64,000 nucleotides of DNA from Harmothoe impar (lineage: Eukaryota > Annelida > Polychaeta > Phyllodocida > Polynoidae), in assembly GCA_947462335.1 (NCBI GenBank), contig OX381707.1, positions 85,061,606 through 85,125,605 on the forward strand. The letters run 5' to 3'. The notes beneath the pieces are model-generated. The model saw only the letters and a list, made by a program, of their open reading frames with translations. It made no database searches and was not told the origin of the DNA. Shown one piece after another: positions 1 to 64,000 of this stretch. Every line of letters starts with the position of its first letter. The first letter of the stretch is position 1. The position numbers and the translations under genes were made by a program.

Positions 1-180
1 TGTACTTGTAAGACAATGCTGGGCAAAGGGTGATTCTTAAACTCACTAAATAATAATCTATAACCTCTGCTTTTCCTCAGTAACATCTGCTATTGTGGGA
101 AGGGAAACTGGCCTTAAGGGCGCTGTAAACTACAAAACACAAAAGTTACAGGTTCTCAAAATAAAACATATATACATTCA

Positions 181-399
181 TCTCTGAAATGATGGGGGGA
201 TTCAGCCCGGAGAAAATGTGGGCCATGAGGAGGCAGCTGTAGACATGTTATATGACAGCAGGACAGGCTGTATTTGTTCTGATCCTACTTCACTTGTGGC
301 TCCCCCTAGGGGGTGTTTCCTGACACCTCCCACCTCCCTGTGGCTGTCACTTCTGCTGCTGCTGACTGTGTCACTGGTAATAGCCAGTCTATGGTAGGC
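181..399 (+). pseudogene. Module A copy in U1, degraded hydrophobic reading frame
   Basis: This is homologous to the open 77-codon frame at 19,043-19,276. The U1 copy has lost one continuous frame. The upstream part reads with an SPEKMWAMRR-like start and then meets a TAG. The downstream part, with TSLWLSLLLLLT followed by a second hydrophobic stretch, is open in another frame and also stops at the end of module A. The hydrophobic end would be a membrane segment if translated. Nothing identifies a protein family. Confidence 0.4.
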
Positions 400-764
400 A
401 GCTTGGGTCAAAACGAATATCCACACAAACCTTGTTATATGCAGTATAATGATTGAGACTGGTCGTTTTCTGAAGCCCCTGTTCACTCAGCCAACACAAT
501 GCATTATGGACTAGATGGCAATCTCTTTCAAAACATATTACCTTATTAGGCACCCAATAACACCAGACTGGGGTCTGAAATTTACTTAAAGGTGGTTGTA
601 AAAAAAAGGGGAAACTACATCAAATACTAAAACACATATTTTCTCAATGGGCCTGAACAAATAAACAAATAGATGAATAGAAAGGTAACAAGTTCTATTA
701 GCACCAAGAACTAAACAAATGTTTCCTCCTTATCTGCGTGCCTTACCACCACCCTAGGCCCGGA

Positions 765-900
765 GCACACAGCAATCAGACTGCCCCATATGTCCTTGTG
801 TGTCCAGTACAGCTAGGTGTGTCTGTACATAGTGACTAAGGACTGCAGGGTCCCATCACGCTATAAAGCTGATGCAGGTTTCCGTTAAGATCTAACTTGA
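765..900 (+). pseudogene. Module B copy in U1, frame broken
   Basis: The stretch starting with the block encoding AIRLPHM aligns with the intact frames at 43,156-43,410 and 60,474-60,764, but a TAG interrupts it about 17 codons in. The U2 copy (about 9,225-9,345) is also interrupted early. The U3 copy (about 19,750-19,885) stays open for about 42 codons but diverges from the U4/U5 protein after LHI/LHM. Confidence 0.35.
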
Positions 901-1993
901 TAGTCTGATTCAAGAGGGCTAATCGCCTCTCCCACTTGGGACTCATGGTCGGTAGGAGATTGTTTTCACAGAATGGCCGTGGGATTTCTTACAGCATTTC
1001 CTGAGTGGAATGCCCTCGGGCTATAGCTCTACCTTTATAGGGTGTGTATACAGCAAGTACAGCAGGGTTATCATGTACACTACAGAGGCTGAAATGACTT
1101 GTTACTGACAGTCGTTTCTCAGCCTAGGTCGATCTCACAGAAGACAGTCAATTTTGATCTACAGACATCAACAATATTGTTTCAATAACTTGGAAATATC
1201 TTCCCTGCATGTGTGTGAACATAACTACACTGTTTCTCCCATATATTAGGGAATCCTTTCATGGTACCCATCCACATTTCTTGTATTACAGCAACAAGCA
1301 TACTGGCTCTACTTTAACAACAAACTTTGGTCCTAGTGATGCTGCTCAGGAAAATAAGTTGAGGTGCTGCAAGTTTGTATCATAGGATTACACAATTACA
1401 GTTCAAGGTGAATAATCTTAAAAAGTAGTTTTCTTTTTGCATTTATTGAAGGGACATGGAGTTCAGGATTACTAGAACATTAGAATGAATGACATATTAC
1501 CAATTCAAATGACATGAGCGTTTTGTAGCTGATTACAGATGATTCAATTGCATGTCAGATGTTGCCCGATATAACCTGGTATAAGTAATTTATTGTAGTA
1601 CTGTGATGAGCGTCTTCAGTGTTACTTGATTTTTTCATCTGTAGCTTGCTACACTTTGTCCCTTGACATGCATGGTATAGAAAAAGGGGGGAGTTAATCT
1701 TGCATAGGGGGAGAGGGAGGCAGACCCATCAATCATATTTTCTCAACATCTGTGTCCTCTTGATATTATTTAAGCTGAATGCAAGTTTTCCTTTTCCTGG
1801 TTTTCAATTTATCAGTGAAAGCTCCTGAGCTACATCTTAATCCAATTCTTCAGCATTAAACAGAATGCTTCAGGCATGATCAAGTGAAAGTACTGAAACT
1901 AAGAGAACACTTTTCACTGCCTGCAATATGAAACCAGAATAGTGCCCTATGAGACCCTAGTCCCATGGGCCATGCATTTAATGCATGTCATAT

Positions 1994-2511
1994 GGCTGTG
2001 TCTCACGACCTTGAGCCAATGTTTTTGTCTCTGATCAGGTGCCGTCTCTGACAGGGTGCCGTCTCTGACCAGGTGCCGTCTCCGACCAGGTGTCAGAAAA
2101 AGGTGTTTTAAAAAGAATTATACTCATGTATATAAGGATTTGTAAAAACATTATTGCGGTTGTTATATAATTAAAATTATAATTACAATCGGCCTCCTGC
2201 TGTTGGTATTTTGACCTTATCAAGCCAAGCCGTATAGAGACGGCACCCGGTCAGAGACGGCACCCAGTCAGAGACGGCATCCGGTCAGAGACGGCACCGG
2301 TCAGAGACGGCACCCAGTCAGAGACGGCACCCGGTCAGAGACGGCACCCGGTCAGAGATGGCACCCGGTCAGAGACGGCACCCAGTCAGAGATGGCACCC
2401 GGTCAGAGACAGCACCCGGTCAGAGACGGCACCCGGTCAGAGACGGCACCCAGTCAGAGAAGGCACCCAGTCAGAGACAAAAACTTTGGCCCAAGGTCGT
2501 GAGACACAGCC
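1994..2511. mobile_element. Non-autonomous foldback-type element with 17-bp subterminal repeats
   Basis: The ends are inverted copies of GGCTGTGTCTCACGACCTT. Inside them lie opposed arrays of a 17-bp unit (GGTCAGAGACGGCACCC): about 3-4 units at 2,032-2,094 and about 14 units at 2,237-2,478 in the opposite orientation, around a 140-bp AT-rich core. The paralogous U2 locus (10,970-11,000) runs across without it, which shows insertion. The flank is slightly rearranged, so I could not fix the target duplication; a TA or short AT-rich one is possible. The 62-codon minus-strand frame inside it is not credible. Confidence 0.8.
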
Positions 2512-2599
2512 CTATGTAACACACAGAAACCCCAAATAATGGGAAGGTAGGTAAGCCTGAAGCACAGCGTACTGGAGAACCAGCTGAACCCTTCTATAA

Positions 2600-5340
2600 C
2601 AGATTCATCAGTACGAGCTACTGTGTACTAGTTAAGCCCTTGAAAATGATGCATTTGGCACGATCAACTGAAAGTATTAAAGCAAAGAGAGCCATTTTCA
2701 CTAGAAACTGCGTAAAATGTGAAACCAGAAAAGTACCCTTTACCCTAATCCACTTGGCCATGTCATGTTCCTCTGTCAGAAGCACCAAATAATCGGACAG
2801 CAAGTCCCTTGTAGCACACATGTACCAGTTGACCAGCTATAAAACATCATTACTAAAAGCTGCTGAGCACCTGAGCACTAATTAACCCGAGTTTGCAATT
2901 GTGGTGAACATGATGCTTCAGGCGAGATTAGGGCAGAGAGAACCCTTTTCTCAAGACACTGCAAGCATTTTGGAATCCAAAAGAATATAATCCCACCCTT
3001 TACCTTAGTCCCAGGGGCAATGTACCTAGTGATTGTCATGACTCTCTGTTAGGTACAGTCAGAAACACTCAATGATCTTAGAGCCATCTCCTTTTACAGC
3101 ACACTGTGCTGGAAGTATATAGACAAATGCCAATGTCCATTGATACCACACCGTCTCTGTCATATGTCATGAGTTGGGCCTGGGGCCATATGCCCCAGAC
3201 CCCAGTCATGAAATACATCAGAGGGTATCAATGTAGTTGACATTTGTATGAATCATCTTTTTAAAATCATAATCCATTTAAGGAAGGAATGGTTACCTTT
3301 TCCTAGCCCATTCAATACAGCAACATTGTATTCAATGTGAGTTTTGAATATGGTTTCTCAGTGCTTAAGCATAGGAAATCTTGCATTTCAAAACAATAAA
3401 GTTGAGAGGACTCACTGGAAGCTCAGCAGTTCTACCCCCTGTTACAGCTTATCGTGCCTTGTGAGAGGTCTTTCTTTAACCTCGGTCAGTGAATATAACA
3501 GATGGTGTATGAGTAGAGATCTGGTTGTGCTGATAGTGTCAAATGGTGCATTATCATAGTGTTTCTTTTTGTTTCTTAGAAACCTGTCCGATGTTGGCCA
3601 AACCTGTCAGGGTGGACGCTGTGTACACTGGTGTAGTAAGCTATGGTAAAGAAGCCAGGCACAGCGCCAAGTAGCAATGTATACTGAGCACCACCATTGA
3701 CCCTTTAAGGGCTGCATAGTTGTTCAATGTGCTGTGTTCCTTTTTGCCTTCATGCACAAATACTGGACTGGTGAGTAGAGCTAGAATCAGCCATCATACT
3801 GGTTTTCTTGAGTTGATGCATGTCCAGACGTTTGTTGCCATGCATAATTGCATATGGGCCAGGTGAAAAGCTTACCGACGACTGTTCCATGTGGCCCTTA
3901 CAGTAAATGTTTGTGTTTCTACTTGCGGGAGTCATCCCTCTTCCATGATACCAAACTTACAGGTAGGTCGGTGGGTCAGTAATGGTATATGAGGGCTAGA
4001 ATTAGGACAGACAAGAAGCCTCAGATAAAGGCATTTACAACATACAAAAATATTTCCAACATACATTTATCTTTGTCAGTTCAAAAAGATTGACATTCCT
4101 TATAACTCAATACTTGCCTCACATGAATCTATGTCATATGAAAATGTTGTCAAATCAAATTAGATAAAGGACATAGTTGGAGAGACAGATGAGAGAATAG
4201 CCATAACTATATAGCTACTGAAATTAAGCATGCCAATGCAAAATGAAAAACACATTTACATCGGCAACTTGAACATGGGCCATGAAATTCTCAACCAAAA
4301 GGGGTCAAATCAGAGATCCTGTTTTGTTCCACCCTTTCACCATTTTATGGTTTAAATCATGTTTTGAAAAGAGTTGTGAATCCAGTCCATGAATGGATGA
4401 CAGAAGGAAGCAGGGAAGGTGCAGTAAAAGCCAAAGTACAAAACAGGGTTCTTCAAAAGAAGTTGATGAAAACTGTAAAACAGTGATTCAGATAACATGA
4501 GGAGTTGTTTTGGAATCTGATTTGAATGCATGGCCAATATTAAATGTTGCCTTTTACCATGAATCAAGTGTAGTGCCTGCCAAACTTGGAGGAGTTCCAT
4601 CTGATTTGATGGGAGGTATCCCATAATGGTGGCCAGACTGACTATTTCTATAAACATGAATCTTTAATAAATCATGAATAAAGAGACAAAGAGCCAGAGA
4701 AAGAAAGAGGCAGAAAAAAGAATGAGACACAGAGGTACTGACTGACACAGTGTAGGAGAGGGGGGCCTTGGTGTGGGTAGGGAGGCAGAGGGGAGGGTGG
4801 CTGCACAGATTGATATTGGTGAGAGATGTTCACAAAAGGGCTGCAGGGAAACACCAGGTGTAGAGACAAGAACAGAACTGTTCTTGAACAGCCCTACTCA
4901 GTCCTTGACAAGCTGCATTGACCATTTAATAACTGCATAATGATTTCATATTCGTATCTCTCCTTGATACATAAATGCAGCACTGTACCTTGTTTTTGCT
5001 TTATTCTATCTGGATCTCATTGTCTTTCTCTCTCCGTGCCTTGCAGGCCAGGGAGCTGGAGCACCATTATCAAAAATGTAGATTGTGTCTGATACTAAGG
5101 CAATGAGTACAATGAATCTCTTATTGATTCAGTTATGGTATAATCCTGGTTCATTAATGTGTGATCCGCTTGATGAATTGATCAATTAATTGATCCAATA
5201 TTCATAATCAAAGCGTATTCATCATGTTGTCTTTTGCAAAGTGGTATTTTGTTAGCTCTGTATGCTTCTGTATATCTGCTCCCTCAATCTCTTTGTCCCT
5301 TTGTCTGTCTCCTCTCCTCTCTCTCTATTCCATCTCTTTT
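2600..5340. other. Non-coding stretch shared with U2
   Basis: No gene is seen. The sequence aligns with 11,060-13,910, and frames in one copy are interrupted in the other. A recurrent module resembling CTACCxCCTGTTACAGCTTATCxxGCCTTGTGAGAGGT occurs at about 3,430. Relatives lie near 6,612, 11,945, 16,925, 32,755, 38,685, 49,130 and 53,705. 4,640-4,800 is purine-rich. Confidence 0.6.
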
Positions 5341-5343
5341 CCA

Positions 5344-5373
5344 CCTCTCTCCTCTCTCTCTCTCTCTCTCTCT

Positions 5374-5420
<47 letters not shown>

Positions 5421-5470
5421 TCTCTCTCTCTCTCCCTCTCTTGCCCTCTCTCTTTCTTTCTCTCTCTCTC
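5344..5470. repeat. (CT)n microsatellite, U1
   Basis: A nearly uninterrupted CT/TC tract with occasional CCC or TT interruptions. It gives rise to serine/leucine-rich plus frames and arginine/glutamate-rich minus frames that are artefacts of the dinucleotide. Confidence 0.95.
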
Positions 5471-8400
5471 AATCTCCTGTGGGCACACCCACATTCCTAC
5501 TCTCTTCACCTGTTCCCCACCTGCACTCTAAATTATCCTCATAAAGGCCTGATAGTCCTTACTTTGAAGGCAGGTCGGCTTTCAGACCTTCCTATATTAA
5601 TCAGTCAAAGCCCCTTAGGCCTCTTACTGCCTCTTTACCTCCTTCCTGTATCTGATCTACATCTGGCCCTGGACATTTTGCTGATTAGATAGAAATAGAA
5701 GGACGTAGGACCAATGGTGTGTTAGAGAAACCACTATATTGCCTACAGTGTGAAATAAGACTGTCTTAGCCCTGATCCTAAGGTCAAAGCATACAGATTA
5801 TTCCCTATGGGCATAGCCCTTTTTACTCTGTGGGGATAATGCAGTTTCCAAGTAGTGCTAATGTCAGGATAGCAGGCACAAGCATGGAAACCCCTAGGGA
5901 GATAATTCTTGTCCATCGCAGTGGCATAGGAAAAGAGGAGGCGCCTTAATATCTTTGCCCCCCCCCTCTCAAAAGATTTGTCAAGACCTCTTATATAATA
6001 TTCCCAATTTTCAATCCTTACCTCTCCCACATAGGAAAACGCCAGGGTAAACAGGGCGGTGCCTGCCCAATCAGAACTAAAGGGGCTAAATACTAATTTT
6101 CCATATAATCTAATATAAGCGTGTATATGATACGTCATGCATAAAAAACAATACGTTAAATTAGTTGTGGGGGCCCGATCAGGATCTGCTACCTATGCCC
6201 CTGCCTCTGTAGGCAAGACCATGTTGGTTCTGTGCTTGGAATCTCTCGTGAGGTTAAAGCAGGCACTTTCTTCCCACACATCATGATATGCAAACAATGA
6301 GCTGTATTAAGAAACCAACTTGTCATCAAATAGCCTGTGCAGTATACACATAACATTCCAGGAACAAGCTACTCCTGTGTCTTCACTATAGTATAAATGG
6401 CACCTCAAAGTTGTGATGCAAGTTCCTCACTGCCAGCGTTCAACTGTATGATAGACTTGGAACTGGCAAAACATTGCAGGCAGTTTTTTATTCTTAACTG
6501 GTGCATGTTCATAATGCTAATCATGCATGTTTAGTAATATTGGTTGCAGAAAGCTGTAGCAACTTTTTGAAATGTGACCACAGTACACAGAGCTAAACAC
6601 CTCCCCAGCAGGAGGTCTACCACCTGCTGCAACCTCTCTGACATGCTGGGCAGTTCTACATGGTGAGAGTTGGGGGGGAGGGTAAAACTGATGGTCTGTA
6701 AGTAGAAAGATGATGGTACTGACTTTAGAACTAATGGCGGCAAATAGGGCAGGCCTACTTTACTAGCACTATATGAATTATCTGATTCAAGCAACTTCAG
6801 GAAAACTTTAGGAAAAATTAGCTTTCTGCTCCCAGCAGCTTGAGCCAACTCCAAGCAGCTTTTTTTCATATTAAAATTCCTACAAGCTGCGGAAAGAAGG
6901 CTGTTAATCAATTTTTTTTTCTGCTGAAAGTTAAATGGTATAATCTATGCAGCTCTATACTGATAGAATTACCAACCATAGCACTATCTGGGATTTAGTT
7001 ATTTGGCTATTTTTTAGTCACCAGGTTGCATGAACACACCAATAGCTGCATTCAAGCGTCATGCTCCACAGCTTTATCAACCCATTCGAGTCAGCATGAT
7101 ACTTGAATGCACCACTTGGAAGTTCTTTGTCAAGGCCACATCCATATACCATTACAGCAAAGAGTATAGCATATTAAATACACAATTTTTTTTTTCAATA
7201 CTTTCATAGAAATGAAGCTGAGGAAAAGTTTGAACACTTGGTGTGCTTGCATAGTAGAACTTAGAATAGGTTTAAGTCTCCAATCACTATCTTAGCACGT
7301 CAGCCCTCTAGGCTGGGTTTGGGTTGCAGCTTTAACAAATTATATGAGTTGGCCCCGCAGACCAGGTCTGGTCCTGCTTAATGTTATTTAGGACGCCAGA
7401 TGCCGTCACTAGGGGAATACTAAGTACAGATCCTTAAGACCAGCTATACAATACAGTCTTGTTTAATGGCCTCATTCACAGTTCACCCGCGTTGCACATC
7501 TTAAGGATTGCACTAATAGACATGTGAAATTATTTAGTTGTCCACCTAGGGTTTTGTTTAGAGCAAGCAAACCATTTAGAATAAACTTTCTAGGCTGAGA
7601 CTTTAACCCCCCTGTTGATTTTCTAGACAAAAACAAATACTTGCAGAAGTTGTCACTACTGTAAATTGTCAGATTAAGGTAGCACCATTTACAAGCGAAA
7701 TAAATTAGACATATATCACAGTATCAAAGATCTCATAATAATGCTTCAGAACTTTCTCTTAGTCCCTCAGGAGTGATCGCAGAAAAGTTTTGTCATTTAT
7801 ATTCCTTCTTTTTGTTATTAGAAACCAATACCCTGATATAGAATCTCAGGCGGCCTGCCAATACAACATGTTGCCCCTTATCAATTGTTTCATGGCTATT
7901 ACCTTGGATCCTATCTTCTTAGCCCATCCCTTGGTTCTCTCTCCTAGTTACTTCTCTGCATCAATATGCATAAAGCCTGATAGGGAAACTAAGCCAGGCT
8001 CACCTTTATAAGCCATCTGGGTGTTGAAGGAAGCCATGGACATGTAAGGGTATGACTAATAAACGACCATACTTTAGATGTGCAAAAGATAAGGCAAAAG
8101 ATAAATATAACCTATGTGGGTAAATACCCTTTGGTCAGACCCAAGGCCATTTAGTTCTGACTGTGCTCTATCATATGCACAGTCTCTACGGACCTGTAAT
8201 AGGTGTACATGTAGCTGCAATTCGGTTTGCAAATTTTCCTCTTTCCTTCATCAGACCTGGAGGACCAATATTACAGCCACTTCAGCATACATCAGAACAT
8301 TCACAATAAGTTTGCCAATTAAATCCTCAACACAATAGAGAGTTCAAAATCCCACCGTGTACAGAACGATATACTTGTAAGGCAATGCTTGGCAATGGGC

Positions 8401-8570
8401 CAGACGTTGCTGTACACATAACAAGTAGGCAATTATTAAACTCTGTAAATAATATGACCTCTACTTTCCCTCAGCTGTAAACGGAGACAAGAAAATGACC
8501 TCAAAGGCGCTGTAAAATACGAAAGACAAAGTGTACAGCTTATCAAAAAAAATTTTTTTTGACTCAGTCA

Positions 8571-8788
8571 TCTCTGAAATGATGGGAGGGATTCAGTCCG
8601 GAGGAAATGTGGGCCATGACGAGGCAGCTGTAGACAGGCTGTATGACACCAGGACAGGCTGTATTTGTTCTATGCCTACTTCACTTGTGGCTCCCCTTAG
8701 GGAATGTTTCCTGACACCTCCCACCTCCCTGTGGCTGTCACTTCTACTGCTGCTGACCGTGTCACTGTTAATAGCCAGTCTATGGTAG
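8571..8788 (+). pseudogene. Module A copy in U2, frameshifted
   Basis: The hydrophobic frame is open from about 8,580 to a TAG at 8,786-8,788 and reads RLYDTRTGCICS followed by SLWLSLLLLLT. The N-terminal part is out of frame relative to the U3 copy, where FSPEEMWAMRR continues straight into RLYD. One or two small indels separate the two. It is probably a decayed copy; if the downstream part is used, it would encode a short membrane segment. Confidence 0.4.
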
Positions 8789-11700
8789 GCAGCTTGAGTC
8801 AAATATGTACAGGGTTATACACAGTTCAGTGTATGTTTATATATATATAGTAGGTTATGTGGCTAGCTTTACAAAATTTTGGTACAAAATAACCTAATCT
8901 TCTTTCATGCATGTTAGCTGATATTCTGTTGCAATCTGATGTAAAACCAGCAAAGACCATTGCATAACAGACAAGGTAACAATCCTTTCCAAAATGGTTA
9001 GCATTATATTAATCAACTAGGGACCCTAAAATCACAAGACAAAGCTCCGAAAAGAGCTAATGAGTGGTTGTAAAAGAGAAAGAAAGTACCTCAGATACTG
9101 AAACATATATTCTCTCATTCGGTTTGAATAGTCAAATAGGCAAGTGAACTAAGAGAAATGTTTATGTTGATAAAGCATGGATCCCCCTCATCTCCCACCC
9201 TACTCCCACCCTAGGCCCTGAGCACACAGCAATCAGACTGCTCCCTATCTCCTTATAGAGCTAGCACAGTTCGGTGTGTCTGTACATATTGACTGAGGAC
9301 TGCCGGGTTGCGTTCCACAATAAATCTGATGGTTGTCTCTGTATAGATCTAACTAAATAGTAAGTTTCTTGAGGGTCAAAAGCTACTCTCCCTCTGTGTC
9401 TAAAAATATAATTCAGAATTTCAAGCAAATGATCAAGTAGAATGACAATAGTTAGTAACTTCATAGAACAGCCATTATAAAGTCTAATTTCGCTAAGAGT
9501 ATAAGTATATATCAGCATATTGTCCCTCAAATATATGTCAGGTATTACGTCTTTAGGCCTGGGTCCACTAGCATATATAAGGCTGTTTGTCGTCCTTGAA
9601 AACGTGAATTTGAATACAAATATGAAATATATGTTTTGTCTCCCTGTGGACACAGGTGAACGCCAAATTTCTCAAATACAACAGTGAGATAGCAATTTGG
9701 GGGTATCAAAAGTGGATGACAAAAATGAGAATGTAGAAAATCTAACATGTTTGATTTTTACTGCAGAAATTGGGCGATTTGCTCTTTATTCTATTATTAT
9801 AACTCATCCATGTTTACCCTGGGCAGTCTGGGCAGCAATTTATAACGCCTATTGGACACAGCATACCACATGCAGTCTCCTAAGTTTCCAAAAGGTCAGT
9901 AATGTAGTGCTAGTGTATTACTCACCAGCACTGCATAAGTTTATCAAAATGACAGGTTTCCTTCAGGCAACACCCCATTTCTAAAGGTTTAAACTGCAAA
10001 AAGTAGTAAGAAAAAGACAATCCCATATGTTCTAAAGTGAAGTGTATATATGTAAAAAATATTTACAGAGGCTGAAATGACTTGTACCTGACAGTTGTTT
10101 CTCAACTTAGGTCGATCCATCAGAAGCCAGTCATTTTTTATCTACAGACATTATCAATATTGTTTTAATAACTTGGAAATATCTTCCCTGCATGTTTGTG
10201 ACCATAACTACACCATTTCTCCCATAAATTGGGGAATCCTTCCATGGTACCCATCAATATTTCTTGTATTACAGCAACAAGCATACTGGCACTACTTTAA
10301 CAACAAACTTTGGTGCTAGCAATGCTGCTCAGGAAAATAAGTCGACGTGCCGCAAGCTTGTATCATAGTATTACACTCAATCATTACAGTTCAAGGTGAA
10401 TAATCTCAAAAGGTAGTTTTCTTTTTGCATATGTTGAAGGGACATGGAGTTCAGGATTACTAGAACATTAGAATGAATGACATATTACCAATTCAAATGA
10501 CATGAGCGTTTTGTAGCTGATTACAGATGATTCAATGGCATGTCAGATGTTGCCCGATATAACCTGTTATAATCAATCCATTGTTATACAGTGATGAGCG
10601 TCTTCAGGGTTACTTGATTTCTTCATCTGTAGCTTGCTACACTTTGTCCCTTGACATGCACAGTATAGACAAAGGGGGGAGTTAATCTTGCATAGGGGGA
10701 GAGGGAGGCAGATCCATCAATCATATTTCCTCAACATCTGTGTCCTCTTGATATTATTTAAGTTGAAGACAAGTCCTCCTCCAAGACCTATACCAATTCA
10801 TCAGTGAAAGCTCCTGAGCTACATCTTAATCCAATTCTTTAGCATTAAACAGAATGCTTCAGGCATGATCAAGTGAAAGTACTGAAACTAAGAGAACACT
10901 TTTTACTGTCTGCAATATGAAACCAGAATAGTGCCCTATGAAACCCTAGTCCCATGGGCCATGCATTTAGTGCATGTCATATGTCTCTGTAACACAGAGA
11001 AACCCCAAATAATGGGAAGGTAGTTAAGCCTGAAGCACAGCGCACTGGAGAACCAGCTGAACCCTTCTATAAAAGAGTCATCAGTAAGAGCTACTGAGTA
11101 CTAGTTAAGCCCTTGAAAATGATGCATTTGGCACGATCAACTGAAAGTACTAAAGCAAAGAGAGCCATTTTCACAAGAAACTGTGTAAAACATGAAACCA
11201 GAAAAGTACCCTTTTCCCTAGTCCCCTTGGCCATGTCATGTTTCTCTGTCAGAAGCACCCAGTAATCGGACAGCAAGTCTCTTGTAGCACACATGTACCA
11301 GTTGACCAGCTGCACCCTCAATCTGTTTACCACCTGTTCTATAGAACGTTATTGGTAAAAGCTGCTAAGCACCTGAGCACTAGTTAACCCGAGTTTGCAA
11401 TTGTGGTGAACATGATGCTTCAGACGAGATTAGGTGATAGTATTAGGGCAGAGAGAACCCTTTTCACAAGACACTGCAAGCATTTTGGAATCCAAAAGAA
11501 TATAATCCCACCCTTTACCTTAGTCCCAGGGGCAATGTACCTAGTGATTGTCATGACTCTCTGTTAGGTACAGTCAGAAACACTCAATGACCTTATAGCC
11601 ATCTCCCTTTACAGCACACTGTGCTGGAAGTATATAGACAAATGCCAATGCCCATTGACACCAGACCGTCTCTGTCATATGTCATGAGTTGAGCCTTGGG

Positions 11701-12053
11701 CCATGTGCCACAGACCCTAGTCATGAAATACATCAGAGGGTATCAATGTAGTTGACATTTGTATGAATCATCTTTTTAAAATCATAATCCATTTGAGTAA
11801 GGAATGGTAACCTTTTCCTAGACCATTCAATACAGCAATATTGTATTCAATGGGGGGTTTTGAATATGGTTTCTCAGTGCTTAAGCATAGGAAACCTTGC
11901 ATTTCAAAACAATAAAGTCGAGAGGACTCACTGGAAGCTCAGCAGTTCTACCCCCTGTTAAAGCTTATCTGGCCTTGTGAGAGGTCTTTCTTTAACTTCA
12001 GTCAGTGAATAAAACAGATGGTGTATGAGTAGAGATCTGGTAGTGCTGATAGT

Positions 12054-12260
12054 GGGCCTCTACATGGGTAAAAATCGACACAGGTGACACGGCGACACGG
12101 CCCTTTTAGGCCCTTTTAAAAATCGACGGACACAGGAAAATCAGACAGGGTTTTTTCTCTATGTTCATATATGGCTAAAAACCGACAAGATGCCACTGCC
12201 CTCCTGCTAAAATTGGTCCCGGCAACACTGTCTAAATTGCGGGTACCCATGTAGAGGCAC
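12054..12260. mobile_element. MITE, about 207 bp, inserted in U2 only
   Basis: The inverted ends GxGCCTCTACATGGGTA face each other. The flanks carry a 6-7 bp direct repeat GATAGT(G) at 12,048-12,054 and 12,261-12,267. The paralogous U1 site near 3,535 has this target once and no insert. No coding capacity. Superfamily not determined; the ends are not diagnostic. Confidence 0.8.
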
Positions 12261-13924
12261 GATAGTGTCAAATGGTGCATTATCATAGTGTTTCTTTTAG
12301 TTTCTTAGAAACCTGTCTGATGTTGGCCAAACCTGTCAGGGTGGAGGCTGTGTAGTAAGCTACTTAGTGCAGGGCGTTAGGGTAAAGAAGCCAGGCACAG
12401 CGCTAAGTAGCAATACATACTGAGCACCGCCATTAACCCTTTAAAGACTGCATAGTAGTTAAATGTGCTGTGTTCCTTTTTGCCTTCATGCACAATTACT
12501 GGTGAGTAGAGCTAGAATCAGCCATCATACTGGCTTTCTAGAGTTAATGGATGTCCAGACATTTGTTGCCATGCATGATTGAATATAGGCCAGGTGAAAA
12601 GCTTCCCAATGATTGTTCCGTGTGGCCCTTACAGTTAATGCTTGTGGTCCTACTTGCCATAGTCTTCCCTCTCCCATGATACCCAACTTACAGGTTGGGT
12701 GTGTGGGTCGGTAATGGTATATCGGTAAGGGAGAGAACTAGGACAGACAAGAAGCCTCAGATAAAGGTATTTGCAACATACATTTATGTTCTGTCAGGTC
12801 AAGAAGATTGACATTCTTCATACACATGTCTCACATAGATCTATGTTGAACAAAAATGCTGTCAAATCACGTCAGGTAAAAGACATAGTTGGAGAGAGAC
12901 AGAAGAGAGAATAGCCTTAAATCAAATGCTCCTGAAATTCAGGATGCCAATGCAAAATGAAAAACATATTCACATGGGCAACTTGAACATCAGCCATGAA
13001 ATTCTCAACCAAAAGGGGTCAAATCAGAGATCTCGTTTTGTTCCAGCCTCCCACCTTTTTATAGTTTATATCATGTTTGAGAAAGAGTTGTGAATCCAGT
13101 CCATGAATGGATGACAGAAGGAAGCAGGGAAGGTGCAGTAAAAGCCACAGCACAAACTGTGTTCTTCAAAAGAAGTTGATGAAAACTGTAAAACAGTGAT
13201 TCAGATAACATGAGGAGGTGTTTTTGGAATCTGATTTAAATGCATGGCCAATATTAAATGTTGCCTTTTACCATCAGTCAAGTGTACTGCCTGCCAAACT
13301 TTTATCTGATTTGATGGAAGGCATCTTGAAATGGTGGCCAGACTGACTATTTAAAGACAATAAATATTTAATAAATCATGAATAAAGGGGAAAAGAGCCG
13401 GAGATAGAAAGAGACAGAAAATAGAAGGAGACACAGAGGTACTGACACAGCGTAGGAGAGGCAGGCCATGGTGTAGTTAGGGAGGCAGAGGGGAGGGTGC
13501 CTGCACAGATTGATATTGGTGAGAGACATTCACAAAACAGGAGCAGGGAAACACCAGGTGCACTGACAAAAACGGTTCTGTTCTTACACAGCCTCGCTTA
13601 CATCCTGACCGGCTGTATTAACCATCTAATTACTGCATAATGCTTCAATGTGCTAATTCTGTGTCTCCTTTATGCATGGATGCAACCCTGGTGAGTAGTC
13701 TGATATACATGCCTCATTCCGGCTCCACAGAGTTGATACAAAAGTAGTAAGGGAAAGATAATTTGAACAAGATATCCCATATGTTCTAAAGTGAAGTGTA
13801 TATATAAATATTTTCCCTGTCATCTGTCCAGTATATATCCTCACCTCTTTACAATTACCTATTTATTCCCTGTCTCTATCACCAACTCAAGGTACCTTGG
13901 TCTTCCTTTTTGTCTATCTATATC

Positions 13925-14036
13925 TCCCTCTCTCTGTCTCTCTCTCTGTCTCTCTGTCTCTCTTCTCTCTCTCTATCTCACTTCTCTCTCTCTCTACTCT
14001 CCCTTCTCTCTCTCTCTCTCTCTCTCTCCCTCTCTT
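13925..14036. repeat. (CT)n microsatellite, U2 first copy
   Basis: CT-rich tract with TCTGTCTC and TCTATCTC interruptions. It is the counterpart of 5,344-5,470. Confidence 0.9.
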
Positions 14037-14149
14037 TGCATTGCAGATTGCAGGTCAGTGAGTTGCAGGTGCTTAGTTGAAGCACCATGATGAAAAAGGT
14101 AGATTGTGTCTGTTGCTGGGGCAATGGGTATAATGAGTCTCCTATGTAG

Positions 14150-14295
14150 ACAGGATCGGTAAAACTGACTGTGGGGGGTCCGTATCTGGTATCAATTTTT
14201 AAGTATCAGGCTGCAGGCCCTTATAGGGCCGATGCCTGATACTTAAAAATTGATACCTGATACGGACCCCCCCAAAGTCAGTTTTACTGATCCTG
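14150..14295. mobile_element. Foldback MITE, near-perfect 70-bp inverted arms
   Basis: ACAGGATCxGTAAAACTGAC at the left end is mirrored at the right end, and the arms continue through GGTCCGTATC, GGTATCAATTTTTAAGTATCAGG and so on to a short centre. Nearly the whole element is one hairpin. It lies at the left edge of about 930 bp (14,148-15,084) absent from the neighbouring U2 repeat at 15,560 and from U1. The element is therefore younger than the local duplication, or was lost from the other copies. Confidence 0.8.
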
Positions 14296-14299
14296 TACT

Positions 14300-15084
14300 T
14301 ATTATTAAATGACTCCTCGGTGAGAAATTAGACATTTTCTGTGTGTTTACTCACTGGCTTGAAGCAGATGATGGCCATAGTACCTCTAGCCTTCTAACTA
14401 GGCCTACGCAGTTCTAAAGGAAAAAAGAGTCCCTCTCCAAGACATGTACATATTCCCTTTATTTGTACAATTTGGGCTTGCTGTTCGATTCAAATGTGTT
14501 AATTATTGAAAAGGTAAGAAAATTAACCCATATTCCACTCAGAATAACCGAAAAATAACCCTGTTTTTTCCGAGTATTTTAGTCACCCCACTGGGCATGA
14601 GAGCACTAGCACAACCCCCCCCCCCCCCACACACACACACTCCAACCTGTCTGTGAGTGTATAGGCCTACGGGTGACGAGGCAGTCATGGTCCATCAGTC
14701 TTTCTATTCTGCACCATATAATTATACAGTTGTTACATATATGGCTAGGGTGAGGGTGAAGTACTAAGTAAGTGTGTGTGCGCGATCTCAGAGGCGGGAT
14801 GGGGGGGGGTGACCACCGCCGCAGTCCCAATCACGTCATTTAGCATGCTTGTCCTGCACCCCCCCCCCCACCCCAACCGAATGAGCCTACAGCCCATGAA
14901 GAGTCAATCAAAACATCAACAATAGGTTTATATATTCATACACCAGTGCTAAGGCCGGAAGAAAGGTGATACAAGGGTTTCAAATAACTCTGATACAGCC
15001 CAAATTTACCGGAAGTGGACTGAAACAGGACTGCTGCTTTAAGCCTATGGGGTCCCGTACTTACTGAAAACCATTTAATAATAA
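14300..15084. other. Insert-specific sequence in U2
   Basis: Between the foldback MITE and the resumption of unit sequence at 15,085 lies about 780 bp not found in the other units. It contains homopolymeric C runs (14,619-14,629; 14,862-14,870), a CA run and a G-rich stretch at 14,797. No believable frame is present. It may have arrived together with the MITE. Confidence 0.5.
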
Positions 15085-15362
15085 TGATTCAGTAATAGTA
15101 TAATCCTGTGATATTAATGTGTGATCCGCTTGATGAGTTGATCAATTAACTGATCCAGTATTGATGATCAAAAGGTACATTTCTTGTTCTCATTTGCAAA
15201 CTGCTATTTAATCTGCTCTGTGTGCTGCTGTATATCTGCTCTCACTTTCTCTCGTTGTCCCTCTGTCTCTCTCTATATCCTTCTCCTCTCCCTCTCTCTT
15301 TCTCTTTCTCCTCTCCCTCTCTCTTTCTCTTTCTCTCTATCTCTCTCTCCCTCTCTCTTTCT

Positions 15363-15455
<93 letters not shown>

Positions 15456-15970
15456 TCTCTGCATTGCAGATTGTAGGTAAGTGAGTTGCATGTACTTAGC
15501 TAAAGCACCGTGATGAAAAATGTAGATTGTGTCTGTTGCTGGGGCAATGGGTATAATGAGTCTCCTATTGATTCAGTAATAGTATAATCCTGTAATATTA
15601 ATGTGTGATCCGCTTGATGAGTTGATCAATTAACTGATCCAATATTGATGATCAAGGGGTACATTTCTTGTTCTCTTTTGTGAACTGGCATTTGGTCTGC
15701 TCGATGTGCCGCTGTATATCTGATCTCTCTCTTTCTCTTTGTCTCTCTGTCTCTTTCTATCTCCTTCTCCGCTCTCTCTCTATTCCACCTTATTATTCTC
15801 TTGCCCTCTCTCTTTCTATTTCTCTCTCTCTCTTTATCTTCTGTGCGCACACCCACATGCCTACGCTCTCTTCACCTGTTCCCCACCTGCACTCTACATT
15901 TCCACATAATGGCCTGATAGTTGTTACTTTGAAGATAAGTCCACTTTCAGGACCTACCTCTATTAATCAG
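15085..15970. repeat. Local tandem duplication, period about 484 bp
   Basis: The block beginning TGATTCAGTAATAGTATAATCC at 15,085 recurs at 15,569. Each copy runs through TGTGTGATCCGCTTGATGAG into a CT tract (15,258-15,461 and 15,722-15,833). U1 has one copy (5,131). Confidence 0.85.
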
Positions 15971-18900
15971 TGAAAGCCCCTGAGCCGTCTTACTGCCTCT
16001 TAACCTTATTCCTGTACCTGGCTATAGACGTTTTGCTGATTAGATAGAAATAGCAGAACGGAGGTCCAATAGCATCTCAGAAAACCCAGTATATTGCCTA
16101 CAGTGTGAAGTGACAAGAAAGTAAGCCTGTCTTAGCCCTGATCCTAAGGTCAAAGCATACAGATTATTTGCTGTAGGCAAAGTCCTTTTAACTCTGTGGG
16201 GATAATGCAGTATCCATGTAGTGCTAATGTCAGTATAGCACCAGCATGGGATATAATTCTTGTCCTTCTCAGTGGCGTAGGAAAAAGGGGGCACCTGAAT
16301 ATGTTTGCCCCCCCCCCCTTTGTCAAAACCTGTAAGGCCACTACAAATAATATTCTTGTTTCTCATCACTGAGCCATGACAAATATGACGAGGGGGCTTT
16401 TTTTTTTAATTTTCTTTTTTTTTGCTGAAGACCAAAAAAGTAGGGGGATCTAGGTGCTCAGCAAACCTGACATTCACATTTTAATGATTAAGAAATTAAT
16501 AATCTACAAAGGTTTTTAGTAGGTAGATTTCCTCTAGCCCATTGTATTTGCACCACTGTTAGCTTCAATTTACACCAAATATGCCCATTTTTATCTATTA
16601 TTATCAATATTTGCCTTTAAATTTGCAAAACAAAAAGAAAAAACAAATGTCTAAAACACGATTTTGGTGACGCGCACAGTGATAAGAAACAAGGATATTA
16701 TTTGAAGTGGCCTAATATGATACACCCAATTTTCAATTCTTATCTCCCCAAAATAGGCTGCCCCCCCCTAATCTAAACTAAAGGAGGCTCATATACTACT
16801 ATTCTGTGCATCTGCATGATGCTAACCAACAGGTTACTAACATTGGTTGTGGAAAGCGGTAGCAAGTTTTTGAATTGTGACCGGAGTACACAGAACTAAC
16901 CACCTCCCCAGCAGGATTGGAGCATGGTGGTCTACCACCTGCTGCAACCTCTCCCATTTTCTGGGCAGGGCTACATAGTTAGCAGGTGAATAGAACAGAT
17001 GGTGCCTAATCAGACCCCAGACGGTACTGATGGTTACACTAATGGTAGCAAATAGGGCAGGCCTACCATACTAGCACTACATGAATTATTTGACTTAAGA
17101 AACTTCAGGGGGAAAAAAAGTTGTTTAATGGCTTTCTCCTCCCATTAGCTTGAACCAACTTTAAGCAGGTTTTCTTTTGTAATAAAGTTGCTTAAATTTG
17201 CTTCAAGCTCATAACATATAACTAGAAAAAACTACTTGCTAAAGAAAGCATGCTATCAATCAACATCTCCTTTTCTGCTATATCAATGTTGCTGAAATGA
17301 AAAAGTATATGGACTAGATTATGCAGCGTTATAAACGTTCTCTACTTCAGACGCTGAGAGAGTTACCAACGATTGCAGTATCTTGGATATGTTTTCTTGG
17401 CTAGTTCTTTAATAACTTGGCAAGATGGTTGAATACACCAATGGCAATTCTATTTGCCAGCTGCCAAGACTGCATTCAAGCATCATTCTGACTCTCCACA
17501 GCTTTACAAACCTATTGGATGTTCCTTGTCAGGGCTTCATCTATATTCCATGATAGCAAGGTGTACATCATATTGAAATACACAAAAAAAGTTAAATGTA
17601 TTCATAGAAATGCAGCTGAGGAAAAGTTCGAGCACTAAGTGTGCATGTATAATACAAGGCAGTATAGGTTTCAGTCACAGATCACTATTTAAACAAGTCA
17701 GCCTTTGAGGCCGGGTTTGGGTTGCAGTGTTAACAAATCATATTAGCTGCGTTGGCCGCAGAAACCAAGTCTGGTTCTGTGTAATGTTGTTTAGGACGCC
17801 AGCTGCTGTCACTAGGGGAATACTAAGTACAGATCTTTAAAACCAGCTATACAATACAGTCTTGTTTAATTGCCTCATTGACAGTCTACAAATGTTCCAC
17901 ATTTTAAGGATGGCGCCAATAGACATACAAAAATAATTTGCTGGTCCACCTAGGGCTTTGCTTAGAGTAATCAATCAATTTAACCTTAGAATAAACGTTT
18001 TAAGCTGTGGCATGTACTCGCAATTTGTCCAATCAAGATAATTTGAAGAAAGAGAGGCATACACCATGGAGGGAAATTTTCTAGAATCTCCTGTTAATCT
18101 CTAGTAAAGGTAACAGGTTATTCACCTAAAAAGATTCAAAGAATTCTACAATATCAGATACTCCATAATCAACACCCAGGAACATATTATACAATTTTCT
18201 CCCAGTAATGAATACATATAAATATATTCAGAATTCATCCTCAATCCCTCAGAAGACAGTGCATAACAGTTTTGTCATTTGTATTCCTTCTTTTCGTTAT
18301 CAGAAACCAATATCCTGATATAGAATCTCAGGCGGCCTGCCAATAGGACATGTTGCCCCTTATCAATTGATTCATGGCTATTACCTTGGATCCTATCTCC
18401 CCCCCACACACCACTTGGTTTTCTCTCCCACTCATTTCTCTGCATCAATATGCATAGGGCCTGATAGGGAAACTAGGACAGGCTCACCCATATAAGCCAT
18501 CTTGGTGTTGAAGGGAGCCATGGACATGTAGGAGTATCAGTAATAAATGACCATACCTTAGATGTGAAAAAGATGAGGCAATAAATAAGTTATGTGGGGA
18601 AAAGCTCCCAAGGCTAACTAGTTCTGATTGTCCTCTATCATATCAACATTATCTACAGACCTGTAATAGGTGTGCATGTAGCTGCGACTTTGTTTTGCAA
18701 ATTTGATACAGAATTGACTCTGCATATTGCTACAACCCCAAACAATGTCCCCTCTCCTGCATCCGACCTGGGGAGCCAATACCACAGACCCTTGCCATAA
18801 AGCATATCAGAGTAAGTATGCCGATCAAATCCTCAACACAATACAGAGTTAGTTGTCGAGGCAATGTTGGGCAAGGGGTTAGACGTTGCTGTACACATAA

Positions 18901-19042
18901 CGAGCAGCCAATTCTTAGACTCACTAAATAACAATCCATGACCTCTGCTTTTCCTCAGTAACAGCTGCTATTGTGGTAAAATAGCTTCAAGGGGGCTGTA
19001 AAATACAAAACACAAACGTTACAGGTTATCAAAAAAAAACAT

Positions 19043-19276
19043 ATGTATACTTTCGTCTCTGAAATGATGGACGGATTCAGCCCAGAGGAAATGTGGGCCA
19101 TGAGGAGAGCAATATACAGGTTATATGACATCAACACTGGCAGAATTTGTTCTGTGCCTACTTCACTTGTGGCTGCCCTGAGAGGATGTTTCCTGACACC
19201 TCCTACCTCCCTATGGCTGTCACTTCTACTGCTGACCTCCTCACTGTTAATAGCCAGTCTATGGAAGGCAGATTGA
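19043..19276 (+). CDS. Module A, intact 77-aa frame for a putative small membrane protein
   Basis: This is the only unit in which module A is open from an ATG to a stop without a lesion. It would encode an N-terminal hydrophilic part (about residues 1-30, with FSPEEMWAMRR), a central part with two cysteines (ICS, GCF), and a C-terminal hydrophobic stretch of about 20 residues (SLWLSLLLLTSSLLIASLW) that could span a membrane, ending KAD. A second ATG pair (MM) lies at codons 8-9. Family unknown. The U1 and U2 copies are broken, and the U4/U5 copies drift into other frames. It may be a relic or an exon of a spliced transcript. The length alone is weak evidence. Confidence 0.3.
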   Translation: MYTFVSEMMDGFSPEEMWAMRRAIYRLYDINTGRICSVPTSLVAALRGCFLTPPTSLWLSLLLLTSSLLIASLWKAD

Positions 19277-20009
19277 GTCAAATATTTACAGGGTTATATG
19301 CAGTTTAGTATATATATAAAAACAAATAGCCAGCGATCTCAGTGCCCATCAAATCCATCTTATCTCTAGACGTGGCTAGCTTTCCAGAAATTTGGTGCAG
19401 AACAAAACCTAATCTTCTTTCATGTCAGTTCATATTCTGTTGCCATTTGAGGTAAAAACCAGCGCAGACCATTGCATTAATGACAAGGTAGCAATCCTTA
19501 CAAAACAGTTTCCATCATATTACTCGACGAGGGACCCTTATATGATTAATCAACGGGTTTAAAAAGAGCTAATAAGCTTATGAGTAAATGGAAGAAAAAC
19601 TACCTCATATACTGAAACATATATATTCTCTATTTGGGTTTGAACAATCAAAGAGGTAATTGAACTGAGAGAGATGTATCTTTTAATGATACATTTCTTC
19701 ACAAACAGGTATCCCCCTCATCTCACATCCTACCCCAACCCTAGGCCCTGAGCACAGCAATCAGACTGCCCCATATGTCCTTGTGTATCCAGCACAGCTG
19801 TGTGTGTCTGCACATAGTGACTGAGGACTGCCAGGTCCTGTTATGCTATAAGGCTGATAGTTGTTACTATATTGATCTCACCTGAAAGATTCTAGAGGGC
19901 TATACGCTAAGATAGATCCAAAAATATGATCTAGCTGTTTAAGCAAACCATTGAATACAACGATTTCTGTTGTGAATTTTTTTCTGACAATAAACAGTAC
20001 ACTGTTAGA

Positions 20010-20230
20010 AGTAAGTAGTGTTCCTGTACAAAAAATATTGGGGGCAACTTTGGTTCCAGTAGAGTCTGCTGTAGACCTACAGTAGAATCTACTGTAGACG
20101 CAGACCTGAGTTTTAAAAAGGCTCACGTATTCAACATCTTGGAGATTTGAACCCCCGGGTTCCAATCCATAGTCCTGAACCATGACCACTACACCAGTGA
20201 ATCCTGCATGTGAGGTGCATTGAAACACCT
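20010..20230 (-). mobile_element. tRNA-derived SINE copy
   Basis: On the minus strand, from about 20,215 down to 20,145, there is an A-box-like TGGTGTAGTGGTCATGG and a B-box-like GGGTTCAAATCTC at tRNA spacing. This is followed by a non-tRNA body with repeated CTACAG/AGTAGA motifs to about 20,010. The internal pol III promoter identifies a tRNA-derived SINE. The body motif TAGATTCTACTGT recurs near 27,665 and 54,420. Ends are approximate. Confidence 0.6.
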
Positions 20231-20540
20231 CCTACTTATGTGTGAATGGTAAAGCGGTCAACACAGGATCCCTGGGGCAATGTTAGAACTGGACTGTTCA
20301 TGTCTTAAGGGTTGATATGAAAGTTACCCTATTGCAGTAATGTACTAATAAGTACCAAACTATACCATTAATTGGAGTGTAATCTTGATGGCCTATAGAT
20401 GTTTTTCAAAGTAAATTTTACTATCTTTCCTGCAGATTGTAGAAATACATTGGTTTTATCCTCTGCATATTTTCAATGGTAATATTTCAGTGTACTAAAA
20501 TATATTATACTTTAGAATTGCATCAGTAGAAATGTAGTTT

Positions 20541-20626
20541 GTATGAGAGTTTCCTGCCGGGACTGGAACTGCTGACCCTCCGACTACATCTCCCACTGCT
20601 CTACAAACTGAGCTAGAGGGACAATC
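20541..20626 (-). mobile_element. tRNA-like SINE segment
   Basis: Read on the minus strand, it starts TCCCTCTAGCTCAG with a D-arm-like A box (TAGCTCAGTTTGTAGAGC) and later AGTTCCAGTCCC, a mutated B box. The T-arm does not fit a functional tRNA and no acceptor pairing closes. The same segment is at 48,142-48,226 within the shared 20,240-20,665 / 47,925-48,280 block, so it predates that duplication. Confidence 0.65.
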
Positions 20627-20689
20627 ACTTATATGTAGCCTGCATCAATAGGCTTTTGAAAAGATCATGTCATATTTGAGCTGTGGAGT

Positions 20690-21044
20690 GTCCAACCTCT
20701 CTACTCTCTCTCCCTCTGGTTGCTGGTTATGGGATTCGAACCTGCATCTACAGTAACAGAATTGTATGTGTACAGCAAAAGTTACTGTATTATCTTTTAC
20801 AGCTAAAGTACTGTATAGTTACAGCACATATTGCTGTCCACAAACACTTTCTAAAGTGTAGCCTTCTAAAAGTCATCATACAATGTTATTCCACTCAGAG
20901 TTTTATAAGCATGTTGACCCTGAAATATAACTCAGGTATGATGTCTTTATGTAGGAAGTCGTGTTTATTAAAAAAAAAAGTGATTGATAATGCATTGATG
21001 TTTTTTGAATAAAAATGGACTGCATACTTAAATATTATGGGATT
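20690..21044. repeat. Left part of a local 1.2-kb duplication, copy 1
   Basis: 20,690-21,050 aligns with 31,400-31,753. Copy 1 continues after the element at 30,540-31,300, which aligns with 31,748-32,480. The segment contains a B-box-like GGTTCGAATCCCAT on the minus strand (about 20,738), a second SINE fragment. The element landed in copy 1, and copy 2 keeps the uninterrupted site. Confidence 0.85.
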
Positions 21045-21050
21045 GAAGAG
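21045..21050. repeat. Left target-site duplication GAAGAG
   Basis: GAAGAG directly abuts the first base of the left inverted repeat. It is repeated at 30,540-30,545 after the right repeat. The empty paralogous locus has it once (31,748-31,753). Confidence 0.95.
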
Positions 21051-21238
21051 AGTAGTATAGTATGTATCGGAACGGGACTATAGTTAAGTACTGTTTATTA
21101 CTCAATCGACATGCAGCCAATCAGAGGCCTCCATTTGGTCACGTGACCCCCTCATTTGCATAATTACGTAATAGGCCACGCCCCCTCATTTGCATAATTA
21201 CGTAATAGGCCACGCCCCCTTGATCACCAGCCAATCAG
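21051..21238. repeat. Left terminal inverted repeat, high-identity part
   Basis: It matches the reverse complement of 30,352-30,539 with two mismatches over 188 bp (at about 21,088 and in the first TTACGTAAT). Beyond 21,238 the two ends still share the same motif array but with indels to about 21,450. TTTATT at 21,094-21,099 is an AATAAA signal for leftward transcripts. Confidence 0.95.
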
Positions 21239-21570
21239 GGCCGCCATTTGGTCACGTGACCCCCACGTGACCCCCTCATTTGCATAATAGACCACGCCCC
21301 CTTGATCACGTGACCCCCTCATTTGCATAGTAGACTACGCCCCTTTGATCACCAGCCAATCAGTGGCTTCCATTTGGTCAGGTGACTCCCTCATATGCAT
21401 AATCATGGATCACGTGACCCCCTCATTTGCATAATAGGACCACACCCTCTTGGTCACGTGACCGGAAGCGCTCTTTATTTAGAAAATAGGCCACACCCCC
21501 TTGGTCACATGACCTGACCCCCTCCCTCATTTGCATAATATAGACAATAGACAGACTACGCTTCCCTTTT
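21110..21570. promoter_or_regulatory. Left subterminal array of transcription-factor-like sites
   Basis: A module is iterated in whole or part several times: AGCCAATCAG (CCAAT box, NF-Y type), GCCATTTGG, GGTCACGTGACC (CACGTG E-box palindrome), CTCATTTGCATAAT (octamer ATTTGCAT), TTACGTAAT (bZIP type) and GGCCACGCCCCC (KLF/Sp GC box). The same words are mirrored at the right end. The density and ordered repetition suggest an enhancer/promoter, or binding sites for element or host factors. Binding is inferred from consensus words only. Confidence 0.7.
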
Positions 21571-21597
21571 GGTCACATGACTTGGACTAGCTAATGG

Positions 21598-21728
21598 GAG
21601 GCTTCTATAAGGGGCGAGGGGAGGGGAGGGGGGGAGGGGGGCACTTTAAGATGCATGGGGAGGGGAGGGGGGGAGGGGGGCACTATTTATGGGGTGGGCG
21701 GGCACTTGGGGGGGAGGGGGGGCTTTTG
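21598..21728 (+). other. G-run tract with quadruplex potential
   Basis: The plus strand has a long series of G runs (GGGG, GGGGGGG, GGGGGG) broken by single A, C or T, with GGGGCACTTTAAG- and GGGGCACTATTT-type interruptions, a duplicated AGGGGAGGGGGGGAGGGGGGCAC block included. No equivalent tract is inside the right end, so it makes the two ends asymmetric. Confidence 0.7.
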
Positions 21729-21785
21729 GGGTCTGCTCGGGAGAAAAAAAAAAAATTATCTGATCTCTAGGGAATCGCTTCCTCT

Positions 21786-21807
21786 CTACCCCCCTTTAGG
21801 GGGGTAG
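21786..21807. other. Hairpin with TTTA loop
   Basis: CTACCCCCC and GGGGGGTAG form a perfect 9-bp stem around TTTA. The loop is the same as that of the histone-type stem-loop at 24,705, but the stem composition does not fit the histone consensus. Confidence 0.7.
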
Positions 21808-21809
21808 GG

Positions 21810-22430
21810 AGGAGGCGAGTCGGAGGTGACTGTAGAGGAGTTTTTCGGTGACTTGATGCTTTTCAAACGACTGTGCTGATAGTTGATGAATTTGACTTTT
21901 TGACTTGAATATTTCATGCGACTTTGTGACTTGTAAGCGAAAGCGAAAGCGACTTTGCGGCCCGTAACTCTTTAAATAAAGAGGTGACTTTGTAACCTCA
22001 GGGGGGAGATCCTTCTACACCCCCACGGAGTAGAAAGGATCTCGGTTGATTGACTGTACTTTGACTTGTTGTTGTAAACAAAACAAAAAAAGAAAAAAAA
22101 AAAAAAAAAAAAAAATCAATGAATAGAACGACCCCCTCATTGCTAACAAAGGAACGACTTTTGAATTACACAAATGACCCTCTTTTTGTAGGGGTTAGCG
22201 GTAACTCGACTTGAATTAGAGTATTAGGGAGAGCAAAACGCGACTACACACCGTCTTAGACTGTCGTCTTACGGCCCGGATAACAATAACCCTAGTTACC
22301 TCGGTTACTGTTGCTCAAGAGACGGCGATGGATCTGGTCACGTGGATACTGAAAGAAGGTCTACCTATAACCACCACGCTAGTTTGAACGCGGCGGGTAT
22401 GAGTCATCATGGGGCCCTTGACGGGTGGGT
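21810..22430. other. Left interior of the element, no supported gene
   Basis: It contains GAAAGC direct repeats (about 21,940), a second hairpin (arms 22,007-22,018 and 22,030-22,042, AGATCCTTCTAC against GTAGAAAGGATCT with one bulge) and an A tract at 22,081-22,116. A 19-codon frame starts at an ATG near 22,329 in good context (GGCGATGGA); it is too short to support. A CACGTG lies inside that frame. Confidence 0.5.
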
Positions 22431-22439
22431 CCTCCCCAT

Positions 22440-22800
22440 GCAGCCGTATGTCGAATTTAAGAAATGCCCATGTCACACGTCACTAAGGGAGAAAACGTTT
22501 TTTGAAAATATTTAGAACCCGAATTTGAGCATTCTGGTACATTTTTAAGGACCCAGACACTGCAAAGCCGAGTACCATCCAAGAGAAAAAAAAATTTGGC
22601 GAAATGTTTAGGCTTGAAATGGCACTTTTCTGATGCACTCTTTGAACATTTTTTTTTTCCTCATGTCACTATGGTCCATGGCACATGTGGGACTCAAGAA
22701 ATGCCACATGTCCCATGTCACTTAGATGTCCGTGCCCGTGTCGTCGTATCGAATTTTAAGAAAATGCCCATGTCACCATATCGAATTTAGGGGTCTAGTG
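22440..22800. repeat. Imperfect direct repeats with AAGAAATGCCCATGTCAC
   Basis: Related words occur near 22,452, 22,693 and 22,751 (TCGAATTTAAGAAATGCCCATGTCAC and variants), with further ATGTCAC and CATGGCAC fragments between them. The 64-codon frame here is built of these repeats and is not credible. Confidence 0.6.
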
Positions 22801-22962
22801 ACATCAGCATGTCCGGCTATCCTCCACAAATTTAGCTCTAAAATGTTTACTTTTTTTTTTTGGGCTGATTTTTCATCATTTTAAAAAAAACAATAGGTTG
22901 TTTGAAATGTTTGCTGTTGTAAATAGAAACAAAAACAAAACAAAGCGCATGGTAAGATTATG

Positions 22963-23032
22963 TCACATTGCAAGTGGCGGGTCCGCTCGAGGCTTATTCA
23001 GCCTCTTCGTGGATCCGCGACTGCCAATGTGA
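22963..23032. other. Long imperfect hairpin, about 70 nt
   Basis: TCACATTG at the left pairs with CAATGTGA at the right. Inside, GCGGGTCCGCTCGAGGCT faces AGCCTCTTCGTGGATCCGC with a few mismatches or bulges around a TATTC loop. The arms are about 30 nt each. It could be a structured RNA or a recombination/cleavage site; there is no direct evidence for either. Confidence 0.6.
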
Positions 23033-23129
23033 TCATATACTAATCACCGGTGTTTACGGTATTATATACTAAGGTATGAGACGGGTCTTACAGAAAAGGT
23101 GTCTAAAGAGCCCTGTGACCTGATTGAAA

Positions 23130-23137
23130 TGACGTCA
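23130..23137. promoter_or_regulatory. CRE palindrome TGACGTCA
   Basis: A perfect CREB/ATF-type palindrome in context TGACGTCAGC. The same 10-mer occurs at 24,255, about 44 bp before the start of the 117-aa gene. A 72-codon frame follows from 23,260. Confidence 0.45.
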
Positions 23138-23259
23138 GCGCCGTCTGCTCGTCAGTGCCCGGCTGTAGCCCGTAGGACATGTTATTCTGCTTTTCTGGAT
23201 GTTTTGAAATATTTTGATTTAACTGTTAATACCTGATAACAAGCCTCTGAAGCAGATTT

Positions 23260-23478
23260 TTGGTCGAGCACCTGTTCTCTACTCTTCCATCGATTAGCTG
23301 CTTCAGCAAAAAAGAAAAATCGCGCGCGCGGTCTAGTCTATATGACGGAGTCGCTAAAGCTCTGTTTAGAGAGTGGAACTTGACCTTGAGTATAGACTCA
23401 GTACTAACTGAACGCCCCGCGGGGTCACCCCTCACGTGGGAATATGTACAAGCTCTGGTTCTTCACTTTACGGCTTGA
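23260..23478 (+). CDS. Uncertain 72-codon frame, no ATG
   Basis: Open after a TGA at about 23,249 to a TGA at 23,476. The composition looks protein-like (SLYDGVAKALFREWN, LTWEYVQALVLHF) and is not repeat-derived, but there is no in-frame ATG. Use would require splicing into it or a non-ATG start. A donor-like AAG/GTATGAG lies at about 23,072 and an acceptor-like TTTACTAG at about 23,531; neither obviously feeds this frame. Family not recognised. Chance is a real alternative. Confidence 0.2.
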   Translation: MVEHLFSTLPSISCFSKKEKSRARSSLYDGVAKALFREWNLTLSIDSVLTERPAGSPLTWEYVQALVLHFTA

Positions 23479-23539
23479 CTAAAACTGAGACGCGTCCATG
23501 ATAAACTCTAGCCTTTTTTTTCCTTTACTAGGATCGAGA

Positions 23540-24100
23540 GAGAGATTTTAAATGGGGCGTTTATCTAAATAGCGTGGAACTAAAATCAGGCTGCGGCAGA
23601 TAGTATCTCTGCGCACCTCAAGACTCAACGTAACTTTCACTCTCCAGCAGAAGTTTAGTTGTGACTAATGATGGGCGGCGACCGTCGTGCACCGGCGGAC
23701 ATTGGAGAGTGTTGGAGAGCTGAACCTTACAGACATATAAATCAATCGCTTTGGTGGAAATATCTCGCCATAGATTGGAACCAAATACTTATCTAATGGA
23801 ATCGTTATCAGTTTTCAGTTTTCTTGCCGTACAAAATTTATTTCCCACTCTTCACGTGCACGTGGTGATAGCTGAAGGTCGCTCGTCGTAGGTACGTGTG
23901 ACCGGAACACCCTTTTTGTTTTTGGCGCGGGTTGACATCAGATTTGTACCGTACTGTCGCGATTAAGAGCTCTGAGGGAGGGCTTTTCAATTCGGTGAAG
24001 TTCTTACTCAGGAGCTATATACAAGCCAGGCGCTGGCGCTTATTCAAAGTCGCGATTTTAGTGCTTGAGAAAAAACATTTGGAGGCTCTTATACTCCGGC
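23540..24100. other. GC-richer region upstream of the 117-aa gene
   Basis: No supported frame and no obvious repeats. It is likely the promoter-proximal region. It contains CACGTG at about 23,855 and GGCGCGGGTTGAC at about 23,923. Confidence 0.4.
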
Positions 24101-24103
24101 GCT

Positions 24104-24111
24104 TATAAAAG
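24104..24111 (+). promoter_or_regulatory. TATA box of the 117-aa gene
   Basis: TATAAAAG in context GGCGCTTATAAAAGACC. A start about 25-30 bp downstream (near TTTTCAACACTAG) would give a leader of roughly 160 nt to the ATG at 24,299. Confidence 0.6.
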
Positions 24112-24254
24112 ACCGGCACGCTTTTCAACACTAGTTGCTTTATCGCGACCGTACGGTATGACTTCAGTGTCAAAAGATCCCAAACTCCAAATAAGGAAGT
24201 GAAACGACGTCGTCTGTCTACCTCGTGCGCGTCATAGCGTCGTCGAAAATAGTG

Positions 24255-24262
24255 TGACGTCA
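24255..24262 (+). promoter_or_regulatory. CRE palindrome in the leader
   Basis: TGACGTCA followed by GC, identical over 10 bp to 23,130. It lies between the TATA box and the ATG, so it may act as a downstream element or mark an alternative start. Confidence 0.4.
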
Positions 24263-24298
24263 GCATCTCTCAGGCGGCTAGGAAGTCAGTTCGACAAA

Positions 24299-24652
24299 AT
24301 GGCTCACGGAGTGAACTTCGTGGCCGTTTCTCGATCTATGATCGATGCGGCCGTGGAGAAGGAATTCGTAGCCGTGCAACAGAGAGAGGAGGCGGAGAGA
24401 CAGAACTTCGTGGCCGTTTCTCGATCTATGATCGATGCGGCCGTGGAGAAGCAGTTCGTAGCCTCGCTACAGAGAGAGGAGAGACAGCGGACTGCTGCTG
24501 AAGCAGAGGGTGTGGTGGATGAGCTGATCGAGAACGTCGCTGATCAACTCATCCGCCGGTGCGTGGAGCAGGTCAAGCAGCAAGTCTGCATGGAGGAAGG
24601 CTTACCGCCCGCCGTGCTGGAGGAGCTGCTGAAGGACTGCCACGCGTTATGA
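24299..24652 (+). CDS. 117-aa helical protein with a 30-residue tandem repeat, histone-type 3' end
   Basis: Start chosen at ATG 24,299 in context ACAAAATGGCT. The frame is open further upstream only from a GTG at 24,254 inside the CRE. Residues 6-35 and 36-65 are a tandem repeat (NFVAVSRSMIDAAVEK in both copies). Residues 66-117 are charged and probably helical, with three cysteines, ending KDCHAL. No signal peptide or membrane segment is seen, and no family is recognised. The 90-bp DNA repeat is identical over 49 bp, so the duplication is recent or homogenised. The gene has its own TATA box 188 bp upstream and a consensus histone stem-loop 53 bp after the stop. This implies a short intronless mRNA without poly(A), possibly made in S phase. 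It is not a histone: too acidic and no histone fold. Confidence 0.7.
   Translation: MAHGVNFVAVSRSMIDAAVEKEFVAVQQREEAERQNFVAVSRSMIDAAVEKQFVASLQREERQRTAAEAEGVVDELIENVADQLIRRCVEQVKQQVCMEEGLPPAVLEELLKDCHAL
24313..24492 (+). repeat. 90-bp in-frame tandem repeat
   Basis: GAACTTCGTGGCCG starts at 24,313 and 24,403. The first 49 bp are identical and the rest diverged. It encodes the two 30-residue repeats. Confidence 0.95.
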
Positions 24653-24704
24653 CCACGCCCTCCGCTTCAGCAGCAAGGTCCCTGCGACCCTCTCTCTACC
24701 AAAC

Positions 24705-24745
24705 GGTCCTTTTAAGGACCAACCACTGATCACAAAAGTTGAAAA
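24705..24745 (+). terminator. Histone-type 3' stem-loop and purine-rich downstream element
   Basis: GGTCCT-TTTA-AGGACC (24,705-24,720) fits the metazoan histone mRNA consensus GGYYYU-UHUH-ARRRCC exactly. It is preceded by ACCAAAC, like the usual CCAAA flank, and followed by AACCACTGA, where cleavage would fall about 5 nt after the stem. ACAAAAGTTGAAAA at 24,732-24,745 is in the right place for a U7-binding histone downstream element. No AATAAA follows closely. Family knowledge: this structure binds SLBP and directs cleavage without polyadenylation. Confidence 0.8.
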
Positions 24746-24880
24746 TCAATCTCAATATAATATACGCATCAGAAAAACCCTAATACGCTATACACTGAAA
24801 CCCTGTTGAGTAGGTAGATCGAGTTGGGCATTTTTTTTTAGGAAGAGCAATCAGGTCATCGTGTGGAGATCATCAGGTGT

Positions 24881-24882
<2 letters not shown>

Positions 24883-24966
<84 letters not shown>
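24883..24966. repeat. (TG)n microsatellite
   Basis: An uninterrupted 84-bp TG run. Confidence 0.98.
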
Positions 24967-24969
<3 letters not shown>

Positions 24970-25470
24970 TTTATACAAATACAATTATTCATTCCTTTCA
25001 GCAAGAAAATTAGCTCAATGTAATCATATGATTTTAACTGCCCTACTTATCAGAGCCTTGACGACATCTGACCGCCCCCCTTTTCAAGATCTAAATGGAA
25101 ATTCACCGCCACCGCTTTTCAGAGTACTGCAGCGCCATTACCTAATTCTTTTTGTATGTGAAAAAAAACAAAAAAAAAACAGCACTGATAAGGGGTTTAA
25201 TTAGACAGATATTGGTTTCTACACTATCAAAAAAATAAAACCCTCAGCGCTTTAATGCTAAAGGTGGCAATAGTGCTTTAATGCGCTACGCCCTTTGTCG
25301 ATATGCCAGTGTATGCATGCATGCAGCCCTGGTGAGGAACTCTGAGTGCCGCATTCATGACTTATGACGACAACGGGCACTGCACATTAAAGCGCTATGC
25401 GACTATTAAAGGGTTAGATCCAGTCTTGCTACAGGCATCCAGAATGCTATACCCAGAGTTGGTGGTCTGG
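24970..25470. other. Spacer with GCTTTAATGCGCT words
   Basis: No supported gene. GCTTTAATGC/GCATTAAAGC-type words recur (25,247; 25,272; 25,383), and a partial palindrome surrounds TGCATGCATGCAGCCCTGG. A similar GCATTAACGCGCT is at 27,625 and similar words appear near the window end (63,880-63,990). The 71-codon frame at 25,357 runs into the tandem array in a frame that is not kept in later copies. Confidence 0.4.
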
Positions 25471-26737
25471 TCCAGACTGCTGTACACAGATTGTAGACGG
25501 GATGGCGGGTTGCTGCCAGACTATCCCTCTGGTACGATATGCGGCTGGCGCGGCCGAGCCTGTCTTATATGATGCTGAGTCTAACTATGTATTAGATACC
25601 CTACGAGTAACTGAGAGTATGTCAAAATAATCACGGCAAACTGACTGGCGTCTTCATAGGATCATAGGGTGGTTATTATTACATAACTCAGTAACCTTTG
25701 GTTATGTGTTAGATAGAGTACACTTAGACACGGTTATTCCATATACCCACTGCCCCACAGGGTCAAGACGAGGTGATTTAAATAATAAGACCCAGACGGG
25801 TAAAATAGCCAAAGTCAACAATGACCTGTTTTTTTTTTTTTTTTGGTTTTTTTTTTTAGCCAATATGGACAAAGAGACACGGGGTGCTGTACACAGGTTG
25901 TGGACGGGCTGGTGGGTCACTGCCAGACTATCTCCCTGGTCCGATATGCAGCCGGCGTGGCCGAGCCTGTCTTATATGATGCTGAGTCTAACTATGTATT
26001 AGATACCCTACGAGTAACTGAGAGTATGTCAAAATAATCACGGCAAACTGACTGGCGCCTTCATAGGATCATAGGGTGGTTATTATTACATAACTCAGTA
26101 ACCTTTGGTTATGTGTTAGATAGAGTACACTTGGACACGGTTATTCCATATACCCACTGCCCCACAGGGTCAAGACGAGGTGATTTAAATAATAAGACCC
26201 AGACGGGTAAAATAGCCAAAGTCAACAATGACCTGTTTTTTTTTGTTTTTTTTTAACCAATATGGACAAAGAGACACGGGGTGCTGTACACAGGTTGTGG
26301 ACGGGCTGGTGGGTCACTGCCAGACTATCTCCCTGGTCCGATATGCAGCCTGCGTGGCCGAGACTGTCTTATATGAGGCTGAGTCTAATTATGTATTAGA
26401 TGTGCTACGAGTAACTGAGAGTGTGTCAAAATAATCACGGCAAACTGACTGGCGACCTCATAGGTCAGTTATTATTACATAACTATTATTACATAACTCA
26501 GTAACCTTCGGTTATGTGTTAGATAGCGTGCACTTGGACACGTTTATTCCATGTACCCGCTGCCCCACAGGGTCAACACGAGGTGTTTAAATAATAAGAC
26601 CCAGACGGGTAAAATAGCCAAGTCAACAATGTCCTGTTTTTTTTAGCCAATATGGACAAAGAGAAACGGGGTGCTGTACACAGCTTGTGAACGGGGTGGC
26701 GGGTCGCTGCCAGACTATCCCCTGGTCCGATATGCAG
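25471..26737. repeat. Four tandem copies of a roughly 395-bp unit (last partial)
   Basis: The marker GCTGTACACAG starts at 25,479, 25,886, 26,283 and 26,673, giving periods of 407, 397 and 390. Each full unit has TATGTATTAGAT near the middle of its short frame, then ATAACTCAGTAACC, CCCACTGCCCCACAGGGTC, and a variable T tract followed by (A)GCCAATATGGACAAAGAG. Copies are highly similar, so the array is recent or homogenised. Confidence 0.95.
25860..26037 (+). CDS. Short frame conserved in three copies of the array (uncertain)
   Basis: After the T tract and AGCC the frame reads YGQRDTGCCTQVVDG, then HCQTISLVRYAA, NYVLDTLRVTES and a TAA at 26,037. The same frame is open in copy 1 (ending 25,630) and copy 3 (ending 26,434), with amino-acid changes but no stop or indel; copy 4 ends before it. 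No natural ATG opens it. T(n)AG before it looks like a splice acceptor in copies 2 and 4; copy 3 has TAA instead. All three forward frames are fairly open here, which weakens the case. Family not recognised. Confidence 0.25.
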
Positions 26738-27001
26738 TAAATTTTCTGCACCGTGTGACAACGACCGATCAGCTACCAACCTATTTTTGGTTATTTTTCT
26801 ATTCAGTTTTTGATCAGCGCACTTTATTATCGTGGTTTTTTTTTTAAATTTTTTAATCATAAATAATATGTAGACTTGGAAAAAAAAAAAGAGAGCTGAC
26901 ATGTCGCTGTTTTGTCACTAAACCCAAAGACCCACCCACCCCGTAGGAAGGGTGGACGTTTGTGAACGTTCCCTTAGGTCTCTATTCTTTATTTATTGTG
27001 T
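26738..27001. other. AT-rich spacer with minus-strand poly(A) signals
   Basis: A and T tracts at 26,839-26,880. TTCTTTATTTATTGTG (26,985-27,000) gives two overlapping AATAAA signals on the minus strand just beyond the 27,002 hairpin. No supported gene. Confidence 0.4.
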
Positions 27002-27136
27002 GGCCCCTAAAGAGGGGCCAACCAACTGACACTGTCAGTTGGTTAGTAGATGCTACTCAACATGGGCGTAATTAATTACACCTAGTGTTGAGAAACAACA
27101 TGACTGAGCTCAAAAGGCCCCCGTTGGGTGGGGGCC
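27002..27136. other. Cluster of four consecutive strong hairpins
   Basis: Hairpin 1 (27,002-27,019): GGCCCCT-AAAG-AGGGGCC. Hairpin 2 (27,020-27,044): perfect 12-bp arms AACCAACTGACA/TGTCAGTTGGTT around one C. Hairpin 3 (27,056-27,092): CTCAACA/TGTTGAG enclosing an inner near-palindrome around TAATTAATTA. Hairpin 4 (27,116-27,136): GGCCCCC/GGGGGCC with a 7-nt loop. Nearly the whole 135 bp can pair locally, which is unlikely in ordinary spacer. Possible roles: structured RNA, transcription boundary, recombination or replication site. Confidence 0.75.
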
Positions 27137-27930
27137 CTTGTGGCACAACGAGTTGGTTCGTTTTTCAGATTACCGACTCGGCGAGAGTTTCTGCCTATGT
27201 ATCTTTTATAAAGCCTTAGATATGGTGTGGTATTTTTCATCTCGCTATAGTTTAGTTGGTATTCAAAGAAACTGCCTCATTTCTATCAGAAATACACAAT
27301 ATTGAATTGTTTTTATATTTTAATATATTCAGAAGCACACTTTGTTGCCTATATAGCTCATTATGCGTTGAAATGTTCGCGAGCATCGTAGGAATGTACA
27401 AATCCCCTATTGTGGCGCCATCTGACGAAAGAGCAAGGAACTATACGTGACCTGAACCCCGCCCTCAGCGCGTTCGTTATTCGCATCTTTGACAGCGACT
27501 AAGAGACGCTCAAACTGTCTCTTATTTAGTTTGAACTTATCACAAATTTGTCTTTGATAGGTCGTAGATCGACTTCTGACTTTTTAGTTAGAATAAAAAA
27601 CAAGTGACGCCGCCACAGACCCGCGCATTAACGCGCTCCGCCGTCTTCAGAGGGCCGAGTCTATAGTACAGTAGATTCTACTGTGTACTTACACTAACAG
27701 TGCTACATATACATACCTGAGTCATAAGTGGTTTTTTTTTTGTTTTTTTTTAGGGGAAAAAAAGTGATCTACTCACCCAAACCGCTATTAGTAGGTAACC
27801 TGTATGACCCATGCCGCAAACATCTGCCTCGTGACTGATAGTGTACCGGTGGTGAAGTGCTGTTGCAAGAACAATTGAGGCTCTTTATATAGCTGAGAGA
27901 GCGAATGGACTAATCTTGTTTTCACCTTGA
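27137..27930. other. Unassigned element interior
   Basis: I see no supported gene. There is a T tract at 27,731-27,750 and a TACAGTAGATTCTACTG palindrome-like word at about 27,668 shared with the SINE body near 20,080. The frame at 27,256 has no coding-like features. Confidence 0.4.
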
Positions 27931-27939
27931 GCCCCACCC

Positions 27940-28480
27940 TATTCCAGAGAGGGTATCAAAAATCGCATGTACACGTATATGGGCTTATAGCTGGTGAATA
28001 GATAAGGCGGGGCACTTGTGTATACTAAGACTCCATGGGGCGTTTTAACGACAGGTGTGACGCGCCAGCCCGTGGAGGGAGCTTTTTTGTTTTTCACCTA
28101 GAGAGCGTATACAAAGCCTACAGGGGGTGATTAACGCCAGGTGTGACGCGCCAGCCAGTGGCCGGATCACCTCATCTTCTAAGCTTTTGTTTTCACCTAG
28201 AGAGGGGATCGAGAGTGTATACAAAAAACTACAGGGATGTTTAACGCGGCCAGCTGCCTACATGCTATAGTCTAAGCCTGTTTTCAGCTAGAGAGGGATC
28301 TACATCACCTAAGCCCTTTCCACCCTTAAATCGATCTGATAATTACCATAAAGAAGAGTAATGCGCGTTACATGTATATGGGCTTATAGCTGAGTAAGAG
28401 CTTAAGATGCTAGTCAACTGTGTATGCAAAAAAACAAACTACAGGGGGTGTCTAAAGTCGATTGTCATGCGCCAGCGGGC
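27940..28480. repeat. Imperfect tandem repeats upstream of the alanine-rich gene
   Basis: A composite unit recurs: TTTTCACCTAGAGAGG (about 27,930, 28,092, 28,192 and a variant at 28,282), GTGTATAC..ACTACAGGGGGTG (28,017 variant; 28,107; 28,216; 28,430) and AACGxCAGGTGTGACGCGCCAGCC (28,047-28,070; 28,133-28,156; shorter forms at about 28,243 and 28,465). The word TATATGGGCTTATAGCTG occurs at 27,976 and 28,376. Spacing varies from about 90 to 200 bp. It may be a regulatory array for the gene at 28,788. Confidence 0.7.
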
Positions 28481-28536
28481 GGACAGAAGTCTGCCACTCT
28501 AGCTGTGACTACAAGCGCGTGCGTGTGGTAGACAGC

Positions 28537-28755
28537 TTAAATCAAACACGAGTTAAGCTCCTTATAGCTTCTTACTGTCTGCGGATTCGAGTCTATTGTT
28601 TTTTTCATGTATTTCCTCGGAGGGTCGAACAGGATTAAAGATGTAACGAACCCGCGCCTACACAGGTAGACAGCCGGTCGCCTTCCTAGTGAGAGTTTTC
28701 CTCCTGAGTTAAGAAGCTTATCTCGGAGCCTAGTACATAAGCGAGAGTGAAACAT
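28537..28755 (-). CDS. Uncertain 72-aa basic frame, divergent to the alanine-rich gene
   Basis: ATG on the minus strand at 28,755, stop at 28,537. It reads MFHSRLCTRLRDKLL, then GRRPAVYLCRRGFVTSLILF and ends SYKELNSCLI. It is not repeat-derived and looks protein-like. Its start is 33 bp from the start of the 401-aa gene on the other strand, so the two would share a bidirectional leader. No family is recognised and no repeat support exists elsewhere. The nearest 3'-end signals on this strand are the AATAAA pair at 26,985-27,000. Confidence 0.25.
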   Translation of the reverse strand: MFHSRLCTRLRDKLLNSGGKLSLGRRPAVYLCRRGFVTSLILFDPPRKYMKKTIDSNPQTVRSYKELNSCLI

Positions 28756-28828
28756 GAGTCCCACACACTTCTTCAACCACCTTCAGCATGGCGTCATCAG
28801 GAATCACTCTACGTTCTACCGAATGTGA
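28754..28828 (+). CDS. Upstream ORF overlapping the start of the alanine-rich gene
   Basis: ATG at 28,754 opens a 24-codon frame in another register that ends at TGA 28,826-28,828, inside the main coding region. If the leader includes it, it would reduce initiation at 28,788 or require leaky scanning. The main ATG has the stronger context (CAGCATGGCG). Confidence 0.4.
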   Translation: MSPTHFFNHLQHGVIRNHSTFYRM

Positions 28829-29993
28829 GCAATCCCAACACTACTACAGAGCCGCGACAACACCACATGAGGAGACGTCCATGTTTACTGATGAGTCAAC
28901 AAGTAGCAAGGTGGAGGTTGGTTTTTATCAAGATTCGTACGGGTGGCTGGAAAGTGTGAGGGCTACTTCTGCAGCTAATGCTGCTGCTCGTGCAAAACGT
29001 GAAGCTCGTATCGCTGTTCGTGCTACACATGCAGCATACGAAGTTGCCAATGCTGCTAACAACGTTGCTGTTACTCTCGCCACTGCTGCTCGTGCTGCTA
29101 ATCTTTTTGCTACTGTTTCCGCTCTTGCTACCGATGCTGCTGCTACTGATGCTGCAACGTCTGCTAAAAGTGTCGCTGTTGCGGCTGCTGCTAGGGCTAA
29201 TGCTATTAATGCTTGTACAGCTGCTAAAAAAATAGCCTGTTTTGCTTATGCTAGTCGCAGTGTCGCTGTTACGGCTATGACTGATGCCCATGATGCTAAG
29301 TTACGGGCTTTTGCTTTTGCTGAAGATGCTGTTGATGCTCAAGATGTTGCTGCTGCTGCTGCTACTGCTGCTGATGAGGCTGCTGCTGCCGCTGCTGCTG
29401 CTGCTGAAGATGCTGCTGCTGCTGCGGCTGATGCTCTAGACACCTATGACGCTGCTGCTCTAGACACCTATGACGCTGCTGCTGCTGAAGATACTGCTGC
29501 CGCTGCTGCTACTGCTGCTGCTGAAGATGCTGCTGCCGCTGCTCTAGACACCTATGACGCGGCTGCTGCTGCTTTTGCTGAAGATACTGTTGATGCTGCT
29601 GCTGCTACTGCTGCTGCCGCTGCTGCTACTGCTGCTGCCACTGCTCTAGACACCTATGACGCTCCTGCTACTCCTGCTCTAGACACCTATGATGCTGCTG
29701 CTGCTGCTGCTGCCACTGCTCTAGACACCTATGACGCTCCTGCTACTCCTGCTCTAGACACCTATGATGCTGCTGCTGCTGCTGCTGCCACTGCTCTAGA
29801 CACCTATGACACTCCTGCTACTCCTGCTCTAGACACCTATGATGCTGCTGCTGCTGCTGCTGCTGCTGAAGATGCTGCTGCTGCACTAGTCATCTATGAC
29901 GTGGCTACTGCTCTAGACACTTATGACGCGGCTGCTGCTGCTGCTGCTGCTGAAGATGCTGCTGCTGCTGCTGCTCTAGACACCTATGACTGA
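28788..29993 (+). CDS. 401-aa alanine-rich protein with LDTYD repeats
   Basis: Start ATG in context TTCAGCATGGCG, stop TGA at 29,991. Residues 1-58 are ordinary sequence rich in S/T/E/Y with FYQDSYGWLESV. Residues 59-190 are alanine-rich with regularly spaced N, R, K, V and T, which would favour a long amphipathic-like helix. Residues about 191-401 are alanine runs with AED and eleven LDTYD motifs plus one degenerate LVIYD. A 25-residue block (LDTYDAPATP, LDTYD, alanines) occurs three times. No signal peptide, membrane segment or known domain is seen. The complex N-terminal part, with mixed codons, argues against a pure GCT-microsatellite artefact. Possible roles by analogy only: structural or scaffold protein, ice-binding-like helix, phospho- or acid-patterned adaptor. 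Transcripts could end at AATAAA 30,491 in the right inverted repeat. Confidence 0.65.
   Translation: MASSGITLRSTECEQSQHYYRAATTPHEETSMFTDESTSSKVEVGFYQDSYGWLESVRATSAANAAARAKREARIAVRATHAAYEVANAANNVAVTLATAARAANLFATVSALATDAAATDAATSAKSVAVAAAARANAINACTAAKKIACFAYASRSVAVTAMTDAHDAKLRAFAFAEDAVDAQDVAAAAATAADEAAAAAAAAAEDAAAAAADALDTYDAAALDTYDAAAAEDTAAAAATAAAEDAAAAALDTYDAAAAAFAEDTVDAAAATAAAAAATAAATALDTYDAPATPALDTYDAAAAAAATALDTYDAPATPALDTYDAAAAAAATALDTYDTPATPALDTYDAAAAAAAAEDAAAALVIYDVATALDTYDAAAAAAAAEDAAAAAALDTYD
29430..29990 (+). repeat. In-frame GCT-rich minisatellite with CTAGACACCTATGAC units
   Basis: Eleven copies of CTAGACACCTATGA(C/T) (one with ACT for ACC) alternate with GCT/GCC runs. The near-identical codons point to recent expansion by slippage or unequal exchange. 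The length is expected to vary between alleles. Confidence 0.9.
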
Positions 29994-30042
29994 AAACATA
30001 GTAGGCGTTATTTACAAACACTGCTGTTACCTATGCCTAAAC

Positions 30043-30145
30043 TTAGTAGGTCTTATTTACAAACAAGAGAGCCACGTGGTGTTGTTTACAAACAAAGAGA
30101 GCCACGTGGTGTTGTTTACAAACAAAGATAGTCACGTGATGTTGT
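30043..30145. promoter_or_regulatory. 30-bp repeats pairing TGTTTAC and CACGTG
   Basis: The unit GCCACGTGGTGTTGTTTACAAACAAAGAGA starts at about 30,071, 30,101 and (diverged) 30,131. Each joins a CACGTG E-box to a forkhead-like TGTTTAC. A further TTATTTACAAACA lies at 30,008 and 30,053. These adjoin the inner edge of the right inverted-repeat array, directly after the alanine-rich gene. Confidence 0.6.
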
Positions 30146-30480
30146 TGTGGTCTATCATGTCAATGAAGGGGTCACGTGATCAAGGGGGCGCGGTCTATTA
30201 TGCAAATGAGGGGGTCGCGTGACCAAATGGCGACCTCTGATTGGCTGGTGATCAAGAGGGCGTGGCTTATTATGCAAATGAAAGGGTCACGTGATCAAGG
30301 GGGCGTGGCCTATTATGCAAATGAGGGGGTCACGTGACCAAATGGAAGCCTCTGATTGGCTGGTGATCAAGGGGGCGTGGCCTATTACGTAATTATGCAA
30401 ATGAGGGGGCGTGGCCTATTACATAATTATGCAAATGAGGGGGTCACGTGACCAAATGGAGGCCTCTGATTGGCTGCATG
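30146..30480. promoter_or_regulatory. Right subterminal array of transcription-factor-like sites
   Basis: A mirror image of 21,110-21,450: ATGCAAATGAG (octamer), GGTCACGTGACC/ATCACGTGAT, GGGGGCGTGGCC, CTGATTGGCT and ATTACGTAAT in repeated order. Homology to the left end is near-perfect for the outer 188 bp and then weaker with indels. Confidence 0.7.
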
Positions 30481-30539
30481 TCGATTGAGTAATAAACAGT
30501 AGTTAACTATAGTCCCGTTCCGATACATACTATACTACT
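30352..30539. repeat. Right terminal inverted repeat, high-identity part
   Basis: Reverse complement of 21,051-21,238 with two mismatches. It ends CATACTATACTACT immediately before GAAGAG. AATAAA at 30,491-30,496 is a possible poly(A) signal for plus-strand cargo. Confidence 0.95.
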
Positions 30540-30545
30540 GAAGAG
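30540..30545. repeat. Right target-site duplication GAAGAG
   Basis: Identical to 21,045-21,050. U3 unit sequence (AACAAATAAAGCAGC) resumes directly after it, as at the empty site 31,748-31,768. Confidence 0.95.
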
Positions 30546-31301
30546 AACAAATAAAGCAGCATTTTGGCATTAGAAATACATTGTGGAATGGTTCCCAGAA
30601 GCCTGAGGCTTGGTGGTGGTGGAAGGTTGTTTTCACAGAATGGTAGTGTGATTTCCGCAGCATTTCCTGAGACGAATACCCCCAGGGTATAGCTCTGCCT
30701 TTGTGAAGTGTGTAGAGGGAAACCACAGTAGACTATATTACACTGACACTTGGTTGAAAGTGACCAGACCGTTACCTACAATTTTAAATGCCTCTTTGCA
30801 ATTAGGCTTAAATATTCTGAAACATGCTGCATACAATAATGCTAAAAACATATAGGTTTAGTTACTTCTAAAAAAGCTTATAAATATAGAGGGTGAGAGA
30901 TTTAAACTTTGGTTGAGCCAATCACAGCCTGTTGTGAAAAAGTTGTGAAAGCAGGCTACCAGCTGATGTAGAGTGGATGCTTGAAAAGACAGTTTGATAT
31001 CAAGATGACATGAAAGTTCTTGCTATCCGGTATTAAGATAGAATGCATGGCATGTCCAATTTCTCGTGTTATCATCAACCTATTGTAGTAGTACTTAGCT
31101 AAGAGACAAGCTGATACCTTTGTGTGGAAGGAACGCGTCGCATGATGCGAACAAAGGGGAGAGTGAATCATGGATGAAGACAGATCCATCAATCATATTT
31201 TCTTGACATCTGTGTCCTCTTGGTAGTATTTAAGCTGAATACAGGTATTCCTTCAAGGCTTACACCAACTCATTAGTGAAGGCTCCTGAACTATAGGCTG
31301 T

Positions 31302-31380
31302 GTCTCATGACCTTGGGCCAATGTTTTTGTCTCTGACCGGATGCCAGCTCTGGCTGGGTGCCAGCTCTGACCGGCCTGAA
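31302..31380. mobile_element. Fragment of the GGCTGTGTCTCA element family
   Basis: GGCTGTGTCTCATGACCTTGGGCC followed by TTTTTGTCTCTGACCGG matches the left end of the 1,994-2,511 element. The right half is missing and is followed at about 31,400 by the start of the local duplication. Confidence 0.65.
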
Positions 31381-31399
31381 TAAAAACGGATTGTTTAGG

Positions 31400-32480
31400 G
31401 CTCTCTACTCTCTCTCCCCCTGGTGGCTGATTATGGGACTCGAACCTGCATTTACAGTAACTCAATTGTATGTTTACAGCAAAAATTACTGTATTATCTT
31501 TTACAGCTAAAGTACTGTATAGTTACAGCACATATTGCTGTTCACGAACAACAACAAGTGTAGCTTTCTAAAAGCCATTGTACAATGTTATTCCACTCAA
31601 AGTATTATAAGCATATTGACCCTGAAATATAACTCAGGTATGATGTCTTTATGATGGAAGTTGTGTTTATTGAAAAAAATATGTGATTGATAATGCGTTG
31701 ATGTTTTTTGAATTAAAATGGACTGCATACTTAAATATTATGGGATTGAAGAGAACAAATAAAGCAGCATTTTGGCTTTAGAAATACATTGTGGAATGGT
31801 TCCCAGAAGCCTGAGGCTTGGTGGTGGTGGGAGGTTGTTTTCACAGAATGGTAGTGTGATTTCCGCAGCATTTCCTGAGACGAATAGCTCTGCCTTCGTA
31901 AAGTGTGTAGAGGGAAACCACAGTAGACTTTAATACACTGACACTTGGTTGAAAGTGACCAGAGCGTTACCTACAATTTCAAATGCCTCTTTGCAATCAG
32001 GCTTAAATATTCTGAAACATGCTGCATACAATAATGCTCAAAACATTTAGGTTTAGTTACTTCTAAAAAAAGCTTATAAATATAGAGGGTGCGTGATTTA
32101 ATCTTTGGTTGAGCCAATCACAGCCTGTTGTGCAGAAGGTGTGAAAGGAGGCTACCAGCTGATGTAGAGTGGATGTTAGAAAAGACAGTTTAATATCAAG
32201 ATGACATGAAAGTTCTTGCTATCCAGTATATAGATAGAATGCATGGCATGTCCAATTTCTCGTGATATCATCAACTCATTGTAGTAGTACTTAGCTGAGA
32301 GACAAGCTGATACCTTTGTGTGGAAGGAACGCGTCGCATGATGTGAACAAAGGGGAGAGGGAATCATGGATGAAGACAGATCCAGCAAACATATTTTCTC
32401 AACAGCTGTGTCCTCTTGATACTATTTAAGCTGGATACAAGTATTCCTTCACGACTTACACCAGTTCATTAGTGAACGCT
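31400..32480. repeat. Local 1.2-kb duplication, copy 2, with empty target site
   Basis: It aligns with 20,690-21,050 joined to 30,540-31,300. The join TGGGATTGAAGAGAACAAAT at 31,741-31,760 has one GAAGAG and no insert. It begins with a SINE-like B box on the minus strand (GGTTCGAGTCCCAT, about 31,436). Confidence 0.9.
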
Positions 32481-34438
32481 CCTGAGCTATATCTTACCCC
32501 GATTACTCAGTGCTTAATTAGCATAATGCTTCAGGCACGATTAAGTAAAAGTACTGAAACAAAGAGAACCATTTCCACAAAAAAATGCCTGCAACATGAA
32601 ACCAAAAGAGTACCCTTTACTCTAGTCCCATGGGCCCCATGCATGTCAAGTCCTCAAGTGACGCTTAGTCAGCAACACCCAATAACAGGACAGTAGGCAG
32701 CCTGTAGCACACAGTGCTATAGAGGACCCACTGCATCCTCAGCCCTTCTACCATCTGTTACAGCTTATCTGGCCTTATGGGAGGTCTTTTTATTTCATGG
32801 TGAATACGGACTGTCAAGGTTAAAGCAATCGGAGGGCCGTTCTCCAGAGGTGCGTGAAAAAACCCTGGATCATATTTCATGCTGTGCCCGTATTTCATGT
32901 TCCAAAGGGGCTTGGGCTGTCGGTTGCTATGGGGTCGCCATGGGGTCGTAGTGCTGCCGAAAGTCACGTGAAACAGCACAGAAGTAAGCAAACATGGACT
33001 GGATATTTATTTTATATGGGGAAAACATAAAATAAATACAGAGCGGCACTTAAAAGTGCCCTCATCTATGGTTAACTCTTGGGGCCTGTCCCATACTGCA
33101 CTAGGCCTGCGGCCAGCGTGCAGTACAGGACAGGCCCCACTCGTACAATAACCACAGACTCAGTCACTTTAGCGTGCAGCTCTGTCTATTTATTCATCTA
33201 ATGACACTCCCATTGACTAAACCAAGGAAGGTCGCATTTAACACCCCAAGTGAAATGATCCTCGCCTGTATTTCACGGCCTGTCAAGGCACCAAAGTGGT
33301 TGATTTAACCACAATAACTTAGCTTTCTCAGAGTAATCATGTAGAATTTCGATGAATATTGTCAACTATGACATGAAATAAACACAAAGGAGGACTCGCC
33401 AATGGTAAGGAACTCTACTCGTGCACCTTTGTCTATATCCTCAGTGGGTGAATACAACATATATGGTGTATATGTAGAAGCCCTAATGTGCTAGGCTTGA
33501 CACTAATTGAAGACAATGACATATTATTAGTACTTTTATGTACTCTTCTTAGATGAAGAAGCCGGACAAGGTTGAATGAGGTGTTTTTAAGGCAGTTTAA
33601 TCTTACATTTTACACCTTTCTTATAGATTTAGGATTTTATCGCACTTATTGAGGGAGGAAGTGAAATTATAGTTTCGTTCATTTCATTTTCTCAAGCAAA
33701 TGTAAAAAAATCAGCTTTGTAATCAATGTCAGTAGTAGGAAAAACATGGCAAGAAATAATGGATGCTTATAAATATTTGTTTATGAATTTATATGGTAAT
33801 AACTGTTAGGAGTTCCTTATGGAGAATATAGAAATATGTTGGCTTCTTTGTTCTTGCAAAGTAGTTTTTCACGGAATTGCAACTCAACAGTGGCACAATC
33901 CTTTAATCATTTATATGACTATTATCAAAGGCGGGGAAGAATATCTGCTGTAAGGAAAGAGATTATTGTTTTTGTGATAATATAAAGACAAAAGGGTACA
34001 CCGAATTAAAAGTAAACATGTATGTGTCTGTGCCTTGGGTTTATGATTGGGTATAGAATTACTATGTTTAGTTACGCATGTATACAGATTTTAATTATGT
34101 TTAACCTTTTTCAGATTTAGTTATTAACAGTAGAGATATGGTGACTGTGATGTTACATGGTAGCCTGCTGTTGATAACTTAATCCAAAAAAAACGTAATT
34201 GGACATTACAAATGCTAATTTGGTGCGGCAAAACGGTAATTGGAAAACAGTAATTGGAAACTGCAGGAAAATGCACTATACTACTGGGAAATCTATGATG
34301 ATGCCATGGATAGAAAAGAGGTGATGTGGCAGTTATTTTCATATTGTGCAAAGCCATCTTTAATACCTTTTGGGATATTTTAGAGCCGCAGGTTTCACAA
34401 TTCACTGGAAACAAAATGTAGTTGTACTTGTACTTATT

Positions 34439-34520
34439 GCATTCAGGTATATTAGATCTCAACTTTATAAGATATATAAATATATATCTTATAAAGTTGA
34501 AATCTAATATACCTGAATGC
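34439..34520. mobile_element. Perfect-arm hairpin MITE
   Basis: Arms of 39 bp starting GCATTCAGGTATATTAGAT, with one mismatch around a short AAAT-rich centre. The U4 counterpart (about 50,855-50,905) keeps only the right arm, so one copy has lost half. Confidence 0.75.
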
Positions 34521-35059
34521 AGTCCAGTTGAGTAGACTAAACAGAACGAAACAATAATTTTGGACATCAAGTTGAGGTGCCATATTTGATACAAAAACTC
34601 TCTCGATACTTTTCATGATTCACCCATTGACACCATGAAAAGATATTTGGCAGACACTCCGTTACTTCCAAAGTTAGTTGACGAAGGCCATTGTATATCA
34701 AAACACTCTGTGGTTCTTAAATTACTAAGAACTAAATAAGAAAGGTCATTAAATCCAATCTTTCCACCTTTTGCCAGTTCACTAATGATAAGGAAAGAGC
34801 CCTTAATCTAGTTCATGAATTTAGATGCAGGATAAAACAATGGTAGTGTAGGAAAGGCAACAGGACACAATGTTTGGAATAAAAACGAAACTTCAGAAAA
34901 CATCGATTCAGACAACATGAGACTTCTGGCAATGTGCTTTAAAGTATGTTTTGTGTGTGGGGCATGTCCAATGTCATCCTTTCCCGTCTATAATATTGAC
35001 TATACTGCCTTCCATGCTGGGCCGAATTCCAGCTCACGTCACAAAACTTCTGTACTATG

Positions 35060-35540
35060 TTTTTTTTTAAAGATTTTTATTAAGGTTACATCCAGTACAG
35101 TATGTTAAAACATACAACCAGAATCTAGGCTCGGTTATAACGGATTTGCAGCCTAGTCCTTCTTTTATTATTTTCCCTATCTTACTGTTCTAATCACTTG
35201 GGTGTAATGGCAATCAATACTAATACCTTATATATTGCATACAATTTATACAAACGATATATTGTTATATACGACAAGACTGTCAGAGGTGTGGGGTTGG
35301 AAGGGCGGGGTAGGGGGGGGTCGGGAAAGGGGAGGTGACGATGGAGGGGGAGGAGGGGGGAGGGGTTGGGGTGGGGGGGGGGTTGTTTGTGTTGCTATAC
35401 CTTGGGAATAGTGCTAATATTATTACACGCACATGTCCTTGTTGTACAGCTGTTGGCATGTTAATGTCGTTATGCATTATGCAATCCTTAAGGCTTATAC
35501 ATTGAAATTGTACACCTGGGTTTATAATATAGGTAATAAG
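35060..35540 (-). mobile_element. Retroposed insert with poly(A) tail, minus orientation
   Basis: Absent from the U4 counterpart at 51,436. Read on the minus strand it ends CTTAATAAAAATCTTT then A(9), that is, an AATAAA signal just before an A tail. The other end lies near 35,540 after a very GC-skewed tract (35,285-35,395). No reading frame is recognised; it is a 3'-end fragment of an mRNA or LINE-type element. A target duplication was not identified. Confidence 0.6.
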
Positions 35541-35883
35541 TAGCCTTACTATGATACCAGGCTACCTATTTCCTAAACATGCACAGTGTAATAGAGGAAA
35601 TATATGACAACTGCAAGAAGACAAGGTGAAGGGGTGGCAATTAGAAACAGCACGACAATGTTGAATGGCATAGAAGAGGTATCAAAAGGAAGGGATATTG
35701 ACTGGAAAGAATATTGCATAGAATCAGACAAAGAGTCAGACAAAGGCAAAAAAAGAAGAAACATACATATTGCCAGTGAAAGGAGGAGAGGATATTGTAA
35801 AAGACTGAGAGACAGAGACATACAGAGCTTAACAGAAATGACAAATACAGAGTTGGACGGAGAGGCAGAGACAGTGACCTGTA

Positions 35884-35991
35884 CCCAGTGGGCACAGAAC
35901 ATTGAATCAATATTGATAGATAGTTGTCAATGTTCATTCAACATTGATTCAACATTTATTCAACTTTGAACGGCATTTTGTGCCCACTGGG
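35884..35991. mobile_element. MITE, 108 bp, TA target duplication
   Basis: Ends CCCAGTGGGCACA and its inverse, flanked by TA on both sides (35,882-35,883; 35,992-35,993). The U4 counterpart at 51,768-51,780 lacks it (CTGTAGAGGC). This is Tc1/mariner-type or another TA-targeting behaviour. It contains repeats of ATTCAACATTGATTCAAC. Confidence 0.8.
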
Positions 35992-38735
35992 TAGAGGCTA
36001 GAATGGAGGTGGGGGGAGGACCGTACACACGGATACTACCGGGAGACGTTCACAAAAGGGGAGCAGGGAAACACCAGGTGCTTTTTTTAAACCCAACATG
36101 GTTCATTCTCTTCCAAGGAGTTTTGCTCCATGCAATTCTTACAAGGTGTGTCGACACAAAGAAGTTAAAAGAAGAGAAAATTGCAAAGTAAAGCAAAGAG
36201 GTTTTCAACTATTTTTTCAAATGTCAGACTGGTACATTGTTAGAAAAATACTCAAGATTAACTGTGTCTGTTTATCTCTCCGTCTCGTAATGCTCTAATA
36301 AATCCTTATCAGACTGCCCCTGTCTTCAGGTACTCCCTAAAAGGGCACAGTAGTTTCTCTATATCTTTGTATCTAGCACTCTGTCTTCCTTCGCTAATTT
36401 TTTTATCCCACTCTATCTCAGTCTCATTTTTTATACCTGCAATCTTTTTGGAAGCTACCTTTCCTTATGATGGCAATTATTTTCTTAGCGTACTTACAAC
36501 TGGTATTACCGCTACATGTAGCTCAATTAATCAGTGAAAGGCCTCATGCCCCCTCTTAACCCCAGTTCCCTGTGTTTCATCTTTCAGTCTCTCCAGGCAT
36601 TTGTCCTCACAGGATACATGACTGCAGAATGGAATGAGAAGACAGTAATCCCATCTTAGCCGTATGTAATTCAAGGACCAAAAGAACAAAGAACATACTA
36701 TCTCTCTCACATAGGCACGATCCCCTTGACCCAGTCTATAGTTTTTCACTGACTCTAGGCAATCAAATGCCACGTTTAATTGACCCTCCTATGACACTGA
36801 TTATGCTACAGTTCTTTATACCTAAGACTACCATTAACCCTATATGACAATATGTAATTCCCGCTAATGTGGCCACCCCTGGGGCTATGAAAAAGTGGTC
36901 CCATCGGTGGGGTGGCTGCATTGCAGGGATTCACTTTCTATACATTGTAGTATCTTTGGGACTATGAAAAGCATCTGCATTAGAGGGATTGGCTGCACTG
37001 GAGGGGTGGGCGTTAAGAGGGAGTTGACTGTAGTAGGTATGATTCTACCCGACACTAGCAATCCACAGATTTGTATTTATAAACTCACATTTAGAGGCTA
37101 GCAATGTACAGACAAGTAACTATCAGTCAGGCAGAGGATGCAACTATTTCTGGAAGGAACTCAGGAGTATGCCTCAGCTCTATATACAACTGATGACGGC
37201 TACTAATAGGGATAAAGCCCTTGCTGAAGCAACATAAAACAATCTTAGATTTATTTTGTTGGTTGGCTATATTTGTAATGTACTAGGTCTTTATATTAGT
37301 AGGATACATGATAAAATGCAATTATTAATAAAATAAAACAGAAACATGCATGTTATTAATGGCGATCCTGAAAATATAGTGTGTGTGTATAGTAGTTTCC
37401 AATCGTGATATCAGTATTTAGGCAAGTCAGCCATAGTGGGTCTTGGAGGGTTGGGTTGGTGGAGTTAGGCCTTTGGGGCTGCTTTTGGGTAAGTGGTGTT
37501 AACAAATCACATTACCTGCCTGTGTTGGCTGTACAGGCGGGGTCTGGTCCTGTGTAATGTTGTTTCGGACACCCGCTGTTCTCTTGAGTTAAACTAAGTA
37601 TACATCCTTAAGCCTGAGTCTTGTTTAAGTGCTTCATCTTCAAATTCACCCATGTTACACATATTTGAGTCGGTGGAAATAGACATGTGGCGCTTTCTTG
37701 TAGTTGCATTGCAGCTCTGTTTAAATCAAGCAATTTATCAAGATAAATGATTCTCTCAAAACCTTTCTACCACCCAACATGTTCTGATGATAAGAGCAAA
37801 AAGAGAGTACTTACATAGCATGGGTGGGTGAGTAATCACTACCATAAGGTCTATCCTACAGTGCATGGCAAAAATGGAAGAACACACCAACTGATTTTGT
37901 GGGCTATGGGGAAATGTCAGCTGAGGTACAGCATTATTCAAAGTTCTTTCGGAAGTTTACCACAGAAAATGGAGTATTGAACATCAATGTGTCGGTCATA
38001 ACCAATTTGAACACAATTGGGAGGGAGGGCGGAAAAACTGTGAACCAAACTCTTACTTCTTAAACCTCCCGGAACTGCATTACAGCTGTACTATTTACAT
38101 TATCTCCCTTCATTATCAGATAGCAGTACCTAGATCTATATAGGACCTCAGACACAGTTCCCCCTTATCAATTGAGTCATGGTCATTACTTTGGACCCTA
38201 TCTTCATCAAATCCACCATACCAATAAACATAGACCCTGATATAGAAACTAGGTCACACTCACTCACATCTTCAGCCATCTTGATTCAGATGTACAATAT
38301 AAGTTATAGCTTGCTATCCATTAAATGGCCGTCTTATTTGGTCTATGATAACCTAGTGATGGGTTGATACAAGGAAATGAGATAATGCTAAAAGTCCTAT
38401 TAGTTCAGATCAGTAAACATCACAGCATGAATGTTTGCAAATAAGCAAATATAAATCTAGTGCTATTTCCTGGGTACAAAGCATTCAGCAAAATAGACAT
38501 ACAGTAGGTGTCAGGAGCTTGTAACTTGAAGATAACATTCCATGAACTAGGTGAGCATCTAATTTAATAACATGAACATGAGATGTTTTACGCTATGCAG
38601 ACCAGCGGTAGCAACTTCTTGAACAAGAATTGATAATAAATGAGAGACTAGTCCACAGAAGTAACTACAACCTCAGTAGTCTGCCACCTGTTCCAGCTTA
38701 TCTAGCATGTGGGAGGTCCTTCCACTCTTTAAGTA

Positions 38736-38905
38736 CACAGCCAAAAATAATTTTTCTCATATCAAGAAAATAAGATAGATAGTACTTGATTCGGCAGTAC
38801 GTTTACTAAAAATAAGATAAATTAACTTGCCTGTTGGACAAATGACTAGTCAGGCGAATTTATTTATCTTATTTTCTTGAAATGAGAAAAGTGTTTTTGG
38901 CTGTG
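38736..38905. mobile_element. MITE, 170 bp, TA-flanked (U3 copy)
   Basis: Inverted ends CACAGCCAAAAATAATTTTTCTCAT with TCAAGAAAATAAGATA inside, flanked by TA. Also present at the same site in U4 (53,757-53,925), so it predates that duplication. Confidence 0.85.
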
Positions 38906-38914
38906 TAGGCGGAT

Positions 38915-39090
38915 GCAACAGATGGTCTGTGAGTAGACTTCTGACTGTACTGATGTTAGCACTAATGGTGGCAAATGGGGCCTGCCTATCTACCAGCCTG
39001 CACTATTACAGGGTTATGTGCTCCTGGCACTGACAAACCTCTTGGCGGAGGCTAGAGTAGGTCTGTTTACACTCCTTTTGACAGCTATAG
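38915..39090 (+). other. Module C candidate exon, U3
   Basis: Directly after the MITE an open frame reads STNGGKWGLPIYQPALLQ, GYVLLALTNLLAEARVG and FTLLLTAI. The U4 copy keeps the frame with a splice donor after it; here the following bases are GTATCAAC, a weaker donor. An alternative frame in both copies reads like a signal peptide (LLTVLMLALMVANGACLS). Both cannot be main frames, and I cannot choose. Confidence 0.25.
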
Positions 39091-39986
39091 GTATCAACAT
39101 CTACAGCACCATACATTAGCTTTTACCATGGTTGAAAGTATTACTCATATTAGGAAACAGAATGCATTTCTTCTAATGTACTCAGGAGTAGGATAAACTG
39201 TTATGATCTTGTACCGAAAGATGTTCTCCAACCCTAGTTTTGGGGCATCTTCAATGTAATCATCGAAATATGGATGAGGGTTAAGGGTTGGATGCAGGCT
39301 GAGTCTGCTTTTGATTACTCAAATATATCATTTGAATATATTCACCTAATTATCTATTTGATGCATTGCAAATTATTGGAATATGTATACATAGAATCTT
39401 TTAGTTTGAGGCTTTTGAGAGGGTTGGTCAATGTAAGGTGTCGACTAAGTACTAGTGTTGAAAAATCACATTACCCCACTCTGGACACAGCCTGATCCTG
39501 CTTAATGTTGTTCGGGTTGGTTTTGCTGTAGTGCAAAGTGTACACCCTTTGGACTGTTATACAAACTGAGTGTTCTCTAAGTGTTGTGTTTCCTGTTTAC
39601 GGATGCCGTTTCTGTTAATTAGGTGCCAAGTGAGATGTAAACGTATTTGTGAGGTGGGAAGGAAGGAGGGGATCTTTCCTCTTTACGTTGGTTCTTTTCA
39701 ATGTCAGGTTGCTAGAACTTAATGCGCCAATAGAGGAGTAGCCTCTGCTCGTTCCCTTTTCTCAAATCACCTCTAAAATGGATCCTTTACCAGCAGTAAT
39801 AGATAGATTGTTAATATAAAGAACCTGGTCAGGAGACTAAGTAGCTATGCATACTAAACACCAGGGTTCTGCCTCCTCCTACCAACAATAAGCATTTGTC
39901 TCCCCTTGTACATTAAGTTAGATGGTATGATCACTTTGTGACCAAACAGGATTGAGACATTCCTGTACGGTTGACATGATGCATAT

Positions 39987-40186
39987 GGCTGTGTCTCATG
40001 AGATCTGCTCAAGTTGATAGTCATGGTCTTTGACCGATTGACGTTTTTGACCCGGTGATGTCTTTGACTGGCAAGATTAAAACGGATGAAATGGGGGCAA
40101 TCAACACAGAAATGGCACGAAAGATGTCACTTGGCCAAAGACTTCACTTGGTCAAAGACTATCAAATTGTATTGATATCATGAGAA
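39987..40186. mobile_element. Foldback-type element related to 1,994-2,511
   Basis: TGGCTGTGTCTCATGAGATC begins it and TCATGAGA ends it. Subterminal words GTCTTTGACC/GGTCAAAGAC are repeated and inverted. The same layout is at about 55,071-55,350 (longer core) and in part at 57,080-57,155. It is followed at 40,185-40,212 by a perfect 13-bp hairpin AAAGCAGGCAGTT/AACTGCCTGCTTT that also follows the other two copies in altered form. Confidence 0.6.
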
Positions 40187-41037
40187 AGCAGGCAGTTCTA
40201 ACTGCCTGCTTTGCTGTTGGAGTTGAATCCATGCATGGTGCCTGTCACCTGCTTTCATTAAGCAACTGAGAGATAAACCAATATGTTCAGGTGGCCAGAC
40301 ATTGTCTTCTTAGACATGGGTATAATGAAGACAAAGAAGAGAAGAAATCAAGGATGAACAGAGAGGGAGACAGACCACTGATTTATTTTCTTAAAGTCAT
40401 TTTTGTTTCAAGCAGAAAAAAAGTATTCTTTAAGGACTTAAACCACCATAGCCCCTATCTATAGGGCTGAGCACCTGTCCTGACTCCACTTCAACTGTCG
40501 CTGGAGGGATCTTGAAATTGATCCCTTAGTAAAAGCACCTGAGCTACATATTAACCCAGTTCTCCATTCTGCTGACTGTTACTTAAGCATAGTCTGATGA
40601 AAATACTAAGGCAAAAGGGAACCCTTTCATCAGTGTCTGCGAGTTGAAATGAGAAAAGCATAATCCCACAACAGTCTTGTCCCCGGGGCTTTGCACCCAA
40701 CACGTTGCTAGGGTTTCTATCAGATTCACTCAATTAGGGTCCAGCGAGTTTCCTGCAGCAAAAAGTACTTATAACATAGTCTTACCTGTTTGTGAGTGGC
40801 ATGTCTCTAAAAGTTACAAATATCATCATGATGCCCCAATGCAGCAATGTTGAGCAAATTGCTTGTACTGCGTTGATGCATTATGCCGACCCTTTGGGAG
40901 GGCCTCAACCCATTAGGTAGGCATGCTGCTTTTAAAACGATCCACCTTCAGCAAGGCAACACGTCTTCCTTCTCTTTCCTGTTGTTTCATTCATTCCTGA
41001 GATTTGTAATCAACAAGTCTATTTTGTGTCTTTGCAG

Positions 41038-41080
41038 GTAGGTTAACATGGCTGGACTAATTCTGCAGTTCTACAATTTG
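41038..41080 (+). other. Candidate 43-nt micro-exon
   Basis: TTTTGTGTCTTTGCAG precedes GTAGGTTAACATGGCTGG, and the block ends CTACAATTTG before GTGAGTCAG. A good acceptor and a good donor flank 43 nt holding one ATG (MAGLILQFYNL). Copies with the same borders are at 58,280-58,319 (ATG changed) and, weakened, 56,469-56,511. CAG/GTAGGT at its left edge could itself be a donor, so the exon call is uncertain. Confidence 0.3.
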
Positions 41081-42629
41081 GTGAGTCAGAACATAATGTC
41101 TATAAATAAGGTGCACTTCTTGCTGGAATATGTACAGTGAAATGATGATTGCTTAATGGAAACCCTGGAGAAACTACAGTAGTTTTCTACACTCCATTTA
41201 TTTATAAAGATGAGTGAGTGGTGAGCAAAGTACATGAAACTGTGCCTCTCTACTCTACAAATGGGGTGTAGTATTGGACGGAGTAGAAGCTAACGTCGGG
41301 TTTATCAAAGACAACTTGAAGAATCAGGGCAGCATTTCAACAAATATCAAAAAGCAACAAGCACCCAAACTTTTATGCATATATTCAGGACCTGAGTACT
41401 TAGGCACTGCTTCTCGATTGCAATAAACATCCTCCCTGTGGTTCCTAATATAACTATGAGAAATACTTTCGTTCTCTTGTATTTCTACTGGAAACATATT
41501 GATTCCCTTGTCAGTAACCTAGTTCCATGCCTGCAAGGTCTGAGTACCCAGTGTGATGATGGAGATTATTGTATTTGTGATTATGTTAAGAGGCATGTAG
41601 AAAAGGAAGCTGAGCCAAGAACACAGCAACCTGTTCTCCATGATAAAAACACCTGCAGAAGATTCATGAAATTCGACTCATATATAGGCCAGATGAATGA
41701 TTTATAATAATGAATATGCATTATTGTATGACTTTGTTTTAAATTTGATTTATAGACGTTTTTGTATTATCATGCATATAAAAATAGTCATATTAATGTT
41801 GAGCATTGGGGACCAGGGCCTGGTGTAGGTTAACCCTGTTTGAATACACATACACATATAAGTATATATTTGTCATCTTTATTTATCTCTGCATAAAGAT
41901 GCAAACTATGAAAATATGTGTAGAGAAGCTTTAGGTTAATGTCTCGGTATTCAATATAATTAGCCAAAGTAGGACCTCCAAGGGCTGCTCGTGGTGTTAA
42001 CAAACCTAGTAAGTGGGATCTGGTGCTGCTTAATGTTGTTTGGGACACTAACTGTTGGTCTCTGAGTAAGGACTAAGTGTGCATCTGTGAGGCTGGTATA
42101 CATGCAGTCTTATCTAAGTGGTCTGTTCAGAACTCTACCAGCAATTTGCCTGTTAATTGGGTGCCAATAGAGATTTATAAACACTTGCTGGGGCTGGAGG
42201 CTCCGAGTAAGAGTTCATGAAGATAAATAGGTATGGGCGTTTTTTTATGAATGTGTAGGCAATTCTGTTAGGTCCAGCATTTACCGTCTAAATTGCTATG
42301 GTGTTTGAAGCCAACTCTGATTGCCACAGACCTTCTGGGTAAAGCAACATGTAATGTAACGCTGCTGCCTTTTTGCATGCAAAACAAGTGATCTACCAAC
42401 TGTCTAAAAAGTTTTCAGTGGAGCAATATAACTTCATTTGGTCTGTACCATTTAGACTTTTTCATTATAAGCTGTCGGGATTTCCATCTAGCTCAGAGTT
42501 GGTTGTGTAGTGCTCGGTGAAATTTAACTTAGTCCACAATACTGGACACTACCTTAACTGCTGGTCTATAATGGTTTAACATAACAAAAGTCACCCCTGC
42601 CATAGGGGCAGGGGGAGGATATATGACAT

Positions 42630-42785
42630 TGGGAAAGGCTGTATTTGTCCACACCTACTTCATTTATGTCAGCCCCAAGGGGACACTTCCTTACTACAGC
42701 CTCCCTCCTCCCACCTGACCACCTCTGTCTATATAGCCATTCTATGGAAGGCAGATCAGGTGTATTGGGGACTGCTTACATGCAG
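42630..42785 (+). pseudogene. Module A copy in U4
   Basis: TATGACATTGGGAAAGGCTGTATTTGTCC aligns with the RLYDxxTGxICS part of the U3 frame, but indels have shifted the register. The best open frame here (TSFMSAPRGHFL) differs from those of U3 and U5. Probably not translated. Confidence 0.4.
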
Positions 42786-43155
42786 TATCCTCTACTTTCA
42801 GTGTATATTTTAGTGCAGGGCTTATAATGTGGATTATAAAGTTGTCAAAGTCCCATTTGCAGGGTCCCCATCAGACTAGACTTTACTTGCCTGTTGAACC
42901 AAAGTCGTTCAAGATGAAGGCATAGGATACATGAGATAGGATAAGATAGTAACCTAATTACGCTGCTATACGTCAATGTGCTTTTAATATCAATGCTAGG
43001 AGTCTTGGGGGTAAAGGTCACAAGTAACCCAAACCTTCATTATTCCAATTAAAACCAAACTTAGGGCAAAAAAAAGAATAACTGTACAGCTCATTGTTTT
43101 CATTCATGGTAAGGGACTAGATGGAATAAAATGCATATCTGTCACAAAATGAAAT

Positions 43156-43410
43156 ATGTCAACTATATATATAGTGTTCCCCCACTGGGTGCCCTACCCT
43201 CCCCCTCCAGCAGCAATCAGACTGCCCCATATGGCTTGGTGTAGCTCTGTGTGTCTGCACATGTTTACTCAGGCCTGCTGGGGGGAGTACCACAACGAGT
43301 CTGTGGAAGGGGATGTTAATCTGAATAGACTTCTCATAGCTGAAGATATGATGGTGATTATATTCACTTCATCCCTTTTTCTTTTTGTGACAAGAATGAT
43401 TCAATATTAG
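43156..43410 (+). CDS. Module B candidate coding segment, U4
   Basis: An 84-codon frame containing AIRLPHMAWCSSVCLH, ACWGEYHNESVEGDVNLN and RLLIAEDMMVIIFTSSLFLF. The U5 copy keeps the frame without an indel. Of the differences I can count in the shared core, about half are synonymous, more than expected for neutral drift, which is modest evidence for coding. The C-terminal part is hydrophobic. ACAAG/A near the end could be a weak exon edge. No family recognised. The U1-U3 copies are broken or diverged. Confidence 0.3.
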   Translation: MSTIYIVFPHWVPYPPPPAAIRLPHMAWCSSVCLHMFTQACWGEYHNESVEGDVNLNRLLIAEDMMVIIFTSSLFLFVTRMIQY

Positions 43411-43969
43411 GCCAAAGACATGGCTGACCCTATTTTTTCATATATTTACCCATGTTAGGTCAATTTAATGGTCTTCTGAGAGGTTGGCTTATACCTATTT
43501 TCTAATCGTACCTACATGCCCAACATCTTCTGCCTATGCTACCTGAAACATACCTTTTTTTTGGCTTTGTTGGGTTGAGTAAACAGAGTGACCGTATTTG
43601 AGACACACTGAGTTTGGGATCTCAAATAAGGCATGACTTCAGTGAATGATTCCTTTTATTTCATGCCATGATAACAATGAGTGAACTCCCTAGATTAGAA
43701 CCATATGTGTTTAATACTTTATCAACTATGGGAGTAGCTAAGTTTATTTTTCACTATCTACATGCACATATTTAGGAAGTTAGTGGAATGCATCCCAAAA
43801 GCCTGAGGCCCTGGTGGTGGGAGACTGTTTTCACAGAATTGCGGTTTTATTTCCTGAGCATTTCCTGAGACGAATTCCCTCAGGTTATAGCCAAAGCTGC
43901 ACAGGTCATATGCAGGACCCACGGCACTGTTTATTGAGTACACTACGGAGCCTTAGCTGACCGACAACT

Positions 43970-46450
43970 CACAGCTTCTCTAGCTACTATCCAGTCAGAA
44001 TTGGTCCCTGGGGCCCATCTGTGGTTAACCTGAGTCAGCTGGGCTTGCCTTTATCTGGGTTATGGTCCTTTTGGTTCAGAGCCCAGACGGGCAAGCCCAC
44101 AAAACCTTTTTTTCCATAAATACATTGTGAATAATTTGAAACTGATATTTGATTTCTATAAATTTCCATTTATTGTACATATAATGGTGTGTGCTAAATC
44201 TGGGTTAGGGCTAGTCACTTTGAATCTGGGCTGACCCATTTGGGTTCCCACTGGTATCCCTGGACAAAAAGTTAAACACATATAGGCCCCAATAAGCAAT
44301 GTTGACTGGGTAGATACATAGATATCTTTCCTCCTTGTACATGCAGATGAAAGTTAGTTTGACAGAATTTGTTAGATGCCAGATGTTTATCTCAATCTTT
44401 TTCTGCCATATGTTTTCCTCCCTCAAAAGTGTGGGCGACATTGAACTAAAAAACTAACTGATATGCACATATGAGTCACATAGGTTCATGTGCTTCCCAC
44501 TATCAAATATTTGAAGATGGCAACCAAAGGATGAGGTTTTGCATTGTGACACCTTAAGATATATCATGTAATACATCTTGATGATCAGTGGAAAAGGAAT
44601 AATGAAGCATTATATATATATAGCCACTTACATATACTTAGAGTACATAAAAAATATCAAGAAATGTTCCCTTCGATCAGGAATATGGGATTCCTATCCC
44701 CCTAGCTATAATTGACCCCAACAAAGAGACCTGATGAGCTGTTAATTGATTTGTTCACAGAGCGGATCTCACATTAATATGGAAGGATTACAGAATCAAT
44801 AATAGATACATCACAATAAGTACCTTAGTACCAGACTCATTTTACTCATTGATATATTTGATCTCTTCATTAATAATTGTATGTTGCCTAAAAACGGTAC
44901 CTCTTCAGCACGCTATTCTATTAATATAGAAAAACCGATGGTATTGGCTTTGAAGAGTTACTCGTTCACCATTTTAAAGAATCATCTTGCTAGAAGATTA
45001 CATTTGTTGTCATAATGCAGCAATGCAGCCTTGCTGCTGTTACATAGGTGCATCATGCTGACCTTTATTGGGTGTCTGACCACCAATAGGATCAGCATGA
45101 TGCTTGATATTATTCAGACAAAAATATGAAGGTATCCAATGGCAAGTCTGGATATAAGACAAATCAGGGTTTAATGCCATTAGTAAAATCACTGTTTGAT
45201 CACTCTCCCACACCTAGTTGGTTAGGAACAGTCACTCTCCTAGCAGAGCTCTACTCCTGCTGGTTTCATGACTCTGTTCCATTCTAATTCAACTGAGGAA
45301 TCTCTCTCTGAGTTGTTTAAATCTTTCTCGGAGATATCTCACTCCCCGCACATTCTTGGTCTCGACTTCCAACTGAAAAAATGGACATTGGTATAACAGA
45401 ATTCTTAACCTCTAAGGGTTGTCTCATATAAGGAAGCTAGCCAATTTTTACAACAATGTATTGTTTCCTTTAAACAAATGAACGTGCCATACACAGGAGC
45501 AATACTTTCAACCTGATCAGCTTATATAGTATAGGGACCCAGCAAACAGGTAACTCCTCAAACTTAACCATTTAAAGATGGCATGATGCATATTTATCAT
45601 ACAGTAATGTTGCTGTAGAGAGAGGAAGTGCTATATTGGTGCATTAGGAGAACAATAGCTAATGAGCCAAATTGCTTAACTTAAGCCAAAATGAACAACA
45701 GAGTTAATAGTTAAATCCTTGGGAAAGTGGGCAGGTTTGTGCAGAAATGAAGCCAGATGATGAAATTCATTGTCAATGCACTTCAAAGGACATTGATCAA
45801 ACTGTGGAAGAAAGGATCAAAGAGAGTATTTTACTTGGCACCACTCTCAGATCCCATTCAGAAGGTCATCAAATGTCACTTTGTGTTAGAATTTATCAAA
45901 GCCACCAGAGGACAAGTGTCTTAATCAGTATAATCTAAACTTGACCAGGTCAGATTGATCTTAATGTGTTATTAATGACTACGGCTTCATGACCACTATA
46001 TTGTAATTCTATTCTTCTACTGCACTGATATTCCTAGGCTCCCTATACGCCCAACCTTTCAGTCACTAGTGCCTAACCTAGTTAGTCATTTTTTGGCTCC
46101 ATATACCACCAATCTAGATTAGTTATTATTGTCAGGTTGGTCACCACCTTAGTCTTTTTAGTTCCAGGGGGAGCCACTGAGTGGTCATCACAGGTGGCCG
46201 CAACTAGTGGTATATAAATACAACACATCAATGATGGACCTAGTTTAGCCACTATTGACTGACCCCTTGGTCATTTTTGAATATAACTTTGCCATTGTGA
46301 CTAACACGCATATGACCAACCTGGATTAGTCTGTACTGACTAACCCTTTCAAACTAGGGATTTTCAGTATGTATGTCATGATGGAATATAGATAAAATAC
46401 ATTTGATATCTCCCCAAAAGAATCTTTGTCCTACCCATTGCCTCAGTACC
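43970..46450. other. U4 non-coding stretch, partly shared with U5
   Basis: 44,560-45,000 and 45,650-45,950 align with 61,330-61,760 and 61,770-62,110. The 63-codon frame at 45,747 is broken in U5. 45,010-45,120 holds a GCATCATGCTGACC / GGATCAGCATGATGC inverted pair, a small MITE-like structure. No supported gene. Confidence 0.5.
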
Positions 46451-46753
46451 TGACCTATCGGTGTTGGCCCCAGATCTGTTGTGTCAGTGCCCTCTTTCTG
46501 GCATCAGTACCACAGGATCCCTGGGGGCAATGTTAGAGCTGGACTGCTCAGGTCTTAAGGGTTGATGGCTCAAACTCCTGACTTATGTTGTTTTAGGATA
46601 AAGGAAGGACAAATCAGAAAGTTCTTAATATGTTTTAACAAGTTTAGTATATTGAAAGGTATATATCTTGGCTCCTTGGAACACTTTTTGATACAATTCT
46701 AACCCTAGCGGTCCCGTTTTTATCGCCTCGTGAAGTTTATTGTCCTTTTTTCA

Positions 46754-47340
46754 GGTGACTCCGTGACAAAAAATCCATGATCATGAACATTATGATTTAA
46801 ATACATCACAGCAACTAATAATTTTGTTTACAAGCTGGGCCAACATATATCTTAAAGCATACCAAGAATGGATATCCTCTGAGTAATAGTTTTTGAGATA
46901 CAGCCCGATGAATTTTGTACATTTATCAGAAATATGAACATTTCAACTACATACTCTCAAATTTACCCTAGTTTCCTCAAAATGGTCCCATTATTGGTTA
47001 AATTCACTCTACAGTGTCCTGATCATGTGTACTTTAAGATATATGAAGCATCATGATATCTGGTTAGATCAAATTTGCACAGTATAGGCCTAAAGTACCC
47101 CTATTAACCTATTTTACGTCACGGAGTCACCCGGGTGACTCCGGGACGGAAATTATTTCTTGTATAAATGAGCATAAAAATGGTGGATTTTTGCATTAGA
47201 ACATTAGAGGGAGTGGCTAGGACACAGGAAAACCAGAGATAACTTAAATATATTGGGTATTAACAATTTCATGAAGGTTTAAATTTTCATCAGGGTGGCT
47301 GGTGACTCCGTGACGAATATTCCGGGGTGACTCCGTGATG
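46754..47340. repeat. Dispersed GGTGACTCCGTGAC motifs
   Basis: Copies at 46,754-46,767, 47,301-47,314 and 47,326-47,338. An inverted pair at 47,117-47,149 (GTCACGGAGTCACCCGGGTGACTCCGG) forms a near-palindrome. There are at least five occurrences in 590 bp, in both orientations. Confidence 0.75.
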
Positions 47341-48141
47341 GAAAATATGTATCCCAATAGACATATGCTCCTGGAGGCAAGATTATTGGATGTTTTTCAA
47401 AATTTCTTTTTTCCAGCAGAAGACACAAGAGTTACCTCACAATCTGGGATACAATAGAGAATGTGTGGATCTTCTTTATTTACTATATAGAGGTATCAAC
47501 CTGAAATGACATTTGAATATTTTGCTCACAAAACGCACTTAAATGACTGTGGAGAAAAAAATACAGAACATATCTAGTGACATCCTCGTAAATCAATTGA
47601 CTATACCATAGACCTAATAGAAAATGATATTAGGAATAAGCTGTTACTGCCTCAGTACACATGGGAGGCATGTAAAACATGCCATTTTTAGCATTTTTGA
47701 GGTTTTTAGGTTTTTTTGGGCCTTTGGACGGCCAGAAAACTGAAAATATTGGGCCAATACACAAAAAATTGAGATATCCTGAATTATTAGGATGTTTTTT
47801 CACATATACCAAAAATTTGAATAAATTGGTGCAAAACTGGTTATTCTGTAGGGGTATAAGCCTGAAAAGGGCCAGAAATAGCCAAAACAACATTTATAAG
47901 TGGGGAGTTTATGCCATATATAAAAGTTACCCTATTGCAGTAATGTACTTATAAGTACCAAACTATACAATTAGTTGGAGTGTAATCTTGATGGCCTAAA
48001 GATGTTTTTTTAAAGTAAATTTTACCATCTTTCCTGCAGATTGTAGAGATACATTGGTTTTATCCTCTGCATATTTTCAATTTTAATATTTCAGTGTACC
48101 AAATTATATTATACTTTAGAATTGCATCAGGAGAAATGTAG

Positions 48142-48226
48142 TTTGTATGAGAGTTTCTTGCCGGGACTGGAACTGCTGACCCTCAGACTACATCTCCCGC
48201 TGCTCTACCAACTGAGCTAGAGGGAC
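48142..48226 (-). mobile_element. tRNA-like SINE segment, U4 copy
   Basis: On the minus strand it contains a perfect A box TAGCTCAGTTGGTAGAGC and later AGTTCCAGTCCC. It is a paralogue of 20,541-20,626 with a better-preserved D-arm. It is not a functional tRNA by pairing. Confidence 0.65.
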
Positions 48227-51200
48227 AATCACTTATATGTAGCCTGCATCATAAGCTTTTGAAAAAATCAGGTCATATTTGAGTGATTTGATCTTTGGTT
48301 GAGCCAATCACAGCCTGTTATGAAAAAGTTATGAAAGGAGGCTACCAGCTGATGTAGAGTGTATGCTAGAAAAGACAGTTTAATATCAAGATGACATGAA
48401 AGTTCTTGCTATCCGGTACTAAGATAGAATGCATGGCATGTCCAATTTCTCGTGTTATCATCAACCCCTTGTAGTAGTACTTAGCTGAGAGACAAGCTGA
48501 TACCTTGGTGTGGAAGGAACGCGTCGCATGATGTGAACAAAGGGGAGAGTGAATCATGGATAAAGACAGATCCATCAATCATATCTTCACAAGATCTGTG
48601 TCCTCTTGATAGTATTTAAGCTGAATACAAGTATTCCTTCAAGGCTTACACCAATTCATCAGTGATTAAGCCGTTCACTGTTGGCATTGAAAAATGTAAT
48701 TTGGGCTGTAACCTTCGGTCAAAAACCATGGGATCTATGTGCAATTTTGCAAGTATGTGCTCCCTGGGATAGTAGCTAAGGAGTGAAATAAGTTGTATTG
48801 GAGAAAGAATTTACACCTTTATGACAAGGGGACATAGTAACCATGTGAAATATTTTTGGATTGATTCAAAAATTCTTACTCTTTGTTAAATAGCAGGAGG
48901 TGCCCTTAAAGGGTTAACATGATGCTTCAAGCAAGATCAAGTGAAAGAACTGAAAAAAAGAGAACATTTTTCAAAAGAAGCTGCCTGCAATATGAGACCA
49001 GAAGAGTGCCCTAGTCCTACGAGCATGTCCCTATGTGAGGCTCAGTCAGCAACACCCAATACAAGGACAGCAAGCAGCCTGTAGCACACAGTACTATAAA
49101 GGACCCGCTGCAGCCTCAGCCCTTCTACCATCTGTTACAGCTTACCTGGCCTTATGGGAGGTCTTTTTATTTCATGGTGAATACGAACTGTCAAGGTTAA
49201 AGCAATGGGAGGGCCGTTCTCCAGAGGTGCGTGAAAAAACCCTGGATCGCATTTCATGCTGTGCCCGTATTTCCAAAGGGGCTTGGGCTGTCGCTATAGG
49301 GTTGCTATTGGGTCGCCATGGAATCGTTATGCTGCCGAAAGTCACGTGACCTGAGCGGAATTCAAAATGGCGGCTGACGGAAGTAAACAAATAGTGGGGA
49401 AGTAAACAAACAGCGCGGACTAAGCAAACATGGACTGGATATCTTTTTTATATGGGGAAAACATAAAATAAATACAGAGCGGCACTTACAAGTGCCCTCA
49501 TCTATGGTTAACTCTTGGGGCCTGTCCCGTACTGCATTAGGCCTGTGGCCAGCGTGCAGTACGGGACAAGCCCCACTCGTACAATAACCACAGACTCAGT
49601 CACTTTAGCGTACACCTCTGTGTATTTATTTATCTAATGACACTCCCATTGACTAAACCAAGGAAGGCTGTATTTAACACCCCAAGTGAAATAATCCTCG
49701 CCTGTATTTCACAGCCTGTCAAGGCACCTAAGTGGTTGATTAAACCACAATAAATTAGCTTTCTCAGAGTAATTATGTAGAATTTGGACGAATATTGTCA
49801 ACTATGACATGAAATAAACACAAAGGAGGACTCGCCTCAGTAAGAACTCTACTCGTGCACCTTTGTCTATATCCTCAGTGGGTGAATACAACATATCTGT
49901 TGTATCTGTAGAAGCCCTAATGTGCTAGGCTTGACACTAATTGGAGACAATGACATATTATTGGTACTTATCTGTACTCTTCTTTGATAAAGAAGCCGGA
50001 ATGAGGTGTTTTTAAGGCAGTTTAATCTTAGATTTAACACCTTGCTTATAGATGAAGGATTGTACCGCACTTATTGAGGGAGGAAGTGAAATTATAGTTT
50101 CGTTCATTTAATTTTCTCAAGCAAATGTAAAGACATCAGCTTTGTAATCAATGTCAGTAGTAAGAAAAACATGGCAAGAAATAATGGATGTTTTGAAATA
50201 TTTGTTCATGAATTTATATGACAACTGTTAGTAGTTCCTTATGGAGAATATAGAAATCTGTTGGCTCGCTTATTCTTGCAAAGTAGTTTTTCACGGAATT
50301 GTAACTCAACAGTGGCACAGTCCTTTAATCATCAATATGACTATTATTAAAGGCGGGGAAGAATATCTGCTGTAAGGAAGGAGATTATTGTTTTTGTGAT
50401 AATATAAAGACAAAAGGGTAGACCGAATTAAAAGTAAACATGTATGTGTCTGTGCCATGGGTTTATGATTGGGTATAGAATTACTATGTTTAGTTACGCA
50501 TGTATACAGATTTTAATTATGTTTTACCATTTTTCAGATTTAATTATTAACAGTAGAGATATGGTGACTGTGATGTTACACGGTAGCCTGCTGTTGATAA
50601 CTAAATCCGAAAAACCGTAATTGGACATTACAAATGCTAATTTGGTGCGCCAAAACGGTAATTGGAAAACAGTTATTGGAAACTGCAGGTAAATGCACTA
50701 TACTACTGGAAAATCTATGATGAAGCCATGGATAGAAAGGAGGTGATGTGGCAGTTACTTTCATGTTGTGCAATGCCATCTTTAATACCCATTGAAATAT
50801 TTTAGAGCCGCAGGTTTCACAATTCACTGGAAACAAAAATTAGTTGTACTTATACTTGTATATCTTATAAAGTTAAAATCTAATATACCTGAATGCAGTC
50901 CAGTTGAGTAGACTAAACAGAACGAAACAATAATTTTGGACATAGAGTTGAGGTGCCATATTTGATTCAAAAACTCTCTCGATACTTTTCATGATTCACC
51001 CATTGACACCATGAACAGATATTTGGCAGACACTCTGTTACTTCTAAAGTTAGTTGACAAAGGCCATTGTATATCAAAACACTATGTGGTTCTTAGATTA
51101 CTAAGAACTAAATAAGAAAGGTCATTAAATCCAATCTTTCGCCCTTTTGCCAGTTCACTTATGATAAGGAAAGAGTCCTTAATCTAGTTCATGAATTTAG

Positions 51201-53756
51201 ATGCCGTACAAAACCATGGTAGTGTAGGAAAGGCAACAGGACACATTGTGTCTAATAAAAACGAAACTTTAGAAAAAATTAATTCAGATAACATGAGACT
51301 TCTGACAATGAGCTTTAAAGTCTGTTTTGTGTGTGGGGCATGTCCAATGTCATCCTTTCCCGTCTACAATATTGACTATACTGCCTTCCATGCTGGGCCG
51401 AATTCCAGCTCACGTCACAAAACTTCTGTATTATGGTAGCCTTACTATGATACCAGGCTATTTCCTATACATGCACAGTGTAATAGAAGAAATATATGAC
51501 AATTGCAAGAAGATAAGGTGAAGGGGTGGGAACTAGAATCAGCAAGACAATGTTGAATGGCATAGACAAGGTATCAAAAGGAAGGGATATTGACTGGAAA
51601 GAATATTGCATAGAATCAGAGAAAGAGTCAGACAAAGGCAAAAAAAGAAGAAACATACATATTGCCAGTGAAAGGAGGAGAGGATATCGTGAAAGACTGA
51701 GAGACAGAGACATACAGAGCCTAACGGAAATGACAAATACAGAATGCGACGGAGAGGCAGTGACAGTGATCTGTAGAGGCTAGAATGTACGTGGGGGGAG
51801 GCCGTACACATGGAAACCGGTGGGAGACTTTCACAAAAGGGGAGCGGGGAAACACCAGGTGCTTTTTTCAACCCAAGATGGTTCATTCTCTTTCAAGGAT
51901 TTTTGCTCGATGCAATTCTTACAAGGTGTGTCGACACAAAGCAGTAAAAAGAAGAGAAAGATGCAAAGTAGAGCAAAGAGGTTCTCAACTGTTGGTATAT
52001 TTTTTCAAATGTCAGACTGGTACATTGTTAAAGTTATACTCAAGATTAATTTTGTCTGTTTATCTCTCCGTCTTGTAATGTTCTAATAAATCCTTATCAG
52101 ACAGAAAGGGCACATTATTTTCTCTATATCTTTGTATCTAGCACTCTGTCTTTCTTTGCTAATTATTCTTCCCAACTCTATCTCAGTCTCATTCTCTATA
52201 CCTGCAATCTTTTTGGAAGCTACTTTTCCTTATGATGGCAATTATTTTCTAAGTGTACTTACAACTGGTATTATCCCTACAGCTCAATTAATCGGTGAAA
52301 GGCCCAACGCCCCCTCTTCACCCCATTTCCCTGTGTTTCATCTTTCAGTCTCTCCAGGCATTCCTCCTCACAGGATACATGCCTGCAGTATGGAATGAGA
52401 AGACAGTAATCCCATCTTAGCCGTATGTAATTCAAGGACCAAAAGAACAAAGAACATACTATCTCTCTCACATAGGCACGATCCCCTTGACCCAGTCTAT
52501 AGTTTTTGCCCTGACTCTAGTCTAGGCAATCAAATGCCTTGCTTATTTGACCCTCCTATGACACTGAATACGCTACAGTTCCTCACTACCTAAGACTACA
52601 ATTTGCCCTATTTGAGGATATATATAGTAGGAAAGATTCTATTGGACACAAGCAATCCACAGATCTGTATTTATCACCTTACATTTAGAGGCTAGCAACG
52701 TACAGACAGGTAACTATCACTCAGCCAGACACAATGTGGGGTATTCTGGCATGGGGATAGCAGCTCTGTTTAGATCAAGCAATTTATTAAGATAAATGAT
52801 TCCCTCCAAACCTTTCTACCACTCAACATATTTGGGTGAAAAGAGCTAACAGAAAAATATTACAGCATAGTTGAGTAAGTAATTACTACTATAAGGGCTA
52901 TCTGACAGTGCATGGTGAAAATGGAAAACACACCAATTTGCAGGCTATGTGAAAATGCCAGCTGGGGTAGAAGGTTGTTCAAAGTTCTGTTAGAAGTATA
53001 CCACAGAACTATTCTGCATCAAGGCCTCCTTTGAAAAACTGTGGACTAATACCTAATTTCTCAGACCTCCTGAAACTGTATGCAGAAACGCTGCACTATT
53101 TACATTCCTTCTTTTTATTATCAGAAAACACTACCTAAATGCAGAACCTCAGGAATAGTTCTCCCTTATCAAATGATTCATAGCCATTACCTTGGACCCT
53201 ATCTTCATGAAATCTGCCCCATCAATAAACATAGGCCCTGACATAGGAACTAGGTCACACTCACTCACACATCAGGCATCTTGATTCAGATGTACAATAT
53301 AAGTAATAGCTTGCCATAAGACTACCATCCATTAAATGACCGTCCTATTTGGTCTATGATAACCTAGCGCTTGGTTGATAAAAGGAAATTGTGAGATAAA
53401 GTTTATAATTCTCATTAGTTCAGATCAGTGAGCATCACAGCATGAATGTTTGCAAAAAAAGCAAATATAAAGCTAGTACATTTTCCAGGGTACTAAGCAT
53501 TCAGCAGAGTAGACATACAGTAGGTGTCGGGAGCTTGTAACTTGAAGATAACATTCCATAAAATAGGTGAGCATCTAATCTAATAACTTGAGATGTATTA
53601 CTCTATACAGTCCAGCAGTAGAAGCCTTTTGAACAAGAATTGATAATAAATGAGAGACTAGTCCACAGGAGTAACTACAACCTCTGCAGTATGGCACTTG
53701 TCTGCCACCTGTTCCAGCTTATCTAGCATGTGGGAGGTCCTTCCACTTCATTAGTA

Positions 53757-53925
53757 CACAGCCAAAAATAATTTTCTCATATCAAGAAAATAAGATAAAT
53801 AGTACTTGCTTCGGCTTTACATGTACTAAAAATAAGATAAATAAACTCGCCTGGCGGACAAATGACTAGTCAGGCGAGCTTGTTTATCTTAATTTCTTGA
53901 AATGAGGAAATTATTTGTGGCTGTG
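53757..53925. mobile_element. MITE, 169 bp, TA-flanked (U4 copy)
   Basis: Same site and same ends as 38,736-38,905. Confidence 0.85.
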
Positions 53926-53929
53926 TAGG

Positions 53930-54110
53930 GGGATACAACAGATGGTGCCTGAGTGGACTGCTGACTGTACTGATGTTAGCACTCATGGTGGCAAATGGGG
54001 CCTGCCTATCTACCAGCCTGCACTATTACAGGGTTATGTGCTTCTGGCACTGACAGATCTTTTGGTAGAGGCTAGAGTAGGTCTGTTTACACTCCTTTTG
54101 ACAGCTATAG
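53930..54110 (+). other. Module C candidate exon with donor, U4
   Basis: Open frame with STHGGKWGLPIYQPALLQ and ALTDLLVEARVGLFTLL, ending ACAGCTATAG before GTAAGGGA, a good splice donor. It differs from the U3 copy mostly by codon-third changes and a few conservative replacements (H/N, D/N, V/A). The hydrophobic middle could be a membrane or core helix. No ATG close by; an acceptor-like TGATGTTAG lies just upstream. Family unknown. Confidence 0.3.
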
Positions 54111-55070
54111 GTAAGGGATATTAACATGTATAGTACCATAGTTTTGCTTGTACCCTGCCTCTATGTATTACTCATAGTTTCCAGCAACTCAACTAAGGAG
54201 TGATTTCAGTTATCTTCCAGGCTCTTCTATTGCACTCAGGAAATATGATGAAACTGTTAGAATCTTGAAGCAAATTATAAGAATGTGAATGCATATAAGC
54301 TTTCAATTTAATTTTTTATCGAGGGCCGGTCAAAGTAGGGGGTCAATTTGGCACTTCTAGTATTAACAACTCGCATTACTATACTATAAATAGTTAGTAT
54401 AGGTACACAGTAAAGTCTACTGTAGATTTACAGTGGATTCTACTGTTTACCTGAATAAACTGTACATTTACAGTATAATCTACTGTACACCTATGAAATG
54501 GCAACCACCTTTTTACAGTGCATACACTGTTGGCAGCACAGATCCAGTCCTGCTTAATGTTGTTTAGGACACTCATCCGGTTTTCCTGTAGAGCAAAGTG
54601 TACACCCTTAAGACTGCTATACAAACTGAGTGTTCCCTAAGTGTTTTGTTTCCAGGTTACCAACACTGTTTCTGTTAATTAGGTGCCAGTGAATATGTAG
54701 AAGTATTTGCGATATGAGGAAGAAGGAGGGGATCTTTGCTCTTTACGTTTGTTCTTTTCAATGTGAGGTTGCTAGAACTCCATGCGAAGATAGGGGAGTA
54801 GCCTCGGTCCCCTTTCTCAACTCACCTCACCTCTAAAATGGATTCATTACCAGCAGTAATAGATAGAGTGTTAATATAAAGAGCCTTGTCAGGAGACTAA
54901 GCAGCTATGCATAGTAAACACCAGGGTTCTGGCTCCTTGTGAATGAATATGCTACCAACAATAGGCATTTCTCTCCCCTTGTACATTAAGTTAGATGGTA
55001 TGATCGCTATGGACCAAACAAAATATATAGAGACGTTCCTGTAAGGTTGACATGAAGCATATGGCTGTAT

Positions 55071-55350
55071 CTCATGAGATCTGCTCAATTGGATAGTCAA
55101 GGTCTTTGAGCTAGTGACGTTTTTGACCCGGTGATGTCTTTGACTGGCAAGATAAAAACTGATGAAATGGGGGCAATCTACACAAAAATGCTGTGATTTG
55201 TAATATGTCGTGTTATAATATAGTAATTTTTCTCCCACATTTCTTTCTATATTTTCAATATAGGCCCCTTTTTAAATGTTTAATTTTGCCAGTCAGAGAT
55301 GTCACCTGGCCAAAGAATCCACCCTGTCAAATTGTATTGATATCATGAGA
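55071..55350. mobile_element. Foldback-type element, U4 copy
   Basis: CTCATGAGATC to TATCATGAGA, with GTCTTTGA and GTTTTTGACCCGG words. The core is longer than in the 39,987 copy. Confidence 0.5.
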
Positions 55351-55988
55351 AAGCAGGCAGTTCTGCCTGCTTTGCTGTTGGAGTTGAATCCATGCAGGGT
55401 CCCTGTTACCTGCTTTCATTAAGCAACTGAGGTGGAAGCCAATATGTTCAGGTGGCCAGACATTGTCTTCTTAGACATGCTTATAATGAAGACAAAGGAG
55501 AGAAGTAATGACAGATGAACAGAGAGGGAGACAGGCCATTTTATTAGTTTCTTATCATCAGTTTTGTTTCAAGCGGGAAAAAGGTATTCTGTAAGGACTT
55601 AAACCCCCACAGCCGCTATTTATAGGACTGAGTAGCTTGACCAACTCCACTCCTACTGTCGCTAGAAGGGTACTGAGATTTGTGCCTTTAAATCAATCCC
55701 TTAGCAAAAGCACCTGTTACCTTCAGGCATAATCTAATGCAAATACTAAGGCAAATGGAACCGGTTCATAAGATTCTGCGAGTTGAGATGAGAAAAGCAT
55801 AATCTCACAATAGTCTTGTCCCGGGGGCCTTGCACCCAACATGTTGCTGATGTGTCTATGAGATTCACTCAATGAGGTTACAGCAAGTTTCCTGCAGCAT
55901 GAAGTACTTGTGCATAGTGTTAATGTAAAATGCATATGACACACACATATGAGACATGAGTTAATGCCAATCAAGTGCTGTCATGGAT

Positions 55989-56219
55989 TTATTCTACCTA
56001 CAACAACAACAGCAAACATTTACAATCCTTTGGCTTTTTAGATTACAAAGGTCTGCCCCAAAATAACTTTTTTTAGGGCTGAATTCAACAAAGGCCATGG
56101 ATAGGATGACTTAAGTACAACCCATTCAAACAGGGGTTGAACACTCTGCATACACTTACAATACCTTCAGTGCTTAACCTACAGGTTATCTCTATACTTC
56201 GTTGTTGTAGGTAGAATAA
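55989..56219. mobile_element. MITE, 231 bp, TTATTCTACCTACAACAAC ends (first copy)
   Basis: Inverted ends TTATTCTACCTACAAC and GTTGTAGGTAGAATAA. Absent at the U3 counterpart near 40,790. The copy at 57,803-58,033 is almost identical, so insertion came before the 1,960-bp duplication. Confidence 0.75.
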
Positions 56220-57802
56220 GAACTGCTAGTTAACAGCATGTTTCTAAAAGTTGACATTTGTCATCATGATGCCTTAATGCAGCATCGGTGAGTAAATGGC
56301 TTGTACAGCATTGATGCACCATGAGGGTGTTAACCCATTAGGTCGGCAGGCAGCTTTTAAAATAGAACCATCCTCCCGCAAGGCAACACATCTTCCTTCT
56401 ATGATTTAGTGTACTTTCATTCATTCCTAACATTTGTAACATACAACTCTATTTTTGTGTCTTTCCAGGTAGGTTAATAGGGCTGGACTAGTTCTGCAAT
56501 TCTACTATTTGGTTAGTGAGAACCTAATGTCTACAAGTGGGCTGCATTAAACCTGCACCTATTGGTGGAATATATGTAGATGATTTTTCCAAGTGTTTTG
56601 TTTCCAGGCTACCAACACTGTTTCTGTTAATTAGGTGCCAGTGGATATGTAGAAGTATTTGCGAGGTGAGGAAGACGGAGGGGATCTTTACTCTTTGCAT
56701 TGGTTCTTTTCAGTGTGAGGGTGAAGAAACTCTGTGAAAAGATAGGGGAGTAGCCTTGGCTTGGTCCCCTTTCTCAACTCACCTCACCTCTCAAATGGGT
56801 GCATTACCTGCAGTAATGAATAGAGTGTTAGTGTAAAGAGCCTGGTCAGGAGCCTAAGCAGCCATGCATACTAAACACCAGGGTTCCGGCTCCTTGTGAA
56901 TGAATACGCTACCAAGAATGAGCATTTCTCTCCTTGTACATTAAGTTAGATGGTATGATCGCATTGTGTCCAAACACAGAAATGCATGAAATTTGTAATA
57001 TATAATGTTATAATATAAAGTAACTTTCCTCCGACATTTCTTTCTATATTTTCTATATAGGCCCCTTTTTAACTGTTTTAATCTTGCGGGTCAAATATGT
57101 CACCTGGCCAAAGATGTCACCTTGTCAAGGACTATCAAATTGTACTGATCTCATGAGAAAGTAGGCAGTTCTCACTGCCTGCTTTCCTGTTGGAGTTGAA
57201 ATCATAGCACGGTCCATGCCACCTGCTTCCATTAAGCAACTGAGGTGTAAGCCAATATGTTCAGGTGGCCAGACATTGTCTTCTTAGACATGAGGATAAT
57301 GGAGACAAAAGAGAGAAGTAATCACGGATGAACAGAGAGGGAGACAGGCCATTCAATTATTTTCCTAAAATCATTTTTGTTTCAAGCAGAAAAGGACTTA
57401 AATCCCCACCGCCCCTATTCATAGGGCTAAGTACCTGTCCGGACTCCACTCCAATCATCGCTAGAGGGGTACTGATATGTGCGTCTTTAAATCAATCCCT
57501 TAGTATAAGCACCTGAGCTACATATTAACCCAGTTTGCCATAGTGCTGAAAATGTTACTTTAGGCATAATCTGATGAAAAGACTAGTGCAAAAGGGAACC
57601 CATTCATAAGAATCTGCGAGTTGAAATGAGAAAAGCATAATCCCACAATAGTTGCTAATGTGTCTATGAGAATCACTTAATTAGGCTTCAGCGAGTTTCC
57701 TGCAGCACAGAGTACTTGTGCATAGGCTTTACATATTACGCCACCCAATGTGCATAAGACATGTGAAACATGTGTCAACAAAAATCAAGTGCTGTCATGG
57801 AT

Positions 57803-58033
57803 TTATTCTACCTACAACAACAACAGCAAACATTTACAATCCTTTGGCTTTTTAGATTACAAAGGTCTGCCCCAAAATAACTTTTTTTAGGGCTGAATTC
57901 AACAAAGGCCATGGACAGGATGACTTAAGTACAACCCATTCAAACAGGGGTTGAACACTCTGCATACACTTACAATACCTTCAGTGCTTAACCTACAGGT
58001 TATCTCTATACTTTGTTGTTGTAGCTAGAATAA
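57803..58033. mobile_element. MITE, 231 bp (second copy)
   Basis: Copy of 55,989-56,219 by tandem duplication. The right end has GTAGCTAGAATAA, one change from the first copy. Confidence 0.75.
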
Positions 58034-59908
58034 GAACTGCTAGTTAACAGCATGTTTCTAAAAGTTGACATTTTTCATCATGATGCCATAATGCAGCATC
58101 AGTGAGTAAATCGCTTGTACTGCATTGATGCACCATAAGAAAGTGAACCCATTAGGTCGGCATGCGGCTTTTAAAATTGACCTATCCTCCTGCAAGGCAA
58201 CACATCTTCCGTCTATGATTTAGTGTTATTTCATTCATTCCTCACATTTGTAACTAACAACTTTTTTGTGTCTTTGCAGGTAGGTTAATGGGGCTGGACT
58301 AATGCAGTTCTACAATTTGGTGAGTCAGAACACAATGTCTACAAGTGAGGTGCATTAAACCTGCGCTGATTGATGGAATATAGGTAGATGATTGTTTAAT
58401 GGAAAACCTCGGGAAACTATAGCAGTTTTCTAGATTCCTTTTACTTATACAGATAAGTGATTGATGACCAAAGTGTTTACAGGAATTTCGCATCTTTCCT
58501 CTACAAATGGGTTGTGTGGGACAGAGTAGAAGGTAAATGTTGTATTTACCAAAGACAACTTAAAGAATCAGGGTAATATTTCAACCAACGTCAAAGGCAA
58601 CAAGCACCCAGTAAAACATTCATTTATATACATTTAGGACCTGAGTGCTTAGGCACTGCTTCTGGATTGCAATAAAATTCTCCCTGTGTTTCCTAATGTA
58701 ACTATAATTATGCTCTTGTATTTTTAATGTAAAAACATTGATTCCCTTGTCAGTGACCTAGATATTTGGCAGCAATGCCTGAATACCCACTTTGATGATG
58801 GAGGTTATTGTATTTGTGATTATGTAAAGAGGAAAGGGGAAATGAAAGCTGAGACGAGAACACAGCAACCTGTTCCCCATAATAAAAACGCGTGGACACA
58901 TTCAGCTGCAGAAAATTAATGAAATGTGACCAGATGAGAATTTCATAATAATGAATATACCTAATTGTAAAACTTTTCTTTGATATTGATTTTTACATTG
59001 TATGTATTATCATACATTTAACAAAAATAATATATATGAATGTTGTACATTTGGGACGAGGGTCTCGAGTAAGTTGACCTAGTTTGAATACACATACAAT
59101 TATAAGTATACATATTTGTTTTCCATATATCTCTCTGCGTGTAAATGCAAACTGGGAAACTATTTTTAAAGAAGCTTTAGCTTAAAGTCTCATTATTTAG
59201 TATAGTTAGCCATAATAGGACCCCCAAGGGCTGCTTGTTATGATAACAAAAATTGGTAAGAGGGGTTTGGTGCTGCATCATGTTGTTTGGTCTACTCATT
59301 TGTCTCTGGGGTGGGACTAAGTGTGTATCTGTGAGGCTGGTATACATGCAGTCTTATCTAAGTGGTCTGTTCTGAACTCTACCAGTAACATGCCTGCTAA
59401 CTGGGTGCCAACAGAAAAATAGGTATGGGCGTTTCTTTATAAATGTTTAGGCAATTCTGTAAGGTTGAGAATTAACTAGCACTTAAAGTCTGAATTGCTA
59501 TGGTGTTTGAGCCAACTCTGATTGCCGCAGACCTTTTTGGTAAAGCAACATGTATTGTAACGCTGCTGCCTTTTTGCATGCAAAACAAGTGATCTACCAA
59601 CTGTCTAAAAAGTTTTCAGTGGAGCAATATAACTTCATTTGGTCTATACCATCTGGACTTTTTCATTATGAACTGTCGGGATTTCCATCTAGCTCAGAGT
59701 TGGTTGTGTAGTGCTGGGTGAAATTTAAGTAAGTTCACAATACTGGACACTACATTAACTGCTGGTCTAAACTGGTGTAACACATCAAAAGTAAGTCTAT
59801 CAGAGGAAATCATAACATATTCTGGAGTTATGACAATGACAGCCATTGACAGCACACCTATTCATAGGTCCCTCTCTCTGCTGCCATTGCATCTAGGAGA
59901 TAAGGTAT

Positions 59909-60100
59909 ATGACATTAGGACAGGCTGTATTTGTCCGCGCCTACTACACTTCTGTCACCCCTGAGGGGACATTTCCTGACACCTCCCTACTACAGCCTCC
60001 CTCCTCCCACATGACCATCTCTGTCTATATAGCCATTCTATGGAAGGCAGATCAGGTGTACTGGCGACTGGTTATATCCAGTATCCTCTACTTACAGTGA
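59909..60100 (+). pseudogene. Module A copy in U5, alternate frame open
   Basis: An ATG-to-TGA frame of 63 codons is open (GQAVFVRAYYTSVTPEGTF, then ISVYIAILWKADQVYWRL) but in a register different from U3's hydrophobic frame, because of indels in YDI(N/R)TG. Shared residues ILWKAD/SLWKAD arise at the same DNA. Coding status unclear. Confidence 0.3.
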
Positions 60101-60473
60101 ATGTTTCAGTGCAGGGCTTGGTACTTATAAAGTGCTTCATTGTAAATTTGTCAAAATCAAATCTGCAGGGACCCAGTCAGGCTACACCTTACTTGCCTGT
60201 TGAACAAAAGGAGTTCAAGATAATGGCATAACATACATGAGATAGGATAAGATAGTTACCTAATTACACTGCTATACATGTGCTTTTAATATCAATGCTA
60301 GGAGTCTTGGCAGTAAAGTTCACAAGTAACCCAAACCTTAATTATTCTAATCAACACCAAACTTGCGGCCAAAAAAGGAAAAACTGTACAACTCATTGTT
60401 TTCATCCATGGTAAGGGACTAGTTGGAATAAAATGCATATCTGTCACAAAATAAAATATGTCAACTATATATA

Positions 60474-60764
60474 GTGTTCCCCCACTGCGTGCCCTACCCT
60501 ACTCCTGCAGCAGCAATCAGACTGCCCCATATGGCCTCATGTAGCTCTGTGTGTCTGCACATATTTACCCAAGCTTGCTGGGTAGAGTACCACAATGAGT
60601 CTGTGGAAGGGGATGTTAATTTGAATAGACTTCTCATAGCTGAAGATATGATGATGATTATATTCACTTCATCTCTTTTTCTTTTGGTCACAAGAATGAT
60701 TCAAATAGTTAGGCCAAAAACAGGGCCGACCCTATTTTTTCATATATTTACCCATCTAAAGTGA
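60474..60764 (+). CDS. Module B candidate coding segment, U5
   Basis: A 96-codon frame with AIRLPHMASCSSVCLH, ACWVEYHNESVEGDVNLN and AEDMMMIIFTSSLFLL. The frame is kept relative to U4 over about 75 codons. After MIQ it reads on to a different stop. Same caveats as the U4 copy. Confidence 0.3.
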   Translation: MFPHCVPYPTPAAAIRLPHMASCSSVCLHIFTQACWVEYHNESVEGDVNLNRLLIAEDMMMIIFTSSLFLLVTRMIQIVRPKTGPTLFFHIFTHLK

Positions 60765-62599
60765 ATTTTAGGGTCTTCTGAGAGGTTGGCTTATACCTAT
60801 TTTCTAATCTCACCTACATGCCCAACATCTTCTGCCTATGCTACCTGAAACATACCTTTTTTTTGGCTTTGTTGGGTTGAGTAAACAGAGTGACCGTATT
60901 TGAGACACACTGAGATTGGGATCTCAAATAAGGCATGACTTTAGTGAATGATTCCTTTTATTTCATGCTATGATAACAATGGTGAACTACCTAGATTAGA
61001 ACCATATGTGTCTATTACTTTATCAACCATTGGAGTAGCTAATAATATTTATTCTATATACATCCAAATAATTAGGAAAGTTGTGGAATGCATCCCAGAA
61101 GTCTCAGGTCTGGTGGTGGGAGATTGTTTTCACAGAATGGCGGTTTTATTTCCTGCAGCATTTCCTGAGACAAATGCCCCAAGGATATAACCAAGCGGCA
61201 TGGGTCGTATGTAGGACCCACGGCACTGTTTATTGAGTACACTACAGATCCTTAGTTGAACTACAACTCACAGTTTCTCTAGCTACTAGATAGATACATA
61301 TCTTTCCTCCTTGTACAAGTCAGTTTGACGGATCCAAAATGTGATCAGTGGAAAAGGATTGATGAATCATTATATACATAGCCACTCTACAAAAAGGTAG
61401 AAGATAAAAGATTTAAAAAAATACAGCCTTTGATCAGGAAGATTGTATTCCTATCCCCGCATGCATAATTGACTCTAACAGAGACATGCAGTGAGCACTT
61501 AATTGATTTGTTCACAGAGTGGATCTCATATTAATATGGAAGTATTATTGTATTACAGAATCAATGGTAGATACATTACAATACCCCTCTCATTACACTC
61601 ATTGATATGTTTGGTCTCTTCATCAGTAATTGGATGTTGCCTAAAAACGGTACTTCTTCAGCACTGCATTCTATTAATGTGGAAAAGAATAGATCCCATA
61701 GTATTGGCATTGAAGAGTTACTCTTTAACCCTTCCAGGACACATGACACTAAAAGATTACTAGTGAGAGGAAAGCGCTACACTGGTGCATTAGGAGAAAA
61801 AGAGCAAATCAGCCAAACTGCTTGATTTTAGCATATTAGCCAAAATGTACAATTCACTCATTGATTATATTCTGGGAGAGAATATGCAGGTTTGAGTAGA
61901 GATTAATCCAGGGGGTGAGGGTCATTGTGGATTCACTTCAAAGGATATTGACCGAACTGTGGAAGAAAGGATCAAAGAGAACATTTTACATGGCACCACT
62001 CTCAGATTCCATTTAGAAGGTCATGAAATGTCATTTTGAGTCGGTCTGATAGAATTTATCAGAGCCAGCAGAGGACAAGGGTATTTACCCGTATAACCTA
62101 AACATGACTTGCTCCGATTTATCTTGAAGTGTTATTGATGGCTTGATAACTACTACATTGATTAATTCTATTATTCAAATGTATGTCATGATAGAATATA
62201 GATTAAATGAATTTGAAATACAGAGGATATTGGTGTACAGTTGCTTTGGTGGTTCGCCAAACTGTAATTTTTATTAATTAAGGAAGTTTGTATATATAAT
62301 GAAACAAAACCACTGCAATGAGCAGTGTAAATTCATCTAGAAAATAGTTGAATCCTCAATTCATTGGCTTAGTGAAACATTTTACCAGTTGAATTTTAAA
62401 CAAACATAACCTTTGCTCACAACTATCACATATTATTTTGAAAGTTGTATGGTATATACATGTCTAGCACAGACAGTGCCTGACCTATCCGTATTGGCCC
62501 CAGATCTGTTGTGTCAGTGCCCTCTGTCTGGCATGAGTACCTCAGTAACCCCTGCTGACAGAGCCTGTAGGACCCAAACAGCCCTCAGAGGGAAAGTGT

Positions 62600-64000
62600 A
62601 TTCTGCAGTGTAGGCTCATGTTGCTCAATATTGATTAATATTATCAATATTATGTAATGCATAAACATAATTGCTAGTCTGACCAGAGTGAGGTAGACCA
62701 AGGTTATGCAAGTATATGGACTTACACCCAAATCAAACTTACATGTATGCTAACCTTAACCCTAACCTCACCCACATATCTCACTGATTCCAATACTCAC
62801 TCTTTACAATGTGACCAGACATAATTTTTTCACTTGACAGAGTAACCCCTCTCAACACCAAACCTGACCCTAACAGTAACTATAGCTGCAGACCATACAT
62901 GATGAAAGGTTATTAAAGGTCACCAGGTCATTAAATCCTGTTTACAGGAAAAGCTTAGAGTACAGGTTAGCAACAAGATGGAATTCTTTTGAGATAGAAA
63001 CAAGAGCTATTCAAGAAGAAAATCAATTCCGGCAGTGGAATGATGATATTTACAATGTAAAAATTATGGCCTTTCCTGATATCCCAAGGCTACAGCGTTG
63101 AGTACCCCCCCCCCCTGGACATAAGGTTCCCTTTTCGCGCACCCCCCCCCAGCACACCCCACCTGAAGTAAAGATATAACAATTACGATTTAATTTAGCC
63201 CTTGCATACATATGCCCATATATGGGTGTGTGTTTCTTATGAAACACATCCACATATATAGGACATTTAATTTTATCTCCAGTTAACTTTAACTGGAGAT
63301 ATATGTTATTTCATGAAAGCTATGATACTGTATATTTCTCTTACTCTACCCAGGTTATTACCTAACTTGGGTTCTATCCCTCTTTTCTTCTCCTTTAAGG
63401 AGAACTCATTTAGTAGAACACATGTGTACTAACCTAGTCATGGCAAAATACCATTAGAAGTAAAAAATCCTAATAATTTTCTTTATAAAAATGGCTAGGT
63501 AAGGTATACATAGTAGAGACACACTCCTAAATGAGTGTTTCGCTACTATTATTCAATATTAAAAGGGCTTAATTGCCCTTATTACCTCCGCCCATCGGAA
63601 ATGCTGGTGTATGTATAATACGGCCTTCTAAGCCAACATTCTGCCAGGATAAATAAATGAAATTACAATACAATACAATACCATAGTACACCTTGCAGCC
63701 TCAGTGCACCGAGCCCCTGAGGTTGTTGGCACGTTCACACAAGGGGCAGGGGGCAGAGAGGGAGGGGCATGTGGTGGGGTAGATGTATCTCTTCAACCCT
63801 GCATAGTGCTTTAAGCAATATACCTTTGGTCATCGATGCAGCCCTAGAGTCTTTGTGCCAGGGATGTATGCATTGTCTGGACCCTTTGGAAGTGTCTTAA
63901 TATGTAGGGCGTGTGTAATGCTTGAATGTAGCACTGGTAAGGCCTGCATTCATGCATTATACTAATGAAGCGCATCAAACCTTAAAGCACTAGATGGCTA
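62600..64000. other. Window-end sequence without a gene
   Basis: It contains two C/G-run clusters (63,104-63,114; 63,141-63,150), a perfect 12-bp hairpin ATCTCCAGTTAA/TTAACTGGAGAT (63,275-63,300), and at 63,800-64,000 a GCATTCATGCATT/TGCATTCATG block related to words at 25,310 and 13,660. No supported reading frame. Confidence 0.5.

What the first reader, a model, noticed from the sequence alone, without database searches (positions are those of the whole stretch)
21045..30545. A complete 9.5-kb inverted-repeat element with its empty site in the same window
Inverted ends, a GAAGAG duplication and the unoccupied paralogous site at 31,748-31,753 fix both boundaries to the base. The occupied copy reads TGGGATTGAAGAG-element-GAAGAGAACAAAT; the empty copy reads TGGGATTGAAGAGAACAAAT. 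The two inverted repeats differ at only two of 188 positions, so insertion appears recent and later than the local duplication.
Basis: seen in the sequence. Interest (0 to 1): 0.9.

Follow-up and report, generated by a model that had tools for sequence, protein, structure and literature searches.

The report
One segment of a split Maverick
The 9.5-kb insert is one of several unlike ~10-kb elements with the same ends in this genome, and the genes of a Maverick (a virus-like jumping element) are divided among them, much like the segments of a virus.

Summary
Those ends and that duplication length are the published signature of vertebrate Mavericks/Polintons. This copy carries no recognisable Maverick core gene. 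The 1.51-Gb assembly holds 14,333 such ends. Of 40 end-pairs on one chromosome, 38 have perfect 6-bp duplications and 38 measure 8.7-10.5 kb; by end type they are A (this one) 10, B 10, C 9, D 8, mixed D/E 2, odd 1. The families share the outer 86-99 bp; B and C share little else. In the copies read, B carries integrase, ATPase, protease and a double-jelly-roll capsid protein; C carries the family-B DNA polymerase; A and D neither. Integrase and polymerase frames are mostly intact, dN/dS 0.42 and 0.28. Best reading: a recently active, genome-split (multipartite) Maverick whose ~10-kb pieces are copied by C's polymerase and inserted, probably packaged, by B's proteins. Whether A and D are segments or satellites is open. 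The host is unidentified; a unipartite relative elsewhere is not excluded. Seven literature searches showed no such system.

The parts
21045..21050 (.). left copy of 6-bp target-site duplication GAAGAG
21051..21149 (+). outer 99 bp, 96-100% identical over 86-99 bp to the ends of families B, C and E and, by eye, D; begins AGTAGT
21051..21457 (+). left terminal inverted repeat; 188 bp at 99%, imperfect to ~400 bp; array of octamer ATTTGCAT (5), CCAAT, CACGTG and CCACGCCC words
24299..24652 (+). 117-aa ORF with two ~30-aa repeats; present in 3 of 3 family A copies checked; two homologues (93% and 80%) in a 5.8-billion-protein set; no convincing domain
25478..26737 (+). 3.2 tandem copies of a 407-bp unit
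28788..29993 (+). 401-aa alanine-rich ORF ending in LDTYD repeats; open at 401, 439 and 466 aa in three family A copies
30146..30539 (-). right terminal inverted repeat; its outer 99 bp (30441-30539) are the shared end; ends ACTACT
30540..30545 (.). right copy of 6-bp target-site duplication GAAGAG
31748..31753 (.). unoccupied target GAAGAG in the paralogous tandem copy

Best explanation
The window element is a family A copy of a genome-split Maverick/Polinton. Two complementary elements supply the machinery: family B (10.3-10.5 kb) the integrase, packaging ATPase, protease and capsid protein, and family C (about 9.5 kb) the DNA polymerase. Families A and D, with the same outer 86-99 bp, are copied and inserted in trans. 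Proposed cycle: (1) the common AGTAGT end is the origin and attachment site; C's polymerase copies each ~10-kb linear piece from its ends (inferred from polymerase family and end type); (2) B's rve integrase recognises the same end and joins it to staggered cuts, giving 6-bp duplications (duplications shown; enzyme inferred); (3) B's capsid proteins probably package pieces one at a time, which would explain why unlike and even non-coding families keep nearly one length (lengths shown; packaging inferred); (4) inside the common end each family has its own array of words resembling host transcription-factor sites, which probably act as promoter/enhancer or help the origin (words shown; role inferred). 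A may contribute an alanine-rich protein and a 117-aa protein of unknown role.
Against: Transposition, replication and packaging were not observed. A unipartite element with both gene sets and these ends was looked for only in 40 pairs of one 5.2-Mb stretch, chosen because their ends match perfectly; one of them (13.2 kb, A-type ends) was not read inside, and the genome-wide polymerase search did not complete. Equal stoichiometry is not shown genome-wide: B ends 3,614; C ends about 5,700, estimated from 8,828 matches, and this may be inflated because D and E copies miss the C pattern by only 4 mismatches; A and D were not counted genome-wide. D (L034) has no ORF over 110 aa and A no known domain, so both could be satellites. 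The ORF in the minor-capsid position is named by position only and shows no constraint between two copies (dN 0.0129, dS 0.0140), nor does the protease ORF (3 replacements, 0 silent).
Confidence: 0.77

Rival explanations
1. An ordinary unipartite Maverick with the same ends exists, or existed until recently; A, B, C and D are separate deletion or replacement derivatives that ride on it.
For: Intact vertebrate Mavericks are 12.7-24.6 kb with the core genes on one element. A homologue of the capsid protein (44% identity) lies on a 16.6-kb contig elsewhere. E retains broken polymerase pieces, so gene loss happens in this lineage.
Against: In the copies read, B and C are complementary without overlap, and their integrase and polymerase are mostly intact and constrained, whereas deletion derivatives should overlap and decay. 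Beyond the terminal repeats B and C share only short stretches (176 bp at 72%, 84 bp at 76%). 38 of 40 pairs are too short for a unipartite element; the 15.9-kb one is an A copy with an insert of about 6.2 kb that matches none of the families; the 13.2-kb one was not read. A 20,074-bp B pair is explained by coordinates as a C nested in a B.
Confidence: 0.13
2. The core is bipartite (B plus C), and A and D are satellites: parasites of similar size that carry the shared ends and contribute nothing. (A refinement of the best explanation, not exclusive of it.)
For: A has no convincing Pfam domain in the 79 of 83 listed ORFs that were scanned; D (L034) has one ORF of 110 aa and none longer. Passengers mobilised in trans between shared ends are known, as large retrotransposon derivatives (PMC6431247 passage).
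Against: A keeps a 117-aa ORF and an alanine-rich ORF open in 3 of 3 copies, the latter despite repeat-length changes; the 117-aa protein has relatives with a conserved C-terminus. Copy numbers of A and D in the sample are like those of B and C.
Confidence: 0.45
3. A non-autonomous element of another transposon class with 6-bp duplications, unrelated to Mavericks.
For: The window copy alone has no diagnostic gene.
Against: Its outer 98-99 bp are 97-100% identical to those of the B and C copies that carry Maverick genes.
Confidence: 0.02

Closest known systems
Vertebrate Mavericks/Polintons (PMC8097293, passages and section 7)
   Same: (AGT)2//(ACT)2 ends, 6-bp TSD, long TIRs, family-B polymerase, rve integrase, packaging ATPase, adenain-like protease, double-jelly-roll capsid protein.
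   Different: Core genes divided over two ~10-kb elements instead of one of 12.7-24.6 kb; thousands of ends against at most 38 intact copies per genome in that survey; further co-ended families without core genes.
Bidnaviruses (Bombyx mori bidensovirus; PMC4061559, passages)
   Same: Two linear DNA segments with a conserved terminal structure, Polinton-derived polymerase, proposed origin of the second segment by replacing genes between conserved ends.
   Different: 6-6.5 kb ssDNA segments in separate capsids, parvovirus-type capsid protein; not known as a high-copy genomic family (recalled).
Large retrotransposon derivatives (PMC6431247, passage)
   Same: Long elements with other or no coding content, mobilised in trans through shared ends.
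   Different: LTR retroelements; here DNA-type ends, and the helper functions are themselves split.
Polydnaviruses (bracoviruses; recalled)
   Same: Segmented DNA of an integrated virus-like system.
   Different: Different capsid lineage and excision mechanism; not dispersed by self-copying (recalled).

Membership tests
Maverick/Polinton | (AGT)2//(ACT)2 end motif | tested here: met
   definition from PMC8097293
Maverick/Polinton | 6-bp target-site duplication | tested here: met
   window GAAGAG; 38 of 40 other pairs
Maverick/Polinton | terminal inverted repeats (46-1,447 bp in vertebrates) | tested here: met
   188 bp at 99%, ~400 bp in all; range
Maverick/Polinton | family-B DNA polymerase on the window element itself | tested here: not met
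   found on family C
Maverick/Polinton | rve integrase, ATPase, protease and capsid protein on the window element itself | tested here: not met
   found on family B
Maverick/Polinton | core genes present somewhere in the co-ended system | tested here: met
   polymerase, integrase, ATPase, protease, major capsid protein; minor capsid, PW, PZ and PM genes not identified by homology
Maverick/Polinton | core genes together on one 12.7-24.6 kb element | tested here: inconclusive
   not so in the copies read, but the 13.2-kb pair was not read and the genome-wide search was unanswered
Multipartite virus | different genes on separate molecules with common termini | tested here: met
   as integrated copies:
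Multipartite virus | segments packaged in particles | not testable with these tools
   only indirect: narrow lengths

The most novel reading that the evidence does not exclude
A multipartite, capsid-forming Maverick: four or more ~10-kb DNA segments (A, B, C, D, perhaps E) with a common ~99-bp end and segment-specific arrays of transcription-factor-like sites, each packaged separately and inserted into the host genome at similar frequency, together making up roughly 4-5% of a 1.5-Gb genome.
Probability: 0.4. Interest if true: 0.95.

Novelty: new variant of a known kind. Interest (0 to 1): 0.88.

Why it matters
Self-synthesising transposons are characterised by carrying polymerase and integrase together. 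A high-copy system in which they travel on different DNAs would show that a Maverick can become multipartite, as bidnaviruses did, and persist inside a genome. It would make the origin of multipartite DNA genomes testable, because thousands of boundary-precise ends of the families are preserved side by side and can be dated. Similar lengths in coding and non-coding families would also be indirect evidence that Mavericks form particles, which PMC8097293 (abstract) says have not been observed.

Tried and rejected
Rejected: (a) plain deletion derivative of one larger element, as the interiors of B and C are largely unrelated; (b) the 15.9-kb pair as a unipartite Maverick: it is an A copy with an insert of about 6.2 kb; the 20-kb B pair is a C inside a B by coordinates; (c) a guess from memory that the 117-aa ORF is related to GANP/SAC3: no such family in the Pfam list, nothing in PDB sequences.

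Led nowhere: Rfam and tRNA scans of the window; 407 bp of TIR in phage records (13) and a 36-nt TIR pattern in IMG/VR (16); 117-aa ORF and capsid protein in IMG/VR (29, 77); 10 ORFs in PHROGs (39); alanine-rich ORF homologues (44; only the 7,999 best candidates were scored); polymerase in phage records (79). The DNA-mode search with the 188-bp TIR in the own genome gave 0 matches, probably because common words are skipped, as the pattern search then found thousands. A first dN/dS run (end) was misaligned and is discarded; one search replaces it. The host species was not identified.

Literature searches. Phrases for non-autonomous or defective (32) and segmented/bipartite/multipartite (67) Polinton or Maverick: 0 papers each. 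Of 120 papers, 25 were listed and 3 opened at passages. The library lacks most subscription journals; Repbase was not available.

Full report
What is in the window. The element spans 21051-30539 (9,489 bp) between two copies of GAAGAG (21045-21050, 30540-30545). The same target stands empty at 31748-31753 in the neighbouring ~1.2-kb tandem copy (flanks 91-92% identical). The arms agree at 186 of 188 positions and the repeat continues, less perfectly, to about 400 bp. Inside lie a 401-aa alanine-rich ORF (28788-29993), a 117-aa ORF (24299-24652) and a 407-bp unit repeated 3.2 times. Of 83 stop-to-stop ORFs of at least 45 aa, 79 were scanned against Pfam; ten families were matched at E up to 0.1, each by one ORF, the best at 0.0013, and none is convincing.

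Which class. PMC8097293 (passages and section 7 read) gives the commonest end of vertebrate Mavericks as (AGT)2//(ACT)2 with 6-bp duplications, intact elements 12.7-24.6 kb long, at most 38 intact copies per genome. The window element has exactly those ends and that duplication length, but is shorter and lacks the genes.

How many. The window lies in an assembly of 1.51 Gb in 736 contigs. The 33-nt end, with up to 3 mismatches, occurs 7,155 + 7,178 times; its backward control 0 times. If every end belonged to a full-length copy this would be about 7,170 copies and 4.6% of the genome; truncated copies lower this figure and more diverged ends raise it.

What the others are. One search lists 100 ends, all perfect matches, on C1 between 0.07 and 5.24 Mb. 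They contain 41 adjacent +/- pairs; one of 94 kb is not an element and was dropped; the other 18 ends are unpaired in the list. Of the 40 pairs, 38 carry a perfect 6-bp duplication; one failure differs by one base, one altogether. By end type: A 10, B 10, C 9, D 8, mixed D/E 2, odd 1. Lengths: B 10,344-10,537; C 9,391-9,747; A 8,728-9,822 plus 13,245 and 15,926; D 9,208-9,721; D/E 9,786 and 9,881; odd 8,967. The four main counts fit equality (chi-square p 0.96), but with so few copies that test is weak. Genome-wide the B inner pattern has 3,614 matches, a quarter of the 14,333 ends, as in the sample (20 of 80 ends). The C pattern has 8,828 matches; the 100 listed (all perfect) mark 65 ends, so about 5,700 ends in all. 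This would make C about 1.6 times B, but the figure may be too high: the D and E copies held miss the C pattern by 4 mismatches, one more than allowed. In the first 9.31 Mb of C1 the lists give 65 C ends and 51 B ends. A and D were not counted genome-wide.

Activity. Identity between copies: D 99.8%; B 96.5-99.3% over its pieces; A (window against L036) 98.8-99.2%; C 96.8%. Residues 1-325 of the integrase are present without stops in 10 of 10 B pairs of the sample (one lacks 34 residues), mean dN/dS 0.42. The polymerase N-terminus (225-330 residues covered) is present in 9 of 9 C pairs, without stops in 7, dN/dS 0.28. Between two copies: polymerase dN 0.0028, dS 0.0141; capsid protein 0.0030, 0.0136; integrase 0.0013, 0.0094; Death-domain ORF 0.0047, 0.0258; but ATPase 0.0026, 0.0032, an ORF at 2151 0.0062, 0.0087 and the minor-capsid-position ORF 0.0129, 0.0140 show no clear constraint, the protease pair has three replacements and no silent change, and two other B ORFs (at 1746 and 3640) differ much more and are not informative.

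Terminal arrays. Inside the common end, each family has a different array of words that resemble host factor sites (names recalled): octamer and CCACGCCC in A, an X-box-like palindrome in B, ETS and CRE words in C, E2F words in D, over shared CCAAT and CACGTG words (one copy per family). The octamer occurs 5 times in each A arm, once in its 8.6-kb core and once in 54.5 kb of flank. No test of function was possible.

Interpretation. Shown: common ends, 6-bp duplications, division of genes in the copies read, mostly intact integrase and polymerase frames, narrow lengths. Inferred: replication in trans by C's polymerase, insertion by B's integrase, packaging as the cause of the uniform length, promoter or origin role of the arrays. 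B plus C as a complementary pair is the strongest claim; A and D may be segments or satellites. Bidnaviruses offer the nearest precedent: PMC4061559 (passages) proposes that their second segment arose by replacing genes between conserved ends.

Limits. The sample is one 5.2-Mb stretch chosen by perfect ends, so it favours young copies, and most pairs were typed by ends (B and C pairs also by one gene), not read whole. A unipartite helper elsewhere was not excluded. The host was not identified; that it is an animal is inferred from the end motif and the Death-domain ORF. Nothing like it was seen, which cover open-licence papers only.

Noticed in passing
L033 ORF 676-4827 (-), residues 878-949: The polymerase has a stretch weakly resembling Vsr mismatch endonuclease (PDB sequences, E 0.003) and near it a Glutaredoxin-like Pfam match below cut-off (965-1024): a possible inserted domain.
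   Followed up: no
L033:7590-8429 (+): Family C carries an ORF with a Death-domain match (Pfam 1.4e-7), possibly an accessory gene acting on host cell death; a weak match (25% identity) is in E.
   Followed up: partly
L035: Family E has a D-type end and a CRE-rich other end, broken polymerase pieces, and two copies (83% identical) of an ORF of unknown kind containing MSPRKKKQLPLE.
   Followed up: partly
G000 C1:1199398-1208364 (L043, L044): An 8,967-bp pair with a perfect TSD whose left end matches the common end only over the outer ~33 bp while the right end is C-type: perhaps a further family or a recombinant.
   Followed up: no
G000 C1:3023555-3043628: A C element appears to be nested in a B element: the 20,074-bp B pair less C and one TSD leaves 10,529 bp.
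   Followed up: partly
families A, B, C, E: Copies of A, B, C and E, but not D, have a long alanine-rich ORF (A 401-466 aa; stop to stop B ~250, C ~555, E 555), with different N-termini.
   Followed up: no
P0003-P0009: Capsid protein homologues at 95, 81, 79, 80, 73 and 72% identity occur on short public contigs, and one at 44% on a 16.6-kb contig of ordinary Maverick size.
   Followed up: no
window 2027-2092, 2236-2478, 31331-31374, 40026-40068: 17-bp minisatellites recur through the window, and larger duplicated blocks link 19000-19881 with 8514-9353, 20315-20680 with 47918-48283, and 32518-33998 with 48914-50420.
   Followed up: no
window 24883-24966: A perfect (TG)42 run inside the element.
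   Followed up: no
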